Assembly (NCBI RefSeq): GCF_000787575.1
Contig: NW_012236531.1
Location: 395,396 to 459,395 of the forward strand
Direction of reading: 5' to 3'
Origin: Acytostelium subglobosum LB1
Lineage: Eukaryota > Evosea > Eumycetozoa > Acytosteliales > Acytosteliaceae
DNA length: 64,000 nt
Shown here: positions 1-64,000 of the stretch, piece after piece
Position numbering within the stretch: position 1 is the stretch's first letter
Layout: every line of letters starts with the position of its first letter
Made by a program: the position numbers and the translations under genes
The notes under the pieces: generated by a model
What the model was told of the DNA's origin: nothing
What the model saw: only the letters and a program-made list of their open reading frames with translations
Database searches by the model: none

Positions 1-283
1 TTATTAACATCCTGTATGAACTTGGTGAAGTTCTCGTTTGACATATCTCTCTGCATTGTTATGACCTAATATACATCAATTTGATGGCGATTAGTGATGA
101 GTCTCATCTCGTTGTTCTCATTGTGAACAATGTAAGACATACATAGATGCTCAAACTCTTTGCTGCCTTTAATCTGTCCTCTTCCTTCTTATTCCTCAGG
201 TCCAAGAAGATCTTATTGAGTGCATCAGCCCATTGAGGATGGGGATGTGAATGGTGATCCATCATTGACATTGTTGAAGTCAT
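1..283 (-). CDS. tor: Serine/threonine kinase TOR, N-terminal part (runs off the window)
   Basis: This is the first part of a gene reading off the left edge. Exon 1 (283 to 143) encodes 47 residues. A 77-bp intron runs from GTATGTC to TATTAG, and exon 2 (65 to 1) continues with 21 more codons. After a His/Pro-rich leader, the residues from about 21 to 68 line up with the start of the first HEAT helices of human mTOR: LRNKKEEDRLKAAKSLSIYV against LKSRNEETRAKAAKELQHYV, then RDMSNENFTKF against REMSQEESTRF. TOR is the catalytic subunit of TORC1 and TORC2, which control growth and chemotaxis in Dictyostelium. Only the far N-terminus is visible, so no kinase motif can be checked. The assignment rests on this one match recognised from memory; another HEAT protein is possible but less likely. 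Confidence 0.72.
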
Positions 284-711
284 TTATATATATATATATA
301 TCTTGATAGTTTGTTTGATTGTTTTTGATATATTCGATTGTTTGATACAAATATATAAAGATATGTCTAATGTTGTTGTTGTTGATTCATTATCAACTTA
401 TAATATGTATAAATATATATATAATGTGGTATATCGTACTATTACTCTCTCTCTCTCTCTCTATTACAACAACAACAACAAATAAAGATATATAAAGAGA
501 TATTATGGAGTGTAAGTCTGAATGAATGAATGAATGAATTTGGACTGTGAAGATCCGTTCAAATGAGAGGACTATGACTCCAAAGTGTGGGGTAGTCGAC
601 CGAACCCCAAAGGTTGGGTCAGAATGCGTAAACATCTCACTAAGTATCTAACTCTTGAACTATCTTATCTACTTATACATTAAAATTACTATACATATAA
701 ACAAATAAACA
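284..711. other. Divergent intergenic region, TOR / unknown gene
   Basis: About 430 bp separate two divergently read genes. It contains a TA dinucleotide run near 287-301, a CT run near 447-462 followed by AAC repeats, TGAA tetranucleotides near 521-538, and AT-rich stretches just upstream of the plus-strand start. I see no open frame with a credible start and no RNA gene. It probably holds both promoters. Confidence 0.5.
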
Positions 712-1479
712 ATGAGTACTATTGATGCCACTTCTGAGGAATATCCCCAACAGACTGTATGTTACAAGTAATTATTGAATGAATGAATGAAGTCACTCAC
801 CCACTTTGGCCTCACATACCAACCTACAATGAAGGAGACAACTGAGCAAGACTATGGTGATGAATACAGAGCAGTACAAACATTCAGAGAGGAGATTGGC
901 AATGCAAAGAAAGTCATTGTATGTTATGGTTGGATCTCAAGGCATAAGTGGCTGACAGACTGATTGACTGGCTGATTGATTAACTCAATGAATTGATTCG
1001 GATTATATAGGATACTCTCTCGACTTACCCAGATTCAGTGTTTAGATTGATGCCACAGCTTGATGAACCAACTGCCACAGAGGAGTCAAAGGCTCGTGTC
1101 CACACACAGTTGGCTGAGCAAGCAAAGAAGAGAGACGAGACAATCAAGTTGTTGGAGGATAAGTACTTCCCATTGTTTGCTTCAAACCCAGAGTTTGGTA
1201 AGTTGTTGTACATTGAATGAATGAATGGATATGTTGTGGACAGGTCACTAACTTGTGTGTTCCTATCCTGCTACTACATGTTTAGCCGCTTACAAGAGTA
1301 GCATTGAGGCTGTCATTGTACAATCGAGAACACAGACATTCCTGACACGTGATAATGTCTTTACTTTTGGTGCCGAGTGCAAGAAGATCACATCCGGTAT
1401 CTTTAGGGATCAGAAGAAGTTGTTGGACAAGATGAAGGCCATCAAGAAGGCCCACGTCCCCACCACCACCACCGCCTAA
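712..1479 (+). CDS. Small charged helical protein, unknown function (169 aa)
   Basis: The gene model has four exons: 712-756, 835-918, 1011-1197 and 1286-1479. All introns follow GT-AG rules and the frame is kept across every junction. Intron 1 could also end at an earlier AG. The product is rich in Lys and Glu and looks largely alpha-helical, with segments such as VHTQLAEQAKKRDETIKLLE and KKLLDKMKAIKKAH that could form coiled coils. It ends in a short Thr run. I see no signal peptide, membrane segment or catalytic motif, and do not recognise the family. Its size and helical nature would suit a subunit of a larger complex, but that is a guess. The long shared reading frames across three splice junctions make a real gene likely. 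Confidence 0.7.
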
Positions 1480-1589
1480 GACTTAAGGCCACCTTTGACC
1501 GTGGACTTTGGACACTCTCAATCAATCAATCAATCAACGAACGAACGAATGAATGAATGAACGTATGAATGAAAGCTATCGAATACCAT

Positions 1590-3077
1590 TTAATCTTTGA
1601 TAATACGATCAAGTATCAATTGCCTGGAATGATCCATCTCGAAGAAGTAGTCGGTGGTCACATCAAAGTATGATCGACAGGCATCACTCAGTGTAACGGA
1701 CGAATCATCGTTGATGTAGGTGAGAATGAAGGTTCTGATATTGGTCCCAGAGATTAGACCTGGCTCCATGATATTCACAAGTTGATCGCGAGACATTGAG
1801 TGCAGAGTGATACTGATGCCATGTAGAGATGGATGCATTTGGAAGCAAGAGAAGATCATTGTCATCTCAGAGTCTGTCAATGCCTTGCCATCGGTGTACT
1901 TGGTCGAAATGAATGTGGTCTCAAGGTTGGGAAGTAGAGGGATCACATGGCACAACGCCTCCAAACACTCTGGACTGTAGCAGTCGGGCAGATACACATG
2001 CTGCAGGTGTTGGTAGTTAGATAGACCGCGAATGATAGTGACGGGCAGCAGGACATTATGTTCGTCGGATGTGTTGAGACTGAGGGTGAGGATGTCTGGA
2101 GAGAGGTCCAGCTGCTCAATGTCCACCTTGCTTTTGAATTCCAGGCGCACATTGGTTAGCTGCTTGAGATGGGCATGATAGGCATTGGTGTAGACCATCG
2201 AGCGTATTGCCCGAATGAATGCACTATTCTTGCAACTCTTCTTCTTCTTGAGGAATGCTTCGAAGCCAGGTGTCATCTCCATCGCCTGGATCAGCTCGAT
2301 ATGGGACAGGTTTGGCGCGTCCAACAGATCCCAGGAGAAGTTTATGTTTGGCAGGCCCAAGGTCTTGAGATTGGGATATTGAGTATCGTCGCCAACTACA
2401 TTGTTTGGCTCATATACATGCAACTCTTCTAACGTCTGGCTGGTATCACGGATGAAGTTTGTGGTGAGTGTGCCCAGTCCAGCATTGAGACGAAGTGCGG
2501 TGAGGCCCTTACTGATTGGGCCCAACACAGACAGGAACATGTATGTGTTGTGTACATCAACTTGACCGATTGATGTGATTGAGAGCTTGTCAAGGGGATT
2601 CTTTCGAAGTGATATAGGCATGATCACATAGTCAATGATGTGATGTGCGAATCTGTGAATGGAGAAGGACAACACAGTAACACGACTGAATGCCTTTGAT
2701 TGCTTTATCAATGATCTCAATGACTCAAGTCGTTCGGTGTCTGCGGAAGTAGTAGCAATTGCAGGATGAGTAGGAATATTGTCCAATGATATACGCCATC
2801 TTGCTAATGGTTGATCATTGATCAAACTCCATTGTCTTGTTATCGCATCTTCGAATGTATGTCGCTTGATCTCTGAGCCTAGCAATAGTATATTTAGATT
2901 GAATGTATTATAACAACAAAAACAATATGAAGCATAACCAAACCATCTCTTTGATACCAATGCATATGTAATACAAGTGCTGCACTTCTTAATATCTGAT
3001 TCATTATATATACATAGCTCTATTATTCTCTGTTCCAAAAAATGAGGTAATGTTGTTGTTGTTGTTGTTGTTGTCAT
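1590..3077 (-). CDS. F-box/LRR-like dictyostelid protein (495 aa)
   Basis: A single-exon gene. I chose the ATG at 3077, which begins M followed by eight Thr and then LPHFLEQRIIELC; the frame stays open upstream through an AT-rich leader that lies in a repeated 5' flank. Residues about 10-60 look like a degenerate F-box helix set (LPHFLEQRIIELC, then TCITYALVSKRWFGYAS). The rest has spaced Leu/Ile patterns such as LKTLGLPNINFSWDLLDAPNLSHIEL (in shorter pieces LKTLGLPNINFSW and LSHIEL), as in irregular leucine-rich repeats. Such proteins are numerous in dictyostelids and are thought to be substrate receptors of SCF ubiquitin ligases. A similar but frameshifted architecture lies at 56727-57997. 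The 5' flank (3205-3390) resembles the 5' flanks of two unrelated genes further right, which is unusual. Confidence 0.72.
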   Translation of the reverse strand: MTTTTTTTTLPHFLEQRIIELCIYNESDIKKCSTCITYALVSKRWFGYASYCFCCYNTFNLNILLLGSEIKRHTFEDAITRQWSLINDQPLARWRISLDNIPTHPAIATTSADTERLESLRSLIKQSKAFSRVTVLSFSIHRFAHHIIDYVIMPISLRKNPLDKLSITSIGQVDVHNTYMFLSVLGPISKGLTALRLNAGLGTLTTNFIRDTSQTLEELHVYEPNNVVGDDTQYPNLKTLGLPNINFSWDLLDAPNLSHIELIQAMEMTPGFEAFLKKKKSCKNSAFIRAIRSMVYTNAYHAHLKQLTNVRLEFKSKVDIEQLDLSPDILTLSLNTSDEHNVLLPVTIIRGLSNYQHLQHVYLPDCYSPECLEALCHVIPLLPNLETTFISTKYTDGKALTDSEMTMIFSCFQMHPSLHGISITLHSMSRDQLVNIMEPGLISGTNIRTFILTYINDDSSVTLSDACRSYFDVTTDYFFEMDHSRQLILDRIIKD

Positions 3078-3204
3078 TATGTTTTTAAATGTATTTGTGT
3101 ATATGATTAGTGATTGAAGTAAAATAGATTGATTGTTTTCTCCCCCAAGAGTACAAAATAACATTGTCTTTGAACTAGATTGATATGATTGATATGAATG
3201 ATTG

Positions 3205-3390
3205 GATGGTTGGTGAGTCAGATAATCAAATTTAGTATTATGAATTAGAATGATAGTATTAGAGTAACATAGTAATAATGTTATATATGTGTACATACAT
3301 GTAATAGAGTGATATGGTAATGAGTGATGTCGATGCCCATTTGTCCAAGGACATTCACCGCAATGACAGAGTCACACACTCACACACACT
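3205..3390. repeat. Shared 5' flank, copy 1 (upstream of the F-box/LRR gene)
   Basis: The segment from TAGTATTATGAATTAGAATG through TTGTCCAAGGACATTCACCG to a CACACA-rich tail recurs at about 6990-7195 and 12600-12825. All three copies lie just upstream of a minus-strand gene start, at 3077, 6841 and 12431. They include the same ATGTTATATA core and the same GTACATACATGTA element. This copy is followed directly by the start of the 5.6-kb unit, whereas the other two are followed by about 1.7 kb of further sequence. Confidence 0.75.
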
Positions 3391-3489
3391 ACATCAAGAT
3401 GAAGTTCAAGTGTGGGTGTTTAATTAATTTGAATTTGAAATTCCCGCCCTCTGAGATGACGGTTCAGTTCAAAATGGTGGTTGGTTAAG

Positions 3490-5290
3490 ATGTGGTCCAC
3501 ATGTGTCTGTGACACTGGGCCACTACTCATCTTATTGTCATTGCACTCACTCTCTCCTACTTGTACACATACACTTATACATACTTATGCTTATACTTAT
3601 ACAAATACATCAATAATAAACAACACATTGACATGTATCACTCACCACGTTGTTCTGCCTTGTTGTCTCACTACTGATGAGTTACATGAGTTTGAGTTAT
3701 GATATCAATCAATGAGTGAGTACAAATAGACTTCTAATTGAATCACCATCTGCTGCTTACTTACACTATCCTCTTCTTTTCTTCTCTCTTCTCCTCTGCC
3801 TTCTCATTGACCTTGTGCCTTGAAGCCCGCTGTGTGTGGTCCTTGTCCAAGTCTGGGTCACCTTACCTCTGTCTCCAACTAGATAGACGTCCGCCACGCC
3901 ACCACCTTGACCACAGCCATGAACCTCTGTCTCCATCTGTACAGACGTCCGCCATGCTGCCAAGTTGTCCACAGGCCAGAACCTCTGTCTCCAACTTGAC
4001 TGAGGTCGCCATGCTTCCTTGAGTGCCCAGTACGTCTGTCTCCCTAATCAATGAGTGAGTACTACCACCGATCACAACCTGATCACTTATACTCTGCTTA
4101 CTTACACCTTTCCCTTCTTCTCTTCTACATTGATCCTGTGCCTTGAAGCCCGTTGTGGTCCTTCAGTATTCACCACCTCTGTCTCCATCTTGACAGACTG
4201 TCGTCGTGCTTCCACGTTGACCACAGCCATGAACCTTTGTCACCATCTTGACAGACGTCCGTGCTTCCACAATGTTGCCCACTGCCCAGAACCTCTGTCT
4301 CCAACTTACTGAGGTCGCCGTGCTGCCTTGAGTGACCACAGCCCTGAACCTCTATCTCAATCAATGAGTGAGTACTACCAATGATCGCACCATCTGCGCA
4401 CTTATACTCTGCTTACTTACACCATTCCTTTCTTCTCTCCTCTTCTCTTTACCTTCTCCTTGACCTTGTGCCTTGAAGCCAGCTGTGTGGTACCTGTGAG
4501 TCCATTCCACTTGACCGAACCCCTCCAGCTACACAGACGGCTCCATTGTGCCTCCGCCATGCCGACCACAGTCCAGAACCTCTGCTTCCAACTTGACAGA
4601 CGACTGCCGGCGTGCTGCCACGTTGACCACAGCCACGAACCTCTGTCTCCATATGCAAGCTGCCAAGTTGTCCAGAACCTCTGTCTCCAGCTAGACTGAA
4701 GTTGCAATGCTGCCCCGGGTCCATGAACCTCTGTCCCCAACTATCGATATGGACACAGTCCAGAACCTCTGACTCCATCTAGACTGCCACTCTGCTGCCA
4801 CGTTGACCATAGTTCAGGACCTCTGTCTCCAACTTGACTAACTGCCACGTTGACTACCGCCCGCCTCCGAGCTGACCACCGTCATGCTGACCGCCTCCAT
4901 GCTTCCATGATGGCCACCGTCGACAACCTCTGACTCCAACCAGACAGACAGCCACGATGACAAGTGCGACGCCATGCTGCCAAGTTGTCCACAGCCATGA
5001 ACCTCTGTCCCCATCTTGACTGACCGGTTGCAGTGTTGCCAGACACGTTGATCACAGCCCAGAGCCTCTGTCTCCAACGTCGAGACAGGTATGGTGTATC
5101 CAACTGGAATGATCATAATCAAAGCATTAATAAACGATGAAGACAGGAGTTGTGCAAGTGTGACTTGGAAGGAGAATAACAACAATTGGAAAGGTACAAC
5201 TCAATGATGTCGCCTGGGCACGGTTGCTGCCCAACGGCTTTAAAAAAAATAAAGGCAGCACTTGTGACAATGAGAAGAAACTCTCAAAGT
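3490..5290 (+). ncRNA. Putative spliced modular-repeat transcript, copy 1
   Basis: Arrays of an imperfect module of about 57 nt (AACCTCTGTCTCCAACTTGA, then CAGACG, CCGCCATGCTGCCA, AGTTGTCCACAG) are separated by three copies of an intron-like segment: 3716-3825, 4055-4148 and 4368-4478. Each starts GTGAGTAC, carries a pyrimidine-rich stretch and ends TTGAAG. The locus is preceded by a conserved leader and followed by AATAAA at 5129. Frames on both strands are open only for about 60-110 codons, shift between modules and show no conserved start, so I favour a noncoding transcript. No expression evidence is visible; an untranscribed minisatellite is the main alternative. Many modules can form a short TCTGTC/GACAGA stem. 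Confidence 0.4.
3716..3825 (+). other. Intron-like spacer 1 of the repeat locus
   Basis: It starts GTGAGTACAA, has a long TC-rich tract (CTATCCTCTTCTTTTCTTCT) and ends GCCTTGAAG. Four paralogous copies follow (4055-4148, 4368-4478, 9288-9394, 10067-10164), all keeping the GT start, the TGCTTACTTACAC core and the AAG end. Length (94-111 nt) matches ordinary introns of this genome. Confidence 0.5.
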
Positions 5291-5291
5291 C
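5121..5291. repeat. 171-bp nearly identical block, copy 1
   Basis: It matches 10961-11131 over 171 bases with a single mismatch that I can find (G at 5154, A at 10994) and no gaps, while sequence on both sides has diverged strongly. It begins with the AATAAA-bearing end of the repeat locus and contains a small GGGC/GCCC hairpin (5216-5231) and a run of eight A. Recent gene conversion or strong constraint would explain the contrast. Confidence 0.85.
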
Positions 5292-5754
5292 CTAAGTTGC
5301 TGCCATACCTGTCTCGACGCGGCCTTAACGTCTGATAGCGACAGGTGTAGTAGAAAGGCCAAGGCCACCCCCTTGGGGAGATGGCCAACGAAAACCAGTA
5401 ACGAGCCCGACTTGTTACACATCAGCTTGCTGTTGTCATTCATTGTTCATATCATTAGTATTGGTTGTTGATTGATGATGTTAGTATGTTATTTGATTGA
5501 TTGATTGATTGAGGTAGTGAGGAATGAATGAGTGCGTCCAATAGTGTAATGAATGATGATGGTGATCACTTACCATGTGTTTTCTTGAAGCCTCTTGATT
5601 GGCTAACCCGGGAAACCTATGGTGGTGACGTCGTTGCCAACGCCACCATGATTGAAGAAGTTATGTTAGTAGTATTCGCCCTTTTGGGGACTTGATTGTT
5701 GTGCGTTGGTGTACTTACTCTTTCANTGTGTGTATCTCTAATGATCTCACCTGA

Positions 5755-6010
5755 AAAGGTGTCGATTGGATCGGGTCCTGGAAAGGTCCACCTGGGCTTG
5801 GCCTGGCTTGGCTCGGCGGAATGGCACACGGTCTGGCACGGCACTGGCACGGCACTGGCACGGCACTGGATGACTTGGAGGGAATAGACCTCGCAACGAC
5901 AGGTCATCGTGTGAATGAATCACAACGTCTCCACTGTGTCATCTGGGTTCGGGTGATGGATGTAGGACCACTGATTGGTGGGTTGGTAACTCGACTTTGA
6001 TGTTGTAGTT
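5755..6010. repeat. CTGGCACGGCA segment and conserved 3' flank, copy 1
   Basis: The segment TCCTGGAAAGGTCCACCT...GGCTTGGCTCGGCGG, followed by CTGGCACGGCA repeated in tandem and by a flank with CTCGCAACGACAGGTCATCG, recurs at 11336-11560 in unit 2 (three CTGGCACGGCA-type repeats here, two there). It lies just past the stop codon of the minus-strand gene at 6111 and probably includes its 3' untranslated region. Confidence 0.7.
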
Positions 6011-6110
6011 GTTGGTTGTTGGTTGATTGGTTTCAATCGCCAGCCGAGAGATATTTGGGTTATACCCATCACTCATCTGCTTGATCGACGGCAATATATA
6101 TAGTGGTGAA

Positions 6111-6841
6111 TTACTGTTTGTTGAAAAGGTGAGGGACCGGAGGAGAAAGGACAGGCTCATCCACCTCATAATCTGGTGATGGTGGGTATTGGTATCTGAT
6201 TCCTAGGTGGGGTTGGCCTGGGTCTGCTTGGACCGCTGGATGATTGAATGGTATAGGTGGTTGTGGCATCATCACTTGGTCTCCTGGTATTGGTCCGAGG
6301 TCATGTGGCGGTTGTTGGATGCCAATGTCTTTCAGTGACATGGATGAGAAGCATCAAAGGTGATGATTGAATGGATGGTTAGTATTATTTTTTGACGGTA
6401 GCAAGCAAGTTCATTTGATATATACTTACCATTTGGAATTGGTTCCTGTTGACCATTGGGATGATCTGGCAACTGGTTGTTCTCTGGTAAGTTTGTCCTC
6501 CCAACGAATAGAGTTTGATGGATCTCATTGTGTGGTGTATATGTTATCCTAATTGGATCATGGACTCCATCAGTGCGCACAAGAAGTGTATAAATCACCT
6601 TTTTAGAAGATTCCTCGCCCAATAACAATGTCCTTGGTCGACTATCGAATAAACTTAGAATTGGGTACATTTTGATGACTGCTGTTTTTTTGTCAAAGTT
6701 TATCCTTATTAGAGTGATGACTCTGTGATTTAAGTCGGCCAGCAACAAGTTCTTGGGTATGTGACTGTTGAACAAAGGTCGAATGAGTTTGGCTGGATTG
6801 TATATATATTGATTATTATTATTATTATTATTATTATTCAT
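6111..6841 (-). CDS. Unknown two-exon protein, tandem paralogue A (209 aa)
   Basis: Exon 1 runs 6841 to 6430 and exon 2 6328 to 6111. The intron starts GTAAGTATAT and ends GAAAG, and the model is supported by its paralogue at 11698-12431, which splices in the same phase at the same place. The protein starts with an Asn run, then a region of about 120 residues with repeated Leu-rich strands (NPAKLIRPLFNSHIPKNLLL), and ends in a Pro-rich tail (RYQYPPSPDYEVDEPV, SPPVP). I see no signal peptide, membrane segment or known domain. The Pro-rich tail is about 90 percent identical between the two paralogues while the N-terminal part is only about 40 percent identical, so the tail may be the constrained part. 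It is convergent with the plus-strand repeat locus. Function unknown. Confidence 0.68.
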
Positions 6842-6989
6842 TATTGATAGATTGATTGATTGGTAGCGTTGGAAAACACTGTTGAGAAAGATATTCTTGT
6901 ATAGCAGATAATGGTTTGGCAATAGCCGAAGTAAAGAGTCTATGATATTAATGATAGATTGATTGATTGATTTATGAATCGTTGGTGAG

Positions 6990-7195
6990 TAGAGAGAGAA
7001 TCAATGTTAGTATTATGAATTAGAATGATAGAATTATAATAACATAGTAATAATGTTATATATGTGTACATACATGTAGTAGAGTGATAAGGTAATGAGT
7101 GATGTCAATGCCCACTTGTCCAAGGACATTCACCGCAATGAGAAAGAGTGTGAGTGGGTTACTAGACACACACACTCACACACACCTCACACACA
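6990..7195. repeat. Shared 5' flank, copy 2
   Basis: Same segment as 3205-3390, lying upstream of the minus-strand gene that starts at 6841. It keeps TAGTATTATGAATTAGAATG, the ATGTTATATATGTGTACATA element and CAAGGACATTCACCGCAATG, followed by a CACA-rich tail. Confidence 0.75.
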
Positions 7196-7196
7196 C

Positions 7197-7345
7197 TTAT
7201 AAAGACACAATTTGAATTAAATATTTAAATATATTTAATTAACAGATTGACCATTTAACGGTCCATTTGAATTTGTATCACTCAATACCATCTCAGTGTC
7301 ATCATCAATGAAGTTCACGTTGATGAGTCTTGATTGAGGCTGAGT
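7197..7345. repeat. Conserved AT-rich block, copy 1
   Basis: It matches 12821-12969 with only a few differences over about 147 bp. It contains TTGAATTAAATATTTAAATA and TTTAATTAACAGATTGACCA, then CATTTAACGGTCCATTTG and CAGTGTCATC. The last third recurs again at about 7568-7625. The block starts about 350 bp upstream of the start of the minus-strand gene, so it may be a distal regulatory element. Confidence 0.7.
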
Positions 7346-9064
7346 GATCGTTCCAACTGGAATACTATATGTGATCAGTGATGTACTATGAGCTTGCTGA
7401 TGAGTGGCAAGTGAGCATTGTGATCACTCTATCTTGCGGGTACTGAGTGATTGAAACTCTGTCTTGAGACTAAATGGTTGTTCACCATCCTTGAGATTCG
7501 TCCTGTCCATGCTCAATGTCGATTAGCTCCTTCATGACATATATAGTCGAATGAACAAGTCAACGATCAACACCATCTCAGTGTCATCATCAATGAAGTT
7601 CACGTTGATGAGCCTTGATTGAGGCACGATCGTTCCAACTGGATACTCTGATGAATGAATGAATGAATGAATGAGCTTTGTTGTAAGAGACTGCTCTGAT
7701 GTCCATTGTGATCTTGATGAGCTTGCATGTTATCGGTGTTCTGTCTGTTTGTCTGTCTCAATGTCTCTAACTGTCTGTCCACCTGTTTATGTATGTTTGA
7801 TTAATCGATTGAATGAGGTCACAGCATCCAATATGGGCTGAGGGTTGATCCTATGTTCTATTTTGCTGGGACAGACTACTGATTGAATGACTGACTGACT
7901 GGGTAGGTGTTGTATGAATGGTCAATGGTGATACATGTCGCTTGATTGGAGTTCGCCAGGTTTTGTCTTGATATGTTTGCCTTTAATCGATGTTGACCTA
8001 GCGTCTTGTTCATCAATCCCAACTGGCGATAGAGAACTAATGTGCTCTACCTTGATGTGACCGACCTGCCTGATTGACTGACTGACTGACTAGCCATTCC
8101 AGCTCCTACACACCCTATTAGACAGGTTTGATCCAATGTTTTTAACGCGCTGCGTGAAACAATATTTGATGGACTGGTACCTGCTCGCAAGATTGTCTCT
8201 CTCACTGGCGCCATGTTGACTAAATGTGTTTGCCTTTGTGATGCGATACATGGTGCCTTTCCCGATTGATGTCTAGCCATTGTCCTCACTGATGTTGGTG
8301 GACCACCTTTCGTCACCAATGCTGTCTAATCATACAAAATGTTGCACAGTCCTAAAGCTTTGAGGATTCATTGATGGTGATGCGACTCTCGACTAACGAT
8401 CTATGAGTGACCATCATCGAGTGGCAGTCAAACGAAGTTTGGCCACCCAATACCACGTTTGGATCTTGCTGTGTTCTTTGGGGAGCTCTTGCCCTTCAAC
8501 TCTATTTAGAAAGTCTGCCACGCGCCAGGTTAGTCATCAATGAAACTCAATCAATCAATTGGATGAGTGAATGTGTGTACATACTCTTCGTTTCTCTCGA
8601 CAGTCCTTTGTTTGGTCCTGTCGTCGTTGGATCTTGAATTGAGGTCGATGTAGCAATTACTTGTCCACTTTGATCAATCTCTGAGTGTTGTCTTTGGGAC
8701 GTTGCTGGAGCATTCCCCATGAAGAATTATGACTCGTGGAGAGGCGTCTATACCTGAGGTCAAGTGCTCGCCAGAGTTGACTCGTGACTCGATTGGATGA
8801 GTGGTGTCCATGTCCACTTAATCTTAATTGATTGGTCGAGTCATGACGAGAAGACATAATAAGTACTGATGTATGAATGAATGAAGTGTTGTATTGGATA
8901 CAATGATCACAAATAAATATCTTGGGAATGTTCCCCCACTGTTTTGGTTGACCACAACACCATTGACCAATAAAACAAGTGAAGTTCAATGAGGGTGTAA
9001 ATTTGAATTTGAAATTAGCGCCCATTGGAATCGAAATAACGGTTGAGTTCAAAATGGTCGTTGG

Positions 9065-11130
9065 TTAGATTTGGTCCACATGTCACTCGGACCCTGGGTC
9101 ACCACTCATCTCATTGGCATTGTACTCACTCTCTCCTACTTGAACACATACACTTATACATACTTCTGCTTTTACTCATACTAATATATCAATAATAAAC
9201 AACACATTGACATTATCACTCACCACTTTGTTCTGCCTTTTTGTCTCACTACTGCTGATGAGTTTGAGTTATGATATCAATCAATGAGTGAGTACTACTT
9301 GACTTCTAATTGCATCACCATCTGCTGCTTACTTACACTATCCTCTTCTCTTCTCTCTTCTCCTCTGCCTTCACCTTGACCTTGTGCCTTGAAGCCCGCT
9401 GTGTGGTCCTTGTCAAAGTCAGTGTTCACCACCTGTATCTCAATCACGTCCGCCGTGCTGCCATGTTGCAATGAATCTCTGTCACCATCTTGATAGACTG
9501 CCGTCTGCTTCCACGTTGACCATGAACCTTTGTCACCATCTTGACAGACGTCCGCCGTGCTGCCACAGCCATATTGACCACAGCCCAGAACCTCTGTCTC
9601 CAACTAGATTGACAGACGCCATGTGTCTGGAGCCTCTGCCTCAAACTTGACTGCCGCCGTGCTGTTGACCACAGCCATGAACCACTGCCGCTGATGCCCA
9701 GAGTGTACCTCTGCCAACAAGCTGCCTGACCACCCGCCGCCATGCTGTCTGACCACTTCCCCTAACCTCTGCCGCCATGTTGCCTGAGTTGACATCTGCT
9801 GCCTGAGTCCATGAACCTGTGTCTCCAACTAGATAGACGACCGCCATGCTGCCACGTTGACCAACGCCATTATGACTCGGCCATGCTGACCGCGACCTGT
9901 CCACAGCCCACTACCACTGGTGCATAGCTGCCTGACCACTGCCGCCATGCTGTCTGCCACAGCCATGTTGACCATAGCCCAGAACCTCTGTCTCCAACGA
10001 AACAGACGGCAGGACTCCACCATGCTGCCTTGAGTGACCTTAGCCCTGAACCTCTGTCCTCAATGAGTGAGTACTACCAATGATAGCACAGCTGCTCACC
10101 TATACTCTGCTTACTTACACCATTCTCTTCTCCCTTCTCTTCTGTCTTCCTTTGTGCCTTGAAGACCTCTGGGTAGTCCTTGTCAAGTTACTTTCTCCAA
10201 CTAGACAGACGGCCGCCTTTGTGACTCGGCCATGCTACCAAGTTGTCCACACCCCGAACCTCTGTCTCCATCTAGAATGAGGTCGCCNTGTGCCCTGACT
10301 GACCACAGCCCAGAACCTCTGTCTAGACAGCCCCATTGTGACTNTGCCATTCTGACCACCGCCATGCTGCCAGGTTGTCCAATGCCAAGCTGTCCACAGC
10401 CCAGAACCTCTGTCTCCAACTTGACTGACTGCCGACGTGCTGCCACGTGAACCACAGCCACGAACCTCTATCTCCATCTGTACAGTCGTCCACCATGTTG
10501 CCAAGTTGTCCAGAACCTNTGTCTCTGCTAGACTGAAGATGTCCTGAATGACCACGGCCTCCCATTCTGCACCGAGTCAACCTCTGTGGTCCGTCGCCGT
10601 GTTGCCAGACACGTTGATCACAGCCATGAACCAATGTCTCCAACTTGACTGACTGCCAGGCGTGCTCCCACGTTGACCAGCCCTGAACCTCTGACTCCAA
10701 CTAGACTGCCACTATGCTGCCACGTTGACCCGCCTCCATGCCAACAAGATGGGCCATCGTCGACAACCTCTGACTCCAACCAGACAGACAGCCGCGATGA
10801 CAAGTGCGCCGCCATGCTGCCAAGTTGTCCATCTCGAGTTGACCACAGTCCAGAACCTCTGTCTTCAACTAGAAAGACGCCACGCTGACAAGCGCACCGC
10901 CATGTTGCCATCAGATCATTGACAGACCACAGCCATCCTGCCAAGTTGACGAGTGTTTCCAAAGCATTAATAAACGATGAAGACAGGAGTTGTACAAGTG
11001 TGACTTGGAAGGAGAATAACAACAATTGGAAAGGTACAACTCAATGATGTCGCCTGGGCACGGTTGCTGCCCAACGGCTTTAAAAAAAATAAAGGCAGCA
11101 CTTGTGACAATGAGAAGAAACTCTCAAAGT
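9065..11130 (+). ncRNA. Putative spliced modular-repeat transcript, copy 2
   Basis: Same organisation as at 3490-5290: leader, intron-like segment 9288-9394, an array of about 57-nt modules, intron-like segment 10067-10164, a second array, and AATAAA at 10969. Modules have drifted (for example AACCTCTGCCGCCATGTTGCC types near 9760), but the CTCTGTCTCCAACT...GACAGACG core is still frequent. Three ambiguous bases (10288, 10344, 10519) lie in the array, as expected when short reads are assembled across tandem repeats. No consistent reading frame runs through the arrays on the plus strand. Confidence 0.4.
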
Positions 11131-11131
11131 C
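10961..11131. repeat. 171-bp nearly identical block, copy 2
   Basis: Partner of 5121-5291, with one mismatch. As in unit 1, it begins at the end of the module array, carries AATAAA and precedes a segment with TTGCTGCCATACCTGTCTCG. Confidence 0.85.
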
Positions 11132-11197
11132 AACAAAGTTGCTGCCATACCTGTCTCGACGATGCCCAAAGTCTAATAGCGACAGGTGTAGTCCCCA

Positions 11198-11290
11198 GGC
11201 CGTGCCCACCCCTCTTACATGGTGGGCCCACCCGTCCCTCTTGCATGACAGGCCGACCCATCCCTCTTGCATGATGGGCCACGGCCACCC
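11198..11290. repeat. Short minisatellite of about 31 nt, three copies
   Basis: Three imperfect tandem copies of CCC(A/G)TCCCTCTTGCATGA followed by (C/T)GGGCC. It is present in unit 2 only, between the 171-bp block and the CTGGCACGGCA segment. Confidence 0.7.
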
Positions 11291-11335
11291 CCTTGCGGAG
11301 ATGGCCAAATGGTGATGGGAGGAAATGTTAGTAGG

Positions 11336-11555
11336 ATTCGGTCCTGGAAAGGTCCACCTCGGCTTGGCCTGGCTTGGCTCGGCGGCATGGCTCACGGTCT
11401 GGCACGGCACTGGCACGGCACTGGATGACTTGGAGGGAATAGACCTCGCAACGACAGGTCATCGTGTGAATGAATCACAACGTCTCCACTGTGTCATCTG
11501 GGTAAGGGCGATGGATGTAGGACCTCTGATTGGTGGGTTGGTAACTCGACTTTGA

Positions 11556-11560
<5 letters not shown>
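11336..11560. repeat. CTGGCACGGCA segment and conserved 3' flank, copy 2
   Basis: Counterpart of 5755-6010. It is followed by a TTG trinucleotide run (11556-11596) that is much shorter in unit 1. Confidence 0.7.
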
Positions 11561-11595
<35 letters not shown>

Positions 11596-11697
11596 GATGT
11601 TGGTGGTTGATTGGTTTCAATCGCCAGCCGAGAGATATTTGGGTTTTACCCATCACTCATCTGCTTGATCGACGGCAAGATATAAATAGGTGAATAA

Positions 11698-12431
11698 CTA
11701 ATTGAAAAGGAGAGGGACCGGAGGAGAGAACACAGGCTCATCCACCTCATAATCTGGTGATGGTGGATATTGGTATCTAGGTAGTTGGTGGTGGCCAATG
11801 TCTGCTTGGGTGACTGGATGACTGGATGGAATCGTTGGATAAAGTTGGTCTCCAGGTCTTGGTCCGAGGTCGGAAGGTTGTTGATTGATTTCATTGTCTT
11901 GGATGAAAAGGACATGGACGAGGATGGTTAGTACTTGGTTTTACAGCAGACAGGCAGACATCACTCAATCATTGAATGAATGAGTTCATTTGATGTAAAC
12001 ATACGATTTGGTCCCATTTGATTTGGGGTGGATACTGGTTGCCTACTGGGGTAGACAGGCAACGATCGTAATATCCTGAGACAGATACAGTGAATGAGTT
12101 GGACATTACTATTCTCCTGGTTGAGAGGAGCGTATGGGACAGTATTCGCAATGACAAATGCGACATCAAGAGGAACCCTGCGTGAGAAACTGACTCCATC
12201 TTGATCCTTTCCAAATAAAATCTTTGGTCGCCTGTTGTCGAACAGTGGTTTGATTGGTTTGACGTATGGGAGTATGAGAAGTGTCGCGCCAATGTCAATG
12301 AAGACCTTGAACTTCCTGATGATCGTGCCTTTTTTGGTGGCCAGAAGCAAGGTCTTGGGAACTGTCGGGTCAAACAACAGTCTAAGGGGCTTGGCAGGTG
12401 GATAGAGTGATTGAATATAATTAAATTGCAT
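11698..12431 (-). CDS. Unknown two-exon protein, tandem paralogue B (208 aa)
   Basis: Exon 1 runs 12431 to 12005 and exon 2 11897 to 11698; the intron starts GTATGTTTAC and ends TCCAAG, in the same phase as the paralogue at 6111-6841. The protein begins MQFNYIQSLYPPAKPLRLLF and ends with YQYPPSPDYEVDEPVFSPPV and PLLFN. Compared with its paralogue it lacks the Asn run. Both copies keep open frames, splice sites and a nearly identical tail despite heavy divergence of the DNA around them, which points to selection on a protein. I do not recognise the family and see no secretion signal. Confidence 0.68.
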
Positions 12432-12599
12432 TGTAATAATAATAATAATAAAGTCGAGTTGAAGAAGGCGTAGTAGTGTTGGAAAACACTGTTTAAAGTG
12501 ATATTATTGTTATGTAGATAATAGTTTGGCAAAAGCCGAAGTAGAGAGTCTATAAATAATAATAATATGATTGATTGATATTGATTGATTGGATGGTTG

Positions 12600-12825
12600 G
12601 TGAGATAGAGAGTCAATGTTAGTATTATGAATTAGAATGATGATAGTATTATAGTAACATTGTAATAATGTTACATAAGTGTACATACATGTAATAGAGT
12701 TGATAAGGTAATGAATGATGTCAATGCCCACTTGTCCAAGGACATTCACCGCAATGAGAGAGTCTGTGAGTGGGTGAGCAGTGACATCCTCACACACACA
12801 CTCTCACACACTCACACACACTCAT
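12600..12825. repeat. Shared 5' flank, copy 3
   Basis: Third copy of the segment at 3205-3390 and 6990-7195, upstream of the gene that starts at 12431. It includes AACATTGTAATAATGTTACA, GTGTACATACATGTAATAGA and CTTGTCCAAGGACATTCACC. Confidence 0.75.
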
Positions 12826-12969
12826 AAACACACAATTTGAATTAAATATTTAAATATATATTTAATTAACAGATTGACCATTTAACGGTCCATTTGAATT
12901 TTTATCACTCAATACCATCTCAGTGTCATCACCAATGAAGTTCACGTTGATGAGCCTTGATTGAGGCCT
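12821..12969. repeat. Conserved AT-rich block, copy 2
   Basis: Partner of 7197-7345. It differs mainly by one extra TA in the TTTAAATATATA run and scattered single bases. Confidence 0.7.
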
Positions 12970-14660
12970 GAGAGAGCCCAACGATCGTTCAGAGTATACT
13001 CTGATGAATGAATGAATGAATGATGAGTCTGTTGTTGACACTGCTCTGTGATCTTGATGTGCTTGCATGTGATCGGTGGTGTACTATGCGCGTGTTGATG
13101 AGTGCCAAGTGGGCCATGATGATTGAATGAGTGCATCGCTTCACCTTCAATTGGATGTGATGCTCTATCTTGCTGCAACTGACTGATAGTCTGACCGCCT
13201 GGGTGAGTGTTGGTTCGATGGTCACTAGTGATGCATGTCCCTATGAACAAGATGAGCTCAAGTTGTCCAGGTAATAGATTGAGTGTACTGTTGTGGTAGA
13301 AGCGCAGTGAACGGCTCCTGAAGATGTTGCAGGTTGGACTAGACATCATTATCGAGATGTGATGCCCCAATAACGGTGATCATTGAGTCGAGCATGGTGG
13401 TCGAGTTGTTAAGACGAGTATCGAATGAGTTGGAGACGATGACAGCTTCTTGTCGAGGTTGTTCTCAGAAACGTCGATTGGGACTCGTGCACCGATATGA
13501 TGCTGGTGATGCGCTGCTCCAGCGGCCTCTGCAGTGTGCATCTGTGTTAAGCCACTGCAGTTGGGTGCAATGAGGATGAATGTGCTAGATCTTGCTGTGA
13601 CTGCATGATTGAGCGATCAATTCTGCCATGAGATTATCCCCTTTGCGATGGCTTCCTCACCACGATGATTGTGCATCTTGATGTTGGTGGTGCCATGGGC
13701 TTGGCGGACAACAGCGAGATTATCGTGAATGGCGGGCTGATGTGGGAGGTGAGCAGTCACCTGCCAAGGTGTTGAGTGATGAGATGAGAGTGTCAAAGAT
13801 GAGCTGTGTGAAACAATGTTGGTGATGAGTTGATTTCCCAATCGATGTCTCGCCATTGTTTTCTTTACATTACTGATGCTTGCAACTGATTGGTTATGGA
13901 AGTTGGCGGACCCCTCCTCTCCGTCGCCGGTGCTGTCAAACCTGACCATGTTGTTCAGTCTCCTTAAGGGCACTCCCTTATTTCAAATTGATGGTGAATG
14001 ACTCTCGACCACCAACGAGCTGTCTGTATGAATCCACTGCCTCACAGAGTGACCATACCAATCCCACTATCCAACTCGTTGACCACAGTGATCTCTTTGG
14101 ACGCTGCTTTTCATGGGAATGTGGCTGCCTTCTTGCCCTTCAACTCTCACCTCCTGAGGTGGGGGACTAGGCGAATTGTGAAAGACTTCCTCGGTGATGG
14201 GGACCTCGCCATGCTGCGTGTATCTTGGTTGAGACTGGTGACCACCGAGATTGTCACTGGATCCAGACAACCATCTGGTCGGTCCGATCACATGCATGAT
14301 GGGCTTGGCGCTTTGTCGATCGTCACGGGGCAGTGCTCCTCCTGTATCAAAGAAGAACGAGATCAGAGAAGACCAGCATAGCAGACTTGATTAGTTGAGC
14401 GGTAACGTCTGTCTGTCATCATGACAGCAAAAGTGTGATAGATGGATGGGATGGCCTTCTGGGATACAATCCGATTCGGTCATGTCATTGTTTGGGTACC
14501 CATTGCATTGAAATTGAATGTTTGATTATATATATATATTATAAATGCTGATGTTGTAGTATGAATGAATGAATGAATGAATGAATCAATTGATGAAATA
14601 ATGTAGTGTTTTAAAGATCAACTTAAATATCTTCCCCCACTGTTTGGAATGAACTTCCAT

Positions 14661-15440
14661 TCAACTTGATCATTTGAACTTCAAGTGTGGTTGGTAGTGT
14701 CAGTTATTGGGATTCGAATTTGAAATTGTCGCGGTAACCAGGATTGACAACGGCTGGGTTTCAAAATCCGTCAATGATGGTTGGTTGAATGGTGCGTGTG
14801 ACACTCATGGTGCGACATAGACAGCTATAAATACGAAGCACTTCTCTCTCATTGATTCATTCATTCTTCTCACTCTCTTACTTATACTTGTATACATACA
14901 TGTCCTGAACCTTTGTTACCTTACCTTGAGCTCACAGAAGTGCCGTGCTGTTGACCTCTGCCGCCATGCTGTCTGACCTCTGCCGCCTTGCTGTCTGACC
15001 TCTGCCGCCATGCTGTCTGACCCCTGCCGCCGTGCTGTCTAACCACTCCCGCATTGCTGCTGATCTCTGCCGCCACGCTGACTGACCTCGAACCTCTGCC
15101 GCCGCAGTCTTACCTCTGCATGTGCGGCCGTGCTTTCTGACCGCTGCCGACGTGCTGTCTGCTGACCTTTTGCCACCATGCTCTCTGACCTCTGCTATCG
15201 TGCCGTCGTGCTGTCTGACCGCTGCCCCGATCTCTGTCGCCATGCTGACCTCTGCTGTCGTGCCGCCGTGCTGTCTGACATCTGCTGTCGTGCCGCCATG
15301 CTGTCTCTGACCTCTGTCTCCAAGAGCCTTTGTCTCTCATCCTGCTACGAACCTCTGTCACCAGCTAGACTGTCTCCCTCAATGCTTGAGCTGCCGCTGA
15401 CCTCTGCCACGAAGCTCTGATCCTAATCCAATAAATTGAT
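14661..15440 (+). ncRNA. Putative modular-repeat transcript, partial unit 3
   Basis: The leader of units 1 and 2 recurs (GAATTTGAAATT, then TCAAAATCCGTCAATGATGG), followed by a clear TATAAATA, a pyrimidine-rich start region and an array, and ends with AATAAA at 15430. The array uses shortened modules of about 22 nt (GACCTCTGCCGCCATGCTGT plus CT) rather than 57 nt, and no intron-like spacer is present. The rest of the 5.6-kb unit, including a minus-strand paralogue, is missing; the methyltransferase gene follows. The first ATG after the TATA box is followed at once by a stop (ATG TCC TGA), which argues against translation from there. Confidence 0.4.
14826..14833 (+). promoter_or_regulatory. 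TATA-like box of the unit 3 repeat locus
   Basis: TATAAATA lies about 55 bp before the pyrimidine-rich stretch that leads into the array, and just downstream of the conserved leader. It is the best promoter-like signal of the three copies. Confidence 0.45.
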
Positions 15441-15589
15441 GTTGATGGCTCGCATGCCATGTCTACAAACAACTACTTTTATTATCTGATTGTTGATGTT
15501 TGATCGACTTGAATATGATTGATTCCTTGATTGATCAGTTACAGAAAGATAGCAGGTGTACAGTGTTGAAGTAATTAATGATCAACCAA

Positions 15590-16699
15590 TCAAGGTTTGT
15601 AGCTTTTGGTGAATCTTTGGAATGGCGTACATGGATCTTGGTAGACTGCCCCGGGCGTTCCATACATCTTTATCAGGTCCTTCTCGTATAATGTTGTCAG
15701 GCCGTTGGTAAAGCCAATGTTGGTAAGTAGTTCGTCTGGTCGTGGTGCTGGGATGAACACTTCTTCGGCCAGCTGCTGAAAGATATTCTTGCCAAAGTAG
15801 TTGGGAACAGTGCGATCAAACACTCCCGTGGTCTGTATGATCATGGCAGAGCCACTTGATGACATTGGTGATATGGTATTGAGCAGGTTGGCAGTGTGCT
15901 CTGGCTGCAAATACATTAACAGTCCCTCCAGAATCCATATTGATGGCTTGTCAGTTTGGAAACCTGATTCCTTGAGCTTGGATGTCCATGTATCGAGGTA
16001 CCTCAGGTCCTCTTTGATATCTACATTCTTTGCTTTTGATATTGGCTCGATTGCCAACATGGCAGACTCCATGACATGTCTCTTGTACTCTACCACCTCT
16101 GCGACATCTACCTCGAACACTGTGACACTGTGGTCTAGAGGCAACCTCTGAGCTCGAGTGTCCAGTCCAGAGCCAAGTATGACGACCTGTTTGATACCAT
16201 TCGAGACACCTTCGAGTACAAACTCATCAATCAATCTTGTCCTGCATGATACATGGTTTGAGATCATCTCATCAAAGAGCAGTGTCCAACCTTGCATGAT
16301 CTGAGCCTCTGATGTTGTGCTCGACTTGAAGAAGTGAGCAATCGAGTCTACACTAGACACATCAAGTCCACTTGATATCAAGCTCTGGTATAGGGGATCT
16401 TGGTCAACAGTTGGTTTGAACTTTGGCAATGTATGGAAGAACTCTGCCAAGATGTCTGGAGAGGATTCGTGACGAATGAAGAACAGTGCATATGGGTCGA
16501 TGATGGTCAGCCGGACATCACTACACAGGTCTACTGGGTTTGTATAACAATACTTGGCGTACTGTTTGACTAATGGCTGTTCATAAGGTTTATACAATGC
16601 ATCATTATTGAATGAAACCAACTTATTACTCAAGTATGTTCGAATTGCCGCGATGAGGACAGAGGTGCGCGCTACACTCTTTGATATAGTTGGAGCCAT
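15590..16699 (-). CDS. SAM-dependent methyltransferase, leucine carboxyl methyltransferase-like family (369 aa)
   Basis: Single-exon gene; the ATG at 16699 gives MAPTISKSVARTSVLIAAIR, and the open frame upstream is an AT-rich leader. The core VVILGSGLDTRAQRL (about residues 180-195) is the SAM-binding motif I of the PF04072 (LCM) family, followed by the acidic FEVDVAEVVEYK and later by IWILEGLLMYLQPE, a typical family motif. The N-terminal VARTSVLIAAIRTYLSNK is also usual for the bacterial-type members found in dictyostelids. Substrate unknown; true leucine carboxyl methyltransferase acts on PP2A, but these smaller paralogues may act elsewhere. A truncated copy lies directly upstream (16805-17131), so this is a small tandem family. 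Confidence 0.8.
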   Translation of the reverse strand: MAPTISKSVARTSVLIAAIRTYLSNKLVSFNNDALYKPYEQPLVKQYAKYCYTNPVDLCSDVRLTIIDPYALFFIRHESSPDILAEFFHTLPKFKPTVDQDPLYQSLISSGLDVSSVDSIAHFFKSSTTSEAQIMQGWTLLFDEMISNHVSCRTRLIDEFVLEGVSNGIKQVVILGSGLDTRAQRLPLDHSVTVFEVDVAEVVEYKRHVMESAMLAIEPISKAKNVDIKEDLRYLDTWTSKLKESGFQTDKPSIWILEGLLMYLQPEHTANLLNTISPMSSSGSAMIIQTTGVFDRTVPNYFGKNIFQQLAEEVFIPAPRPDELLTNIGFTNGLTTLYEKDLIKMYGTPGAVYQDPCTPFQRFTKSYKP

Positions 16700-16804
16700 T
16701 TCATTCAAGTTGCAAGGAGTTGGAAAGGATTGTATATGTATATTTATGTATGTATAATGAATGGATGAATGAATGAAATGAATGAGTGAAGTGATGATCA
16801 TTCT

Positions 16805-17131
16805 TCATGACCCCCATCTCATCACTTCCATCACACTCCATATATGGCAATATTTAATTGATGGCGAATCTACGATGCATGCCAACTTGGGGTCTTGCAC
16901 CGCCGTCTCACTCTCAAGGTAGAAAGGTGCGTACTGTTTGAGCATGGGTAGTTCATACTGTTTGAACATCGTCTGATCATTCAAGCCGACCAACTTGTTG
17001 GTCAACAGTGTCCTGATGGAGGCAACTGCAACCGATGTTCGAGCCACGCCAACAGAGATACTACTAACCTCAACCTTGTCAACAACCATTTCAAACGACA
17101 TTGACTCTGTATTCTTAAGTATTGACTCCAT
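16805..17131 (-). pseudogene. Truncated copy of the methyltransferase
   Basis: Its 108 codons match only the N-terminus of the neighbouring gene: VARTSVAVASIRTLLTNKLV against VARTSVLIAAIRTYLSNKLV, then FKQYELPMLKQYAPFY against YKPYEQPLVKQYAKYC. After about residue 90 the similarity ends, and the frame stops at the sequence MEVMRWGS. Motif I and everything beyond are missing, so it cannot bind SAM. It has its own ATG and lies about 100 bp upstream of the intact gene, as expected for a tandem copy that lost its 3' part. It might still be transcribed. Confidence 0.7.
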
Positions 17132-17328
17132 CCTGTTATTTATATGATATGGATTATTTGAATGATGTTTGATGAATGTATGTAGTTTCTGATTGTTTCC
17201 GAATTAGGACATGATCAGATATTTCCATTTTGGGCGCTCATTGGTATTCAACAACATTTTAGTTAATAATTATTCGTTTGTAACGTTTGGGTTGAATGGG
17301 GAATGGTTCCATTGGACCCTACCCTCGC

Positions 17329-18432
17329 TCAGAAGCCCATGACAAAGTCATACCAGAGTGATATGACGATGAGCCGCAGTGGGTTGTAGAGTAGACGTCC
17401 GACAATTCCTTGATTGACACTCTTGCGATAGATCCGTATTGCTTTGCGTGGGAACTCTAGTAATAGTTGTTCATCAATGCTTGACACTCTATTGATCAGC
17501 TCCACCTGCAGCTTGGTGAATGCATAGTCAAACGTTTGCATCTGTGTTTGGAATACCGATAGATGTTGTGTTGCCAACACGCCAACAGTGGCCGCCACTG
17601 CAATCGGGAGTGCCGGTGAACGGAACAGAAGGAACTCGACAACATACTTGCCGAATGCAATTGCCGTCGAGTCGCCAGCCTGTGGCAGTGTTATGCTCGT
17701 GTCGCTTGCATACATCTGCTGTTGGAAGTTGAATGCAAAGACGAAACAGACAGCAAAGAGCAAGTTGTATATCATCTCCATGACGAGCAGCATCGTTGCC
17801 TCCTTGAAATATTGATAGAATGTTGGTGGGACATGTGCAAACTCCTCTCTGATGCCAGACTCGACAATGTTGCTGCGATAGGCAACGGTAACCTTGTCGT
17901 CGCTGCCGTCACGCACACTGATGCCACCTCTGTCATCATTGAACTGATGCTTTATCTTTTGTTGTAATGCTCGATAGCTGATGAATGTAGAGACCGCAGT
18001 CAACAGGATGATGTTGATGAATAGTTGGATGTCGATGGTATGAGATTGCTGTGATCCACTGATGAATGTGCTTGAGCGAGTGCCAACAGCACTCCAATAT
18101 CTGTCGTCACCGACGAGGAATCGAATGACAAGTATGAGCATGGCATTGGCCACCAGTTCGACAACGAAGCCTCTTGCGAATACACTCCAACCAAACTCAT
18201 CAATGAAGCACTCCTCTGCTACACGTCTCTTCTTGACCACTGTATCACGTGATTGCAATCTCCACAGGAACGAGTAATATCTCTTTACAATCGGGTATGC
18301 CTGTCTTCTCATTCTCCACAATTCCAAAGGATATGTAGTGAATGTTGCAATCACAACTGCAACAGACAAAGCCCATAATGAATACAACAATGTATGTTGT
18401 TGTGTGAATGTTGAATCTGTTGTACTATCCAT
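17329..18432 (-). CDS. Multi-pass membrane protein, divergent mitochondrial carrier-like (367 aa)
   Basis: Single exon, start at 18432. Several hydrophobic stretches are visible: about residues 16-35 (LWALSVAVVIATFTTYPLEL), 90-108, 140-155, 215-235 and 265-290. The first ends in YPLELWRMRRQ, close to the mitochondrial carrier signature Px[DE]xx[KR], and is followed about 50 residues later by FGWSVFARGFVVELVANAML, which resembles the second helix of a carrier repeat (Gly-x-x-Gly-hydrophobic). A similar GIVGRLLYNPLRL lies near the C-terminus. The second and third Px[DE]xx[KR] signatures are not clear, so it would be a degenerate SLC25 member. A different membrane protein family is possible. Confidence 0.55.
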   Translation of the reverse strand: MDSTTDSTFTQQHTLLYSLWALSVAVVIATFTTYPLELWRMRRQAYPIVKRYYSFLWRLQSRDTVVKKRRVAEECFIDEFGWSVFARGFVVELVANAMLILVIRFLVGDDRYWSAVGTRSSTFISGSQQSHTIDIQLFINIILLTAVSTFISYRALQQKIKHQFNDDRGGISVRDGSDDKVTVAYRSNIVESGIREEFAHVPPTFYQYFKEATMLLVMEMIYNLLFAVCFVFAFNFQQQMYASDTSITLPQAGDSTAIAFGKYVVEFLLFRSPALPIAVAATVGVLATQHLSVFQTQMQTFDYAFTKLQVELINRVSSIDEQLLLEFPRKAIRIYRKSVNQGIVGRLLYNPLRLIVISLWYDFVMGF

Positions 18433-19007
18433 TACTACTAACTGATTTATGTTTATGATTGATTCATTGATTGATTGAATAGTTCAGTTCATGGACCCCT
18501 TTCTAGCAAATACGAATGACCAATGTTGACTATACATAATGAATGAAGTTCAAATGTTATTAGACATTGACACCATCAATCAATGTATGTTGAGCTGTGT
18601 TCAATAGGTCTAAGATGGTATCGCTATCACTATCGAGCGCGAATCACATTCCTATTTATTTGATCACTTCTGCCCACCCTTTTTAAGTGTACACATAATC
18701 TACATTTGGAACACGCAATGCTTCTTTTGAAGGTTACAAAATATCCAATTCTGGATTTGTACCCAATTACCTGAACAAACAAACCCCAAAATGTCAAGGG
18801 AAAGTCACTTAAAGGTTGCTTCCCTCACTCTTTCATTCATCATTGTACATACATACATATATAATTACATTGTTTATGTTAACAACAAGCACAAAGACAT
18901 ATTAATAATCATTCATCACCATTATAATCATTATTTATTTATTATTACTACTTAACTTACTTAAGTTATAACTTGTATATAGATATTTTAAGGACACAAA
19001 GTCAAAC
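18433..19007. other. Divergent intergenic region
   Basis: About 575 bp between divergent starts. AT-rich tracts and ACATACATACATA repeats lie near 18846-18862, and a TTATTTATTTATTATTA run near 18930-18948. No RNA gene or open frame I can support. Confidence 0.5.
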
Positions 19008-19250
19008 ATGTATAGATTAATATTATCAGTTATAAATAGAACAAAGTTACTTGTACTTAGGAATAGCAATGCCCATAGTAATAGGATTGCTTATTTCAAT
19101 GAACAATACAATCCTTTGGCAAAGCTGGATGTTATACCTAGACATATGAACCAACAACAGCTACTCTTTGGAAAGAGTGATCTACTGAATGAGCTTGGCA
19201 CTGGTGTAGGATCAGTCGGTTCTGGATGCAATATTAGACGTTTGGAGTGA
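19008..19250 (+). CDS. Small protein, possibly mitochondrial (80 aa)
   Basis: The frame opens MYRLILSVINRTKLLVLRNS, a basic hydrophobic N-terminus that could act as a mitochondrial targeting sequence, and ends GTGVGSVGSGCNIRRLE. The start is preceded by an A-rich leader usual for dictyostelid genes. The product is short and of unknown family. It converges on the C39-like peptidase gene, with an inverted repeat between the two. Confidence 0.5.
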   Translation: MYRLILSVINRTKLLVLRNSNAHSNRIAYFNEQYNPLAKLDVIPRHMNQQQLLFGKSDLLNELGTGVGSVGSGCNIRRLE

Positions 19251-19548
19251 TCGATCTAGTGATTGCCACTTTGGAGATGTCCATCTCTCACTCTATAAGT
19301 TGTCAGCCAGCCAGCCAGCCATGCCAGCCAGCCCAATCAGTCAGTCAATCAATCATTCAGTTTGGATTCCCAACTCTCCCTCAAGAATGGAGATGTCGTT
19401 GATCACCATTACTATCATAAGTGGATGGCAACGACACATGATTGGATGATGTGTCGACACATCATCAAGTTGACGAGATTATAAAGTAATAACAACCCGA
19501 TGTAACATTACACTACACATCCTGCTCCTGCTCCTCTCTCTTTGTTTA
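19251..19548. other. Convergent intergenic region with a perfect palindrome
   Basis: It contains a GCCA/CAGC tandem run (19301-19330) and a perfect 22-bp palindrome at 19445-19466 built from GATGATGTGTC and its reverse complement. No gene seen. Confidence 0.6.
19445..19466. terminator. Perfect 22-bp palindrome between convergent genes
   Basis: GATGATGTGTC is followed at once by its exact reverse complement, centred on the SalI-like GTCGAC. It lies between the stop codons of the genes at 19250 and 19549, so it could form a hairpin in either 3' untranslated region. It could instead be a protein-binding site; the terminator label is a guess from position. Confidence 0.35.
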
Positions 19549-20700
19549 TTATTTCAATGTCAACGATACAGTGTTACCAATTACATCCATAAAGTAGTAT
19601 GGTGGGTAGTAATTGTTGTCCTTATCGATAGTGTCTGGCACCCAGCTTTGAATGATCAACTCGGAGGTGAAGTTGAATGTTCCTGTGCACTTTGTTGGAC
19701 AAGTGACATTGAATGTGAAGTCATATGTAGTACCCTCATCCATTGCTAAAGTAGTCAATGAGCTTGGACCTGCAAACTGGCTATCCCTTGGTGCCTCAAG
19801 TGATGTATACGTTCCAAGTGTCGTTGGGAGTCTATTCATTCATTCGTTGAGTTTTTTAGTTAGTTAGGTAGGGGCACAAGGTGGACCTGATCATCTACTT
19901 ACAGGCTTAGTTCAGATAGTCCTGGAATGGGGTTGTTGTAGAGCACGGTTCCAACAAAGATTGTTTGATTTCCTTGGCTGGACTCAACATTTAGAGTGAT
20001 GTCCAAAGGCCAAATTGCACAACCAAAGAATGGTGTTCCTCTCGGACTATCCACCTCGGTATAATTCCAAAGTGTAGTAAAGTTGGAATAAGGAATCACA
20101 AACACCTGAGGCTGGCCATCTCTATCCCAAGGGTCGAGGGTAGTAAACGTCTCATCATCATCCTAGTGATATATAATGTTAGTGATCATGGCCATACTAA
20201 TTTGATCAATCAATCATACTTACATTGTAACCAATTACAACTCTAAAGTGTCCACCAGGTGATTCGACAGAGTAGTGCATTAGGACAATCACGGGGATGT
20301 TTAGGTAGATAGAAGTCTTGAGTGAGTCGGTCCATTCTTCATTGGATGAATAACCAACGGCATTGAGTCCATGTGGATAGCCATTGAATCCTTCGAATGA
20401 TTCGTGATTCTTCCACTTTGTACCTTGCGATTGACTTAAAATTGAGAATTGAGCAACACGTGCAATGTCATAAGATAGTGTTCCAACACTCTTTGATGTC
20501 CTGGCAACATCAACTATCTGTTTCTGTGTTATATTACGTCCATAATAAGACAATACCATTTGTAATGAAGCATCCCCACAGTTATAATTCGTCTCTTGTC
20601 TATGATAAGGTACACCATCAATCATCCATTGTGAGGGTATTGCCATCACAAACAAAGATGATGTCACCAACAATGCAATTATTATTATTTGTATCTTCAT
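19549..20700 (-). CDS. Secreted C39-like cysteine peptidase domain protein (339 aa)
   Basis: Three exons: 20700-20224, 20162-19903 and 19831-19549, with the frame kept across both introns. A signal peptide (MKIQIIIIALLVTSSLFVMA) is followed by a peptidase_C39_2-type domain, residues about 25-175. Catalytic candidates are Cys41 in NYNCGDASLQMVLSYYG, His151 in GGHFRVVIGYN and Asp169 in LDPWD, in the order expected for papain-fold C39 enzymes. The C-terminal half (about 190-339) is beta-rich with many Asn/Thr and possible N-glycosylation sites; I do not recognise it. Bacterial C39 peptidases cleave double-glycine leaders in ABC transporters, but this protein has no transporter part and is probably lysosomal or extracellular, perhaps used on food bacteria. 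Function is inferred. Confidence 0.8.
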
Positions 20701-20944
20701 CTTAATTATTATTATGAATCAATATTGAATGAATGAACATTGATGAATCTTTGGACCAACCTTAATCTTGAAGAATGTGGATGGTCAACTTCCAAAAAAG
20801 ATCTGGAAAGATCAAACGATATTTTAGAATCTGGACTTCCGCAAAAGGTCAACCCACATTCGATGTTTGTTCATTATTCATTCTTTTCGCTACATCATTC
20901 TCCGACGACAGTATCTACAAATAATAATAATAATATATAATAAC

Positions 20945-22330
20945 ATGTTGAACAATCTATCAAGTGAACGAATCGAACAGATATCAATATTTGTAGACAA
21001 TGACCTTGATGTATTATCACTTATATTTACATGCAAGAGAATGTATAGTTTGAAGCAGATGTTGTTACCTCATGTACAACCATCAACTTTAAAGAATCAT
21101 ATAATGTCAGATACACCCAGTTATAATAATGATGATAAAGATAAATATAGTGATGATAATCCAAGAGAGAGGAGTATAAATGTAAAATCTATTCAAAAGG
21201 ACTTCAAAGACAAATGCTCAAACCTACCGCCAACAGTGACCAAGTTGAAGCTATGTTTTAGAAACGAAGAAAAATCGATACCAGCCGGAGTGCTACCTCA
21301 ATCACTGCTCACTCTCTCGTTATCGTTCAACTTTGGCGGCAAGATCATACCGGGCTCACTTCCCGACTCGCTCACCAAGCTCAAGTTCAAGGAGTCATTC
21401 ATCAATCCATGCATTGGTACCTGGTACACTGCCCGACTCACTCGTCACACTGGACATGGGCCAATTGAGAATGGCAAGCATGTGTCCACCAATTGGGCCT
21501 GGCGTACTACCGCTATCACTTGTCAAATTGACTCTACATAACCTGAGGTGCATTGGTCTAAGATCGCTACCAGCCAAACTGAGGTATCTGACATTGGAGC
21601 ATGTTGAGGTCAATGATACCGACTTAAGGCCAGGTCTCCTGCCACCCTCACTCACATTCCTTGATCTTAAATATGTGACTCCAAAGCTCAATGTCAAGAC
21701 ATTCGCCATTTCACAGCCAAGATCCCTTCACACATTGGTCATGCCACAGCGCAGTCAACAGTTCCACAACGAGGCATTGCTTCCCAACACGATCAGAAGT
21801 CTGGCACTGAGCGGGTCGTTGGCACAGAGATGGGACACAGTTGTCCTTCCAGCTCTCCTCACACATCTGTCACTTGGCAGAGTCAGCCCAAAACAGTTCG
21901 ATCAGTCGGTCTCCTGGAGGAAATTGACTTTCCTCAGTTGGAAGTGTTCGACTCCAAGTTGGATGCATTCTACCTCAACATCTCAAAGCCGCTCAAGAAG
22001 CTAGACCTGGCATTGATGGTCAATATCAAGATTATGTATGGGTACATTCCCAATTGCAAGACCTATCATTTTCTATTTAGCGATTCATCGTTGATGCATC
22101 TGAGACGACTTGACAAGAAGACCACACTATGTATGGTGCAACGACGTAATAAGACAATCGAATCTAGAGATAGCTCTAATAGGTTCGGCCAGAGATCTGC
22201 TCATGCATTAGGTCTCAACATTCCCATCATCAGCAGATCCATCACATTTGGAAGCAAGGCCAACATGAACAACACATTCATACAGATACTTACTTTTCCA
22301 CCATCATTCTTTAAGGTTAATAATAAATGA
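20945..22330 (+). pseudogene. F-box/FNIP-repeat gene with two frameshifts
   Basis: It starts MLNNLSSERIEQISIFVDND with an F-box-like helix set (DLDVLSLIFTCKRMYSLKQM) and then FNIP repeats, seen as IPAGVLPQSLLTLSLSFNFG, PGSLPDSLTKLKF, VPGTLPDSLVTLDM and GPGVLPLSLVKLTL. Reading continues in a second frame from about 21410 and in a third from about 21893; each frame alone would stop early. The last part (SLMHLRRLDKKTTLCMVQRR to FIQILTFPPSF) matches the ends of the two neighbouring genes. The second shift lies at an AAAA run, so sequencing error is possible. No GT-AG pair fits either junction. Unlike its neighbours it lacks the N-terminal zinc finger. Confidence 0.75.
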
Positions 22331-22476
22331 GTATTTGGAATACCATCCAAGATCCATCTATGATCAAGATATAAGAGTGCACTGAATGATCAAGATATAT
22401 AGTTCACTAAATGATTGATCAAAAGACGAACCAATGAGTGTGTTTCGTCTTTTTCATTTTCATTGAAGAGAGAACA

Positions 22477-24283
22477 ATGTCAACAGATAATAACGATTCA
22501 CAACGAAGAGAGAATATAAAGAAGATTGTGGAGTCAACATCAAAGTGTGTAGTGTGCTCCCAACTCGTGCCTCCCATTCACTTACCCAAGCATATGTATG
22601 AATGTGCAAACATTCTTTTAGACACAATCAGACTGCACATTCAAATAGTCGATCCCTCAACAACATCCCCAACAACTCCATCAACAAGTCATACTCATTC
22701 TCATAAGAAACCAACAACAGACAGTCTTCTACAACCAAACTTTCTTTTTGAAGACATCGCCAACAACACTCCTGAGACTACCAATGTTCGATGTACAAGT
22801 GTCGTGGCATCATCAACAATATCAACAACGCAGACACAGCCACAGACCCATACCAAGACACACAACAACCCATCGACAACATCAATCAGTAATCCATCAT
22901 TGGAATTTGCATTGTCATTGGCATCACATAATTCCAACAATTGTTTATCTAAACTACCATTGATTGTACTCAAACAGATCATCAAATATTTTGGCCAAGA
23001 CATTGACACTTTGGTACTACTGATGACATGCAAACAACTCTATTCATTGTTGAAGTCACTGTTGCCGCATATTCGACCATCCAATGATAAATGGAGACAT
23101 ATTGATGAGTGGAAAGTGGCTGAGAGGACTGAAGGTGGCCCAACATGGCGAACCATGTTGATTGACAAGAACATTCAANTTCCCTCCAACCTTGACGTGT
23201 CTGACCTTAGAGAAATCCAAGGGCAGTTCCAAAGGCTTGCCAATAACACCTGGCATCCTACCTCAAACACTGCTCGAACTTAGAATGGAGTACCCGATCG
23301 AGATCACACAGAACATCTTCCCAGAGTCACTGGACACTCTATCACTTCAATCATATAGGAATGACAAACTTGAGCCTGGTTTGTTGCCAGAGTCAATTAG
23401 ACGACTGGTTATTGTCAACAATCTATTCAAACCAATCACTCCTGGTGTACTACCGACACGTCTAAGACAATTGAAGATATGCTCAGTGGATGGCGTCACA
23501 AGGAGAATACTGCCAAACACTCTCAAATTCTTGACAATCATGGACTTTAGAACACCGATCACCAGCGAACAACTGCCAGAGTCACTCACTTGGTTGACCA
23601 CTGATGGAGACATACCAATCCTGTCCAAAGACTCAAAGCTACTAACCTTGGATTTGGCTGGTTTCAAAGCCAGACAGCACATTCAGTATGGACAACTACC
23701 AGACTCAATCACTCGCCTGTCAATTCCCCGTGCCACAGGACAGAACAAGGGCAATACGGCATGGCCTCCACTACTGTCTCACGTAACCCTGGGCACAACC
23801 AGCCATTTCAGATTCGACGGTACCTTCCCCAAGACTCTGAGATCAGTCGGAGTCAGGGACCCCATCCAACTCGAGGGTCAACTACCTCGCTTCACCACCA
23901 AAATAGATAGTCTTCATCTCACAATCTATCTACTGGCAGAGAAGGCAACTGCTAAGAAGCTGCTGCGATTCATCAAGTCTCTATACATTAGTGTTCCCAA
24001 TGTGACCACCTACTACTTGAAATTCTTGGACGGCTCACTTATGAAGCTGCGACGACTGGACAAACGCTACACACTGAGCGTGTTTCAAAGGTCATCAGAC
24101 CCCAGGTCTTTGTATATCGCATGGCTCTATTCGCGTTACCTCTCGAGTGATGTAAATGCTGAATGTCACTCATTGGGTCTCCAAGCTCGTTTGACAAATC
24201 GTTTCAACAAAGAAGATAACAACAACACCTTTGTCCAGATAATGACCATTCCTGATGCTGTTGCCCAAACCAAGATGAAATAA
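22477..24283 (+). CDS. UBZ4-like zinc finger/F-box/FNIP-repeat protein, copy 1 (frame broken at an ambiguous base)
   Basis: Start at 22477 (MSTDNNDSQRRENIKKIVES). Residues about 24-43 form CVVCSQLVPPIHLPKHMYEC, which has the Cx2Cx11Hx3C spacing of the Rad18-type UBZ4 ubiquitin-binding finger. A Thr/Ser/His-rich linker follows, then an F-box-like segment (LSKLPLIVLKQIIKYF), then FNIP repeats (TPGILPQTLLELRM, EPGLLPESIRRLVI, TPGVLPTRLRQLKI) up to the end at 24283. The frame shifts exactly at the ambiguous base near 23179. If that base is absent the frame runs through and reads QFPPTLTCLTLE, as in the neighbouring paralogue, so the break is most likely an assembly artefact. FNIP F-box proteins are presumed SCF substrate receptors. 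Confidence 0.82.
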
Positions 24284-24353
24284 ATAAATCGCGAAACACG
24301 TGGTTGGTTTGGACAAACGAATGATCATTTTTATTTTCGTTTAAGTGATAACA

Positions 24354-26114
24354 ATGTCAACAGATAAAAACAATGGAGATTCACAACGCAGAGAGAATAT
24401 AAAGAACCTGGTGGAGTTAACAACAAAGTGTGTAGTGTGCTCGCAACTCGTGTCTCCCATTCACTTGCCCAAGCATATGTATGAATGTGCAAACATACTT
24501 TTAGAAACGATCAGGCCTCATCTTCAAGTTGCCGATCCTGCAACAACGCCAACAACAACTCAAACGTCTCCATCAACTCCAACAACTCAAACAACTCAAA
24601 CAACAAGTCATACTCATTCTGATAAGAAACCAATAACAGACGGTCTTCTACAACCAAGCTTTCACTTTGAAGAACTGGAAAACACTCTTACTAAGTCACA
24701 GTCATCGACACCGACCAACTCAACAACATCAATCAATCAATCATTGTCGTTGCCATTGTCATTGTCATTGTCATCCAACAACATATCTAAACTACCATTG
24801 ATTGCACTCAAACAGATAGTCAAATATGTTAACGATGACCTCAATACCATGTTACTCTTGATGACGTGCAAGCAACTCTATTCATTGTTGAAGTCACTGC
24901 TGCCGCATATTCAGCCATCCAATGATAAATGGAGACATATTGATAAAAAGGAAGTGAGAGAGAGGACCCAAGGTGGCTCAACATTGCGAACCACCTTGAA
25001 TGATAACAGCAAGAACAATCAATTCCCTCAAACCCTCACACGTCTGATCTTAGAGACGTCCAACGGCAGCATCAATGGCTTGCCCATAACACCTGGCATC
25101 CTACCTCAAACACTGCTCGAACTTAGAATGGAGTACGAAATCGAGATCACTCCCAACCTCTTTCCAGAGTCACTCAACACTCTGTCACTTGGTAAATACA
25201 GCAACGCCAAACTTGAGCCTGGTTTGTTGCCAGAGTCAATCAGACGACTGGTGATTGGAGACAATCGATTCAAACCAATCACTCCTGGTGTACTCCCGAC
25301 ACGTCTAATACAATTGAAGATATGTTCGGTGGATGGCGTCACAAGGCGAATGCTGCCAAACACTCTAAAATTCTTGACAATCATGGACTTTTTTACACCA
25401 ATCACGAGCAATCAACTGCCAGAGTCACTAAATTGGTTGACCACTGATGGAGACATACCTATCCTGTCCAAAGATTCAAAGCTACAAACCTTGAACTTGG
25501 TCGATCACTTTTGCAAACAACATATTACGAGTGGTCTACTACCAGACTCAATCATTCGCTTGTCGATTCCCCGTTCTTCTGGTCAGCCCAGCAGCAAGAC
25601 GGCATGGCCACCACGATTGCTTCACGTGGTCCTGGCCAGCCTCAACCATTTCAGGTTTGATGGCACCTTCCCCAAGTCTCTGATATCGGTTGGAGTCAGA
25701 GATCCAGTCAGATTTGAAGGTGTACTTCCACCATTCATCACCAAACTTGATAGTTTCCATCTCATTGTCAATCACAAGCTAAAAAAGGAGAATGCTCGTC
25801 CTCTGCTTTTATTCATCAAGCATCTATTCACGAGAGTTCCCAATGTTACCACCTACTACTTGAGGTTCACCGATGGATCACTTATGCAACTGCGACGACT
25901 GGACAAACGCAACACCTTGAGCATATTACAAAGGTCCACAGACAGCAGCTGGGAAACAATTTTGGCAAATATCCCAAAGTACCTCCCAAGCGACATTAAT
26001 TACGAATGTCACTCATTGGGTCTCAGTCAGTATACATGTCGTTACAACAAAGCCAACACCTTTGTCCAGATATTGACCATCCCTGAAGTCAGTTGCCTCA
26101 ACCCAACCCAATAA
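24354..26114 (+). CDS. UBZ4-like zinc finger/F-box/FNIP-repeat protein, copy 2 (586 aa)
   Basis: Intact paralogue of the previous gene, starting 70 bp after its stop. The open frame begins three codons earlier (MIT), but MSTDKNNGDSQRRENIK aligns with the start of its neighbour, so I use 24354. Order: finger CVVCSQLVSPIHLPKHMYEC (about 24-43), Thr-rich linker with TQTTQTTSHTHSDKK, F-box-like KLPLIALKQIVKYV with a second part LLMTCKQLYSLLKSLLPHIQ, then about ten FNIP repeats and a C-terminal domain (GSLMQLRRLDKRNTLSILQR). The two genes are highly similar along their whole length, so this is a fairly recent tandem duplication. The pairing of a ubiquitin-binding-type finger with an F-box suggests a ligase receptor that also senses ubiquitin, by inference only. 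Confidence 0.88.
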   Translation: MSTDKNNGDSQRRENIKNLVELTTKCVVCSQLVSPIHLPKHMYECANILLETIRPHLQVADPATTPTTTQTSPSTPTTQTTQTTSHTHSDKKPITDGLLQPSFHFEELENTLTKSQSSTPTNSTTSINQSLSLPLSLSLSSNNISKLPLIALKQIVKYVNDDLNTMLLLMTCKQLYSLLKSLLPHIQPSNDKWRHIDKKEVRERTQGGSTLRTTLNDNSKNNQFPQTLTRLILETSNGSINGLPITPGILPQTLLELRMEYEIEITPNLFPESLNTLSLGKYSNAKLEPGLLPESIRRLVIGDNRFKPITPGVLPTRLIQLKICSVDGVTRRMLPNTLKFLTIMDFFTPITSNQLPESLNWLTTDGDIPILSKDSKLQTLNLVDHFCKQHITSGLLPDSIIRLSIPRSSGQPSSKTAWPPRLLHVVLASLNHFRFDGTFPKSLISVGVRDPVRFEGVLPPFITKLDSFHLIVNHKLKKENARPLLLFIKHLFTRVPNVTTYYLRFTDGSLMQLRRLDKRNTLSILQRSTDSSWETILANIPKYLPSDINYECHSLGLSQYTCRYNKANTFVQILTIPEVSCLNPTQ

Positions 26115-26375
26115 TAAATAAGTCGATAGTTACAGTTATACTTTAATAATTATTATATATAACAATTGAGGTCGGGCAGTGAACGTTCGAGATTACAATG
26201 TGTGGATTGTTGTTGTCTTGGCATTACTTGGTGGCCAAGGTGGCTTGGGATGGATGATTCATATGGATGATTGATCGATTGCTTGGTTGGAAGTGTTTAC
26301 AATGTAATATATGTACATGTGTGTGTATATGATTGATTGAGTTGGTACATTGGTCTGAGGGGTGTCTGACCTGAC

Positions 26376-29126
26376 TCATGGGTTTGCTGGGGCGGCTGCA
26401 AACTGGGTGGGCGAGACACTGCGGTCCCTGATATCGAGCACGATCTTCTCGCATAGCAGATGGAACTTATTGTGTTTCAGATAGGAGCGAATGCTGGCAA
26501 TGATGTTGAGATAGTCAAAGTAGTACACGTCGTAGGTGGTCTCGTTGTTGACTGAGCCCTCGGCCAACAACAATGACTCCAACTCTTGTGGGTTGGGCGT
26601 CGAAGTGAAGATGGGCGAACACAGTGGAGTGCTGTTGGTGGAGGTGCCAGCCGAGGCAGGAGGTGTGGGCGTTGGCGTTGGAGCAGGTGTCGGTGTGAAT
26701 GGCTGTATCAGGATGGACTCGAGATGTTTCAGGAAGCTGACGGCCTCATTGCGATGCTTCTTGACGTACTTGATCAAAGTCTTTTCAAACTCCAGAGGCT
26801 TCATCTTGTCGTGTGTGAAGAACGTCTCCCTAAAGATCTCGTTGAACTGGGAAGGATCGCTGGCTACCCTGCCCTTGGCCAGCTCGGAGCAGTAGCGGAA
26901 GATGCCTCGTCTGATGCTCCTTGGATCGGTGGTAACCAACTGGTTGTTGTCGAGGTCCAGTTTGGCCTTGTGGTAGTTTCCAAAGATGCTAAACACCTGT
27001 ACACATAGAGGTTTGCTGGCTGCTGCCACTGCTTTGTTCGCTGTAGGACTTGGTAGAGGTGATGGATGAGCTGGAGTGGTTGTTGATGATGTGGAAGTTG
27101 GGGTTGTAGATGTAGTTGAGGTTGAAGTGGATGTGGAGTTGGGTGTGGTTGTCGTGGATGTGTTGTTGTTGCTATTCTTTTGATTATTGTTGTTGTTCGC
27201 TTTACTCTTTTGTCTCTTGCCTGTTGATGGTGTTGGCAATGGGTTCAGCTTGTCCAGCAACCTGCTTTGATCCCAAGCATTCTTCTCCAGTGGCTTCTGA
27301 GCGTTTGATCTTGGCGATGGTGCTGGTGAAGGGGATGACAGTGGTGGGAAATCGCTGTCCACCTTTGGCGACCTGATGGGCGTTGGCCGCTTTGGTTTGG
27401 ATGGAGTAGTTTGATTACTACTGCTGTTGCTGATGTTGGCGTTGGAAATGGATGATGAGTTTGGCGCGGAGGGTAGTGATAAAGGTGGTGGAAGGTGTTG
27501 GCTGAGTGATAGGATGGGTGGATACTCTTCATCCTGCGATGATTGATCTCCATTCAAGAGGTTGGGTGAGAAGGAAAAAATAGTTGGAAGTGAGGCGTTG
27601 GAGAAGGACAGTGGCGAGGAGTTTGATGATGAGGTGCCAGATGATGGTCCTGCCAGTGATGACGAGGAGAACTGTGACACCAATGTGCTGCTGCCGGGGT
27701 GTGACACCACGGATGCAGTCGACGACGAGGACGATGCGGTGGAGGAGGTGGACGAGGCCAGTGAAGAGGATGACGACGATGGCGTAGTGATTGGTTCGTT
27801 CATATCAACGGACGAGGTGAAGCTTGGTGAGTCGTAAAAAAAGGATGGTGATGGAGATGCAGAGAACACCTGCGACTGCGACGGCGACGACGATAGGGAG
27901 TTGTTGTTGCTATTGCTGGCGCTGACCGACGACGTTGACGCCGTCTCCTCTTTGCCAGACATGAACGTGTGCTCAATGAAGCCATCTGCGTTGTTGTTGC
28001 CTGGCAGAAGCTGCTTGTAGTTCTCTACCAGGGGATCCAGAATGATGTGAAATGAGTCGATTGAGAATGCATAAGGGCGCTCGATCCTCTTGACAAACTT
28101 GATGTCAATGTGACGTGCATTCTCGTGGCCAATGGTGATGAGCGACCAGTCGTCGCCCGTATACCGGTCGGCCTCGTCCCTATTGGTGACCTTGACGCGC
28201 TCGCGGAAGAATGTGTCAAACACCTCCTTCTTGCCGATGGTCTTGCCCGTCTGGCGGTAGACCTCGCGTACGATCACTGTCTCCTCGACATCCAGCAGCG
28301 TCATGAAGTTGGTCATGCTGTAGATGTAGAAGCTGAGGTCGATGTCGTTGAACATCGACTCACTCAGCTGCTTGTCCTTGTCCTTCTGATTGGCGATGAT
28401 CATCGACGCGGTGCTGCCTACCAGTCTGATGCCGTACTTAGACAGATAGACATCGCGGTTGTGCAGCTCGTCCAGTATCAGCGCCAGTATCTCCTCGATC
28501 GACAGGACAATCGTGATGGTCTGGTCGATGGATGATATCTGGTTCTTCTCCTTCATGATCTTGAGCAACAGGTTGATCTTATCCTTTGACAGCATGCCGA
28601 ATGCCACATTCTTGCATCCCACTCGGTTCCTATTGCGACTCTTGCTGTTGTTGTTGTTGATCTGGTTGTTGTTGTTGTTGTGATGATGGTGATTGTCAAA
28701 GCTGTGATTGGTTGCAAAGGCCGCAGCAACATTGTTGTTGTTGAAGGCTGGATGTGATGATGAAAGCTTGTTGTTGTTGTTGTTGAGTGGTCGGCCATGT
28801 CCATTGGTGGTGATGGGTTGTTGCTTGGCGCCCCTGTAGTACAGCAGATCATTGCTACTACTGCTGTTGCTGTTGGCTATACCATTGCTGCTCTTGAGAT
28901 TGATGGGATTGGCCATTCCCAAGTTGTTTGGGAGGGATGGCTGTCTATGCAACCGATAGCCATTGACATTGCCATTACCACTACTACTACTACTACTGAT
29001 GATGCTATTGGCTTGAAATGGAGATGTGTTTGACAATGGCCCCCTTGCTAGGGATAGTGGAGGCAGCACTGAGTGAGGCAACAGAGGCGTCATCGTATTG
29101 TCACCTGTAATATGATCAATGTCCAT
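26376..29126 (-). CDS. Terminal nucleotidyltransferase of the TENT5/FAM46 family (916 aa)
   Basis: The open frame reaches 29225, but the stretch from 29225 to 29127 encodes an AT-repeat leader, so I prefer the ATG at 29126 (MDIDHITGDN). The first 170 residues are Asn/Ser/His-rich. From about 170 the FAM46 core starts: GIRLVGSTAS (nucleotidyltransferase GS motif), FNDIDLSFYI (the DxD metal ligands), DDWSLITIGHENARHIDIKF (third carboxylate) and YAFSIDSFHIILDPL, which parallels FEFSVDSFQIKLDSLL in human TENT5. A low-complexity insertion of about 300 residues (Ser/Thr/Asn/Pro) then splits the domain before FRYCSELAKGRVAS and YYFDYLNIIASIRSYL. TENT5 proteins are noncanonical poly(A) polymerases that extend and stabilise mRNAs, often of secreted proteins. 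All three catalytic carboxylates are present, so activity is likely. Confidence 0.88.
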   Translation of the reverse strand: MDIDHITGDNTMTPLLPHSVLPPLSLARGPLSNTSPFQANSIISSSSSSGNGNVNGYRLHRQPSLPNNLGMANPINLKSSNGIANSNSSSSNDLLYYRGAKQQPITTNGHGRPLNNNNNKLSSSHPAFNNNNVAAAFATNHSFDNHHHHNNNNNQINNNNSKSRNRNRVGCKNVAFGMLSKDKINLLLKIMKEKNQISSIDQTITIVLSIEEILALILDELHNRDVYLSKYGIRLVGSTASMIIANQKDKDKQLSESMFNDIDLSFYIYSMTNFMTLLDVEETVIVREVYRQTGKTIGKKEVFDTFFRERVKVTNRDEADRYTGDDWSLITIGHENARHIDIKFVKRIERPYAFSIDSFHIILDPLVENYKQLLPGNNNADGFIEHTFMSGKEETASTSSVSASNSNNNSLSSSPSQSQVFSASPSPSFFYDSPSFTSSVDMNEPITTPSSSSSSLASSTSSTASSSSSTASVVSHPGSSTLVSQFSSSSLAGPSSGTSSSNSSPLSFSNASLPTIFSFSPNLLNGDQSSQDEEYPPILSLSQHLPPPLSLPSAPNSSSISNANISNSSSNQTTPSKPKRPTPIRSPKVDSDFPPLSSPSPAPSPRSNAQKPLEKNAWDQSRLLDKLNPLPTPSTGKRQKSKANNNNNQKNSNNNTSTTTTPNSTSTSTSTTSTTPTSTSSTTTPAHPSPLPSPTANKAVAAASKPLCVQVFSIFGNYHKAKLDLDNNQLVTTDPRSIRRGIFRYCSELAKGRVASDPSQFNEIFRETFFTHDKMKPLEFEKTLIKYVKKHRNEAVSFLKHLESILIQPFTPTPAPTPTPTPPASAGTSTNSTPLCSPIFTSTPNPQELESLLLAEGSVNNETTYDVYYFDYLNIIASIRSYLKHNKFHLLCEKIVLDIRDRSVSPTQFAAAPANP

Positions 29127-32100
29127 TTGATATATATATATTTGAGGGAAGGGAGATATCTGTATTGGATTGGATTTGGAATTGGTCAGTGATCTGTCTA
29201 TGTCTGGCGAGTGATCAACTATCATACATGAGTGATTGTGAGTTGGAATGGAATGGAATGGAAGAGGATATAGTATAGTTATAGCAAAACTGGAACAAGG
29301 TACAAAGATATCCTAGGAGTCAACAATTGTGTGAATGATGTCAACTTTAGATGTTTGTTTGTTCTAATTGATTGATTGACAGGAGGANTGAGGAGGATGG
29401 ACGGTGGAAGCGTTGTCTTCTAACATCCATGTGTGAGGTAGTGGTGGAGTGAGACAAAGGAAAGAGGGGAAGAGAGTGCAGTATTGATGGCATGGATCAT
29501 GGATCATGGATCATGGATGGATGGATGGATGGAATAGTGTCCAGGTGGTGTGTGATGGTGCGTGGGTTGGTGTTAGACATCCATCCATCCACATCCTCAC
29601 TTATGATACATGATGTATACGTGATCACAACAACAACAGCGCTGAATGGATGGATAGATGGAAGGAAGGAAGGATGGACAACAACAACTGTGAGTTGATT
29701 GATTGATTAGGGGAAATTTAAAAGCAGCAGCAACAACTCCAGTTTTCCTTATAGCTGTGTGCTGGCGCGCGAGCGCGCACCGCGTTCAAAGGAATGCGGG
29801 TAGAAGCGGGCGATGCTGGCAACGCGTGGACAAATGATAACATCTACACGAGATGTTACTCTTGTTTTAACAACAAGGTGTGTTGTGGAACAAGTGTATG
29901 ATCGATGAATGGCGGATCAATCTACAACACTCAACCATCCATCCATGTGTCCATCCATATTGTCGTGGTCGTCCGTCGGATAGATGTCTATCTTTACACA
30001 TCATCCAACAACATAAGTTGATTGAATGATTGATTGATTGAATGAATGATAGAGTGTGCGTGAACATTGATGTTGACACATGATGACTGTCACATTGATG
30101 CATGATGATGCATGATTATGATGATGATGATGATGACAGATGAACTGATGACTGACTGACTGACTGAATGACTGCTGTTGACTTGGTCGTGTGGTATCTA
30201 TGTATCGCCTTACCTTGTGATTGATCGTGTGACGGGGTGGATGAGTTGGTGGTTGGGACGGTGATGCGTGGGCCGGAGGGACTGATCAGCCAATCACCTT
30301 CACACAATTTGCCAAACCTCCTTCTTCTTCTTGAATTCCCCTGTTGTTGACTCTGCTTCCGCTGTTGCTACTGCTGTTGCTACTACTACTGCTATTCCCT
30401 CTACTACTATAGTTGCCAATTCAATGTTGTTGTCAACTTAGAATCTGTTGAAGTGTGTGGATACATATTGGTGTTAGCACAACAATCAGTAGTGATAGTG
30501 TCACTCTCAATATAGTTGTTTGATTGATTGGTTGGTTGATTGACTGTCATGAATATCCGTCATTACCCACACACACACACATATACACATACACTCACCC
30601 ACCTTATACATTATATGTATATATATAGATAAGATGATGATGATGTGGATACGTCGGACTCCAATGAGAGTGATGGATTATTGTGTCAATTATGTGTTTG
30701 TGTTCAACACACAGTGGATATTGATAAGTGGAATGTTTGTAGGACGTGGTTCAAGTTTGTGTTGTCAAGAGTGAGTTGTGTGTTCGTGTTAAAGTGTGTG
30801 TGCGTGGTCTTGGTCTGGATGAATGATCATGGTCCATCCCATCCATCCAAGGATATGATCAGAGGTCGACGTGTTATTATTAATCAATTTGGTGGGTCTG
30901 ATTGATTGATAGTGTAAGGGATATAATTATAACAACAACAACATTATAAATAATTAATAATATCCTATAGGATATTGGGAGAGAGTTAACTCGTGGCATA
31001 TAACCCTGGTCAATATGATTGATTGATTGATTGATTGATTGGATTGAGTTCGAATTATGGAACCTGCTGGAAGTGTCCTGCTGGAAGTGTCCCATATCCA
31101 ATGAAAGCGATAATTACTTGTGAATGACAATATTTAGCTTGATGACCAACTGTTGATTGATGGAGTGGATATAGATAATATTTGATTGATTGATGGTGAA
31201 AAAGATTATTGAATGGAATGGAATAATGATGATGTTGATGATGACGAACTATAATATAGCGCTGAACTGAACTGAACTTGATGAGGAACACAAACAACCA
31301 ACCAACAACAACGACACTACTAATTTCCAAATGCATTTGGACATGTAAACTCCTCACTCCATTGCAATATGCGTCGTCCACACATCATCAATAATGGTAA
31401 GTGATGAGCGAGTTTGATGTTGTTGGTGCCCAAAAACAGACGGCTATTGCAGGAATATACATGTCATTGTTGTTGACAAACAATGGTCACACTCATTGTG
31501 TTTGTACCTACAATGGATGATTGATTGAATGATTGATTGGTTGATTGATTGGCGGATCAACGTTGTTTGCTTATACTACGACTATCTATATTGGGGACAT
31601 GTCAATCAGTATATATAAATATATATTGTTATTATTATTGTTATTATGTGTTGACGTATAGTATATATGTATATATATGTGTGATGCGGGCAATGGGTAA
31701 CAGTGTCGCTGGAAATTGGGCTAAGAAAGAGTAAAGACGACACCTCTCTCTCTCTTTGTCTGTCGTCAGTGTGTGTGATCAGAGTGTGTGTGTGATCAGT
31801 TGTTTGTGCTAGAGTGTGTGATTGATTGATATGAATGAATGAAGGGTGTTGTTGTGAAGTTGGATTATGATGAACATTGATTGTATGTTCATAATCATTC
31901 TGAAGTAAGACATGGAAAAGGTATTGGAAAACTGTGTTGGCTGTGATGTGATGAATGAGTGAGCCTTGCAAAGTTGATGTAATTCAGGCCCATCCATAGA
32001 TGATCGGTGATTCATTGTGCAGGAGGACCAAATGTTGGATATCCAAGACAAACATAATGTAACCTGACCAGTCGGGGACAATGTGACTTGACTTGACATG

Positions 32101-33295
32101 ACATGATATGATATGATATGACTTGAGGCTTGACAATACCTTTGCTACTTGCTTCTTAATATGTGTTTGTATGAATACAATTGTGCTCTCTGTTGCGCTG
32201 ACCTACTATATATGTGTACTATACACGACGACGAATAGTCGATATGTTGTTCAAACATAACAGACGGACGAAGGTACCTCCTTGATTCATTCATCATTCA
32301 TTCAGTTCATTCATTCAGATCAAGGAGGAGGGAGGGTTGAGGAAAGAGAGAACTGATGAAGCGACCTTTGCAAAAAGGGCAGTGTATTGGACGGATGGAT
32401 GAACGGATGGGGACATCTGCCTGATTGAGATGGGTGGGATGGTGGGAGCCACGCCTAAACTCGTTGATGATGAGCTGACCCGTTCTGTTCCTAGCCCCAT
32501 TATCAGTATCAAAATCATTCCTTTTAATTAAAATCAAACATAGTAATCTTCCAACGACAATCTTGCTAGGCCTGTTTGATCAAATACACTCAAACGGAAA
32601 TTTCCATGGCCGATTATTTACATGAGATGTTCATACAAAGTGTGAATTACACATACAATCAAACATGACTTGTCGTGAATTGAAGTGTTGTGATGTGAAG
32701 CGAAGTGAAGTGGTGAGGTTATTGTTGATATTATTGCGGCTTCACCTGAGACCAATCATGAAGGTCTCTTGACTGACCGACAGACGACTGTTTCTTAACC
32801 ACAATTACATGTCGCAGTTGCATGGTGGCAATCGGGTCGTTCCCAGCTCGACCCGAACTTGAAAGATAGCGAGCGATACTTTGACAATGACAACAAACTC
32901 ATCAGTATCAATATCTTGCTTGATGTTGTTGTCCCGATAGACTTTCAAAGTTGTAACTAGCTGCTGTGATGTCGTATGACATGTCATCTGTAATGTTGTT
33001 GTTGTTTGTCTCTTCTATTTGTTGATTGGTTTGGCCTATCTACTTTTGTCAAGACATTGACTATTATTCAATTCAACAATCTATAGATTCGACATAACAT
33101 AGACTAGAATTAGGTCTTGTCTCTTGGCATTGACTGGTTGTTGTACTACAATAAAAGTGATTGAAATGATTGGCTCACACAAATAGAGATGGTGTGAAAA
33201 AAACGAACGAATCATTCAAAGGTTGTGCAATACACTTTAGTGAGGTCATTCACACTTAAATAACAAACAAATACACATACTTACATTTATATACA
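29127..33295. other. Gene-poor spacer of about 4.2 kb
   Basis: The largest gap in the window. It has many GATT, TGAA and GGAT repeats, TA-rich runs (31600-31680), CACA and GTGT tracts (30570-30600, 31770-31815) and GATGAT runs (30118-30140). A GC-rich islet at 29755-29830 stands out. Open frames up to about 120 codons are low-complexity and lack start context. A minus-strand frame at 32805-32987 (VYRDNNIKQDIDTDEFVVIV) looks slightly more protein-like and is preceded by TTACAG, but I cannot build a gene from it. One ambiguous base is at 29387. Confidence 0.55.
29755..29830. other. GC-rich islet with a strong inverted repeat
   Basis: Within AT-rich spacer, GCGCGC-GA-GCGCGC (29765-29778), bounded by GTGC (29759-29762) and GCAC (29777-29780), forms a compact self-complementary motif followed by GCGGGTAGAAGCGGGCGATG. 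It resembles neither a tRNA nor a snRNA that I know. It lies about 640 bp upstream of the TENT5 start. Confidence 0.4.
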
Positions 33296-34321
33296 ATGTC
33301 TAGACCAGAGCATATAGCAGCCCCGGAAATAGTATGTTGAACTTAGATCACAAAGAATGAGTAAACATACTTACCAACAATCAATCAATCAATCAATCAC
33401 ATCACATAGTTCTACGATGAGACAGAGTCTCGAAAGTACTCTTCAAAGTATGTGTCAATCGTATTAGTATCTTAGAACGATCATACAGAGATCAAACGAA
33501 CAAGATCACTCACTCACTCATTCGAATATGCGATATTATATGAATGTAGCTCACGTATTATAGAGATTCAATCTGTGATGGCTGAGAGAGCCTATGAGCT
33601 CCTCGCTATTCCAGAGGATAAGACAGGTCTTTTGTTATTGGATATTGGATGTGGATCAGGTATAAGTGGCGACGTTGTCACTGATCACGGTCACGAATGG
33701 ATTGGTTGTGATATTTCAAAGGACATGCTGGATGTGTCGGTGGAGCGCGAGGTCGAAGGTGATGTAATCCTGCGCGATATGGGCCAAGGCCTGCCATTCC
33801 GTCCTGGTTCATTCGACGGCGCCATCAGTATCTCAGCCGTACAATGGCTGTGCAATGCAGAAAAGTCACATCACAACCCCAGGAAGAGACTGCAGGTCTT
33901 CTTCCAGTCACTGTTCAGCGTTCTGACCCGTGGTGGCAAAGCCATCCTGCAGTTCTACCCAGAGAATGCCGCACAGATCGAGATGATCACATCGGCAGCG
34001 ATGCGCTGTGGTTTCACTGGAGGTCTGCTCATCGACTTCCCCAACTCTACAAAGGCCAAGAAGTACTTCTTGGTTCTGTTCACTGGCGCCAATGCCAGCA
34101 TGCCCCAAGCCAAGGGTGTTGGCGGCGAGATCGAGGAGGAGAGCGGCGGTGTCAAGTATGTAAATAGAAAGAGCGAACATAGACGTGGCGGAAAACGCGG
34201 CGGTTTGAAAGTCAAGACGAAAGAGTGGATCAAGGGCAAGAAGGACAGACAGAGGCATCAAGGCAAGGAGGTCAAGGCTGACTCTGTTTACACAGGACGT
34301 AAGAGAGGTCCAAGGTTCTAA
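33296..34321 (+). CDS. bud23: 18S rRNA (guanine-N7)-methyltransferase BUD23/WBSCR22 (281 aa)
   Basis: Three exons: 33296-33331, 33410-33447 and 33550-34321. The spliced product has 281 residues, the same length as human BUD23, and aligns from end to end: RPEHIAAPEIFYDETESRKY against [38 protein letters not shown], the SAM motif LLLLDIGCGSGISG (about residues 52-64), RDMGQGLPFRPGSFDGAISI, AVQWLCNA, LQFYPEN and the basic tail RHQGKEVKADSVYTGRKRGP. The enzyme, with TRMT112, methylates G1639 (human numbering) of 18S rRNA in the nucleolus and is needed for 40S maturation. The short exon 2 is set by the match to human [15 protein letters not shown]. This is one of the most secure calls in the window. 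Confidence 0.95.
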
Positions 34322-36936
34322 CGATTCTTTGGATCACACTGCAATAAACGCCAACAAACTGGATACGGGTGTATTCGTATCTCTTTCTATTCCAATCAAT
34401 CAATCAATCAATCATTTTGATCTGACGGGATTGTTGGATATTGGGCGGTAATCATCAGATTGATCTGATGTTGGAGATGGAATCAGTTTGAGATGCCGGC
34501 CCAACCTTCAATTGCTCACAAGGCATTCATTCTTTTGCTTTCATAGGTGGTTGTTTCTTCACAGGACGATAACTTCGAACAACTTTGGATGATTGTTTGT
34601 GGGGTTCATTCATTTGCCCATAAGGACCTCCTTGATTGGGCACGATTTTGGGGGTTGAGCCAAAGGAGTACCCTGTGAGGGACCAAGGCCCTGGTCCACT
34701 GGTTCGAAAAAATATCAATAAATCGAACAAATTGATGTCTTTGGACAGTTGAATGGTGGAGGCAGGTGAGAGGCATGAATGAAACTACAATGGACAAAAG
34801 ATATTTTCTTAAATTGAAGTTGTAGTCATAGTAGTTACATAAGTAATAATAATAGTAGTAAATTGAAGTTGTAGTAATTGTAGGTAGTAGTTGTAATAAT
34901 AACAGTAATAGCATCAGAACAGAACAGTAAGTTACCTACCCCACCAGCTCACATACATCAATTCGTCAGACAATCCATCAATCACACACCCTGGGGTGTG
35001 TGTGAGTGAATGTCAATCAATGTGTGAATGATTATGAGGATGATGGATGGCGGCATTTAATGGAAAGACACACTACGACAACAAGTGATTACCATTTCTG
35101 GTCATTTACATTGACTGCTCGTTGCTTCTTGCCTGGTGGTGTTGTGTTGTCTAGAAGCAAGTCGATATTACTTCAGTCCATCTCCAAAGACAGACACTCC
35201 TGGGAGCATCAACCTGCCACACTCACATCACAACACATAACACATAACAACACAAGCTGAAGTAGCATGTCTTAGACAAGGAAGGCGATGGATTGTGTAC
35301 ACATCATCCCCGTCTATTCATTCATTCATTGATTGATCATATAAATAGAACAAAACACACATAACATTATTTGTTGTTGTCCACTTTAGTCCAATCACAC
35401 GACTCCATCATCAGTCCACCATCCAAGTTTGCTAACTAGATACCCTCTCTCTAAGACTCCCATCATCATCCATCCAGCCACCATCCAATAATAGGTGATT
35501 CAATCAAATTATTGATTAAAAGAACAGGAATCAAACAGTCATTATTATAGGTATGTCAAATGTGTATATGATTGGATGTATATGATTGGATTGGATTGGC
35601 AATGAATGAAAGGTCAAGCCCCTCACTCAACCTCAGAGGAAATTACTAAGGACCGCACAGATCCAAACCTCCTGGATCCTCAATCAAACAATCAATCACA
35701 ACACTTTATCTCCATTTTCAACAACAACTACTACAACAACTACAACTAGTTAGTTGATGTCAATCTTGCATGTCTTGGGATCATTGCCATACATAGTTGT
35801 CAACAACCCAAAAATAGGTGTAAACTCTATCTCTTTGTCTGATTGATTGATGTGATGGATGGACAGATATGAAGCAGAAAGTGTGATCACTCATTCACTC
35901 ATTGTTGTTGTTCACGTGTCATTGCACATGTGACACACATAGCACACAACCTTTTAACCACCGACACACCCTGCTACTCCCTGACAATCAACTTCCCACA
36001 CTTGTGGGCGATCCGTTTGATCAGGGTCAGACCCTCACCAATCACAACCACACTCATACACACACGAACAACCAATCGTCCACGCCATATGATGGAAACC
36101 AACACACACAAGTGTTGTTGTATCTATATTTACAAGCACCAACTGAACTGTCGACCTCGTTGGTATCTCTATCATTGCCAAGACCAATGGAATGAGCGAA
36201 TCCATCCAGGCATCATCATTGCCCAAGGCATCGACATCACATGTGTTCACATTATGTTACCTTACCCTACCCTACCGATTCAATTCAATTATTTACAACT
36301 ACTACTACTATTACTATTATTACAACAAATACATTAGTTGGATATTAATAACATCTCTACTATCCTCATCCCTTTTCCCAACATACACAATAATCACATC
36401 ATCCAATTAATCTGATCAACGATCTTTAATATCAATCTATTATTTATTTGTCAACCTACCCATATCGATATAAATATCACAATCACACTCAATCATTCAT
36501 TCCATTCTCTTCACTTTAGTGCACTGAACCAATCAATCAATCACTCGACCCCTCACCCCACCACCTTCACACTACACCCCCTCTCACCTTTGATTGATTG
36601 ATCAATTGATTGAATGAGAGTGATACACGTTTTTTCAGTTAACTATCAACAATCGAGAGCACCTGCCAATTAGCACCCCTCCCCATCCTAGCACCACCCA
36701 AGCATCCATCTTGGCAAGGATACCATACCCTATCCTATCAACCTCATTCATTGCCTTTGGGACCGATCACCTGTCACTTCACCTCCACTCCATTCCTTCC
36801 ATTCATTCATTCATTCTTTCAAATTGATTGCCGCTCAAACATTCAATCAATCACAATCAATCATTATTTCCACACTTCCTCCAACTACAACTACGCGCCA
36901 ATCCAATCCAATACCAATCCAATCCAATTCAATACC
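34322..36936. other. Intergenic region of about 2.6 kb
   Basis: The minus strand from about 34780 to 34527 has a 70- to 80-codon open stretch (DINLFDLLIFFRTSGPGPWS, then GYSFGSTPKIVPNQGGPYGQ, ending PPMKAKE) that could be a last exon after a TTGTAG acceptor near 34795, but no first exon is evident. Elsewhere I see TTGATTGA and CACA repeats and short frames of no clear meaning. The last 450 bp before 36937 is pyrimidine-rich and AT-rich, probably the promoter and leader of the next gene. Confidence 0.4.
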
Positions 36937-39156
36937 ATGCAACCATCCGGATGCAGTTCATCAATAGCTAACAACTCCAACAGTAACTTCAGAAGCAACA
37001 ATAATAACGGTTCAAAGTTAACATTGGGATCACCTTGCTCATCACCAGCAAGCCTATTTGGAATCAATCAATATAGTACTACTAGTAGTAACATAGTCAC
37101 TGCCAGTGGCAATAGCAATAGCAACAACATCAGTGGCAGCTTGGAAATGAATAGTGTACTTCATAAACTGGACATCAGGAGACCGAGCATCGCATCGGCT
37201 TCATTATCATCACTGGACGACATGTCAGGACCAAATGGCGCCGACTCTGCCGACCACCCCACTCATACATCATCTGGCAACAGCTCATCAATGAACAACA
37301 ATGGCAGCAACACACGCGTCGCCGACGAGATCGACGTCGTGATCATTGGAGACGAGAACAAGGCCCGTTTCATCACACGCTTCCTAAACAACGGCATCCA
37401 GCTGGATCCAACAATAGACGTGCCCTGTCGCCGTCCCGTCATGATCAAGAGTGGCACATACAACGTCAACATCCATACAAACGTCGGCCAGGAGGAGTTC
37501 TGGGGCATCAACGACATGTACAATCGCCAGGGCCACGGCTTCATCTTTGTCTACAACGTCAACTCGCGTGAATCATTCAACATGTTCCTGCAGCTGCGCG
37601 AGAAGATCCTCTTTGACAAGGGCACCGAGAACGTGTTAATGTCGCTGGTCGGCTACGGCGAGCATGAGATCGACCGCGAGACTGGCGAGCGTCGCCAGCG
37701 CGAGGTGCCCTTTGCCGAGGCCAAACGTCTGGCCGACCTCTACTCATATCCAATCAAAGAGATCCCTCACTTTGGCGTCGAGTCTGAGCAGCACATCAAC
37801 GCCTGCGTCTCGGACCTGCTGCATCGCATCACACACTTCCACACGGGCGCTTCGTCGTCTAGCACCGGCTCGTCGGCACATCACGCTGGCGCCCAAGGCG
37901 CAGCGGGCGGCAAGGGAGGCGCCACTCCACAATCACACAACTCGGCCGAGATCGTTGTGCTGGGCGACCTGTTTGTCGGCAAGACGCAGTTCATCCAGCG
38001 CTGCGTAGCCAGCCCATTCTCCAACAGCTATCGCGAGACCACCGAGTGGACCAAGACCGTGATCCAGTCACAGATGAACGACGTGCGCTACTTCCTCAAG
38101 ATGACAGACACACGTGGTCTCTTTGCCGAGGAGGGTCTGACGCGCGAGCGTCTCCTCTCATCACAGGCCTTCATCTTTATGTACAGCATCACCTCGCGCA
38201 ACAGCTTCACCTGTCTGGACGCACTGCGCAAGAAGGTCATGGCATGCAAGTCAGAGTCGCGCCACATCCCCTGCATCCTGATCGGCAACAAGTCGGATTG
38301 TTTGACGCTGGCACGCCAGGTGACCACAGGCGAGGGCGAGGAGCTTGCCAAGCGCTGGGGCTGCCCATTCTTTGAGCTGTCGATGCGCTCCAGCGACGAC
38401 GAGGACGTGCTCAAGAGCATCTCACACTTGCTGCTTGAGCTTCAGAAGAACAGTTTGAACAACATTGACGTGGGCGAGTTCAAGAAGGAGGGCTACTTGA
38501 TGAAGGAGGGCAAGAAGCTCAAGTCCATGACCAAGTACTACTTCCGTATCAAGCGCGGCTCACTACAATACTGCAAGAATCAATCATCGGCGACAAAGAA
38601 CAACAAGACCATTGAATTGGCTGACTCTGTGCATGTGCAGGCGCAACCACACAACGAGAAGAAAGGCGAGTATCCATTCTCACTGCTCGTCGATGGCAAG
38701 CAGATCGTGCTGGTTGCGGCCAGCGAGTCGGAGCGCGACCAATGGATCACGGCCATCAAGGTCAACTGCTATGTTAACGAGTTCCTGACCGGTCTGCTGG
38801 ACGACGTGCTGACGACGATGGTCGGCGAGATTGCCCACCAGTCACTGGCGCAGCTGCATAAGCGAAGCGACTCGAACAAGTCCTTCTCGTCAATGTCATC
38901 CATATCCTCGCCAACCGAGGGCTCTTCCGTCTCCACCTCATACCTGTCGTCATCATCATCCTACTTGTCCGATCTGTCGTCATCGTTTGGCGCTGGCGAA
39001 TCGCCTGGCGTCTACTCACCCTCGATTGGTAGCAGTACAGATGGCATCAGCACTGGAGGCGGCACTGGCGGCATGGTCGTTGGCTCTGGAAGTGGGAGTC
39101 CAAGTCCACTGAAACGCAACATACTTCAGAGATCGACCAGCTTTAAGAAGCACTGA
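36937..39156 (+). CDS. Degenerate GTPase/Ras-like GTPase/PH-domain protein (739 aa)
   Basis: Single exon; I chose the ATG giving MQPSGCSSSIANNSNSN, since the frame upstream is a low-complexity leader. After 130 Asn/Ser-rich residues comes a first small-GTPase-like domain (about 131-300): IDVVIIGDENKARFITRFL has lost the GxxxxGK[ST] P-loop, yet NVGQEEFW keeps a switch-like element. A second domain (about 335-500) has an intact P-loop, VVLGDLFVGKTQFIQ, NKSD (G4) in ILIGNKSDCL, and DTRG in place of the usual DTAG. Then a PH domain (about 514-612): KEGYLMKEGKKLKSMTKYYF to DQWITAIK. The C-terminus is Ser-rich. PH domains bind membrane phosphoinositides, so this protein may act in signalling at the membrane. 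The first domain would be a pseudoGTPase. Confidence 0.85.
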   Translation: MQPSGCSSSIANNSNSNFRSNNNNGSKLTLGSPCSSPASLFGINQYSTTSSNIVTASGNSNSNNISGSLEMNSVLHKLDIRRPSIASASLSSLDDMSGPNGADSADHPTHTSSGNSSSMNNNGSNTRVADEIDVVIIGDENKARFITRFLNNGIQLDPTIDVPCRRPVMIKSGTYNVNIHTNVGQEEFWGINDMYNRQGHGFIFVYNVNSRESFNMFLQLREKILFDKGTENVLMSLVGYGEHEIDRETGERRQREVPFAEAKRLADLYSYPIKEIPHFGVESEQHINACVSDLLHRITHFHTGASSSSTGSSAHHAGAQGAAGGKGGATPQSHNSAEIVVLGDLFVGKTQFIQRCVASPFSNSYRETTEWTKTVIQSQMNDVRYFLKMTDTRGLFAEEGLTRERLLSSQAFIFMYSITSRNSFTCLDALRKKVMACKSESRHIPCILIGNKSDCLTLARQVTTGEGEELAKRWGCPFFELSMRSSDDEDVLKSISHLLLELQKNSLNNIDVGEFKKEGYLMKEGKKLKSMTKYYFRIKRGSLQYCKNQSSATKNNKTIELADSVHVQAQPHNEKKGEYPFSLLVDGKQIVLVAASESERDQWITAIKVNCYVNEFLTGLLDDVLTTMVGEIAHQSLAQLHKRSDSNKSFSSMSSISSPTEGSSVSTSYLSSSSSYLSDLSSSFGAGESPGVYSPSIGSSTDGISTGGGTGGMVVGSGSGSPSPLKRNILQRSTSFKKH

Positions 39157-39434
39157 TCAGTCTGATTGATCAATCCATCCATCAACTCACACATCTATAT
39201 AACTACGCGAACGCACGAACAATGTATATAACCTGTTGAATAAACTAATGATCATCGATCAATCAGCATATCCCAATGCTGATTGAGATATATATAACCT
39301 CCAATCCATCAGATTGATTAAGTTGATCGCAGCCAGAGTGATGATGTGATATGATATGTTGTCGCGTATGTATTTAATGCCTATCTTTACAACCAACTAC
39401 TTTTGGTCCCATGTATCCTTGATCCTTGATCCTC

Positions 39435-40453
39435 TTACATTCCATATCTTGTCTTGCATCGATCAAATGCTTCTTCAGCATTGACCTGTGAGGCAACCCA
39501 TGGATGCTTTGGTGCACTTGTCTTGAGTTGGCTGTAATGAATGAATGAGTCAGTTAGTCATGTTCATCATGATCAGATTGATATTGATTGATCAAACATA
39601 CTTTAGGTATCTGTTGGTGACTTCTGATTGCTTCTTCATGTGCATGTGACAGACGATGAGGTTGGCCAGAGTGTCGGCATCCTTTGGATTCTTCTCCAGT
39701 GACAGCAACAACAGGTTCTCAGCCTTCTCGAACCTCTTTAGTAGGATCTCACATGTGGCACGACCATTCAACAACATAGATGTTGGGCCATACTTTTCCG
39801 AGAGCTCCTCGTACACTGACAATGCCTCCTTGATCTTGTCATCGCCCTGAGTGATTGCGATCCAGGCGTGAGCCAGTTGCGATGGTGTGGCATCAATGTC
39901 CAGCTTCTTCATATCCGAATAGCGCTTCTCAGCCAAGTCCAATCGGTCGATCTTCAAATATACCTGTATCTGAAGTGCAATGCTGTACATCCACAACGCG
40001 TCAGTTATGTGAGTTGATGCAAGTCGCGACTTGAGGATGGGCTACGACATACCATTCGAGTGAGTCTGACTTGTTCAAGACACGAAGAGCCTCCTCAAAG
40101 TTGCCCTCAGAGTAGTAGATGGTGGCAGCGATCACTTGGAGCTGTGCGCTGGTCTGGAGCAGTCCGTCGATGATCCACTGCTTGACAGTGGCAAGCACAA
40201 TGTCTGCGTTGCTGGTTGGCGACTGCAGGTAGGCGGCCAAAGTGCGCACAGCCTGCAGTGGTCTGTTCTGCTCACTGTCCTTTATCTCTCGCAATACAAG
40301 ATCGCAATCGCCCAATGCAGCATAAGCTCTGTACAGATAAAAGTCAGCATCTGCCTTATTACGCAGTTGCTTTGCTCTTTTGTTGACCTCGTTGATCACT
40401 GCCTGGTAGTTTGCCAAGTAGAAGTAGTTCTTAATCTCGTATAACTCATCCAT
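39435..40453 (-). CDS. copE: Coatomer subunit epsilon (292 aa)
   Basis: Three exons: 40453-40053, 39982-39602 and 39531-39435, all GT-AG with the frame kept. The protein has tetratricopeptide-like helical repeats along its length and matches human COPE: KNYFYLANYQAVINE, FYLYRAYAALGDCDLVL, NKSDSLECIALQIQVYLKID against DASDSLECTAMTVQILLKLD, RLDLAEKRYSDMKKLDIDAT, TLANLIVCHMHMKKQSEVTN against TLVNLIVLSQHLGKPPEVTN, and HPWVASQVNAEEAFDR near the end. The SLEC junction fixes the first splice site. Epsilon-COP stabilises alpha-COP in the COPI coat that carries Golgi-to-ER traffic. Length fits the family (about 300). Confidence 0.95.
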
Positions 40454-40714
40454 TATAATGTATATGTATATGTAAATGTTGTTGTTATTACTTGTGAATC
40501 ATCAAATGAATGATTTGAACATGAATGAAACACTTTGATGATCATCACCCCACTCAACAAATTGATCAAAAGTGGGTGCCAGCTCAGTCTTTGCCAAGTC
40601 AGAAAAACAAGTCATGTATGATTATGGTATGTACATAGGCTGTCAATCATTGATCAACCTTAATTTATTTACAATTGGTCGGTTCCAGTTAATATAAATA
40701 TATTATTATAATGC

Positions 40715-40903
40715 TTAATGGGATAGATCCAGATATTGTGGACCGACGGCAAATGTCTTGGGCTGGTACCAAAGTCCATTGGCAGTATTGTTTGATGTTT
40801 GGCCAACAACAACTTGATTGATTCCAGAAGATGTAATGATTGATTGGATATTGGATGATGATGATGATGACATGGTCAACTTGGAGATATTCTTGAACAA
40901 CAT
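40715..40903 (-). CDS. Small Ser-rich protein (62 aa)
   Basis: A short frame opening MLFKNISKLTMSSSSSSNIQ and ending NGLWYQPKTFAVGPQYLDLS plus H. The upstream side is AT-rich with TAG repeats and a likely leader. The N-terminus recalls the many small Ser-rich proteins of dictyostelids (HssA/B-like and related), but the Gly-rich tail of those families is missing. Real gene status is uncertain; composition and a plausible start are the only support. Confidence 0.4.
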   Translation of the reverse strand: MLFKNISKLTMSSSSSSNIQSIITSSGINQVVVGQTSNNTANGLWYQPKTFAVGPQYLDLSH

Positions 40904-42276
40904 TCTTTGTTTGTTTGTTAATTGTATTTGTAATATTACTAAGTAGTAGTAGTAGTTATTGTTTGATTGATTTGATGTCAGTAATGAACAATGAATAATG
41001 ACTTTAAATATTCGATGTCCAGGACTACCATCTTAAAACCATCATCACTTGATCATCAACTTAAAAGGAAGTATACTTAAGAATCACCAGCACCAACGTA
41101 TCAACGATGTATTGGTTTGAAGTCATTCATCACACAACAACATCAACAACCAACATGGTCAGTATCATGGAAAGGTGAGAGTGATCTCATTGAGTTGAAT
41201 TGAGTTGAGTGGTTGGGTTGGCTTCATTACATGTTCACACTCACCCCAACACCAAGACAACACGACTGACGTCAGACCTTTATAGGATATCATACACTGT
41301 GTTGGTGATTATTGGAATAATTGGTTGTGTCTGACCATGCATGGTATTCATTCAACCAATACAATCATTTATTCTCTTGTTGAAACCTTACAAAGACAAC
41401 AACTAAACACAAACAGATAGATAGACCAACATCTTTGAAGTTGACCAGTGTATGCACATAACATCAACAGAACATAACAGAATAGGCGAAGGAGAACCAC
41501 CTTGACTAACATTGTTAACATACTTTAAATTTTGTAAAGAAGACTCTTTGACTAGAAAGGAAAACATCAAAGAAGGTTCATGGTGGCGACACTCGTAAGG
41601 GTGTGTCACGATCATCCTGCCTGATCCTTGGATGCCGGCGGTGATTCTGAAACTGAAACAGAGTAGCAGGGTCTTGACTACCCGAGATATTAGCGTATGT
41701 GTACACTTTAGAGTGGCATGGGAGGGGGCATGCAGCTCAATCCCGAGTTGATTGGGGACATGTTGGGGCACCTGACCAATGTGCCCCCCTTCACTACTAT
41801 TGGGACAGACGATGCACCGCAATCCATTCCCACACGCTACTTGTACACGCTGTTTGCGCAAATATCTAATCAAATTGAATGAAAGTAACACGTGTCCATA
41901 TGCCAGGGTTGGGGTCTGTTGAACGCATCAACTCACGCTCCATCCCGAAATTGAATAGGATAAGGTATCCTCCAATTATGTATCTTTTTGATTGTGTTTT
42001 AAAAATTATATTATCAAAACCAATGAGAAGGGAGTGTGCCCCCTCACTATCTTACATCAATCCATCAATCCTTCTTGTGACTTTGACAACCAACCCCCCC
42101 ACACACACCTTCAAACACACACGCACCCCATCTCAATCTACAAGTACGTTCACTCACTTGCTCAAGGTACTTACTTCTTGTGCTTGTTTGTTATCATCAT
42201 CTTCTTCTTCTACTTCTTCTACTTGTTCATTGTGTTTACTTATATATATATTATATAGATAGAGATAGAGATAGAG
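40904..42276. other. Intergenic region with an unexplained GC-richer segment
   Basis: From about 41400 to 41960 composition rises and the minus strand stays open for 162 codons (41891-41403; GTG start, no ATG), including VACGNGLRCIVCPNSSEGGH. The DNA holds a 7-bp hairpin GGGGCAC (41765-41771)/GTGCCCC (41781-41787). I cannot tell an old coding fragment from a structured RNA. The rest is repeats and, near 42230-42270, TA and AGATAG runs before the next gene. Confidence 0.35.
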
Positions 42277-44893
42277 ATGCCTTGCGCTTGTACATGCAAC
42301 ACAAAGGGATTGGCCCTTGGAGGTGGATTCTTGGCTGCTGCTGGTCTGACTCTGTTCATTCTATCACTGGCAATGTTCCCAGATAACATCAGGAACCTCT
42401 CAGTATATGAGATTGCAAAGAATGTCATAGTCACATCAAATGTAAGTTTATTGTGAAAATGAATGTGATGGATGGATATTTGAAATTGAATGGAGTGAAA
42501 TGGAATGGAATGGACTCATACTGACATGCCTTGCCTTGGCCCTGGCCTTGGCCTTGCCTTCCACTCAATAACCAATAGTCCAGTATATTCTACGATAGAT
42601 GGGCTGGACAATTATGTAGAGACAACGTCTACACTCAATACTATTATGCCTACAACATGGTATGTCCTGGAAGACCAAGTCCAAAAATGTCACATGATCA
42701 TACTAACAATGAATCAATCAATCAAATATAGACGAATGCCGATGAAGTATTAAAAGGAGGAGTACCAAATTATAAACAGGTCGGTCCATTCATTTATAGG
42801 TTCTATTATGATTATGAGAATGTTACATTCTCAGAAGATCAGAATGAGGTCACCTATGGAGTATTGAAGAGATACTTCTTCAATGACAGTCTGTCTGCAT
42901 ATCCCGAGGATTCCATGATCACCAACATCAATCCTGCATTCCTTGGTGTCATGGCTGGCGCGCCCGACAGCAGCATCTTCACAATGGCAGCAACGCTCCC
43001 TGCCACAAAGTACGCGTCCACTCGTCCACACATCCCATCCACATTAGCCAGACAGTCCTCCTAACCTTGACATATCATTAACCATCACACCATCCTAGTT
43101 CATTCATGGTATACTTCAACTCGCCAGACTTTTTCAACTTTACAATGGGCTTCAATGGCATCGAATCATTCAATACCCAATTGAATGTGTTGCTGACAGA
43201 GAGCGGCATCAACATGACTACGTACTTGACAAGCTGGGCCAACGCAACTGCTGATCCAACACCAGGCAATTGGAATGGAATGCTCACCAGCCTCGACGGC
43301 ACTCCCAGCGACATCTCAATGTCTGCGGCAGAGATCATCTTTAACGCATCATCTCCATTGTCTTTGCTCAACAGTAAGCAGGGCATGATCACATGGTACA
43401 ACGCTGCCAATGGTGAGAAGACATCGATCAACGCCATCCTCATTGGTACCGGCATCACCCAGACCCAACTCCAGATCGTTACCGAATGGTGGTACTACAC
43501 CTTTGCCATGGTCTACACTCAGCCACAACTCCTTACCAAATGTGGAATCACTGATCCAAGCATGATTGGTTTCTGTCAGTTGCACAATGTATGTAGTTGT
43601 CTTTGACCTTGTTGCATCCTTGTGCTCATGCTAACCATTACCCTTACCCTTACCCTACCCTAGGCCACCGCATTGAACTACAACTCTGTATCAAAGTATC
43701 ACATTGTAAACAACATGTTCCCACCATTTGATGACACTGCCCCAGAGATTGTTGGACTTGTGAACGCGACGATCCAAGAGTTCTACACAATGTTCTATGA
43801 GTCTGGTAACAACTCGCTCAGCACAATCAATGGCGCTTCGGAATTCCTCAACTATGGCTTTGGAAGATCGCCAAACCTCTGGAACATATCCGATGATGAT
43901 GCGAATGCCATCGGCGACTACTTTGCCGAGGTCGGCAGCTTTGTCCATGACCAGCTCCAGGAGATCTTTTTGAACAACGGTGGTCTGCTGGCCACCAAGA
44001 AGGTCAGCGACTGGCTGTGGAACTGCAACGACCCGCTGCTCAACTTCATCAGCAACGACAGTCCGTGCGGCCTGCAGTTCAACAACTCGATCAACCTGCC
44101 CACGACCGTCTACACGGGCAAGAAGGACAACACGCTCAACAACTTCATCCTCAAGTGGCAGGAGCAGGCCGACCTGCAGTACTGGGCCAACCCGGTGCCC
44201 GTCAACGCCTACTCAGAGAACGGCCAGTTCGCCACCAACGAGGGCGACACCATCCTGCAGAACTACACCATCATGGAGGAGAACATCTACCGTCCCATCA
44301 CCATGGTGTACACCAACGAGACCGAGTACGCCGGAATCAAGACTCACCGCTACTACCTCATGAACGACAGTTTCGCCGCCAACCCAACCTATTACACCAA
44401 GGTCGACGGTTTCACCAACCTCACCTGGCTGCAGAACGACGTCCCCACATTCGTCTCGCGTTGGGACATGTACGAGGTGCCTATCAGCGTGTCCTCGCGT
44501 GTCATTGGCCAGAACCCCTCGTACGAGGAGGCCGCCTTCCCCATCGACGTCGAGCCCAGGTCGGGCAACTCGTTGTTCTACAACATCAAGCTCCAGATCA
44601 ACTTCCTCTTCCCCAACGGCTCGAACAAGTGGGACACTACGTTCAACATGTACAACGACATCAAGACCGACGTGTACATGCCCTCGTTCAAGGTCGGCCT
44701 CAGCGCCCAGGCCTCTGACTACACCGTCAACAACCTCAAGTCGCAGTTCAAGCAGCTCCACGTTCTCAAGGTCGTCCCAGTGGTCGTCTGTGCTCTGTTG
44801 GGCTCACTGATGTTTGTCGGTGGCTGTGTCATGGCCGCCATTGGTACCATCCGCTGGAGAAGAAAGGATTACCGTTTGATCAACGATTATTAG
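42277..44893 (+). CDS. CD36/LIMP-2 family lysosomal membrane protein (747 aa)
   Basis: Five exons: 42277-42441, 42579-42659, 42732-43009, 43099-43588 and 43664-44893. An N-terminal membrane helix (about 11-34, ALGGGFLAAAGLTLFILSLA) follows a Cys-rich start; a large lumenal domain includes the family pattern VYTQYYYAYNMTNADEVLKG, VPNYKQVGPFIYRFYYDYEN, FFNDSLS and many N-glycosylation sites. A second helix lies near 708-732 (VVPVVVCALLGSLMFVGGCV), and the short tail RRKDYRLINDY could hold a sorting signal. This is the two-pass topology of CD36, SR-BI and LIMP-2; Dictyostelium has three such proteins (LmpA, LmpB, LmpC) in lysosomes and phagosomes, with which this fits in length. The paralogue cannot be told. 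Exon 5 is much richer in G/C-ending codons than the earlier exons, suggesting high expression. Confidence 0.9.
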
Positions 44894-45194
44894 AATCTTT
44901 ATCCACTTCCATCCATCCTTCCATCACTCACCATCATCATATTGGTATTATCATACCAAGTTGCTACTTTAGTCTCAATCCATCCATCAATCAATCTCGA
45001 ACTAGGGACGTGTTGCCACCAAGTCTGTCAACAGCTCATCCAAACAATACCATTCTATAAACATGTACTCATTCAATCATTCGATCAAGTCAACGTGAGT
45101 GTGATTGGGTGGGGGTGGGGTGGAATGGTTCCATGATCGATCAATCAATCAATCTATGTTTGCGCGTAATAATGATAATTGTATTTATATTTAT
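44894..45194. other. Convergent intergenic region
   Basis: About 300 bp between two stop codons, with CCATC and CAATCAAT repeats. No gene seen. Confidence 0.5.
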
Positions 45195-45652
45195 TTAGCA
45201 AGAGACGAGGTTGTAGAAGGCGGTGTATGGTCCGAACCAGACGGTTGGGAGCACGCTCATCTCGAGTTGGTATTGGTTGTTGAGGAGACCCTTGCAGGCA
45301 GAGGTCATGACCTTTCCGTTTCCGAGGGTGGTGACAGCGTTACCAACGAATGAGTTGTCGGCGGCAAAGACGATGTCCTCAGCAAAGACGACTCCGTTGC
45401 TCGAGGCGACAGAGTAGGTCTGGTTGGAGGCCATTGTGAAGGTGACAGTGGTGCCTGAGCAATCCTGGCTAGATGTGAATCTGGTCCATGTTCCATTGAG
45501 GTTTGCTGTTTGTTGAGGATAGATGATGAGATGTGTAAGTCATGTGCTTTTCAAGGGCATCACATCACTTGATGATGGCACATACGAGTGGAGTTGGCGA
45601 GGGTGATGGCGACCAAGAGAGCCAAAGTGACGAAGAAAGCAACTGATCTCAT
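45195..45652 (-). CDS. Small secreted protein (125 aa)
   Basis: Two exons, 45652-45586 and 45505-45195, joined in frame across an 80-bp intron (GTATGTGCC to AAACAG). A clear signal peptide (MRSVAFFVTLALLVAITLA) is followed by NLNGTWTRFTSSQDCSGTTV and then alternating hydrophobic strands, ending TVWFGPYTAFYNLVSC. Three cysteines (in QDCSG, SACKG and the final VSC) and the beta-like pattern suggest a compact secreted or anchored barrel or sandwich. No GPI signal is evident, because the C-terminus is not hydrophobic. G/C-ending codons prevail, as in strongly expressed genes. Family not recognised; a lipocalin-like fold is one possibility. Confidence 0.75.
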
Positions 45653-45858
45653 TGTTTTTGTTTGATTGATTGTATAAGTATTATCTGTATGATTGTAAGG
45701 TAAATGGACTAGGACCTAACATTGATCAAAACGATAAGTCGGGACTCTTTGGTCCCACACAATGAAATTTCAGAAGAATCAAAAGAAAAAGGAAACGAAC
45801 AAAGTTTCAAGGTCATCCATTCACTGTTCATAGTCACATCAACGACACAACAACAAAT

Positions 45859-48661
45859 ATGGACATAAACAACTATTACAACATTATCAAATCGATCAAT
45901 GATGGAGAGTCCTTGAAGAGTAAGTCCCATCACTTGTACTCTCTGTCCACTCACTCGCTTTCATTCACTAATTGACTCTATTATAACAGACCTGGTACAA
46001 ACATTGTTCAAGTCATATTGCACATCACAGACGGCTACGACAAAGTATGTTGGATTGTTGGTTGACTTGACTGCTGACTCTATGTCCAAACTCAAGACCT
46101 CACTCTACAATCTTCAAGAAGGTAGTGAGGATCCAAACATTGATGAGTCAATCAATCAGGTGAGAAAGTTGATCATATCCATTGGATTGGTATGTATATT
46201 CTTGTTGGACAACATTGGACATCATTGATCATCATCATACTTATATTCAATCAATCAACCATCATAGATTGGAAGGTACTCACCTTACATTGTATCATTC
46301 AAAGAGTATCTTGGTTACATTGTGGAGCATATACTGTTGAACTCATTGCAGACCATCAATGCCATGGACATGCCCGTCAACAGCAAGCGTAGAGAGGATA
46401 TCCAAGCACTTTATGTGAGTACTACTCTCACTACATCACTCCATCAATCATTCAATCACATACTCACTCACTCACTCACTCAATCAATCAAAGGTGGAAT
46501 CAATCAGATCTTATACATTGATCCTTCAAGCATATGGTGAGCACATGGAACAATATGGAGCAGCCTTGTTCGAAGCTGTATCAAAGCATATCAATGATGG
46601 AATGTTTGGAACAGGCCTATCCAACAACATAGATTCATACTCACTGACTTCAATAATTGAGTTGTTGTCCATTCTCATCCAGACCACTCCACAAGTAGTC
46701 CGCGCCAATCCACTCCTAGTCAACCATGTTGTCAATGCTCTAGTGTATGTAGTAGTCTGACCACAAGCAGGCAGACAGGGCACAAGTACTAATCAATCAA
46801 TCAATCAATCACTTATATCCAGTGCACTGAAGTTGGATGGTGATGATGATCACACTGCGATATTGGATGAGATGGTACAAGTGCTGGGCCATTACCTTCA
46901 ATTGTTCATTGTTTGTCCATTCCAATCACTCAATCAAGATCAATATCAGAAACAGAAACAGAAGCAAAAGAAACAATTTGGTGATCAAGATGGTGATGAC
47001 GAGGATGATGATGAGGATGACGAAGATGAGGATGAGGACGATGACGAAGAATCCGACTCCTCACCAGACAACATCCAGATAAGGATAGCAGAGAAACGCC
47101 AAGATTTGGCGTCAAAGATAACAGTGGCGAAGACATTGAACATAATTGACAAGCTGTTGACATCAAATGGATTCTGGGACAAGGAAACAAACATTATGTT
47201 GTTGGCCATCATCGCGTCATATTCATTGATTCATCATGGCAATGAGAGTGTTCCTGTGATGGAGCGCATCGTTCATCAGTTTAGCGATCAGTTGGCATTG
47301 GCAAATGGAGGCGCATCCAACGAGCGCGCCAACAACATCATCAACAGCTTGGCCTACCTCTTCTCAAACACACCACGCGACTTGGCTGTTGTCCATACAT
47401 CTCTGTGCCAGCTGTACCAGTGCATCACACAATACTTCACACGAGTGAAGAGCGCTTCGCGCGAGCGAATGGATTCGTCGGTCAGTCGCGAGGTCAAGGC
47501 AGCCCTGGCACAGACTCGCGAGTTAGTTGGAGTGGCACTGGGCAAGATGCTCCTTGTTCACAACAACTTCTCGCCATCTGCCGATGAGTTCCTTGCCTTT
47601 GCATTCGTCCTTGCCGAGCCATTGGTACTCGCCGACTTCATTTACGCGTTGGTATACGACATCAAACATCACCAAAACAATGGACCCATCATCGAGATGA
47701 CACAACGACTGCGAGACGTCTACCTGCCCAAGACAATTGGACCTCTGATATCCCAACTCAAGAGTAAATACCAAAGTGTAAGTCATCTTCCCAGAGCCAT
47801 CCATCAATCATACACTTACTGGAACGTTCCACTTCACATCATTAGTCACCCAAGCTCGCAGGATGCATCATCAAGGCAATTGGTAAGATGGTGGCATATG
47901 CTGGTGGATACATGGCAGACTACTTTGATGAGATAATTGATGCAATGGCAATGGTTATGCAATATGGATGGGAAGTGTTCTCAACACATGCTGTTGCATG
48001 TATATCAACATTGGCCAAGGTTGTCAGTGCAGAGACTTCTGGATGCACAGAATATCAACTCAATCGTGTAATGGCACTGTTTGGACTGGTCCTCTCCGAG
48101 CAGATCGTCGCCAATTCCGATGATGATGATCATATTGACATTGATGAGATGAACCGAATCAAGTTCATGGTGCTAGAGGAGGTTGGTGAATACCTTGAGC
48201 AGGCAGCAATGCATTTCAAACCAGACAGCACACAGACACAGACACAGCCGTCGTCCAACATTCTTAGTCAGCTGATGGCATACTTGATGGTCAACATTGG
48301 TGTGGAGGAGGTCACATTCGATTCTGAACTATACCTTCGCATGTCTCAACTTACAACTCTCAAGCAATTGGTAATATATCAACGACAAGTTGGTACGGAC
48401 AGTACTGATCATATAAAGACGGCACTTGGATGTATGATCGATGAGTTGGTACTGATATCAAAGATGGTGGATGATCAAGAGATGCAAGAGACATTGGAAG
48501 ATCATTGCGTTGATGTACTTGGAGATACTGTCCAAAATATAACCAAATCGATTGATCGCCCTGGTGTCCTACAGATCCTCGAGCAACTAATGAACGAGAA
48601 GAGTTTGCCAAGTGACCAAAGGAAGCGTGTCGACAAATCTTTGATCGCTCAAACAAAATAA
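45859..48661 (+). CDS. Helical repeat protein, HEAT/armadillo-like, unknown (806 aa)
   Basis: Six exons: 45859-45919, 45990-46189, 46268-46414, 46494-46744, 46823-47777 and 47855-48661. Each junction keeps the frame, and the assembled product is 806 residues. It looks alpha-helical throughout, with amphipathic stretches such as LVNHVVNALVALKL, AKTLNIIDKLLTSNGFWD and FVLAEPLVLADFIYALV, as in HEAT or importin-type proteins. A long acidic run (DDEDDDEDDEDEDEDDDEES, about residues 300-320) is reminiscent of karyopherins and chaperones. I do not recognise the family; a karyopherin-like or scaffold role is only a guess. The last splice acceptor is chosen because CTCGCAGGA keeps the frame while two nearer AGs do not. 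Confidence 0.75.
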
Positions 48662-48716
48662 AACCATCCCGATCACTCAATCACTCGACTCAATCAAAGA
48701 TAAAGAGATAAAGATA

Positions 48717-50314
48717 ATGGATACACTTCCATTGATTGTACTTCAACATGTTGTTGGGTACCTACATCAGTCTGATGCATGTTGCTTGGTACTTTCGTCA
48801 AAGGTGATGTACAGACAACGACTATCAATTGCACGACCAATAGATGTCTGCAAGTGTACTCATCACTACGACGTCAATCACAACAATCTAACAATCTTCC
48901 ATCGATGTGATCACAATGGTATGTTAACACCTGGAATCATCCCATTACTCAATCGATCACTCACTGCAATCAATCAATCAATCAAACTCATTCAGATCTA
49001 GTGTATGTCAATCAATCAATTAGCAACAATGATCGACGACAGTCTTATACATTACAATCACGTGGAGACAATGGGGATGACAATCGCATCATCTTTAACT
49101 ACCCACCATCTTCTATATCAATCCCATCACACCTTTATATCAAGAGTGTACTATTCACCAACCAGTACAACCTCCCAATTGAGCCTGGCGATCTCCCTCA
49201 CACCATAACATACCTTGAGCTCAGTCCTACCTTTAACCAGCCACTACAGCCTGGCGCCATCCCTCCCAGCACCACCTATCTCAAGTTTGGGCCGCACTCT
49301 GAGTACGATCAACCATTTGTGTCTGGCGCACTACCAATGTCATTGAGGACACTTGAGTTGGGGCGCTGCTACAATCAACAGATCAATCCTGGCGCGCTCC
49401 CCTCTTCACTGACGAGTCTCAAGACTGGTGGCTTCAATCAACCACTCATCATTGGTGCACTACCCTCATCACTGATCGATATCGAGCTGGTGCACTACAA
49501 CCAACCCATTGGACACGGCGTGCTTCCAGACTCACTGACAAGCATGCAAATTAGGCGAGGGTTCTGTTCTGTGATTGAACCTGGTATGCTTCCACAACGA
49601 CTCACTACACTGGACTACCATAACTACGAGAGTGAGCCACTGTGCCCAGGCTGGCTGCCTGATTCATTGACCAGGCTCACGCTCCACGCCTTTGAGCAGG
49701 AGTTGACACAAGGAATACTCTCAAAGAATCTACAATACTTGACAATGGGCATGTTCTTCAATCTACCTTTGGCCAAGGGATCGTTGCCAGACTCGTTGTT
49801 ATCGCTTAAACTAGGTCGGATGTTCAATCAATCCCTGGATGGCTCGGTGTTACCACGATCACTCACTCATCTGCACTTTGAGTGCAATTACTCGCAACGA
49901 TTGACTGCCGACATGTTGCCGTCCACACTAACATCACTAAGTTATGTGAGTGATGTGCTGGCCAACTGTGCGCCAGACACCTTCCATCACTGTCGCATAC
50001 AGCACATCAACATATCCAAGTACTTCACGAGATTCCAACGCACATTGCCACACATCAGTCAGTTCAACGAACATCTTCGAACTCTTACAGTGGAGTATGA
50101 TCCAATTAGTCCATCATCATTGATGCTCAAGCTATTCATTGATACAGGCATACTGGAGCTCACTCTAAAGCATACAAAGAGCATGGTTCGCCGGATAGAC
50201 CCAGAACACATGCTTGTAGTGGACAACAACTCAAGGATGTTCATTTACTCGTTGTCTTCATCTTCCACATCATCATCATCCTCTGGTCGTTACAAAGGAT
50301 GCTCATTGAATTAA
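48717..50314 (+). CDS. F-box/FNIP-repeat protein (504 aa)
   Basis: Two exons, 48717-48918 and 49002-50314. Exon 1 encodes a short F-box (MDTLPLIVLQHVVGYLHQSD, CCLVLSSKVMYRQRL); exon 2 encodes at least ten FNIP repeats with the consensus FNQPLxPGxLPxSLxxLxLG, for example FNQPLQPGAIPPSTTYLKFG, INPGALPSSLTSLKTGGFNQ and FNLPLAKGSLPDSLLSLKLG. The repeats build a solenoid; with the F-box the protein would be an SCF substrate receptor. It lacks the N-terminal zinc finger of the cluster at 22-26 kb and belongs to a different FNIP subgroup. The C-terminus ends in a Ser run and GRYKGCSLN. The start is only 55 bp after the previous stop. Confidence 0.87.
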
Positions 50315-50907
50315 TAACTAAATTTGGTATCAGATTCAATGACATCCTTATTCAATCATTGGAAGGCTATATAGGAGAGGAAGGTTCAGTCGTCACGATG
50401 ATTGATCGATTGATCAAGCTCAAACATACTATGTACATAGAGATAAGATTCGCTGGCAACAATAATGACTCTGTCTTGGATGATGAAGGCAGGGTATTGG
50501 TATTGAACATACTTTATCATTATGAATATATTACAATGGATGATCTTCATTGTCATGGAAGTCCTCTGACTCCCATCGATCCACCTGTCTGTGACATTCG
50601 ATCACTTGGTACAAGTCATCGCAACAACGTCGACAACAATGATAAAGATATAAGTGATTACAACATCGTCACTCATCGATTCCGCTTCTCCTCTGCCGAG
50701 GTCAAAGACATCGTAATCTACTTCCTACAATCTAAATGTAAGTGCACTATCTTTGCTCCATTACTCAATCATTCATCTCATTCATTCATTCAATGACAAG
50801 ACTTTGATTCAGTGTCTGGCTGCACCAACCTTAAGAAAGGTGACACAATGTTCCAATATCGATCGAGACATATATCTAAATGGATACCAATAAACAGATA
50901 TGAATGA
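50299..50907 (+). CDS. Hypothetical two-exon protein (177 aa), start uncertain
   Basis: Exons 50299-50737 and 50813-50907; the intron begins GTAAGTGC and ends TTCAG. The first in-frame ATG overlaps the end of the FNIP gene by 16 bp in another frame, so the true start may be 50398 (MIDRLIKLKHTMYIEIRFAG). Sequence features are two acidic or Asn-rich loops (NNNDSVLDDEG, NNVDNNDKDISDYN) and a basic tail (FQYRSRHISKWIPINRYE). The frame stays open for 146 codons with normal codon choice. I see no known domain. Confidence 0.5.
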
Positions 50908-51097
50908 GATACTATCTCTATCTCTATCTCTTTGTTGACCTTGTATAACTTCACGCGTGAATAAATGAATGAACATGCCAGCCCATCTTTCGTTTGTTTA
51001 TCCAAAGTGCTCATCTCTTTCGCTCACTCATTCATTCATTCATTCATTCCATCATCCAACAAGTAGAAGTAGTAGAAGTTACTATTAATATAGAACA

Positions 51098-52783
51098 ATG
51101 TTATCATTGTTTAGGAGCCGATCTACTACTACTGCATTGAATGTAGGCAGGTTATACTTTAGTAGTAGCACGCCACATACACAGATACAGACAAAGACTA
51201 AGACAAAGCTTGTTACCACACCTATCTTCTATGTCAATGGTAACCCGCATATTGGACATCTATACTCTGCATTGCTGGCAGATGCTTTGTCTCGTTGGAA
51301 TAGGATGTGTCAGTATGATACATTGTTTGCAACGGGCACGGACGAGCATGGTATGAAGGTACAGGAGGCCGCAAAGAAGTTCGGCAAGCAACCACTGGAG
51401 TTCTGTAATCAAGTGTCATCAGTCTTTAGGGATCTGTTTGACAAGTGCAACATCAAGTATGATGACTACATACGTACTACAGAGCCACGTCATAAAGAGG
51501 TCGTCTATGATATGTGGCGAAGACTGGACCAGCGAGGCCTAATATACAAGGGCACTTATGAAGGCTGGTACTGCACGTCGGATGAAGCCTTCCTCACCGA
51601 TGAACAGGTGCACGACGGCATGTCACCCATCACACCGACCAACCCTTTGAGCAGGCCGTGCAAGGTGTCGATCGAGTCAGGCAACCCAGTGGACTGGGTC
51701 AGCGAATCAAACTACATGTTCAAGCTCACCAACTTCCTGCCCGAGATTGATACATGGCTGTCCAAGCAGCCACTCTACCCAGCGAGCCGCAACCAACAGG
51801 CCAAGGCATATCTTCCTCATTTACGCGATCTTTCAATCTCGCGACCATCCTCGCGTCTATCATGGGGCATCCCCGTGCCAGACGACCCATCACAGACCAT
51901 CTACGTGTGGCTGGACGCACTCACTAACTACGTGACAGTGGCTGGCGGCATGAAAGGACGCTACTGGAACGACGATGTCACTCATATCATTGGCAAGGAC
52001 ATTGTCAAGTTCCATTCAATATACTGGCCAGCCTTCCTGCTTGGCGCGGGACTGGCTCTGCCATCAAGGATCATCGCTCACGCTCATTGGACTGTCGAGC
52101 GCGAGAAGATGTCAAAGAGCAGAGGCAACGTCATCGATCCATTCAAATCAATCGAGCAATATGGCGTAGAGGGCATCAGATACTTCCTGCTCAAGGGAGG
52201 CGGCTTGGATAACGATGGCGATTGGTCGAACCTCGAGGTGCGCGCCAAACTCACCGCCGACCTTGCAGACTCGATTGGAAACCTGGTCTCTCGCACAACA
52301 GCCAAGGCACTTCATCCCCAGCGACAATGGCCCACCACTCAGTCGACTACATTCTCGCGCACCGCCGAGGAGAACGCGTCTCGAGACATTGTCGAAGCCC
52401 TCAAGCGACTTTGCGACACTGTCAGCAAGCACTACAGCGCAGGCGACTTCAAGAGCGGAATCTTTGACATCATGACGTTCACATATGCCACCAATCTCTA
52501 CATTGACACAATCAAGCCATGGACACTGGTGCCCAAGCCAGGCAAGCAGGCTGGCGATCTGCTACGACTCAACGACACAATGTACATTCTGTTTGAGTGT
52601 ATACGAACGATCGCAATGCTACTGCAGCCTGTCATACCCGAGGCAAGCCAGAGGACATTGGACCATCTTGGCATACCCCTCGCACACAGGACTGCCGATA
52701 ACCTCGTCTTTGGCTACCAATACCAGAAGAACGTATCAATGTTGCCGACTGATCCACTCATTCTCTTTAAGAAAGATAAATAA
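51098..52783 (+). CDS. mars2: Methionyl-tRNA synthetase, mitochondrial (561 aa)
   Basis: Single exon. The first 40 residues (MLSLFRSRSTTTALNVGRLY onwards) are basic, Ser/Thr-rich and poor in acid, as in a mitochondrial presequence. Class I synthetase features follow: the HIGH motif in FYVNGNPHIGHLYSALLADA (about residue 51), FATGTDEHGMKVQEAAKK, EGWYCTSDEAFLTDEQV, the anticodon and catalytic core, and KMSKS in VEREKMSKSRGNVIDPFKSI (about residue 338). It lacks the zinc-binding cysteine knuckles of the cytosolic enzyme, as usual for the MetRS2/mitochondrial type. The enzyme charges tRNA-Met in mitochondria. Its last about 130 bp are duplicated, in decayed form, at 54385-54508. Confidence 0.95.
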   Translation: MLSLFRSRSTTTALNVGRLYFSSSTPHTQIQTKTKTKLVTTPIFYVNGNPHIGHLYSALLADALSRWNRMCQYDTLFATGTDEHGMKVQEAAKKFGKQPLEFCNQVSSVFRDLFDKCNIKYDDYIRTTEPRHKEVVYDMWRRLDQRGLIYKGTYEGWYCTSDEAFLTDEQVHDGMSPITPTNPLSRPCKVSIESGNPVDWVSESNYMFKLTNFLPEIDTWLSKQPLYPASRNQQAKAYLPHLRDLSISRPSSRLSWGIPVPDDPSQTIYVWLDALTNYVTVAGGMKGRYWNDDVTHIIGKDIVKFHSIYWPAFLLGAGLALPSRIIAHAHWTVEREKMSKSRGNVIDPFKSIEQYGVEGIRYFLLKGGGLDNDGDWSNLEVRAKLTADLADSIGNLVSRTTAKALHPQRQWPTTQSTTFSRTAEENASRDIVEALKRLCDTVSKHYSAGDFKSGIFDIMTFTYATNLYIDTIKPWTLVPKPGKQAGDLLRLNDTMYILFECIRTIAMLLQPVIPEASQRTLDHLGIPLAHRTADNLVFGYQYQKNVSMLPTDPLILFKKDK

Positions 52784-53126
52784 CTCGTCTTTAGATCGAC
52801 CAAGGCCTGTTATTGTGTGGAGTGAACCTGGAAAGTTGAACTACGACAAGGTATTCCTGAAAGTCATGAAGATTGAAATCCAAATTTTATTTTATTAAAT
52901 ATTAATAATTTTAAATGAAGTGAGAGACAGTCAATCAAATAGTTACATTAGACCAAGATCAGTGTGTAAGTAATAGAGAGAGGATATGATTGACCTAAGT
53001 GTATTTGTTACAACATGTTGCACGATATGGCTTATTTTGATCAACTAAGATGACAGTATTTCAAATCAACTTGTGTTATATTATCTTTCTCTAACATTAT
53101 TATTACTTCACAATAAATACTTTAAC
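52784..53126. other. Spacer between the synthetase and the nuclease-like gene
   Basis: AT-rich, about 340 bp. Just after the synthetase stop, GATCGACCAAGGCCTGTTATT (52793-52813) resembles GATCGATTAGGCCTGTCATT (54375-54394) on the other side of the next gene. No gene seen. Confidence 0.5.
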
Positions 53127-54250
53127 ATGGCTGACGTCATTGGAAAAGAAGATACTACATCATCTTTTCTTATCAAGAGACAGAGCTCCGAACAGGGCAG
53201 TGCTGTTATAAAGAAACAAAAGACAACAAGTCATCCTGAAATGCAATCGAACCTTTCACAAACGTCATCAACTACATTATCATCTTCTATGACTTCAACC
53301 AAAGAGGTGTCTCAGCATCAACCTATCCTTGTTGGAACCTGGCTTCAACGAATAGAACAACTACGGGAAGTAAGTAAAATTAATTTAAAATTGATGGAAT
53401 GTTACATTATACTAATGATATCTACAATTAGTTCCATCTACCTATTATCCAGAAGCGTAGTGAGGAGCCTGTTGAGCCGGATCACTATGTAGTATGTGAT
53501 AATATTACTCTTCAGGAGTATCTTGACTACGATCGTACTGATCTGAAGGAGCTTCTTTGGTTCCATAATGGAGAGGTCCTCATATATGAGTTGTCCAGAA
53601 TTTCACCTATTCATGAAGTTATCAACACTTGGACTTTCTCAAGATTTGTGCTTCAGCTTCCTGAGGAATCATACGATGGAACGGGATCAATGACCCAGGT
53701 CCTAGGCCAAAGTGGAGCACAGGCCGATAGTTCCATTACCCCTTCTGGACGACCTAGACCTGTGCCAGAGGGAGGTCTCTCTGCTAATGGAACATTTCCA
53801 TTCCCTACAGTTATTATCGAAGTGGGAGTTTCTCAAACGGTAGCCTCACTCCATCAAAAAGCAAAGCGCTACCTCTCCAATACCACCGATATCCAGGTTG
53901 TAGTTTGTATCAAGATCTTTCCTCCGAAGTCTGACGACGGCACTTTCAAAGCGTTGGCACTATTGTATCGAAGATCAGTTAGCACCCAGACCCCAGTCCA
54001 AGTCATTTCTTTTGGAACGATCCCTTTCGATCTTCCCATGGTCTATATCATTCAAGGACTCGGCCCAACCACCGGCAACACTCTGGCAGTCAATACACCT
54101 CCTACGGTCCCCAATGATCCACTATACCTCCTACGCATTCCTTTGGCCGATATCTACAATGGAGATGCCAATGGAGTCCCTGGCAACCCTGTCGATGTAA
54201 TAATCGACCTCTTCCATTTGATGACTAAGATTGCCACCAATTGGGTTTGA
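53127..54250 (+). CDS. Uma2/restriction endonuclease-fold-like protein (353 aa)
   Basis: Two exons, 53127-53369 and 53432-54250. The first about 75 residues are Ser/Thr-rich with an IKKQK basic patch. Then come HLPIIQKRSEEPVEPDHYVV and EYLDYDRTDLKELLWFHNGE, a helix with HEVINTWTFSRF, and the core strand PTVIIEVGVSQTVASLHQKA, KRYLSNTTDIQVVVCIKIFP. The acidic residue in IIEVG (about 211) and the following Lys (about 224-226) recall the E-x-K part of PD-(D/E)XK nucleases in the Uma2 (DUF820) group; similar proteins are common in some fungi. I cannot confirm the first catalytic Asp. Composition is close to that of its neighbours. It stands between the synthetase gene and a decayed duplicate of the synthetase 3' end, which suggests that it arrived by insertion. 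Confidence 0.6.
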
Positions 54251-54552
54251 AACATCATCATCCTCAGAATCATCATCATTATCTGTCCTCGGCCTATCAC
54301 CTCACTTAGGTTCAATTAGTTAAATAAAATACTTTATCTTCGACGCCAAACTCAGCATGGTGGGGTGCAGATTGATCGATTAGGCCTGTCATTCCCGAGG
54401 CAAGCCAGAGGACATTGAACCATCTTAGCATCCCTCTCGCAGACTGCCGATAACTTCGTCTTTGGCTGTGACTTCCAGCAGAACGCATCAGTGTTGCCAT
54501 TGGATCGTTCAATGTATATTAAATGATTGCTATCAATAGGGAGGGACACACT
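54251..54552. other. Spacer holding a duplicated synthetase fragment
   Basis: About 300 bp. The first part has CATCATC runs; 54385-54508 is a copy of the synthetase 3' end (next entry). Confidence 0.6.
54385..54508 (+). pseudogene. Decayed duplicate of the synthetase 3' end
   Basis: CCTGTCATTCCCGAGGCAAG, CCAGAGGACATTGAACCATC and ACTGCCGATAACTTCGTCTT match 52628-52755 of the synthetase gene at roughly 85 percent identity, with a small internal deletion that destroys the frame. No more of the synthetase gene is present, so the fragment cannot function. Together with the intact 3' end at 52628-52783 it brackets the nuclease-like gene as a direct repeat. Confidence 0.85.
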
Positions 54553-55621
54553 TTAGTTTGGGGCAGATGTGTCCTCCTTCTTGCCAATCTCTGAGTCGAC
54601 CTTGTTGAAGAAGTCGAGGTTGAGCTTGTCTAGCTCGTCGTCTGTCACTGCCATGATGCCCTTGACCTCGCTGATCCAATGCATGAGCATGCGCTCAATG
54701 CCACCCTTGAGTGTTGCCTGTGAGCTGGAGCAAGACGAGCATGTGCCCTGTAGCTTTACCAGCACAATTCCATCCTTGAAGCCAAGATACTGAATGTTGC
54801 CACCATCATCAATGAGTGTTGGGCGGACACGAGTCTCAATCAACTCCTTGATCATAGCCACGACCTCATCGTCCTCTGGCAAGATCAACGTGTCTGAGTT
54901 TGACATCTGTGCGCTGTCCGACAGAAGTGGCCTGTCGCTGTGATAAAAGTCAACAATCGCTCCCATGACCTCTGTTGTCGGTGCGGTGCAATGGTTGTGT
55001 CAGTCTATGTGATGATGATGATGATGATGAATGTACTGCATGATTGATCGATGCTTACGAGGCTTGAGTATGGCCCACTCGTTCTCGGGGAACTTGTTTA
55101 CAGAGATAAAGTCTGGTCCGTAAAAGACACGATTGACACCATCGAGTTTGAAGATGGCGTTGGCCAGAGGTGATGTTTGTGATGACTTGAAGTCGGGGAA
55201 GTCCATCGTTTGGCCAGGCTTCATCACTTCGATGCCAGGTACGAACTTTAGACTGTCGGGATTTGGTGTAGGCTCCACCTGTATGAACAATCTTGCTTGA
55301 TTCGACTCTACATTGACTTTTGGGTCTGTTTGAAGCATGCCAAATTGTCAGCATCATATGAATGACTGATTGATTGATCATCAGCATACCTTTACTAAAT
55401 AGCTCTTTCAATAAATCATTCTCATTTGGTTGTTGTTCTGTTGTATTATTATTTGTGTTTGTAGAGTATGATCGAGTAGTATGTTGTTGTAAGCTTGGTG
55501 CGAGACTCAAAGATGTCAATCGTCTATTGTTTGTTACAATAGATCTTAAGTTGTTCTTGCTGCTGTTTGACAAGATTGACAGACGTGTAGTTCTAGATAG
55601 TAGTTTCAATGATTGAATCAT
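54553..55621 (-). CDS. nfu1: NFU1-type iron-sulfur cluster carrier, mitochondrial (305 aa)
   Basis: Three exons: 55621-55390, 55325-55059 and 54971-54553. The N-terminus (MIQSLKLLSRTTRLSILSNS, with TRSYSTN) is a mitochondrial presequence. The Nfu N-terminal domain (about 90-175) has FIQVEPTPNPDSLKFVPG, SPLANAIFKLDGVNRVFYGP and DFISVNK; the C-terminal domain has DDEVVAMIKELIETRVRPTL, DDGGNIQYLGFKDGIVLVKL and the CxxC of GTCSSCSSS (Cys244 and Cys247) that binds a 4Fe-4S cluster. All match human NFU1 in order. The protein delivers clusters to lipoyl synthase and complex II. The start at 55621 is chosen over an upstream in-frame ATG at 55708, which would add an AT-rich leader. Confidence 0.95.
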
Positions 55622-55873
55622 TCTGTAATATCTAATATATATATTGTTATTTGTTTGATTGATTACTGTTTGAGTGTAAAGTGTGTTGGACTTCTTAAAA
55701 AGAACCAAAAGACGACAAAAGACACTTCCACCACATTTTTACAAACTTTGAAGGTCCAACCTTCAATCTCTACCCAATAATTCATAAATCAATCCAGATA
55801 GAATTTTATTATTATTAATAATATAATATAATATAGGATTCCTGATCCAATTTCTATTCCTATAATTATTTCA

Positions 55874-56386
55874 TCATCCTTTTGTTGTTTGGTTTGTAGA
55901 AGTTTGTTTTTGTTGTTGTTGTTTTTGTTTATGTTGTCTTTTTTCTAGTTGTTGTAGTATTAGTTTCTTTTGTTGTTCTTGTTCTTGTCTGAGTAGTATT
56001 TGTTTTTCTTTAAATTCCTTTGTTTCCCAGGGATAATAAAAATGATCATAAATATAAGCAGCAGATTTTCGAGACAACTCATATTGTATTGGTGCTGGTG
56101 TTTTTCCAATGGCACCCCGAACTATATCTTCCCATATTGGAGGAGTGCCAAGGTATCCCCTTCTATAAGCTTGATCTCGTACCCATTCAATAAGTATAAT
56201 AGCTTTAAACTATATATTCCTATTATTAATATTGATCTCTATGATAATATCCTTAAAGGATTGGCCAAATATCTCATAATATACAGACATCCAGGTATGT
56301 TCAGGTTCAAAAGATTGATATTTTGTAGAACTAACAACTCCAAACATAACAATAATAACTATTATCAATAAATTAGTTCTATTCAT
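55874..56386 (-). CDS. Small protein with hydrophobic N-terminus (145 aa), unknown
   Basis: Two exons, 56386-56285 and 56209-55874, the intron running GTATATTATG to ATATAG. The start MNRTNLLIIVIIVMFGVVSS looks like a signal peptide or anchor. Next is FKAIILIEWVRDQAYRRGYL, GTPPIWEDIVRGAIGKTPAP and ELSRKSAAYIYDHFYYPWET, then a Gln/Lys-rich helical tail (RQEQEQQKKLILQQLEKRQH). The gene is more AT-rich than its neighbours. It could be a small single-pass mitochondrial or ER protein; I do not recognise it. Confidence 0.6.
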
Positions 56387-56726
56387 TTTATAACTATATA
56401 TAAATAGGTTCTTATTAATTAAATATTAACAGGGAGATTATTAAATATTGTTGTTTATTTTATTAATAGAACGATAAATATTGTAATTTAAAACGACCAA
56501 CAAAGATAATTATTCTCGTTCTAATTTACAAATGATCACATCCACTACACACAATAGATGTCAGTAACTACTTTACCCTCAACCCCCTTCCGTCAAGTTT
56601 GGATTATCCTGCAATTGTAGATTAAATTAATTGATTAATTATTTAATTATGAAATAGTGAATACCCATAAAGATGAACAACCTTAATAAATAAAACGAAT
56701 AAATTTATTTCGAAATGAATAATAAA
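56387..56726. other. AT-rich spacer
   Basis: About 340 bp, very AT-rich (for example TTAATTAAATATTAACAG near 56415 and TTAATTGATTAATTATTTAA near 56627). No gene seen; it would contain the promoter of the gene ending at 55874 and the 3' flank of the next one. Confidence 0.5.
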
Positions 56727-57997
56727 TCAGACTACCAAATGTGGAAAGGTGTTCTGAATGGTTGGATGATCATTAATACATTTTATCAATCTATTAAGTA
56801 ATGATCGATCCATCATGTTAGTGCGCCAAGAGTATGGGAATGTGAACTTTGTTAGCTTGTCATTGTTCTCCAATGCATGGATCAAGAGGTCGATATCCTC
56901 TTCAACTGGATATTGCTCGCCATTTCTGTCCTGATCCATATCCAAAGAGTATGATCTACACTTGTCCTTTATAGATATATGTTGAGTACGTTTGTTGTTA
57001 TTGATCACATGACATAGATATTTGAATGATGTTGATACGCGATCCCATCGACTACCATCTTCAATCACTATTGTAATATGATCGAGTACTCTATCCATCG
57101 TATCAAATCTCTTCACTGATGTTGAGAATGAATCGCTCTCGAAATGATCAATCGAGTTCCAGGGTATGGAGATGGCCAGAGACTTGATGCTGTCTCGTCT
57201 GATCGATGACGACTCAGTCTGAGGCATCAGACATGTCTCAAGGTTGGCCACACGACAATCAGGTCCATAAAGATAGTCTAGCACTCTGTTTAGATGTTGA
57301 TGTGACGTGTCGTATATCCTGAATCCAAAGGTCTGGATGCTGGGATGCTTATCCAGGCATTCAATCAACTGATCAAACATAATGCCATCAGTATTGTCGC
57401 CAACAATATGTGAGTAGTAGTAGTCGTCCACATCGTCGCCATCTACATATGATGATCGCAGTTGTCAATGTCCGTGAGTGAGGTGCAGCCACCTCCCTTG
57501 AGCAAGTAGTGCAGGGCCTGTGCGCCGGGCACCTGGCAATGTGTGAGGAGTGAGCCTGGAGCGTTGACCATCGACTGGAACGCACTGTCTTGCAGCAGAT
57601 CGTACAGGTCATATAGCGCTCGGGTCTGTTGTGCTGATGGCCACGAGGACATGGAGTGCATGTTGAATTTGATCGAAGTGAGCTCGGCCCATGGCAACAG
57701 GGAGTGCTTGGTGAGATGCCGTCCATCTCTTAGATACTCGGACATGCTTTGGACACCTCCTTCCTTGTCAACTTGGAGACTGAGTTTGTTGTTTAGTCTA
57801 CGAATCACTGAATGACATCTCCAACTTATCTGGCTGAGTGACAGTGCCCACTTTCTATCAGGCCAATGTTCATCATCCTGATATGTTGCCAGACACCATG
57901 CATCACCGATCACTTTGTTCAAGAGCAAATGTGAGAGGTAGAAGCTACTATTACTATTATTATTACTACTTGTTGTTGTTGTTGTTGTTGTTGTCAT
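56727..57997 (-). pseudogene. F-box/LRR-like gene with one frameshift
   Basis: The reading frame opens at 57997 with a Thr run and an F-box-like segment (FYLSHLLLNKVIGDAWCLAT, SLSQISWRCHSVIRRLNNKL), runs to GGGCTSLTDIDN, and meets a stop at 57443. From about 57460 a second frame continues (QLRSSYVDGDDVDDYYYSHI) to the end at 56727, with LRR-like content (HPSIQTFGFRIYD, RVANLETCLMPQ) and the tail DHPTIQNTFPHLVV. No splice-site pair bridges the two frames. A single-base indel, real or a sequencing error, is the simplest reading. Architecture matches the gene at 1590-3077. Confidence 0.65.
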
Positions 57998-58696
57998 TGT
58001 CTAGTTGTTTTTTGTTTGATTGATAGAATGAACCATCATCATATATTCATCCATGAACTCATACATCACTTGATGATCTGGCGGTTCATTTTCAAGTTGG
58101 TCAGAAATACTTAGTGTCTGTCTGTCTGTGTCTTTGTCTGTCTGTGTGTCTGATCGATCGGTGGACACTTTTGTCCGGATGTCTGTCGTTGGGCATATAT
58201 GTACATGACTTGGATACAACAAGCAAGAGCGCATGTTACACTGTCAGATCTGACATCTGTCGTTGAATTGGAACACAAAACATTGTTCATTCTTGTGACG
58301 CAAACACACACACCACAACACTGTTTTGAAACCCTTTGACGAGGCCTATGATCACTAACTTTGGAACAAGCACAAAGAAACATTCAAAACAGATAGAATA
58401 ACACTTATTTAAATAAACAAAAATAAGTCAATCGAACTTGTCACAATAAAATTTCGTAATACATTGATACAATGTCATCACAACCAGCTATGATCGTCAG
58501 TCATGCCCAACACTGACGAACCAATCCCATCTTTATCTCAAAGTCAAGATCATAAATATCTGACCTGTTGCCTCACGACTTTGGGAATGAATCTGATTCC
58601 GTTTCGAACAGTCGTGGCAAGTGCACCGAGATAAACTCACTCATTCTTTATGATTCATTGTTATAATCAATCAATCAATCAATCAATCAAATAGAC
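57998..58696. other. Divergent intergenic region
   Basis: About 700 bp with TCTGTCTG runs near 58118-58150 and (AATC)n near 58670-58690. Open frames on the minus strand (58001-58383) are made of these repeats. No gene seen. Confidence 0.5.
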
Positions 58697-58834
58697 ATGG
58701 ATAGTTTGATTGATATTAGAATCAGACAAGTATTTGTCAACAAGTTGACTAGAACAAACATATTTCAACATGTAACGGATATTCATAAGAGATGGATATC
58801 TCAATCATCTAAATCATTATACAATGCTTATAAT

Positions 58835-58878
<44 letters not shown>

Positions 58879-61800
58879 GATTGGCGACGATATCACTTGG
58901 ATCGAGAGTACGATAAAAGGTGATAAGTTGTTTGCCGATGGCAACCTCTCAGACATGCTAAAGTACAATGCTACTCAATTGTTCATTGAGACATTCGACA
59001 GCATACCAAACAAGTCGTCCAGACTCATCTTTAGACTCATGATCAAGGCATTCAAATGTAACAACACAGTGGCGTTCAATCATATCATTCAATCATTCTC
59101 AAAGAATGCTGATGGCAGTGGTAGTGTATTGGTCGACCTCAATGATAATGGCGCGTTTATTGTCATCAAGTATGGCAACATTAACATGCTCAGGGCCTAC
59201 CTCGCGGTGGACTCGTTGCGCAGTATCCCCTTTGACAAGTCACATCTGGCTGCTGCCGTGGACACTGGCAACATCGAGTTTGTTCGCCTCCTGTTCCAAA
59301 ATCATTGCTTTGATCAGAAGGGATCAGAAAGGGCACCCGCTGTTGGCTTTTTCAATCGGCCTGGAATCAGCATCGCCATGCTCACCATGTTGCACGAAGA
59401 GTTTGACGCGCTCTTTAAAGACGACTTCTGGAACTACGCACTCGCTCACTGTATAGATTGCCGCGCGACCGACAGCATCTACTACATCGTCAAGCACACG
59501 ACAGGCATCGCAGCCACGATGCGCGACGCAGGCATACCAGACAACTGCAGAGTCATCGACCTGCTCATGACCCACTCTGACATTTGTGCTCAGCTCTTGC
59601 TACACTCTGATCAACTCAACGCAATAATCGAGACTGCTGTGGAGGATGGGGCGGAGGACGTCCTCAAGTTCCTCTACTCCAATCACTTGAACGATATGTT
59701 CGAAAGTTCGCAGATATTGTTGTGCAAATGGTTGGGCGTTGAGTTTGCCGATGGTGACGAACAGGCCGACTTGTCACTCACCAAGCTCAGAGTGAAGCCA
59801 AGGTATGCCATCAACATGGACGACATTGATCTGATGGAGTCAATACTTCCCGAGTTGGACACGATTGATGATGAACTTTGGCAAGATATGTCCACGGCAA
59901 TGGCGAGACACATCACCAATCCTCGTCTCAATCATTTGGCACCCTACAACAAGAGCTCTCTCTGTTATTTGGTCAAGGTTGCATCAAGTGACAAGAACAG
60001 AACCATCATCACCGAGGACATGGTACTCAACTTCATTGATAATTGTCAACTTCCAAAGACCATCGATCGTGAAGATGATGTTGATGAGAATGGTGACGAT
60101 GACCTAATGGGTGAGGTTATGCAAGCCTTCGAGGATGCCTCTGGATACTCAGTGGCAGTGATGCAGAAGATCCAGAAATCATATAGTCTACACTACACAC
60201 GGGAATGCTTGCAGAACGCACTGAGCAAGAAGAATGCCAAGACATTGGCCATCATCTTGGAGCAAGTGGTCTCGGAACAGTTGGCAGAATGGTCATTCCA
60301 TGATGATATCAAAGAAGGAGCATACAAATTGATCTCAACAGAACAATTGAGCACGGTTATATTGGTGCTGGATCATCTTCCATCATTCAAAGGTGATGCC
60401 ATTGTTTGTGAATGGGCGATAATCAACATAGACATTGCCATTCTCCAGTATGTCTTGAGCACTTTCACACCAGATCAGATTGAGCTCAACAAGCTCATCA
60501 ACATGGCCATGACCACCAACAACCTCAATGCACTTCAGGAGCTCACTGGCTTCATTGGCAAGCCTCTTCCAATGCCCAGTCTGGCGACATTGTTGGAGGC
60601 CGTCTGGTACAATTGCTATATATCTCTGGAGCACTTCTTTGATACCATCCAATTCAAGAATCTGTCCAAGATCGAAAGATTGAGAACACTATACTCACTC
60701 CTGGATATAGCCACCGACCAAGGCCATTCTCGGATCATCAAACATTGCACATCCCTGATCAACGATATCAACTCAAACAAAAAGAGGTAAGTCCATCCAT
60801 TCGCCGATCGACCAATCACTCAATCACACTCTGGTATCACTCAACTCACTCATACTCTCAACCAATCACACTCAATCAATCCATCAATCATAGATCACGT
60901 GAAGAGTCTGAAGATGTAGTTACCAACAATTGTGATGGCGAGAAGATGGTTGTGCAAGCATCTTCACGATTGGAAACAGCTATCCACTTAGTGTTCACGG
61001 ACAAAAAGCTGTGCTCACACATTGTTGAGTGTGTTGGACATGTACACAAATCACTTGGTGTCCAGGATGAGTGTAGAATCAAGGGTGCTCAATTGTTATC
61101 AAAACACAGCTTGGTACAGTACATTAGGTATGGCGCGTCAGAGTGGTTCATCAAGGCATACTCATCAGTGTCGGACACATACCCATTGGAATGTAATTTG
61201 ATGGACACCGCATTTATCTTTCCCAACACAGCCATCTTGGACACATTATTGACCAATCCTCGAATGTTCCTCAATGATTTCGGAAGCAATTCATACCAGC
61301 ATTTGAATGAGTTGGTCATCGGAATCTGCCCACACTCGCAACCAGAATGGGAGAGCGTGTTGGACAAGTTCCTGGCCATCTCATTCATGCATCCACAAGA
61401 CATTGAGATCACTGAGGAGGTGATGCAGCAAATCCTCCATCCAGATGTGATACGCAAGCTCATGGCACTTGGATTCAAGCTAAAGACAATCGTAACCGAC
61501 TCCTCTAACATCGAAGCATTTGGTACTGTGTGGCTACATAAACCATGGGCACTGGAGATGTTCCAACTGATGGAGGAGCACAAGTTGATGTCACCACATG
61601 TCCAAGCCTCTCTACATGAGGTGGCCGTGTCACTTGGCATCACATCAATCGTTCGATACTTTGTTGACACGAAGCTGGACCAAGTGTTTGACTACTATGA
61701 CAACATCGATGGCAAGCGGGAGAATGGGCTGTTCTCCAGCCTAATGCAACCTGGGTGCAACGATGAGATTGTGGAAATTGTGTTTCCTCGCATTCCATTC

Positions 61801-63174
61801 GAAGGCCTCAAGAGACGGGCGAGGTATTTGCTCGATGACGTTGCGAGTAATGGCAAACTCAAGCTGTTCACACTCTTGATGAAGGCGATCAATGATGACA
61901 TTGACAACATTGTCGATGCCACGCATACAGATGATGAGAGCGAACATTATATCGATCCCTATGACGGACTGAGCTCCGCGCTCGCACACAACAGTGACAT
62001 TAAGTTGGTCGACTTCATACTCAGCTCAGAAGTACCATCCTACGCAACGTACAGCATCTTTAAGATCAAATCCAAGATACTGTCAATGGAGTTGGTGCAG
62101 AGACTAATGACCATCGGTCCAGCCATCAGCTGTGTCTTTAGTAAAGTATTGGGTCAGGCTATCAAGGTTGGCAACAAAGAGATAATCGAGATGATGTGGA
62201 ATTCAAGTAGTGATAGTAGTCATACTGGCCACAAATTCAGCATCGACTATCATGATGCCTTCAAGAAGGCACTGAACGTTGGTGATATGGACAATGTCAA
62301 GAGGATCATCGCCACTCCAAAGTTCGCCAATCACAAGAATAACTTTGTATACAGTAGGGAGCACTTCATCAAATGCATAGCCAAGGAACCAGTGTCCACG
62401 GACAACAACAACAACAACAACTTCCTGATAACAGACGAAATGATAATTGAACTTGGCCAGGTACTTCTCCATCCTGATTCACCAAATTCGGGCGTGACTC
62501 CAGCATTCAACAGTCTACTTCATGCTGCCGCGGGAAGATCACTGTCCACCATCAAGTTGGTGTTTGAACACTTCTCTTGGTGGATGACCGAACGTAATCA
62601 AGACTTCAAACATATCTTGAGAAAACCACTACACAGATGTATCGAAAGAGGTGATATTGAATCAATCGCATATCTCATGGAGAAGGCAACAGATAGCAAG
62701 ATCCTTCCGCGGGACCTCCTCCAACTAGTCCCCGCGCCAAAGATCTCTCACGCGCCAGTGGTCTCATTCCTCATGGACAATGGCTACCTCAACCCTGTTG
62801 ACATTGGTCGTCTGATGGATTGGGCTTGCAAGAAGGGGCATATCCAAGTCCTTCAAACTGTTTACAAACGATGCACATCACCTGATGAGTTGTACAACAG
62901 TATCCCATCAATGGAAAGTCTTAGCAAAGCATCGACCAAGAACAGATACCAAGTGCTCTCATATCTCTTTGAAGACCAATATGATGATGTGGATGGAACT
63001 GGAACTCGTGTGTTGATGCCATCACCCATCAACCGAGCATGTTTGGAGCAATCAAGGATTGATCTCATGCTCTATGTGATCCTCCATCATGGAGCCTTCC
63101 AGCATGGAAATGTGAACATCATTGCCATGTGTGACCGCATTGCCAAGCAGAGGCAACAACACGCCATAGCCTAG
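58697..63174 (+). CDS. Giant ankyrin-like dictyostelid protein (1456 aa)
   Basis: Two exons, 58697-60786 and 60894-63174. The GTAAGTCC donor and CAATCATAG acceptor join KKR to SREESEDVV in frame. Exon 1 begins with the family head FVNKLTRTNIFQHVTDIHKR, then an Asn run, and ankyrin-like helices (NGAFIVIKYGNINMLRAYLA, HLAAAVDTGNIEFVRLLFQN). Exon 2 restarts with a similar head (FTDKKLCSHIVECVGHVHKS, SLVQYIRYGASEWFIKAYSS), followed by more ankyrin-like repeats (LGQAIKVGNKEIIEMMWNSS, PLHRCIERGDIESIAYLMEK). So the protein seems to be two related modules fused head to tail; proteins of this type usually have one. Large families of such proteins exist in dictyostelids and their function is unknown. 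If the intron is not spliced, two separate proteins would result. Confidence 0.78.
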
Positions 63175-63288
63175 GAAATGAGTCGGCTTGAACTTCAAAT
63201 TGAAGACGACAAGTAAGTGGTGGGTGATGTTCACACTTCATCACTCTTTCATTCAATCATTCAATCATTCATTCAATCATTCATAACA

Positions 63289-64000
63289 ATGCAACATAGA
63301 CATAAACATATATTATTATTATTATTATTATCTCTATCATTATATTATGAGATAACTAATGCCTCACAATCACAAACAGTTAATAAGCTATCACCTTTGT
63401 TTGGTGTACCTCCAGAGTGTAGGTGTCTGAGCTCAGCTTGCTGAATGAATGAATGAATGAATGATGACTGACATGTTTACTGTCTGTTAATATACAGTAA
63501 TCAATAGATATAATGGTGATACATTTAACTGTTTGAATGATGATAGTAAAGTAATACCAATAGGGTTGGTCAATGATGACTATTGCGATTGTCCAGATGG
63601 CTCTGATGAACCTGGCACTGCAGCTTGTTCAAATGGACAACTATATTGTCCAAACAAGGGTCACAAGCCACAGATAGTATCATCAATGCTTGTTAATGAT
63701 GGTGTATGCGGTATGTAATGTGATTGATTGAATGAATGAATGAATGAATGACTAATACATATAATAGACTGTTGTGATGGTACTGATGAGTACTTGAAGA
63801 AGATACAATGTCCAAACACATGTAGGGAACAGGGTGCAGAGATGAGGAGAGCACGTGAGGATAGACTGTATACATATACCAAGGGCTTGAAGATAAAGGC
63901 AAGGATGATTGATGAGGCCAAGAGTATACTTCGAACCAAACAACAACAATTGGATACACTCAAGAGTGAACTTGATCCACTTGATCAACTTATTGCCAAA
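63289..64000 (+). CDS. Glucosidase II beta subunit, N-terminal part (runs off the window)
   Basis: Exons 63289-63418, 63498-63710 and 63768 onwards. A signal peptide (MQHRHKHILLLLLLSLSLYY) is followed by FGVPPE and INRYNGDTFNC, then the two LDL-receptor class A-like repeats of the family: VNDDYCDCPDGSDEPGTAAC and VNDGVCDCCDGTDEYLKK, which match human PRKCSH nearly residue for residue. A coiled coil begins (GAEMRRAREDRLYTYTKGLK). The MRH domain and HDEL tail lie beyond the edge. The subunit retains the alpha catalytic chain in the ER, where glucosidase II trims glucose from N-glycans. Confidence 0.93.

Follow-up and report, generated by a model that had tools for sequence, protein, structure and literature searches.

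Three tandem modular repeat loci in Acytostelium subglobosum, candidate genes for repeat-bearing noncoding RNAs

Repeat arrays and their flanking features

The window analysed, a 64-kb stretch of the A. subglobosum LB1 genome, contains three modular repeat loci in tandem, as originally described. Their modules belong to one family, their promoter regions are related, and an AATAAA stands at the end of each. The features are listed below with the method that located them.

3437..3715, plus strand: locus 1 promoter/leader and predicted first exon (identity with locus 2; HMM match)
3716..3825, plus strand: intron-like segment 1a (exact motif positions; alignment)
About 3826-5110, plus strand: locus 1 array (TRF, module HMM), comprising
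3826..4054, plus strand: predicted exon 2, 58-nt modules (TRF, module HMM)
4055..4148, plus strand: intron-like segment 1b (exact motif positions; alignment)
4149..4367, plus strand: predicted exon 3 (TRF, module HMM)
4368..4478, plus strand: intron-like segment 1c (exact motif positions; alignment)
4479..5110, plus strand: predicted last exon (module HMM)
5129..5134, plus strand: AATAAA at the end of locus 1, with another at 5248 (motif search)
5120..5323, no strand assigned: structured block, locus 1 copy, with a strong hairpin at about 5254-5304 (identity, fold scores)
9011..9287, plus strand: locus 2 promoter/leader and predicted first exon (alignment; HMM match)
9288..9394, plus strand: intron-like segment 2a (exact motif positions; alignment)
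About 9395-10960, plus strand: locus 2 array (module HMM), comprising
9395..10066, plus strand: predicted exon 2 (module HMM)
10067..10164, plus strand: intron-like segment 2b (exact motif positions; alignment)
10165..10960, plus strand: predicted last exon (module HMM)
10960..11167, no strand assigned: structured block, locus 2 copy, with AATAAA at 10969 and 11088 (alignment, HMM)
14741..14900, plus strand: locus 3 promoter/leader, with TATAAATA at 14826 (HMM E 5.9e-6)
14905..15430, plus strand: locus 3 array of 22-nt and related units, without an intron-like segment (TRF; match to array 2)
15430..15435, plus strand: AATAAA at the end of locus 3 (motif search)

An iterated module HMM returned 46 matches at E ≤ 1, 2 of them outside the loci and 44 inside (18, 22, and 4 in loci 1, 2, and 3, respectively), the latter all on the plus strand; one locus 2 match overlaps intron-like segment 2a. 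The module, previously put at about 57 nt, was 58 nt long according to TRF, which found this unit twice in locus 1, while the 22-nt unit expected in locus 3 was reported there together with 30- and 16-nt units. The heptamer ACCTCTG occurred 13, 13, and 10 times in arrays 1, 2, and 3, respectively, against 0.3–0.4 expected from shuffles. Array 3 is akin to the others read in the same direction: of 383 8-mers in locus 3, arrays 1 and 2 share 119 in that direction and 3 in the opposite one, and array 3 matched array 2 with z 18.8, versus −0.5 for the reverse complement.

The conserved leader predicted for every locus was strong in loci 1 and 2, but the likeness of locus 3 was weaker. Between loci 1 and 2, the promoter regions matched with z 45, the leaders were 93% identical, and 3450-3743 aligned to locus 2 in three blocks of 83–93% identity. 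The locus 3 promoter matched those of loci 1 and 2 with z 6.6 (0 of 300 shuffles as good) and 3.6 (2 of 300), respectively, and its leader with z 3.7 (1 of 300); the promoter/leader region of locus 3 (14741-14900) was also the sole further match below E 0.1 to a promoter/leader HMM built from loci 1 and 2. The clear TATA motif reported for locus 3 was found (TATAAA at 14826), and a motif search of loci 1 and 2 returned none. Each locus has the expected AATAAA (5129, 10969, and 15430), but further copies of this motif lie within or ahead of the leaders (3615, 8912, 8969, and 9194), and it is therefore not specific to locus ends.

The arrays look noncoding in module spacing, open frames, and hexamer scores. 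A decayed or frameshifted repeat-protein gene, to which open runs on the minus strand (109, 125, and 134 codons) might point, is barely credible: runs of these lengths matched shuffles (p 0.46, 0.54, and 0.34), as did the longest runs in every array, whichever strand was read (p 0.34–0.83); the 58- and 22-nt units and the spacings are not multiples of three, with 25 spacings falling into classes of 10, 10, and 5 modulo three; and hexamer scores in 300-nt windows over the arrays were below zero in all six frames. Exon 1 of gene B, a control outside the training set, scored +0.58, but the hexamer test is insensitive at times, the real coding exon 1 of gene C scoring about zero. Within this limited sensitivity, the loci extend over >200 nt without a conserved coding frame, as expected of lncRNAs. 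The folding of plus-strand array RNA did not surpass that of shuffles (mean z +0.3, +1.1, and +1.6), and 27 aligned modules, out of the 44 within the loci, gave 0 consensus pairs and thus no support for a TCTGTC/GACAGA module stem spotted by eye.

Intron-like segments and direction of transcription

Loci 1 and 2 contain three and two intron-like segments, respectively, bounded by GTGAGTAC...GTGCCTTGAAG; the predicted GTGAGTAC...TGTGCCTTGAAG segments of 94–111 nt lay at exactly the positions claimed. An HMM of the five found only these in the window (next match E 4.4). Introner-type mobile introns occur as near-identical copies at unrelated sites; here the 64 kb contain five copies, all inside these arrays. 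The donor, acceptor, and internal TACTTAC block (CTGCTTACTTACAC) of the segments were invariant. The donor and acceptor columns were invariant at 19 of 19 positions (permutation p 5e-5), which is partly by construction because shared ends served to define the segments, and the invariance extends into the exon side (TCAATGA). Nor are the five copies independent, because 1a and 2a are 94% identical. Over all copy pairs, which are not independent and permit no p-value, the pyrimidine tract showed 76 transitions and 28 transversions, compared with 53 and 80 in the 5′ half.

These segments were compared with nine coding introns of the window, a small sample consisting of three of the six rows of an automatic search and six introns picked by eye; one of the three rows left out (46160-46327) has a GTG donor. 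All nine coding introns use GTA donors and none GTG, whereas none of the five segments has GTA, their donor being GTGAGT. CTAAC occurs in six of the nine, and the segments carry TACTTAC in its place. They end in an AG acceptor preceded by a tract of 79–87% pyrimidine, versus 47–72% in the nine coding introns; an AAG acceptor is present in three of the nine, two of these in the paralogous genes B and C. A polyT peak 15–40 nt from the acceptor is described for two amoebozoans in the available text of PMC2483917. On a matrix of coding donors, the plus-strand donors of the segments fell outside the top 7 sites of their loci. A looser coding-intron search returned 33 rows, including 13 with GTG donors (5 of them GTGAGT), all 13 unvetted; the genome may have a minority of GTG donors.

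On the same matrix, GTAAGTA on the opposite strand scored 5.7–9.2. Read in this direction, the TACTTAC block reverse-complemented would supply donors (GTAAGTAAGC) of introns of about 62–91 nt, and a G-rich repeat RNA would run towards genes A–C, perhaps as their upstream exons. The scores were 9.2 at 3764 and 9336 and 5.7 at 4105, 4420, and 10118; all five copies have CTCAC 45–49 nt past the donor and TAG or CAG at 62–91 nt, and the reading through 2b recurs in the loose coding-intron search (10046-10118). The AT skew of the arrays also points to the minus strand as sense, whereas their GC skew points to the plus strand. We nevertheless regard a minus-strand transcript as distinctly unlikely: the acceptor position varies (62–69 nt in 1b, 1c, and 2b versus 91 in 1a and 82 in 2a), such a transcript accounts for neither the invariance of the TGTGCCTTGAAG block nor the purine-rich tract, and minus-strand AATAAA is absent from 3300-5600 and 8900-11400, with one at 15478. 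Moreover, the nine-intron donor matrix is not specific, because it gives 7–9 bits at other minus-strand sites, such as 3572, 14899, and 14924. Overall, the invariant splice-like signals and the kept pyrimidines favour plus-strand splicing.

Duplication history and the structured block

The three loci lie within a tandem duplication of patchy homogenisation, which includes a protein gene on the minus strand as well. One alternative is that they are minisatellite DNA that is not transcribed or has no function: a local duplication in decay, with the intron-like segments carried along by unequal exchange and gene conversion. Several observations suit it: array turnover proceeds through indels and rearrangement; over 3450-5387, loci 1 and 2 are between 47 and 100% identical per block; modules are spaced 38 to 115 nt apart; long identical runs occur without evident function, such as 105 nt at 5844-5948; and across the ten pairs of segments, the 3′ flanks (60–84% identity) are conserved almost as well as the whole introns (63–94%). 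The original argument that a minisatellite alone would not keep spliceable units in frame fails, because there is no reading frame in the array and an intron is copied passively when its exon–intron unit undergoes unequal exchange. Against the minisatellite alternative speak the three blocks that do not vary among the five segments (donor, branch-like, and acceptor), the transition bias in the pyrimidine tract, and the promoter-like homology that survives in locus 3 though its array and introns differ. We consider this explanation unlikely, though it deserves serious weight; the patchy conservation between loci 1 and 2 may itself reflect gene conversion.

Downstream of arrays 1 and 2 lies a structured block that is near-identical in the two loci, including an identical run of 137 nt, versus 48 nt for the longest run in 500 permutations. 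The fold of 5110-5330 had z −3.1 on the plus and −3.9 on the minus strand, and that of the hairpin (5254-5310) −5.8; only 10 of 15,986 57-nt grid windows equalled or surpassed this fold, and one or more of them overlap the hairpin itself. The long run and the rare hairpin could suggest that a small structured RNA (5120-5323 and 10960-11167) is the functional product, with the array RNA chiefly its precursor or neighbour. This is very improbable, given that the HMM search found no block in locus 3, the first AATAAA lies upstream of most of the block, the other identical runs suggest gene conversion, and the block has no Rfam family (three matches on 5050-5420 at E ≤ 10, best E 1.2). No exact 24-letter pattern of the block or of the module (the latter with one N) was found in viral contigs, nor that of the block in prokaryote genome contigs. 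According to the available text of PMC11014262, one A. subglobosum miRNA has eight paralogs with an identical duplex and unclear source loci; the block might be one of them. It is a slim prospect that the loci encode dictyostelid-specific spliced multivalent repeat RNAs that are 3′-linked to a pre-miRNA-like hairpin block, act as architectural or decoy RNAs, and diversify by swaps of exon–intron units.

A candidate family of repeat-bearing noncoding RNAs

Several known systems were compared with the loci. Within the window, the many same-strand local repeat copies are of the kind seen in repeat-bearing lncRNAs such as Firre, likewise a noncoding RNA locus with local repeat copies, one of which suffices for nuclear retention of an mRNA, according to the available text of PMC4820808. 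The likeness is one of description: Firre is mammalian, with RNA and function demonstrated, whereas the present loci are known from sequence. Gomafu/MIAT, as described in the available part of PMC3116199, is also noncoding and repeats a short protein-binding motif, UACUAAC, in tandem, whereas the motif repeated here is ACCTCTG, which has no known binding protein; a Gomafu-type branch-point array was ruled out, ACTAAC being single in array 1 and missing from arrays 2 and 3. The developmental lncRNAs of Dictyostelium discoideum (PMC5295588) are dictyostelid noncoding transcripts and are likened by description, the main text of that paper, as available, containing neither ‘tandem’ nor ‘spliced’.

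Dictyostelid Class I RNAs also form noncoding gene families, with a median of ~60 nt, near the 58-nt module; in the available text of PMC7919456 they are described as individual short RNAs, each bearing a terminal stem and an 11-nt motif, whereas here the modules are fused in 0.5–1.6 kb arrays without a consensus stem. Class I identity was rejected: the 27 aligned modules have no consensus stem, and the 11-nt motif had no exact match on either strand of the window. Rfam gave no match at the gathering score across the window; SCARNA7 (RF01295) reached 33.1 bits at 12754-12911 and 27.3 at 7130-7310, in TG-rich tracts, against a gathering score of 65. In titles and abstract openings of the open-access literature, no repeat-array or minisatellite RNA in dictyostelids was among the matches listed. 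The original claim named no described system; repeat-bearing lncRNAs are, however, already documented in Firre and Gomafu, and the family would be a further case.

Transcription of the loci, its direction, and their splicing all appear likely from these signals. As a whole, the reading that we tentatively favour, with slightly less than even confidence, is that of three tandem paralogous dictyostelid noncoding RNA genes on the plus strand, transcribed and polyadenylated, with loci 1 and 2 spliced. No other single explanation accommodates the promoter-like homology, the splice-like signals, the tract of pyrimidines, and the terminal AATAAA as well as the predicted family of polyadenylated and, in loci 1 and 2, spliced repeat RNAs, but the atypical donors and possible reverse-strand splicing weigh against it. 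RNA polymerase II would read the three loci, the five introns of 94–111 nt in loci 1 and 2 would be spliced out, and polyadenylation would take place near the terminal AATAAA of each locus. The mature RNA would be a weakly folded, pyrimidine-rich strand with at least 10 ACCUCUG-type sites. The arrays and introns would have multiplied via unequal exchange of exon–intron units within the larger duplicated segment. As the most likely mode of action, although on its own rather improbable, we propose that this multivalent RNA might gather or titrate an RNA-binding protein, by analogy with repeat-bearing lncRNAs. If transcribed, the loci would constitute an amoeban repeat-array lncRNA family with multiplied introns, and a case of lncRNA growth by exon–intron unit duplication in a culturable organism in which the loci could be deleted.

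Three related plus-strand arrays

The arrays, the AATAAA signals and the TATAAATA of the third locus are all present, and the five intron-like segments lie exactly where the original prediction had placed them. The array module does repeat as claimed, but its usual unit length is 58 nt rather than about 57 nt.

Arrays and intron-like segments (all on the plus strand as described).
about 3826-5110, plus, module array of locus 1
3716-3825, 4055-4148 and 4368-4478, plus, intron-like segments 1a, 1b and 1c of locus 1
about 9395-10960, plus, module array of locus 2
9288-9394 and 10067-10164, plus, intron-like segments 2a and 2b of locus 2
14905-15430 (approximate), plus, module array of locus 3

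Judged from sequence comparison, the same-strand kinship of the three loci is far above chance. The module HMM detected same-strand homology across all three, and the 8-mers common to locus 3 and arrays 1 and 2 numbered 119 on the plus strand and 3 in reverse. Array 3 matched array 2 with a z of 18.8 and array 1 with a z of 6.4; with array 2 reverse-complemented, the value was -0.5. In the promoter region, locus 3 matched less strongly (z 6.6 and 3.6 against loci 1 and 2, respectively; promoter/leader HMM E 5.9e-6).

Open frames in arrays 1-3 were no longer than in dinucleotide shuffles on either strand, and the module spacings (n=25) fell into modulo-three classes of 10, 10 and 5. Hexamer log-odds across the arrays were negative in six of six frames; exon 1 of the neighbouring minus-strand gene B, which was outside the training set, scored +0.58. 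The hexamer test is not decisive alone, because exon 1 of its paralogue, gene C, scored about zero.

Splicing signals and strand

Several signals argue for splicing on the plus strand. The donor and acceptor columns were invariant at 19 of 19 positions in the five copies (p 5e-5), in segments that were themselves delimited by their own conserved ends. An invariant CTGCTTACTTACAC, with TACTTAC inside, lies between donor and acceptor, and the pyrimidine tract showed 76 transitions and 28 transversions, compared with 53 and 80 in the 5' half of the segments. However, the invariance extends into the upstream exon (TCAATGA), segments 1a and 2a share 94% identity, and the introns taken as a whole are barely better conserved than their 3' flanks. 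The nine coding introns used as a splice-site reference (three from an automatic search and six picked by eye) all begin with GTA, which also counts against the plus strand. Splicing on the minus strand would have donors of 5.7-9.2 bits, with CTCAC at 45-49 nt and AG at 62-91 nt, but the acceptor position varies among the copies and a minus-strand AATAAA is absent from the two larger loci (1 and 2). Weighing both strands, our judgement leans modestly towards transcription of the arrays from the plus strand, and is evenly balanced on whether the intron-like segments are spliced on that strand.

Tandem duplication and neighbouring features

Self-comparison revealed a tandem duplication in pieces, with the order kept between copies. 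Units 1 and 2 each comprise a plus-strand array, a structured block and a minus-strand protein gene of two exons.

Duplicated pieces and associated features.
3387-4018 and 8968-9564, duplicated piece 1
4556-5371 and 10384-11212, duplicated piece 2
5768-6331 and 11334-11900, duplicated piece 3
6863-7347 and 12473-12975, duplicated piece 4
6841-6111, minus, gene B, two exons, first unit
12431-11698, minus, gene C, two exons, second unit
3177-3373, 6956-7144 and 12568-12764, three copies of an element of about 190 bp, one upstream of each of the minus-strand genes A, B and C

The proteins of genes B and C are identical at 84 of 210 positions (40%), and their exon-1 parts gave no Pfam match at E<=0.1. 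Exon 1 has diverged far more than exon 2 and the adjoining noncoding DNA: identity between the units was 43-64% over most of exon 1 and 93-100% in blocks of the leader, intron 1, tail and 3' flank. The longest identical run between the units was 137 nt (138 with gaps skipped), compared with a maximum of 48 in 500 permutations. The pattern suggests that either gene conversion or constraint has acted patchily, and the data do not tell the two apart. The element of about 190 bp is a possible shared promoter of the three genes.

Downstream of genes B and C, a noncoding block with CTGGCACGGCA repeats (5790-6060 and 11356-11644) shows 96-97% identity. The spacers before arrays 2 and 3 (7200-8900 and 12900-14700), where the best minus-strand hexamer score was near zero (-0.42 to +0.10), are possibly a decayed minus-strand gene.

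The structured block after arrays 1 and 2 (5120-5323 and 10960-11167) is nearly identical between the units. Both strands of the region 5110-5330 fold well (z -3.1 plus, -3.9 minus), and the region contains a very stable 51-nt hairpin at about 5254-5304 (z -5.8); a 17-bp inverted repeat has its arms at 5078-5094 and 5303-5319 in locus 1. The block had no Rfam match and no copy 3' of array 3. It is a candidate structured RNA or pre-miRNA-like hairpin.

Host features and putative function

FNIP repeats at 24345-26114 (Pfam E 3.2e-17), poly-asparagine runs seen by eye in predicted proteins and a Ras-PH protein found by Pfam search suggest a dictyostelid lineage. FNIP-type repeat genes were recognized by eye at 20867-26114 and 49001-50314, with the Pfam match run for 24345-26114 only. 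The G+C content of the window is 43.9%. The available text of one study gives an A+T content of 55.0% and 381 FNIP-family members for A. subglobosum, and 66.2, 68.0 and 77.6% A+T for the other dictyostelids with a value given (PMC4334915). The window probably belongs to Acytostelium.

In arrays 2 and 3, plus-strand RNA was less folded than its shuffles, with mean z values of +1.1 and +1.6, and in array 1 it leaned neither way (+0.3); the minus-strand means were -0.3, -0.3 and -0.1 for arrays 1, 2 and 3. No consensus fold was found for the modules, and ACCTCTG occurs 10-13 times per locus. Together, these properties fit a putative weakly folded, multivalent protein-binding RNA, and also a plain low-structure repeat. 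Overall, the locus is real and well described, and is probably a small predicted lncRNA gene family of a general kind already known. If transcribed, the three-locus family would be of interest; if untranscribed, it would represent ordinary repeat decay.
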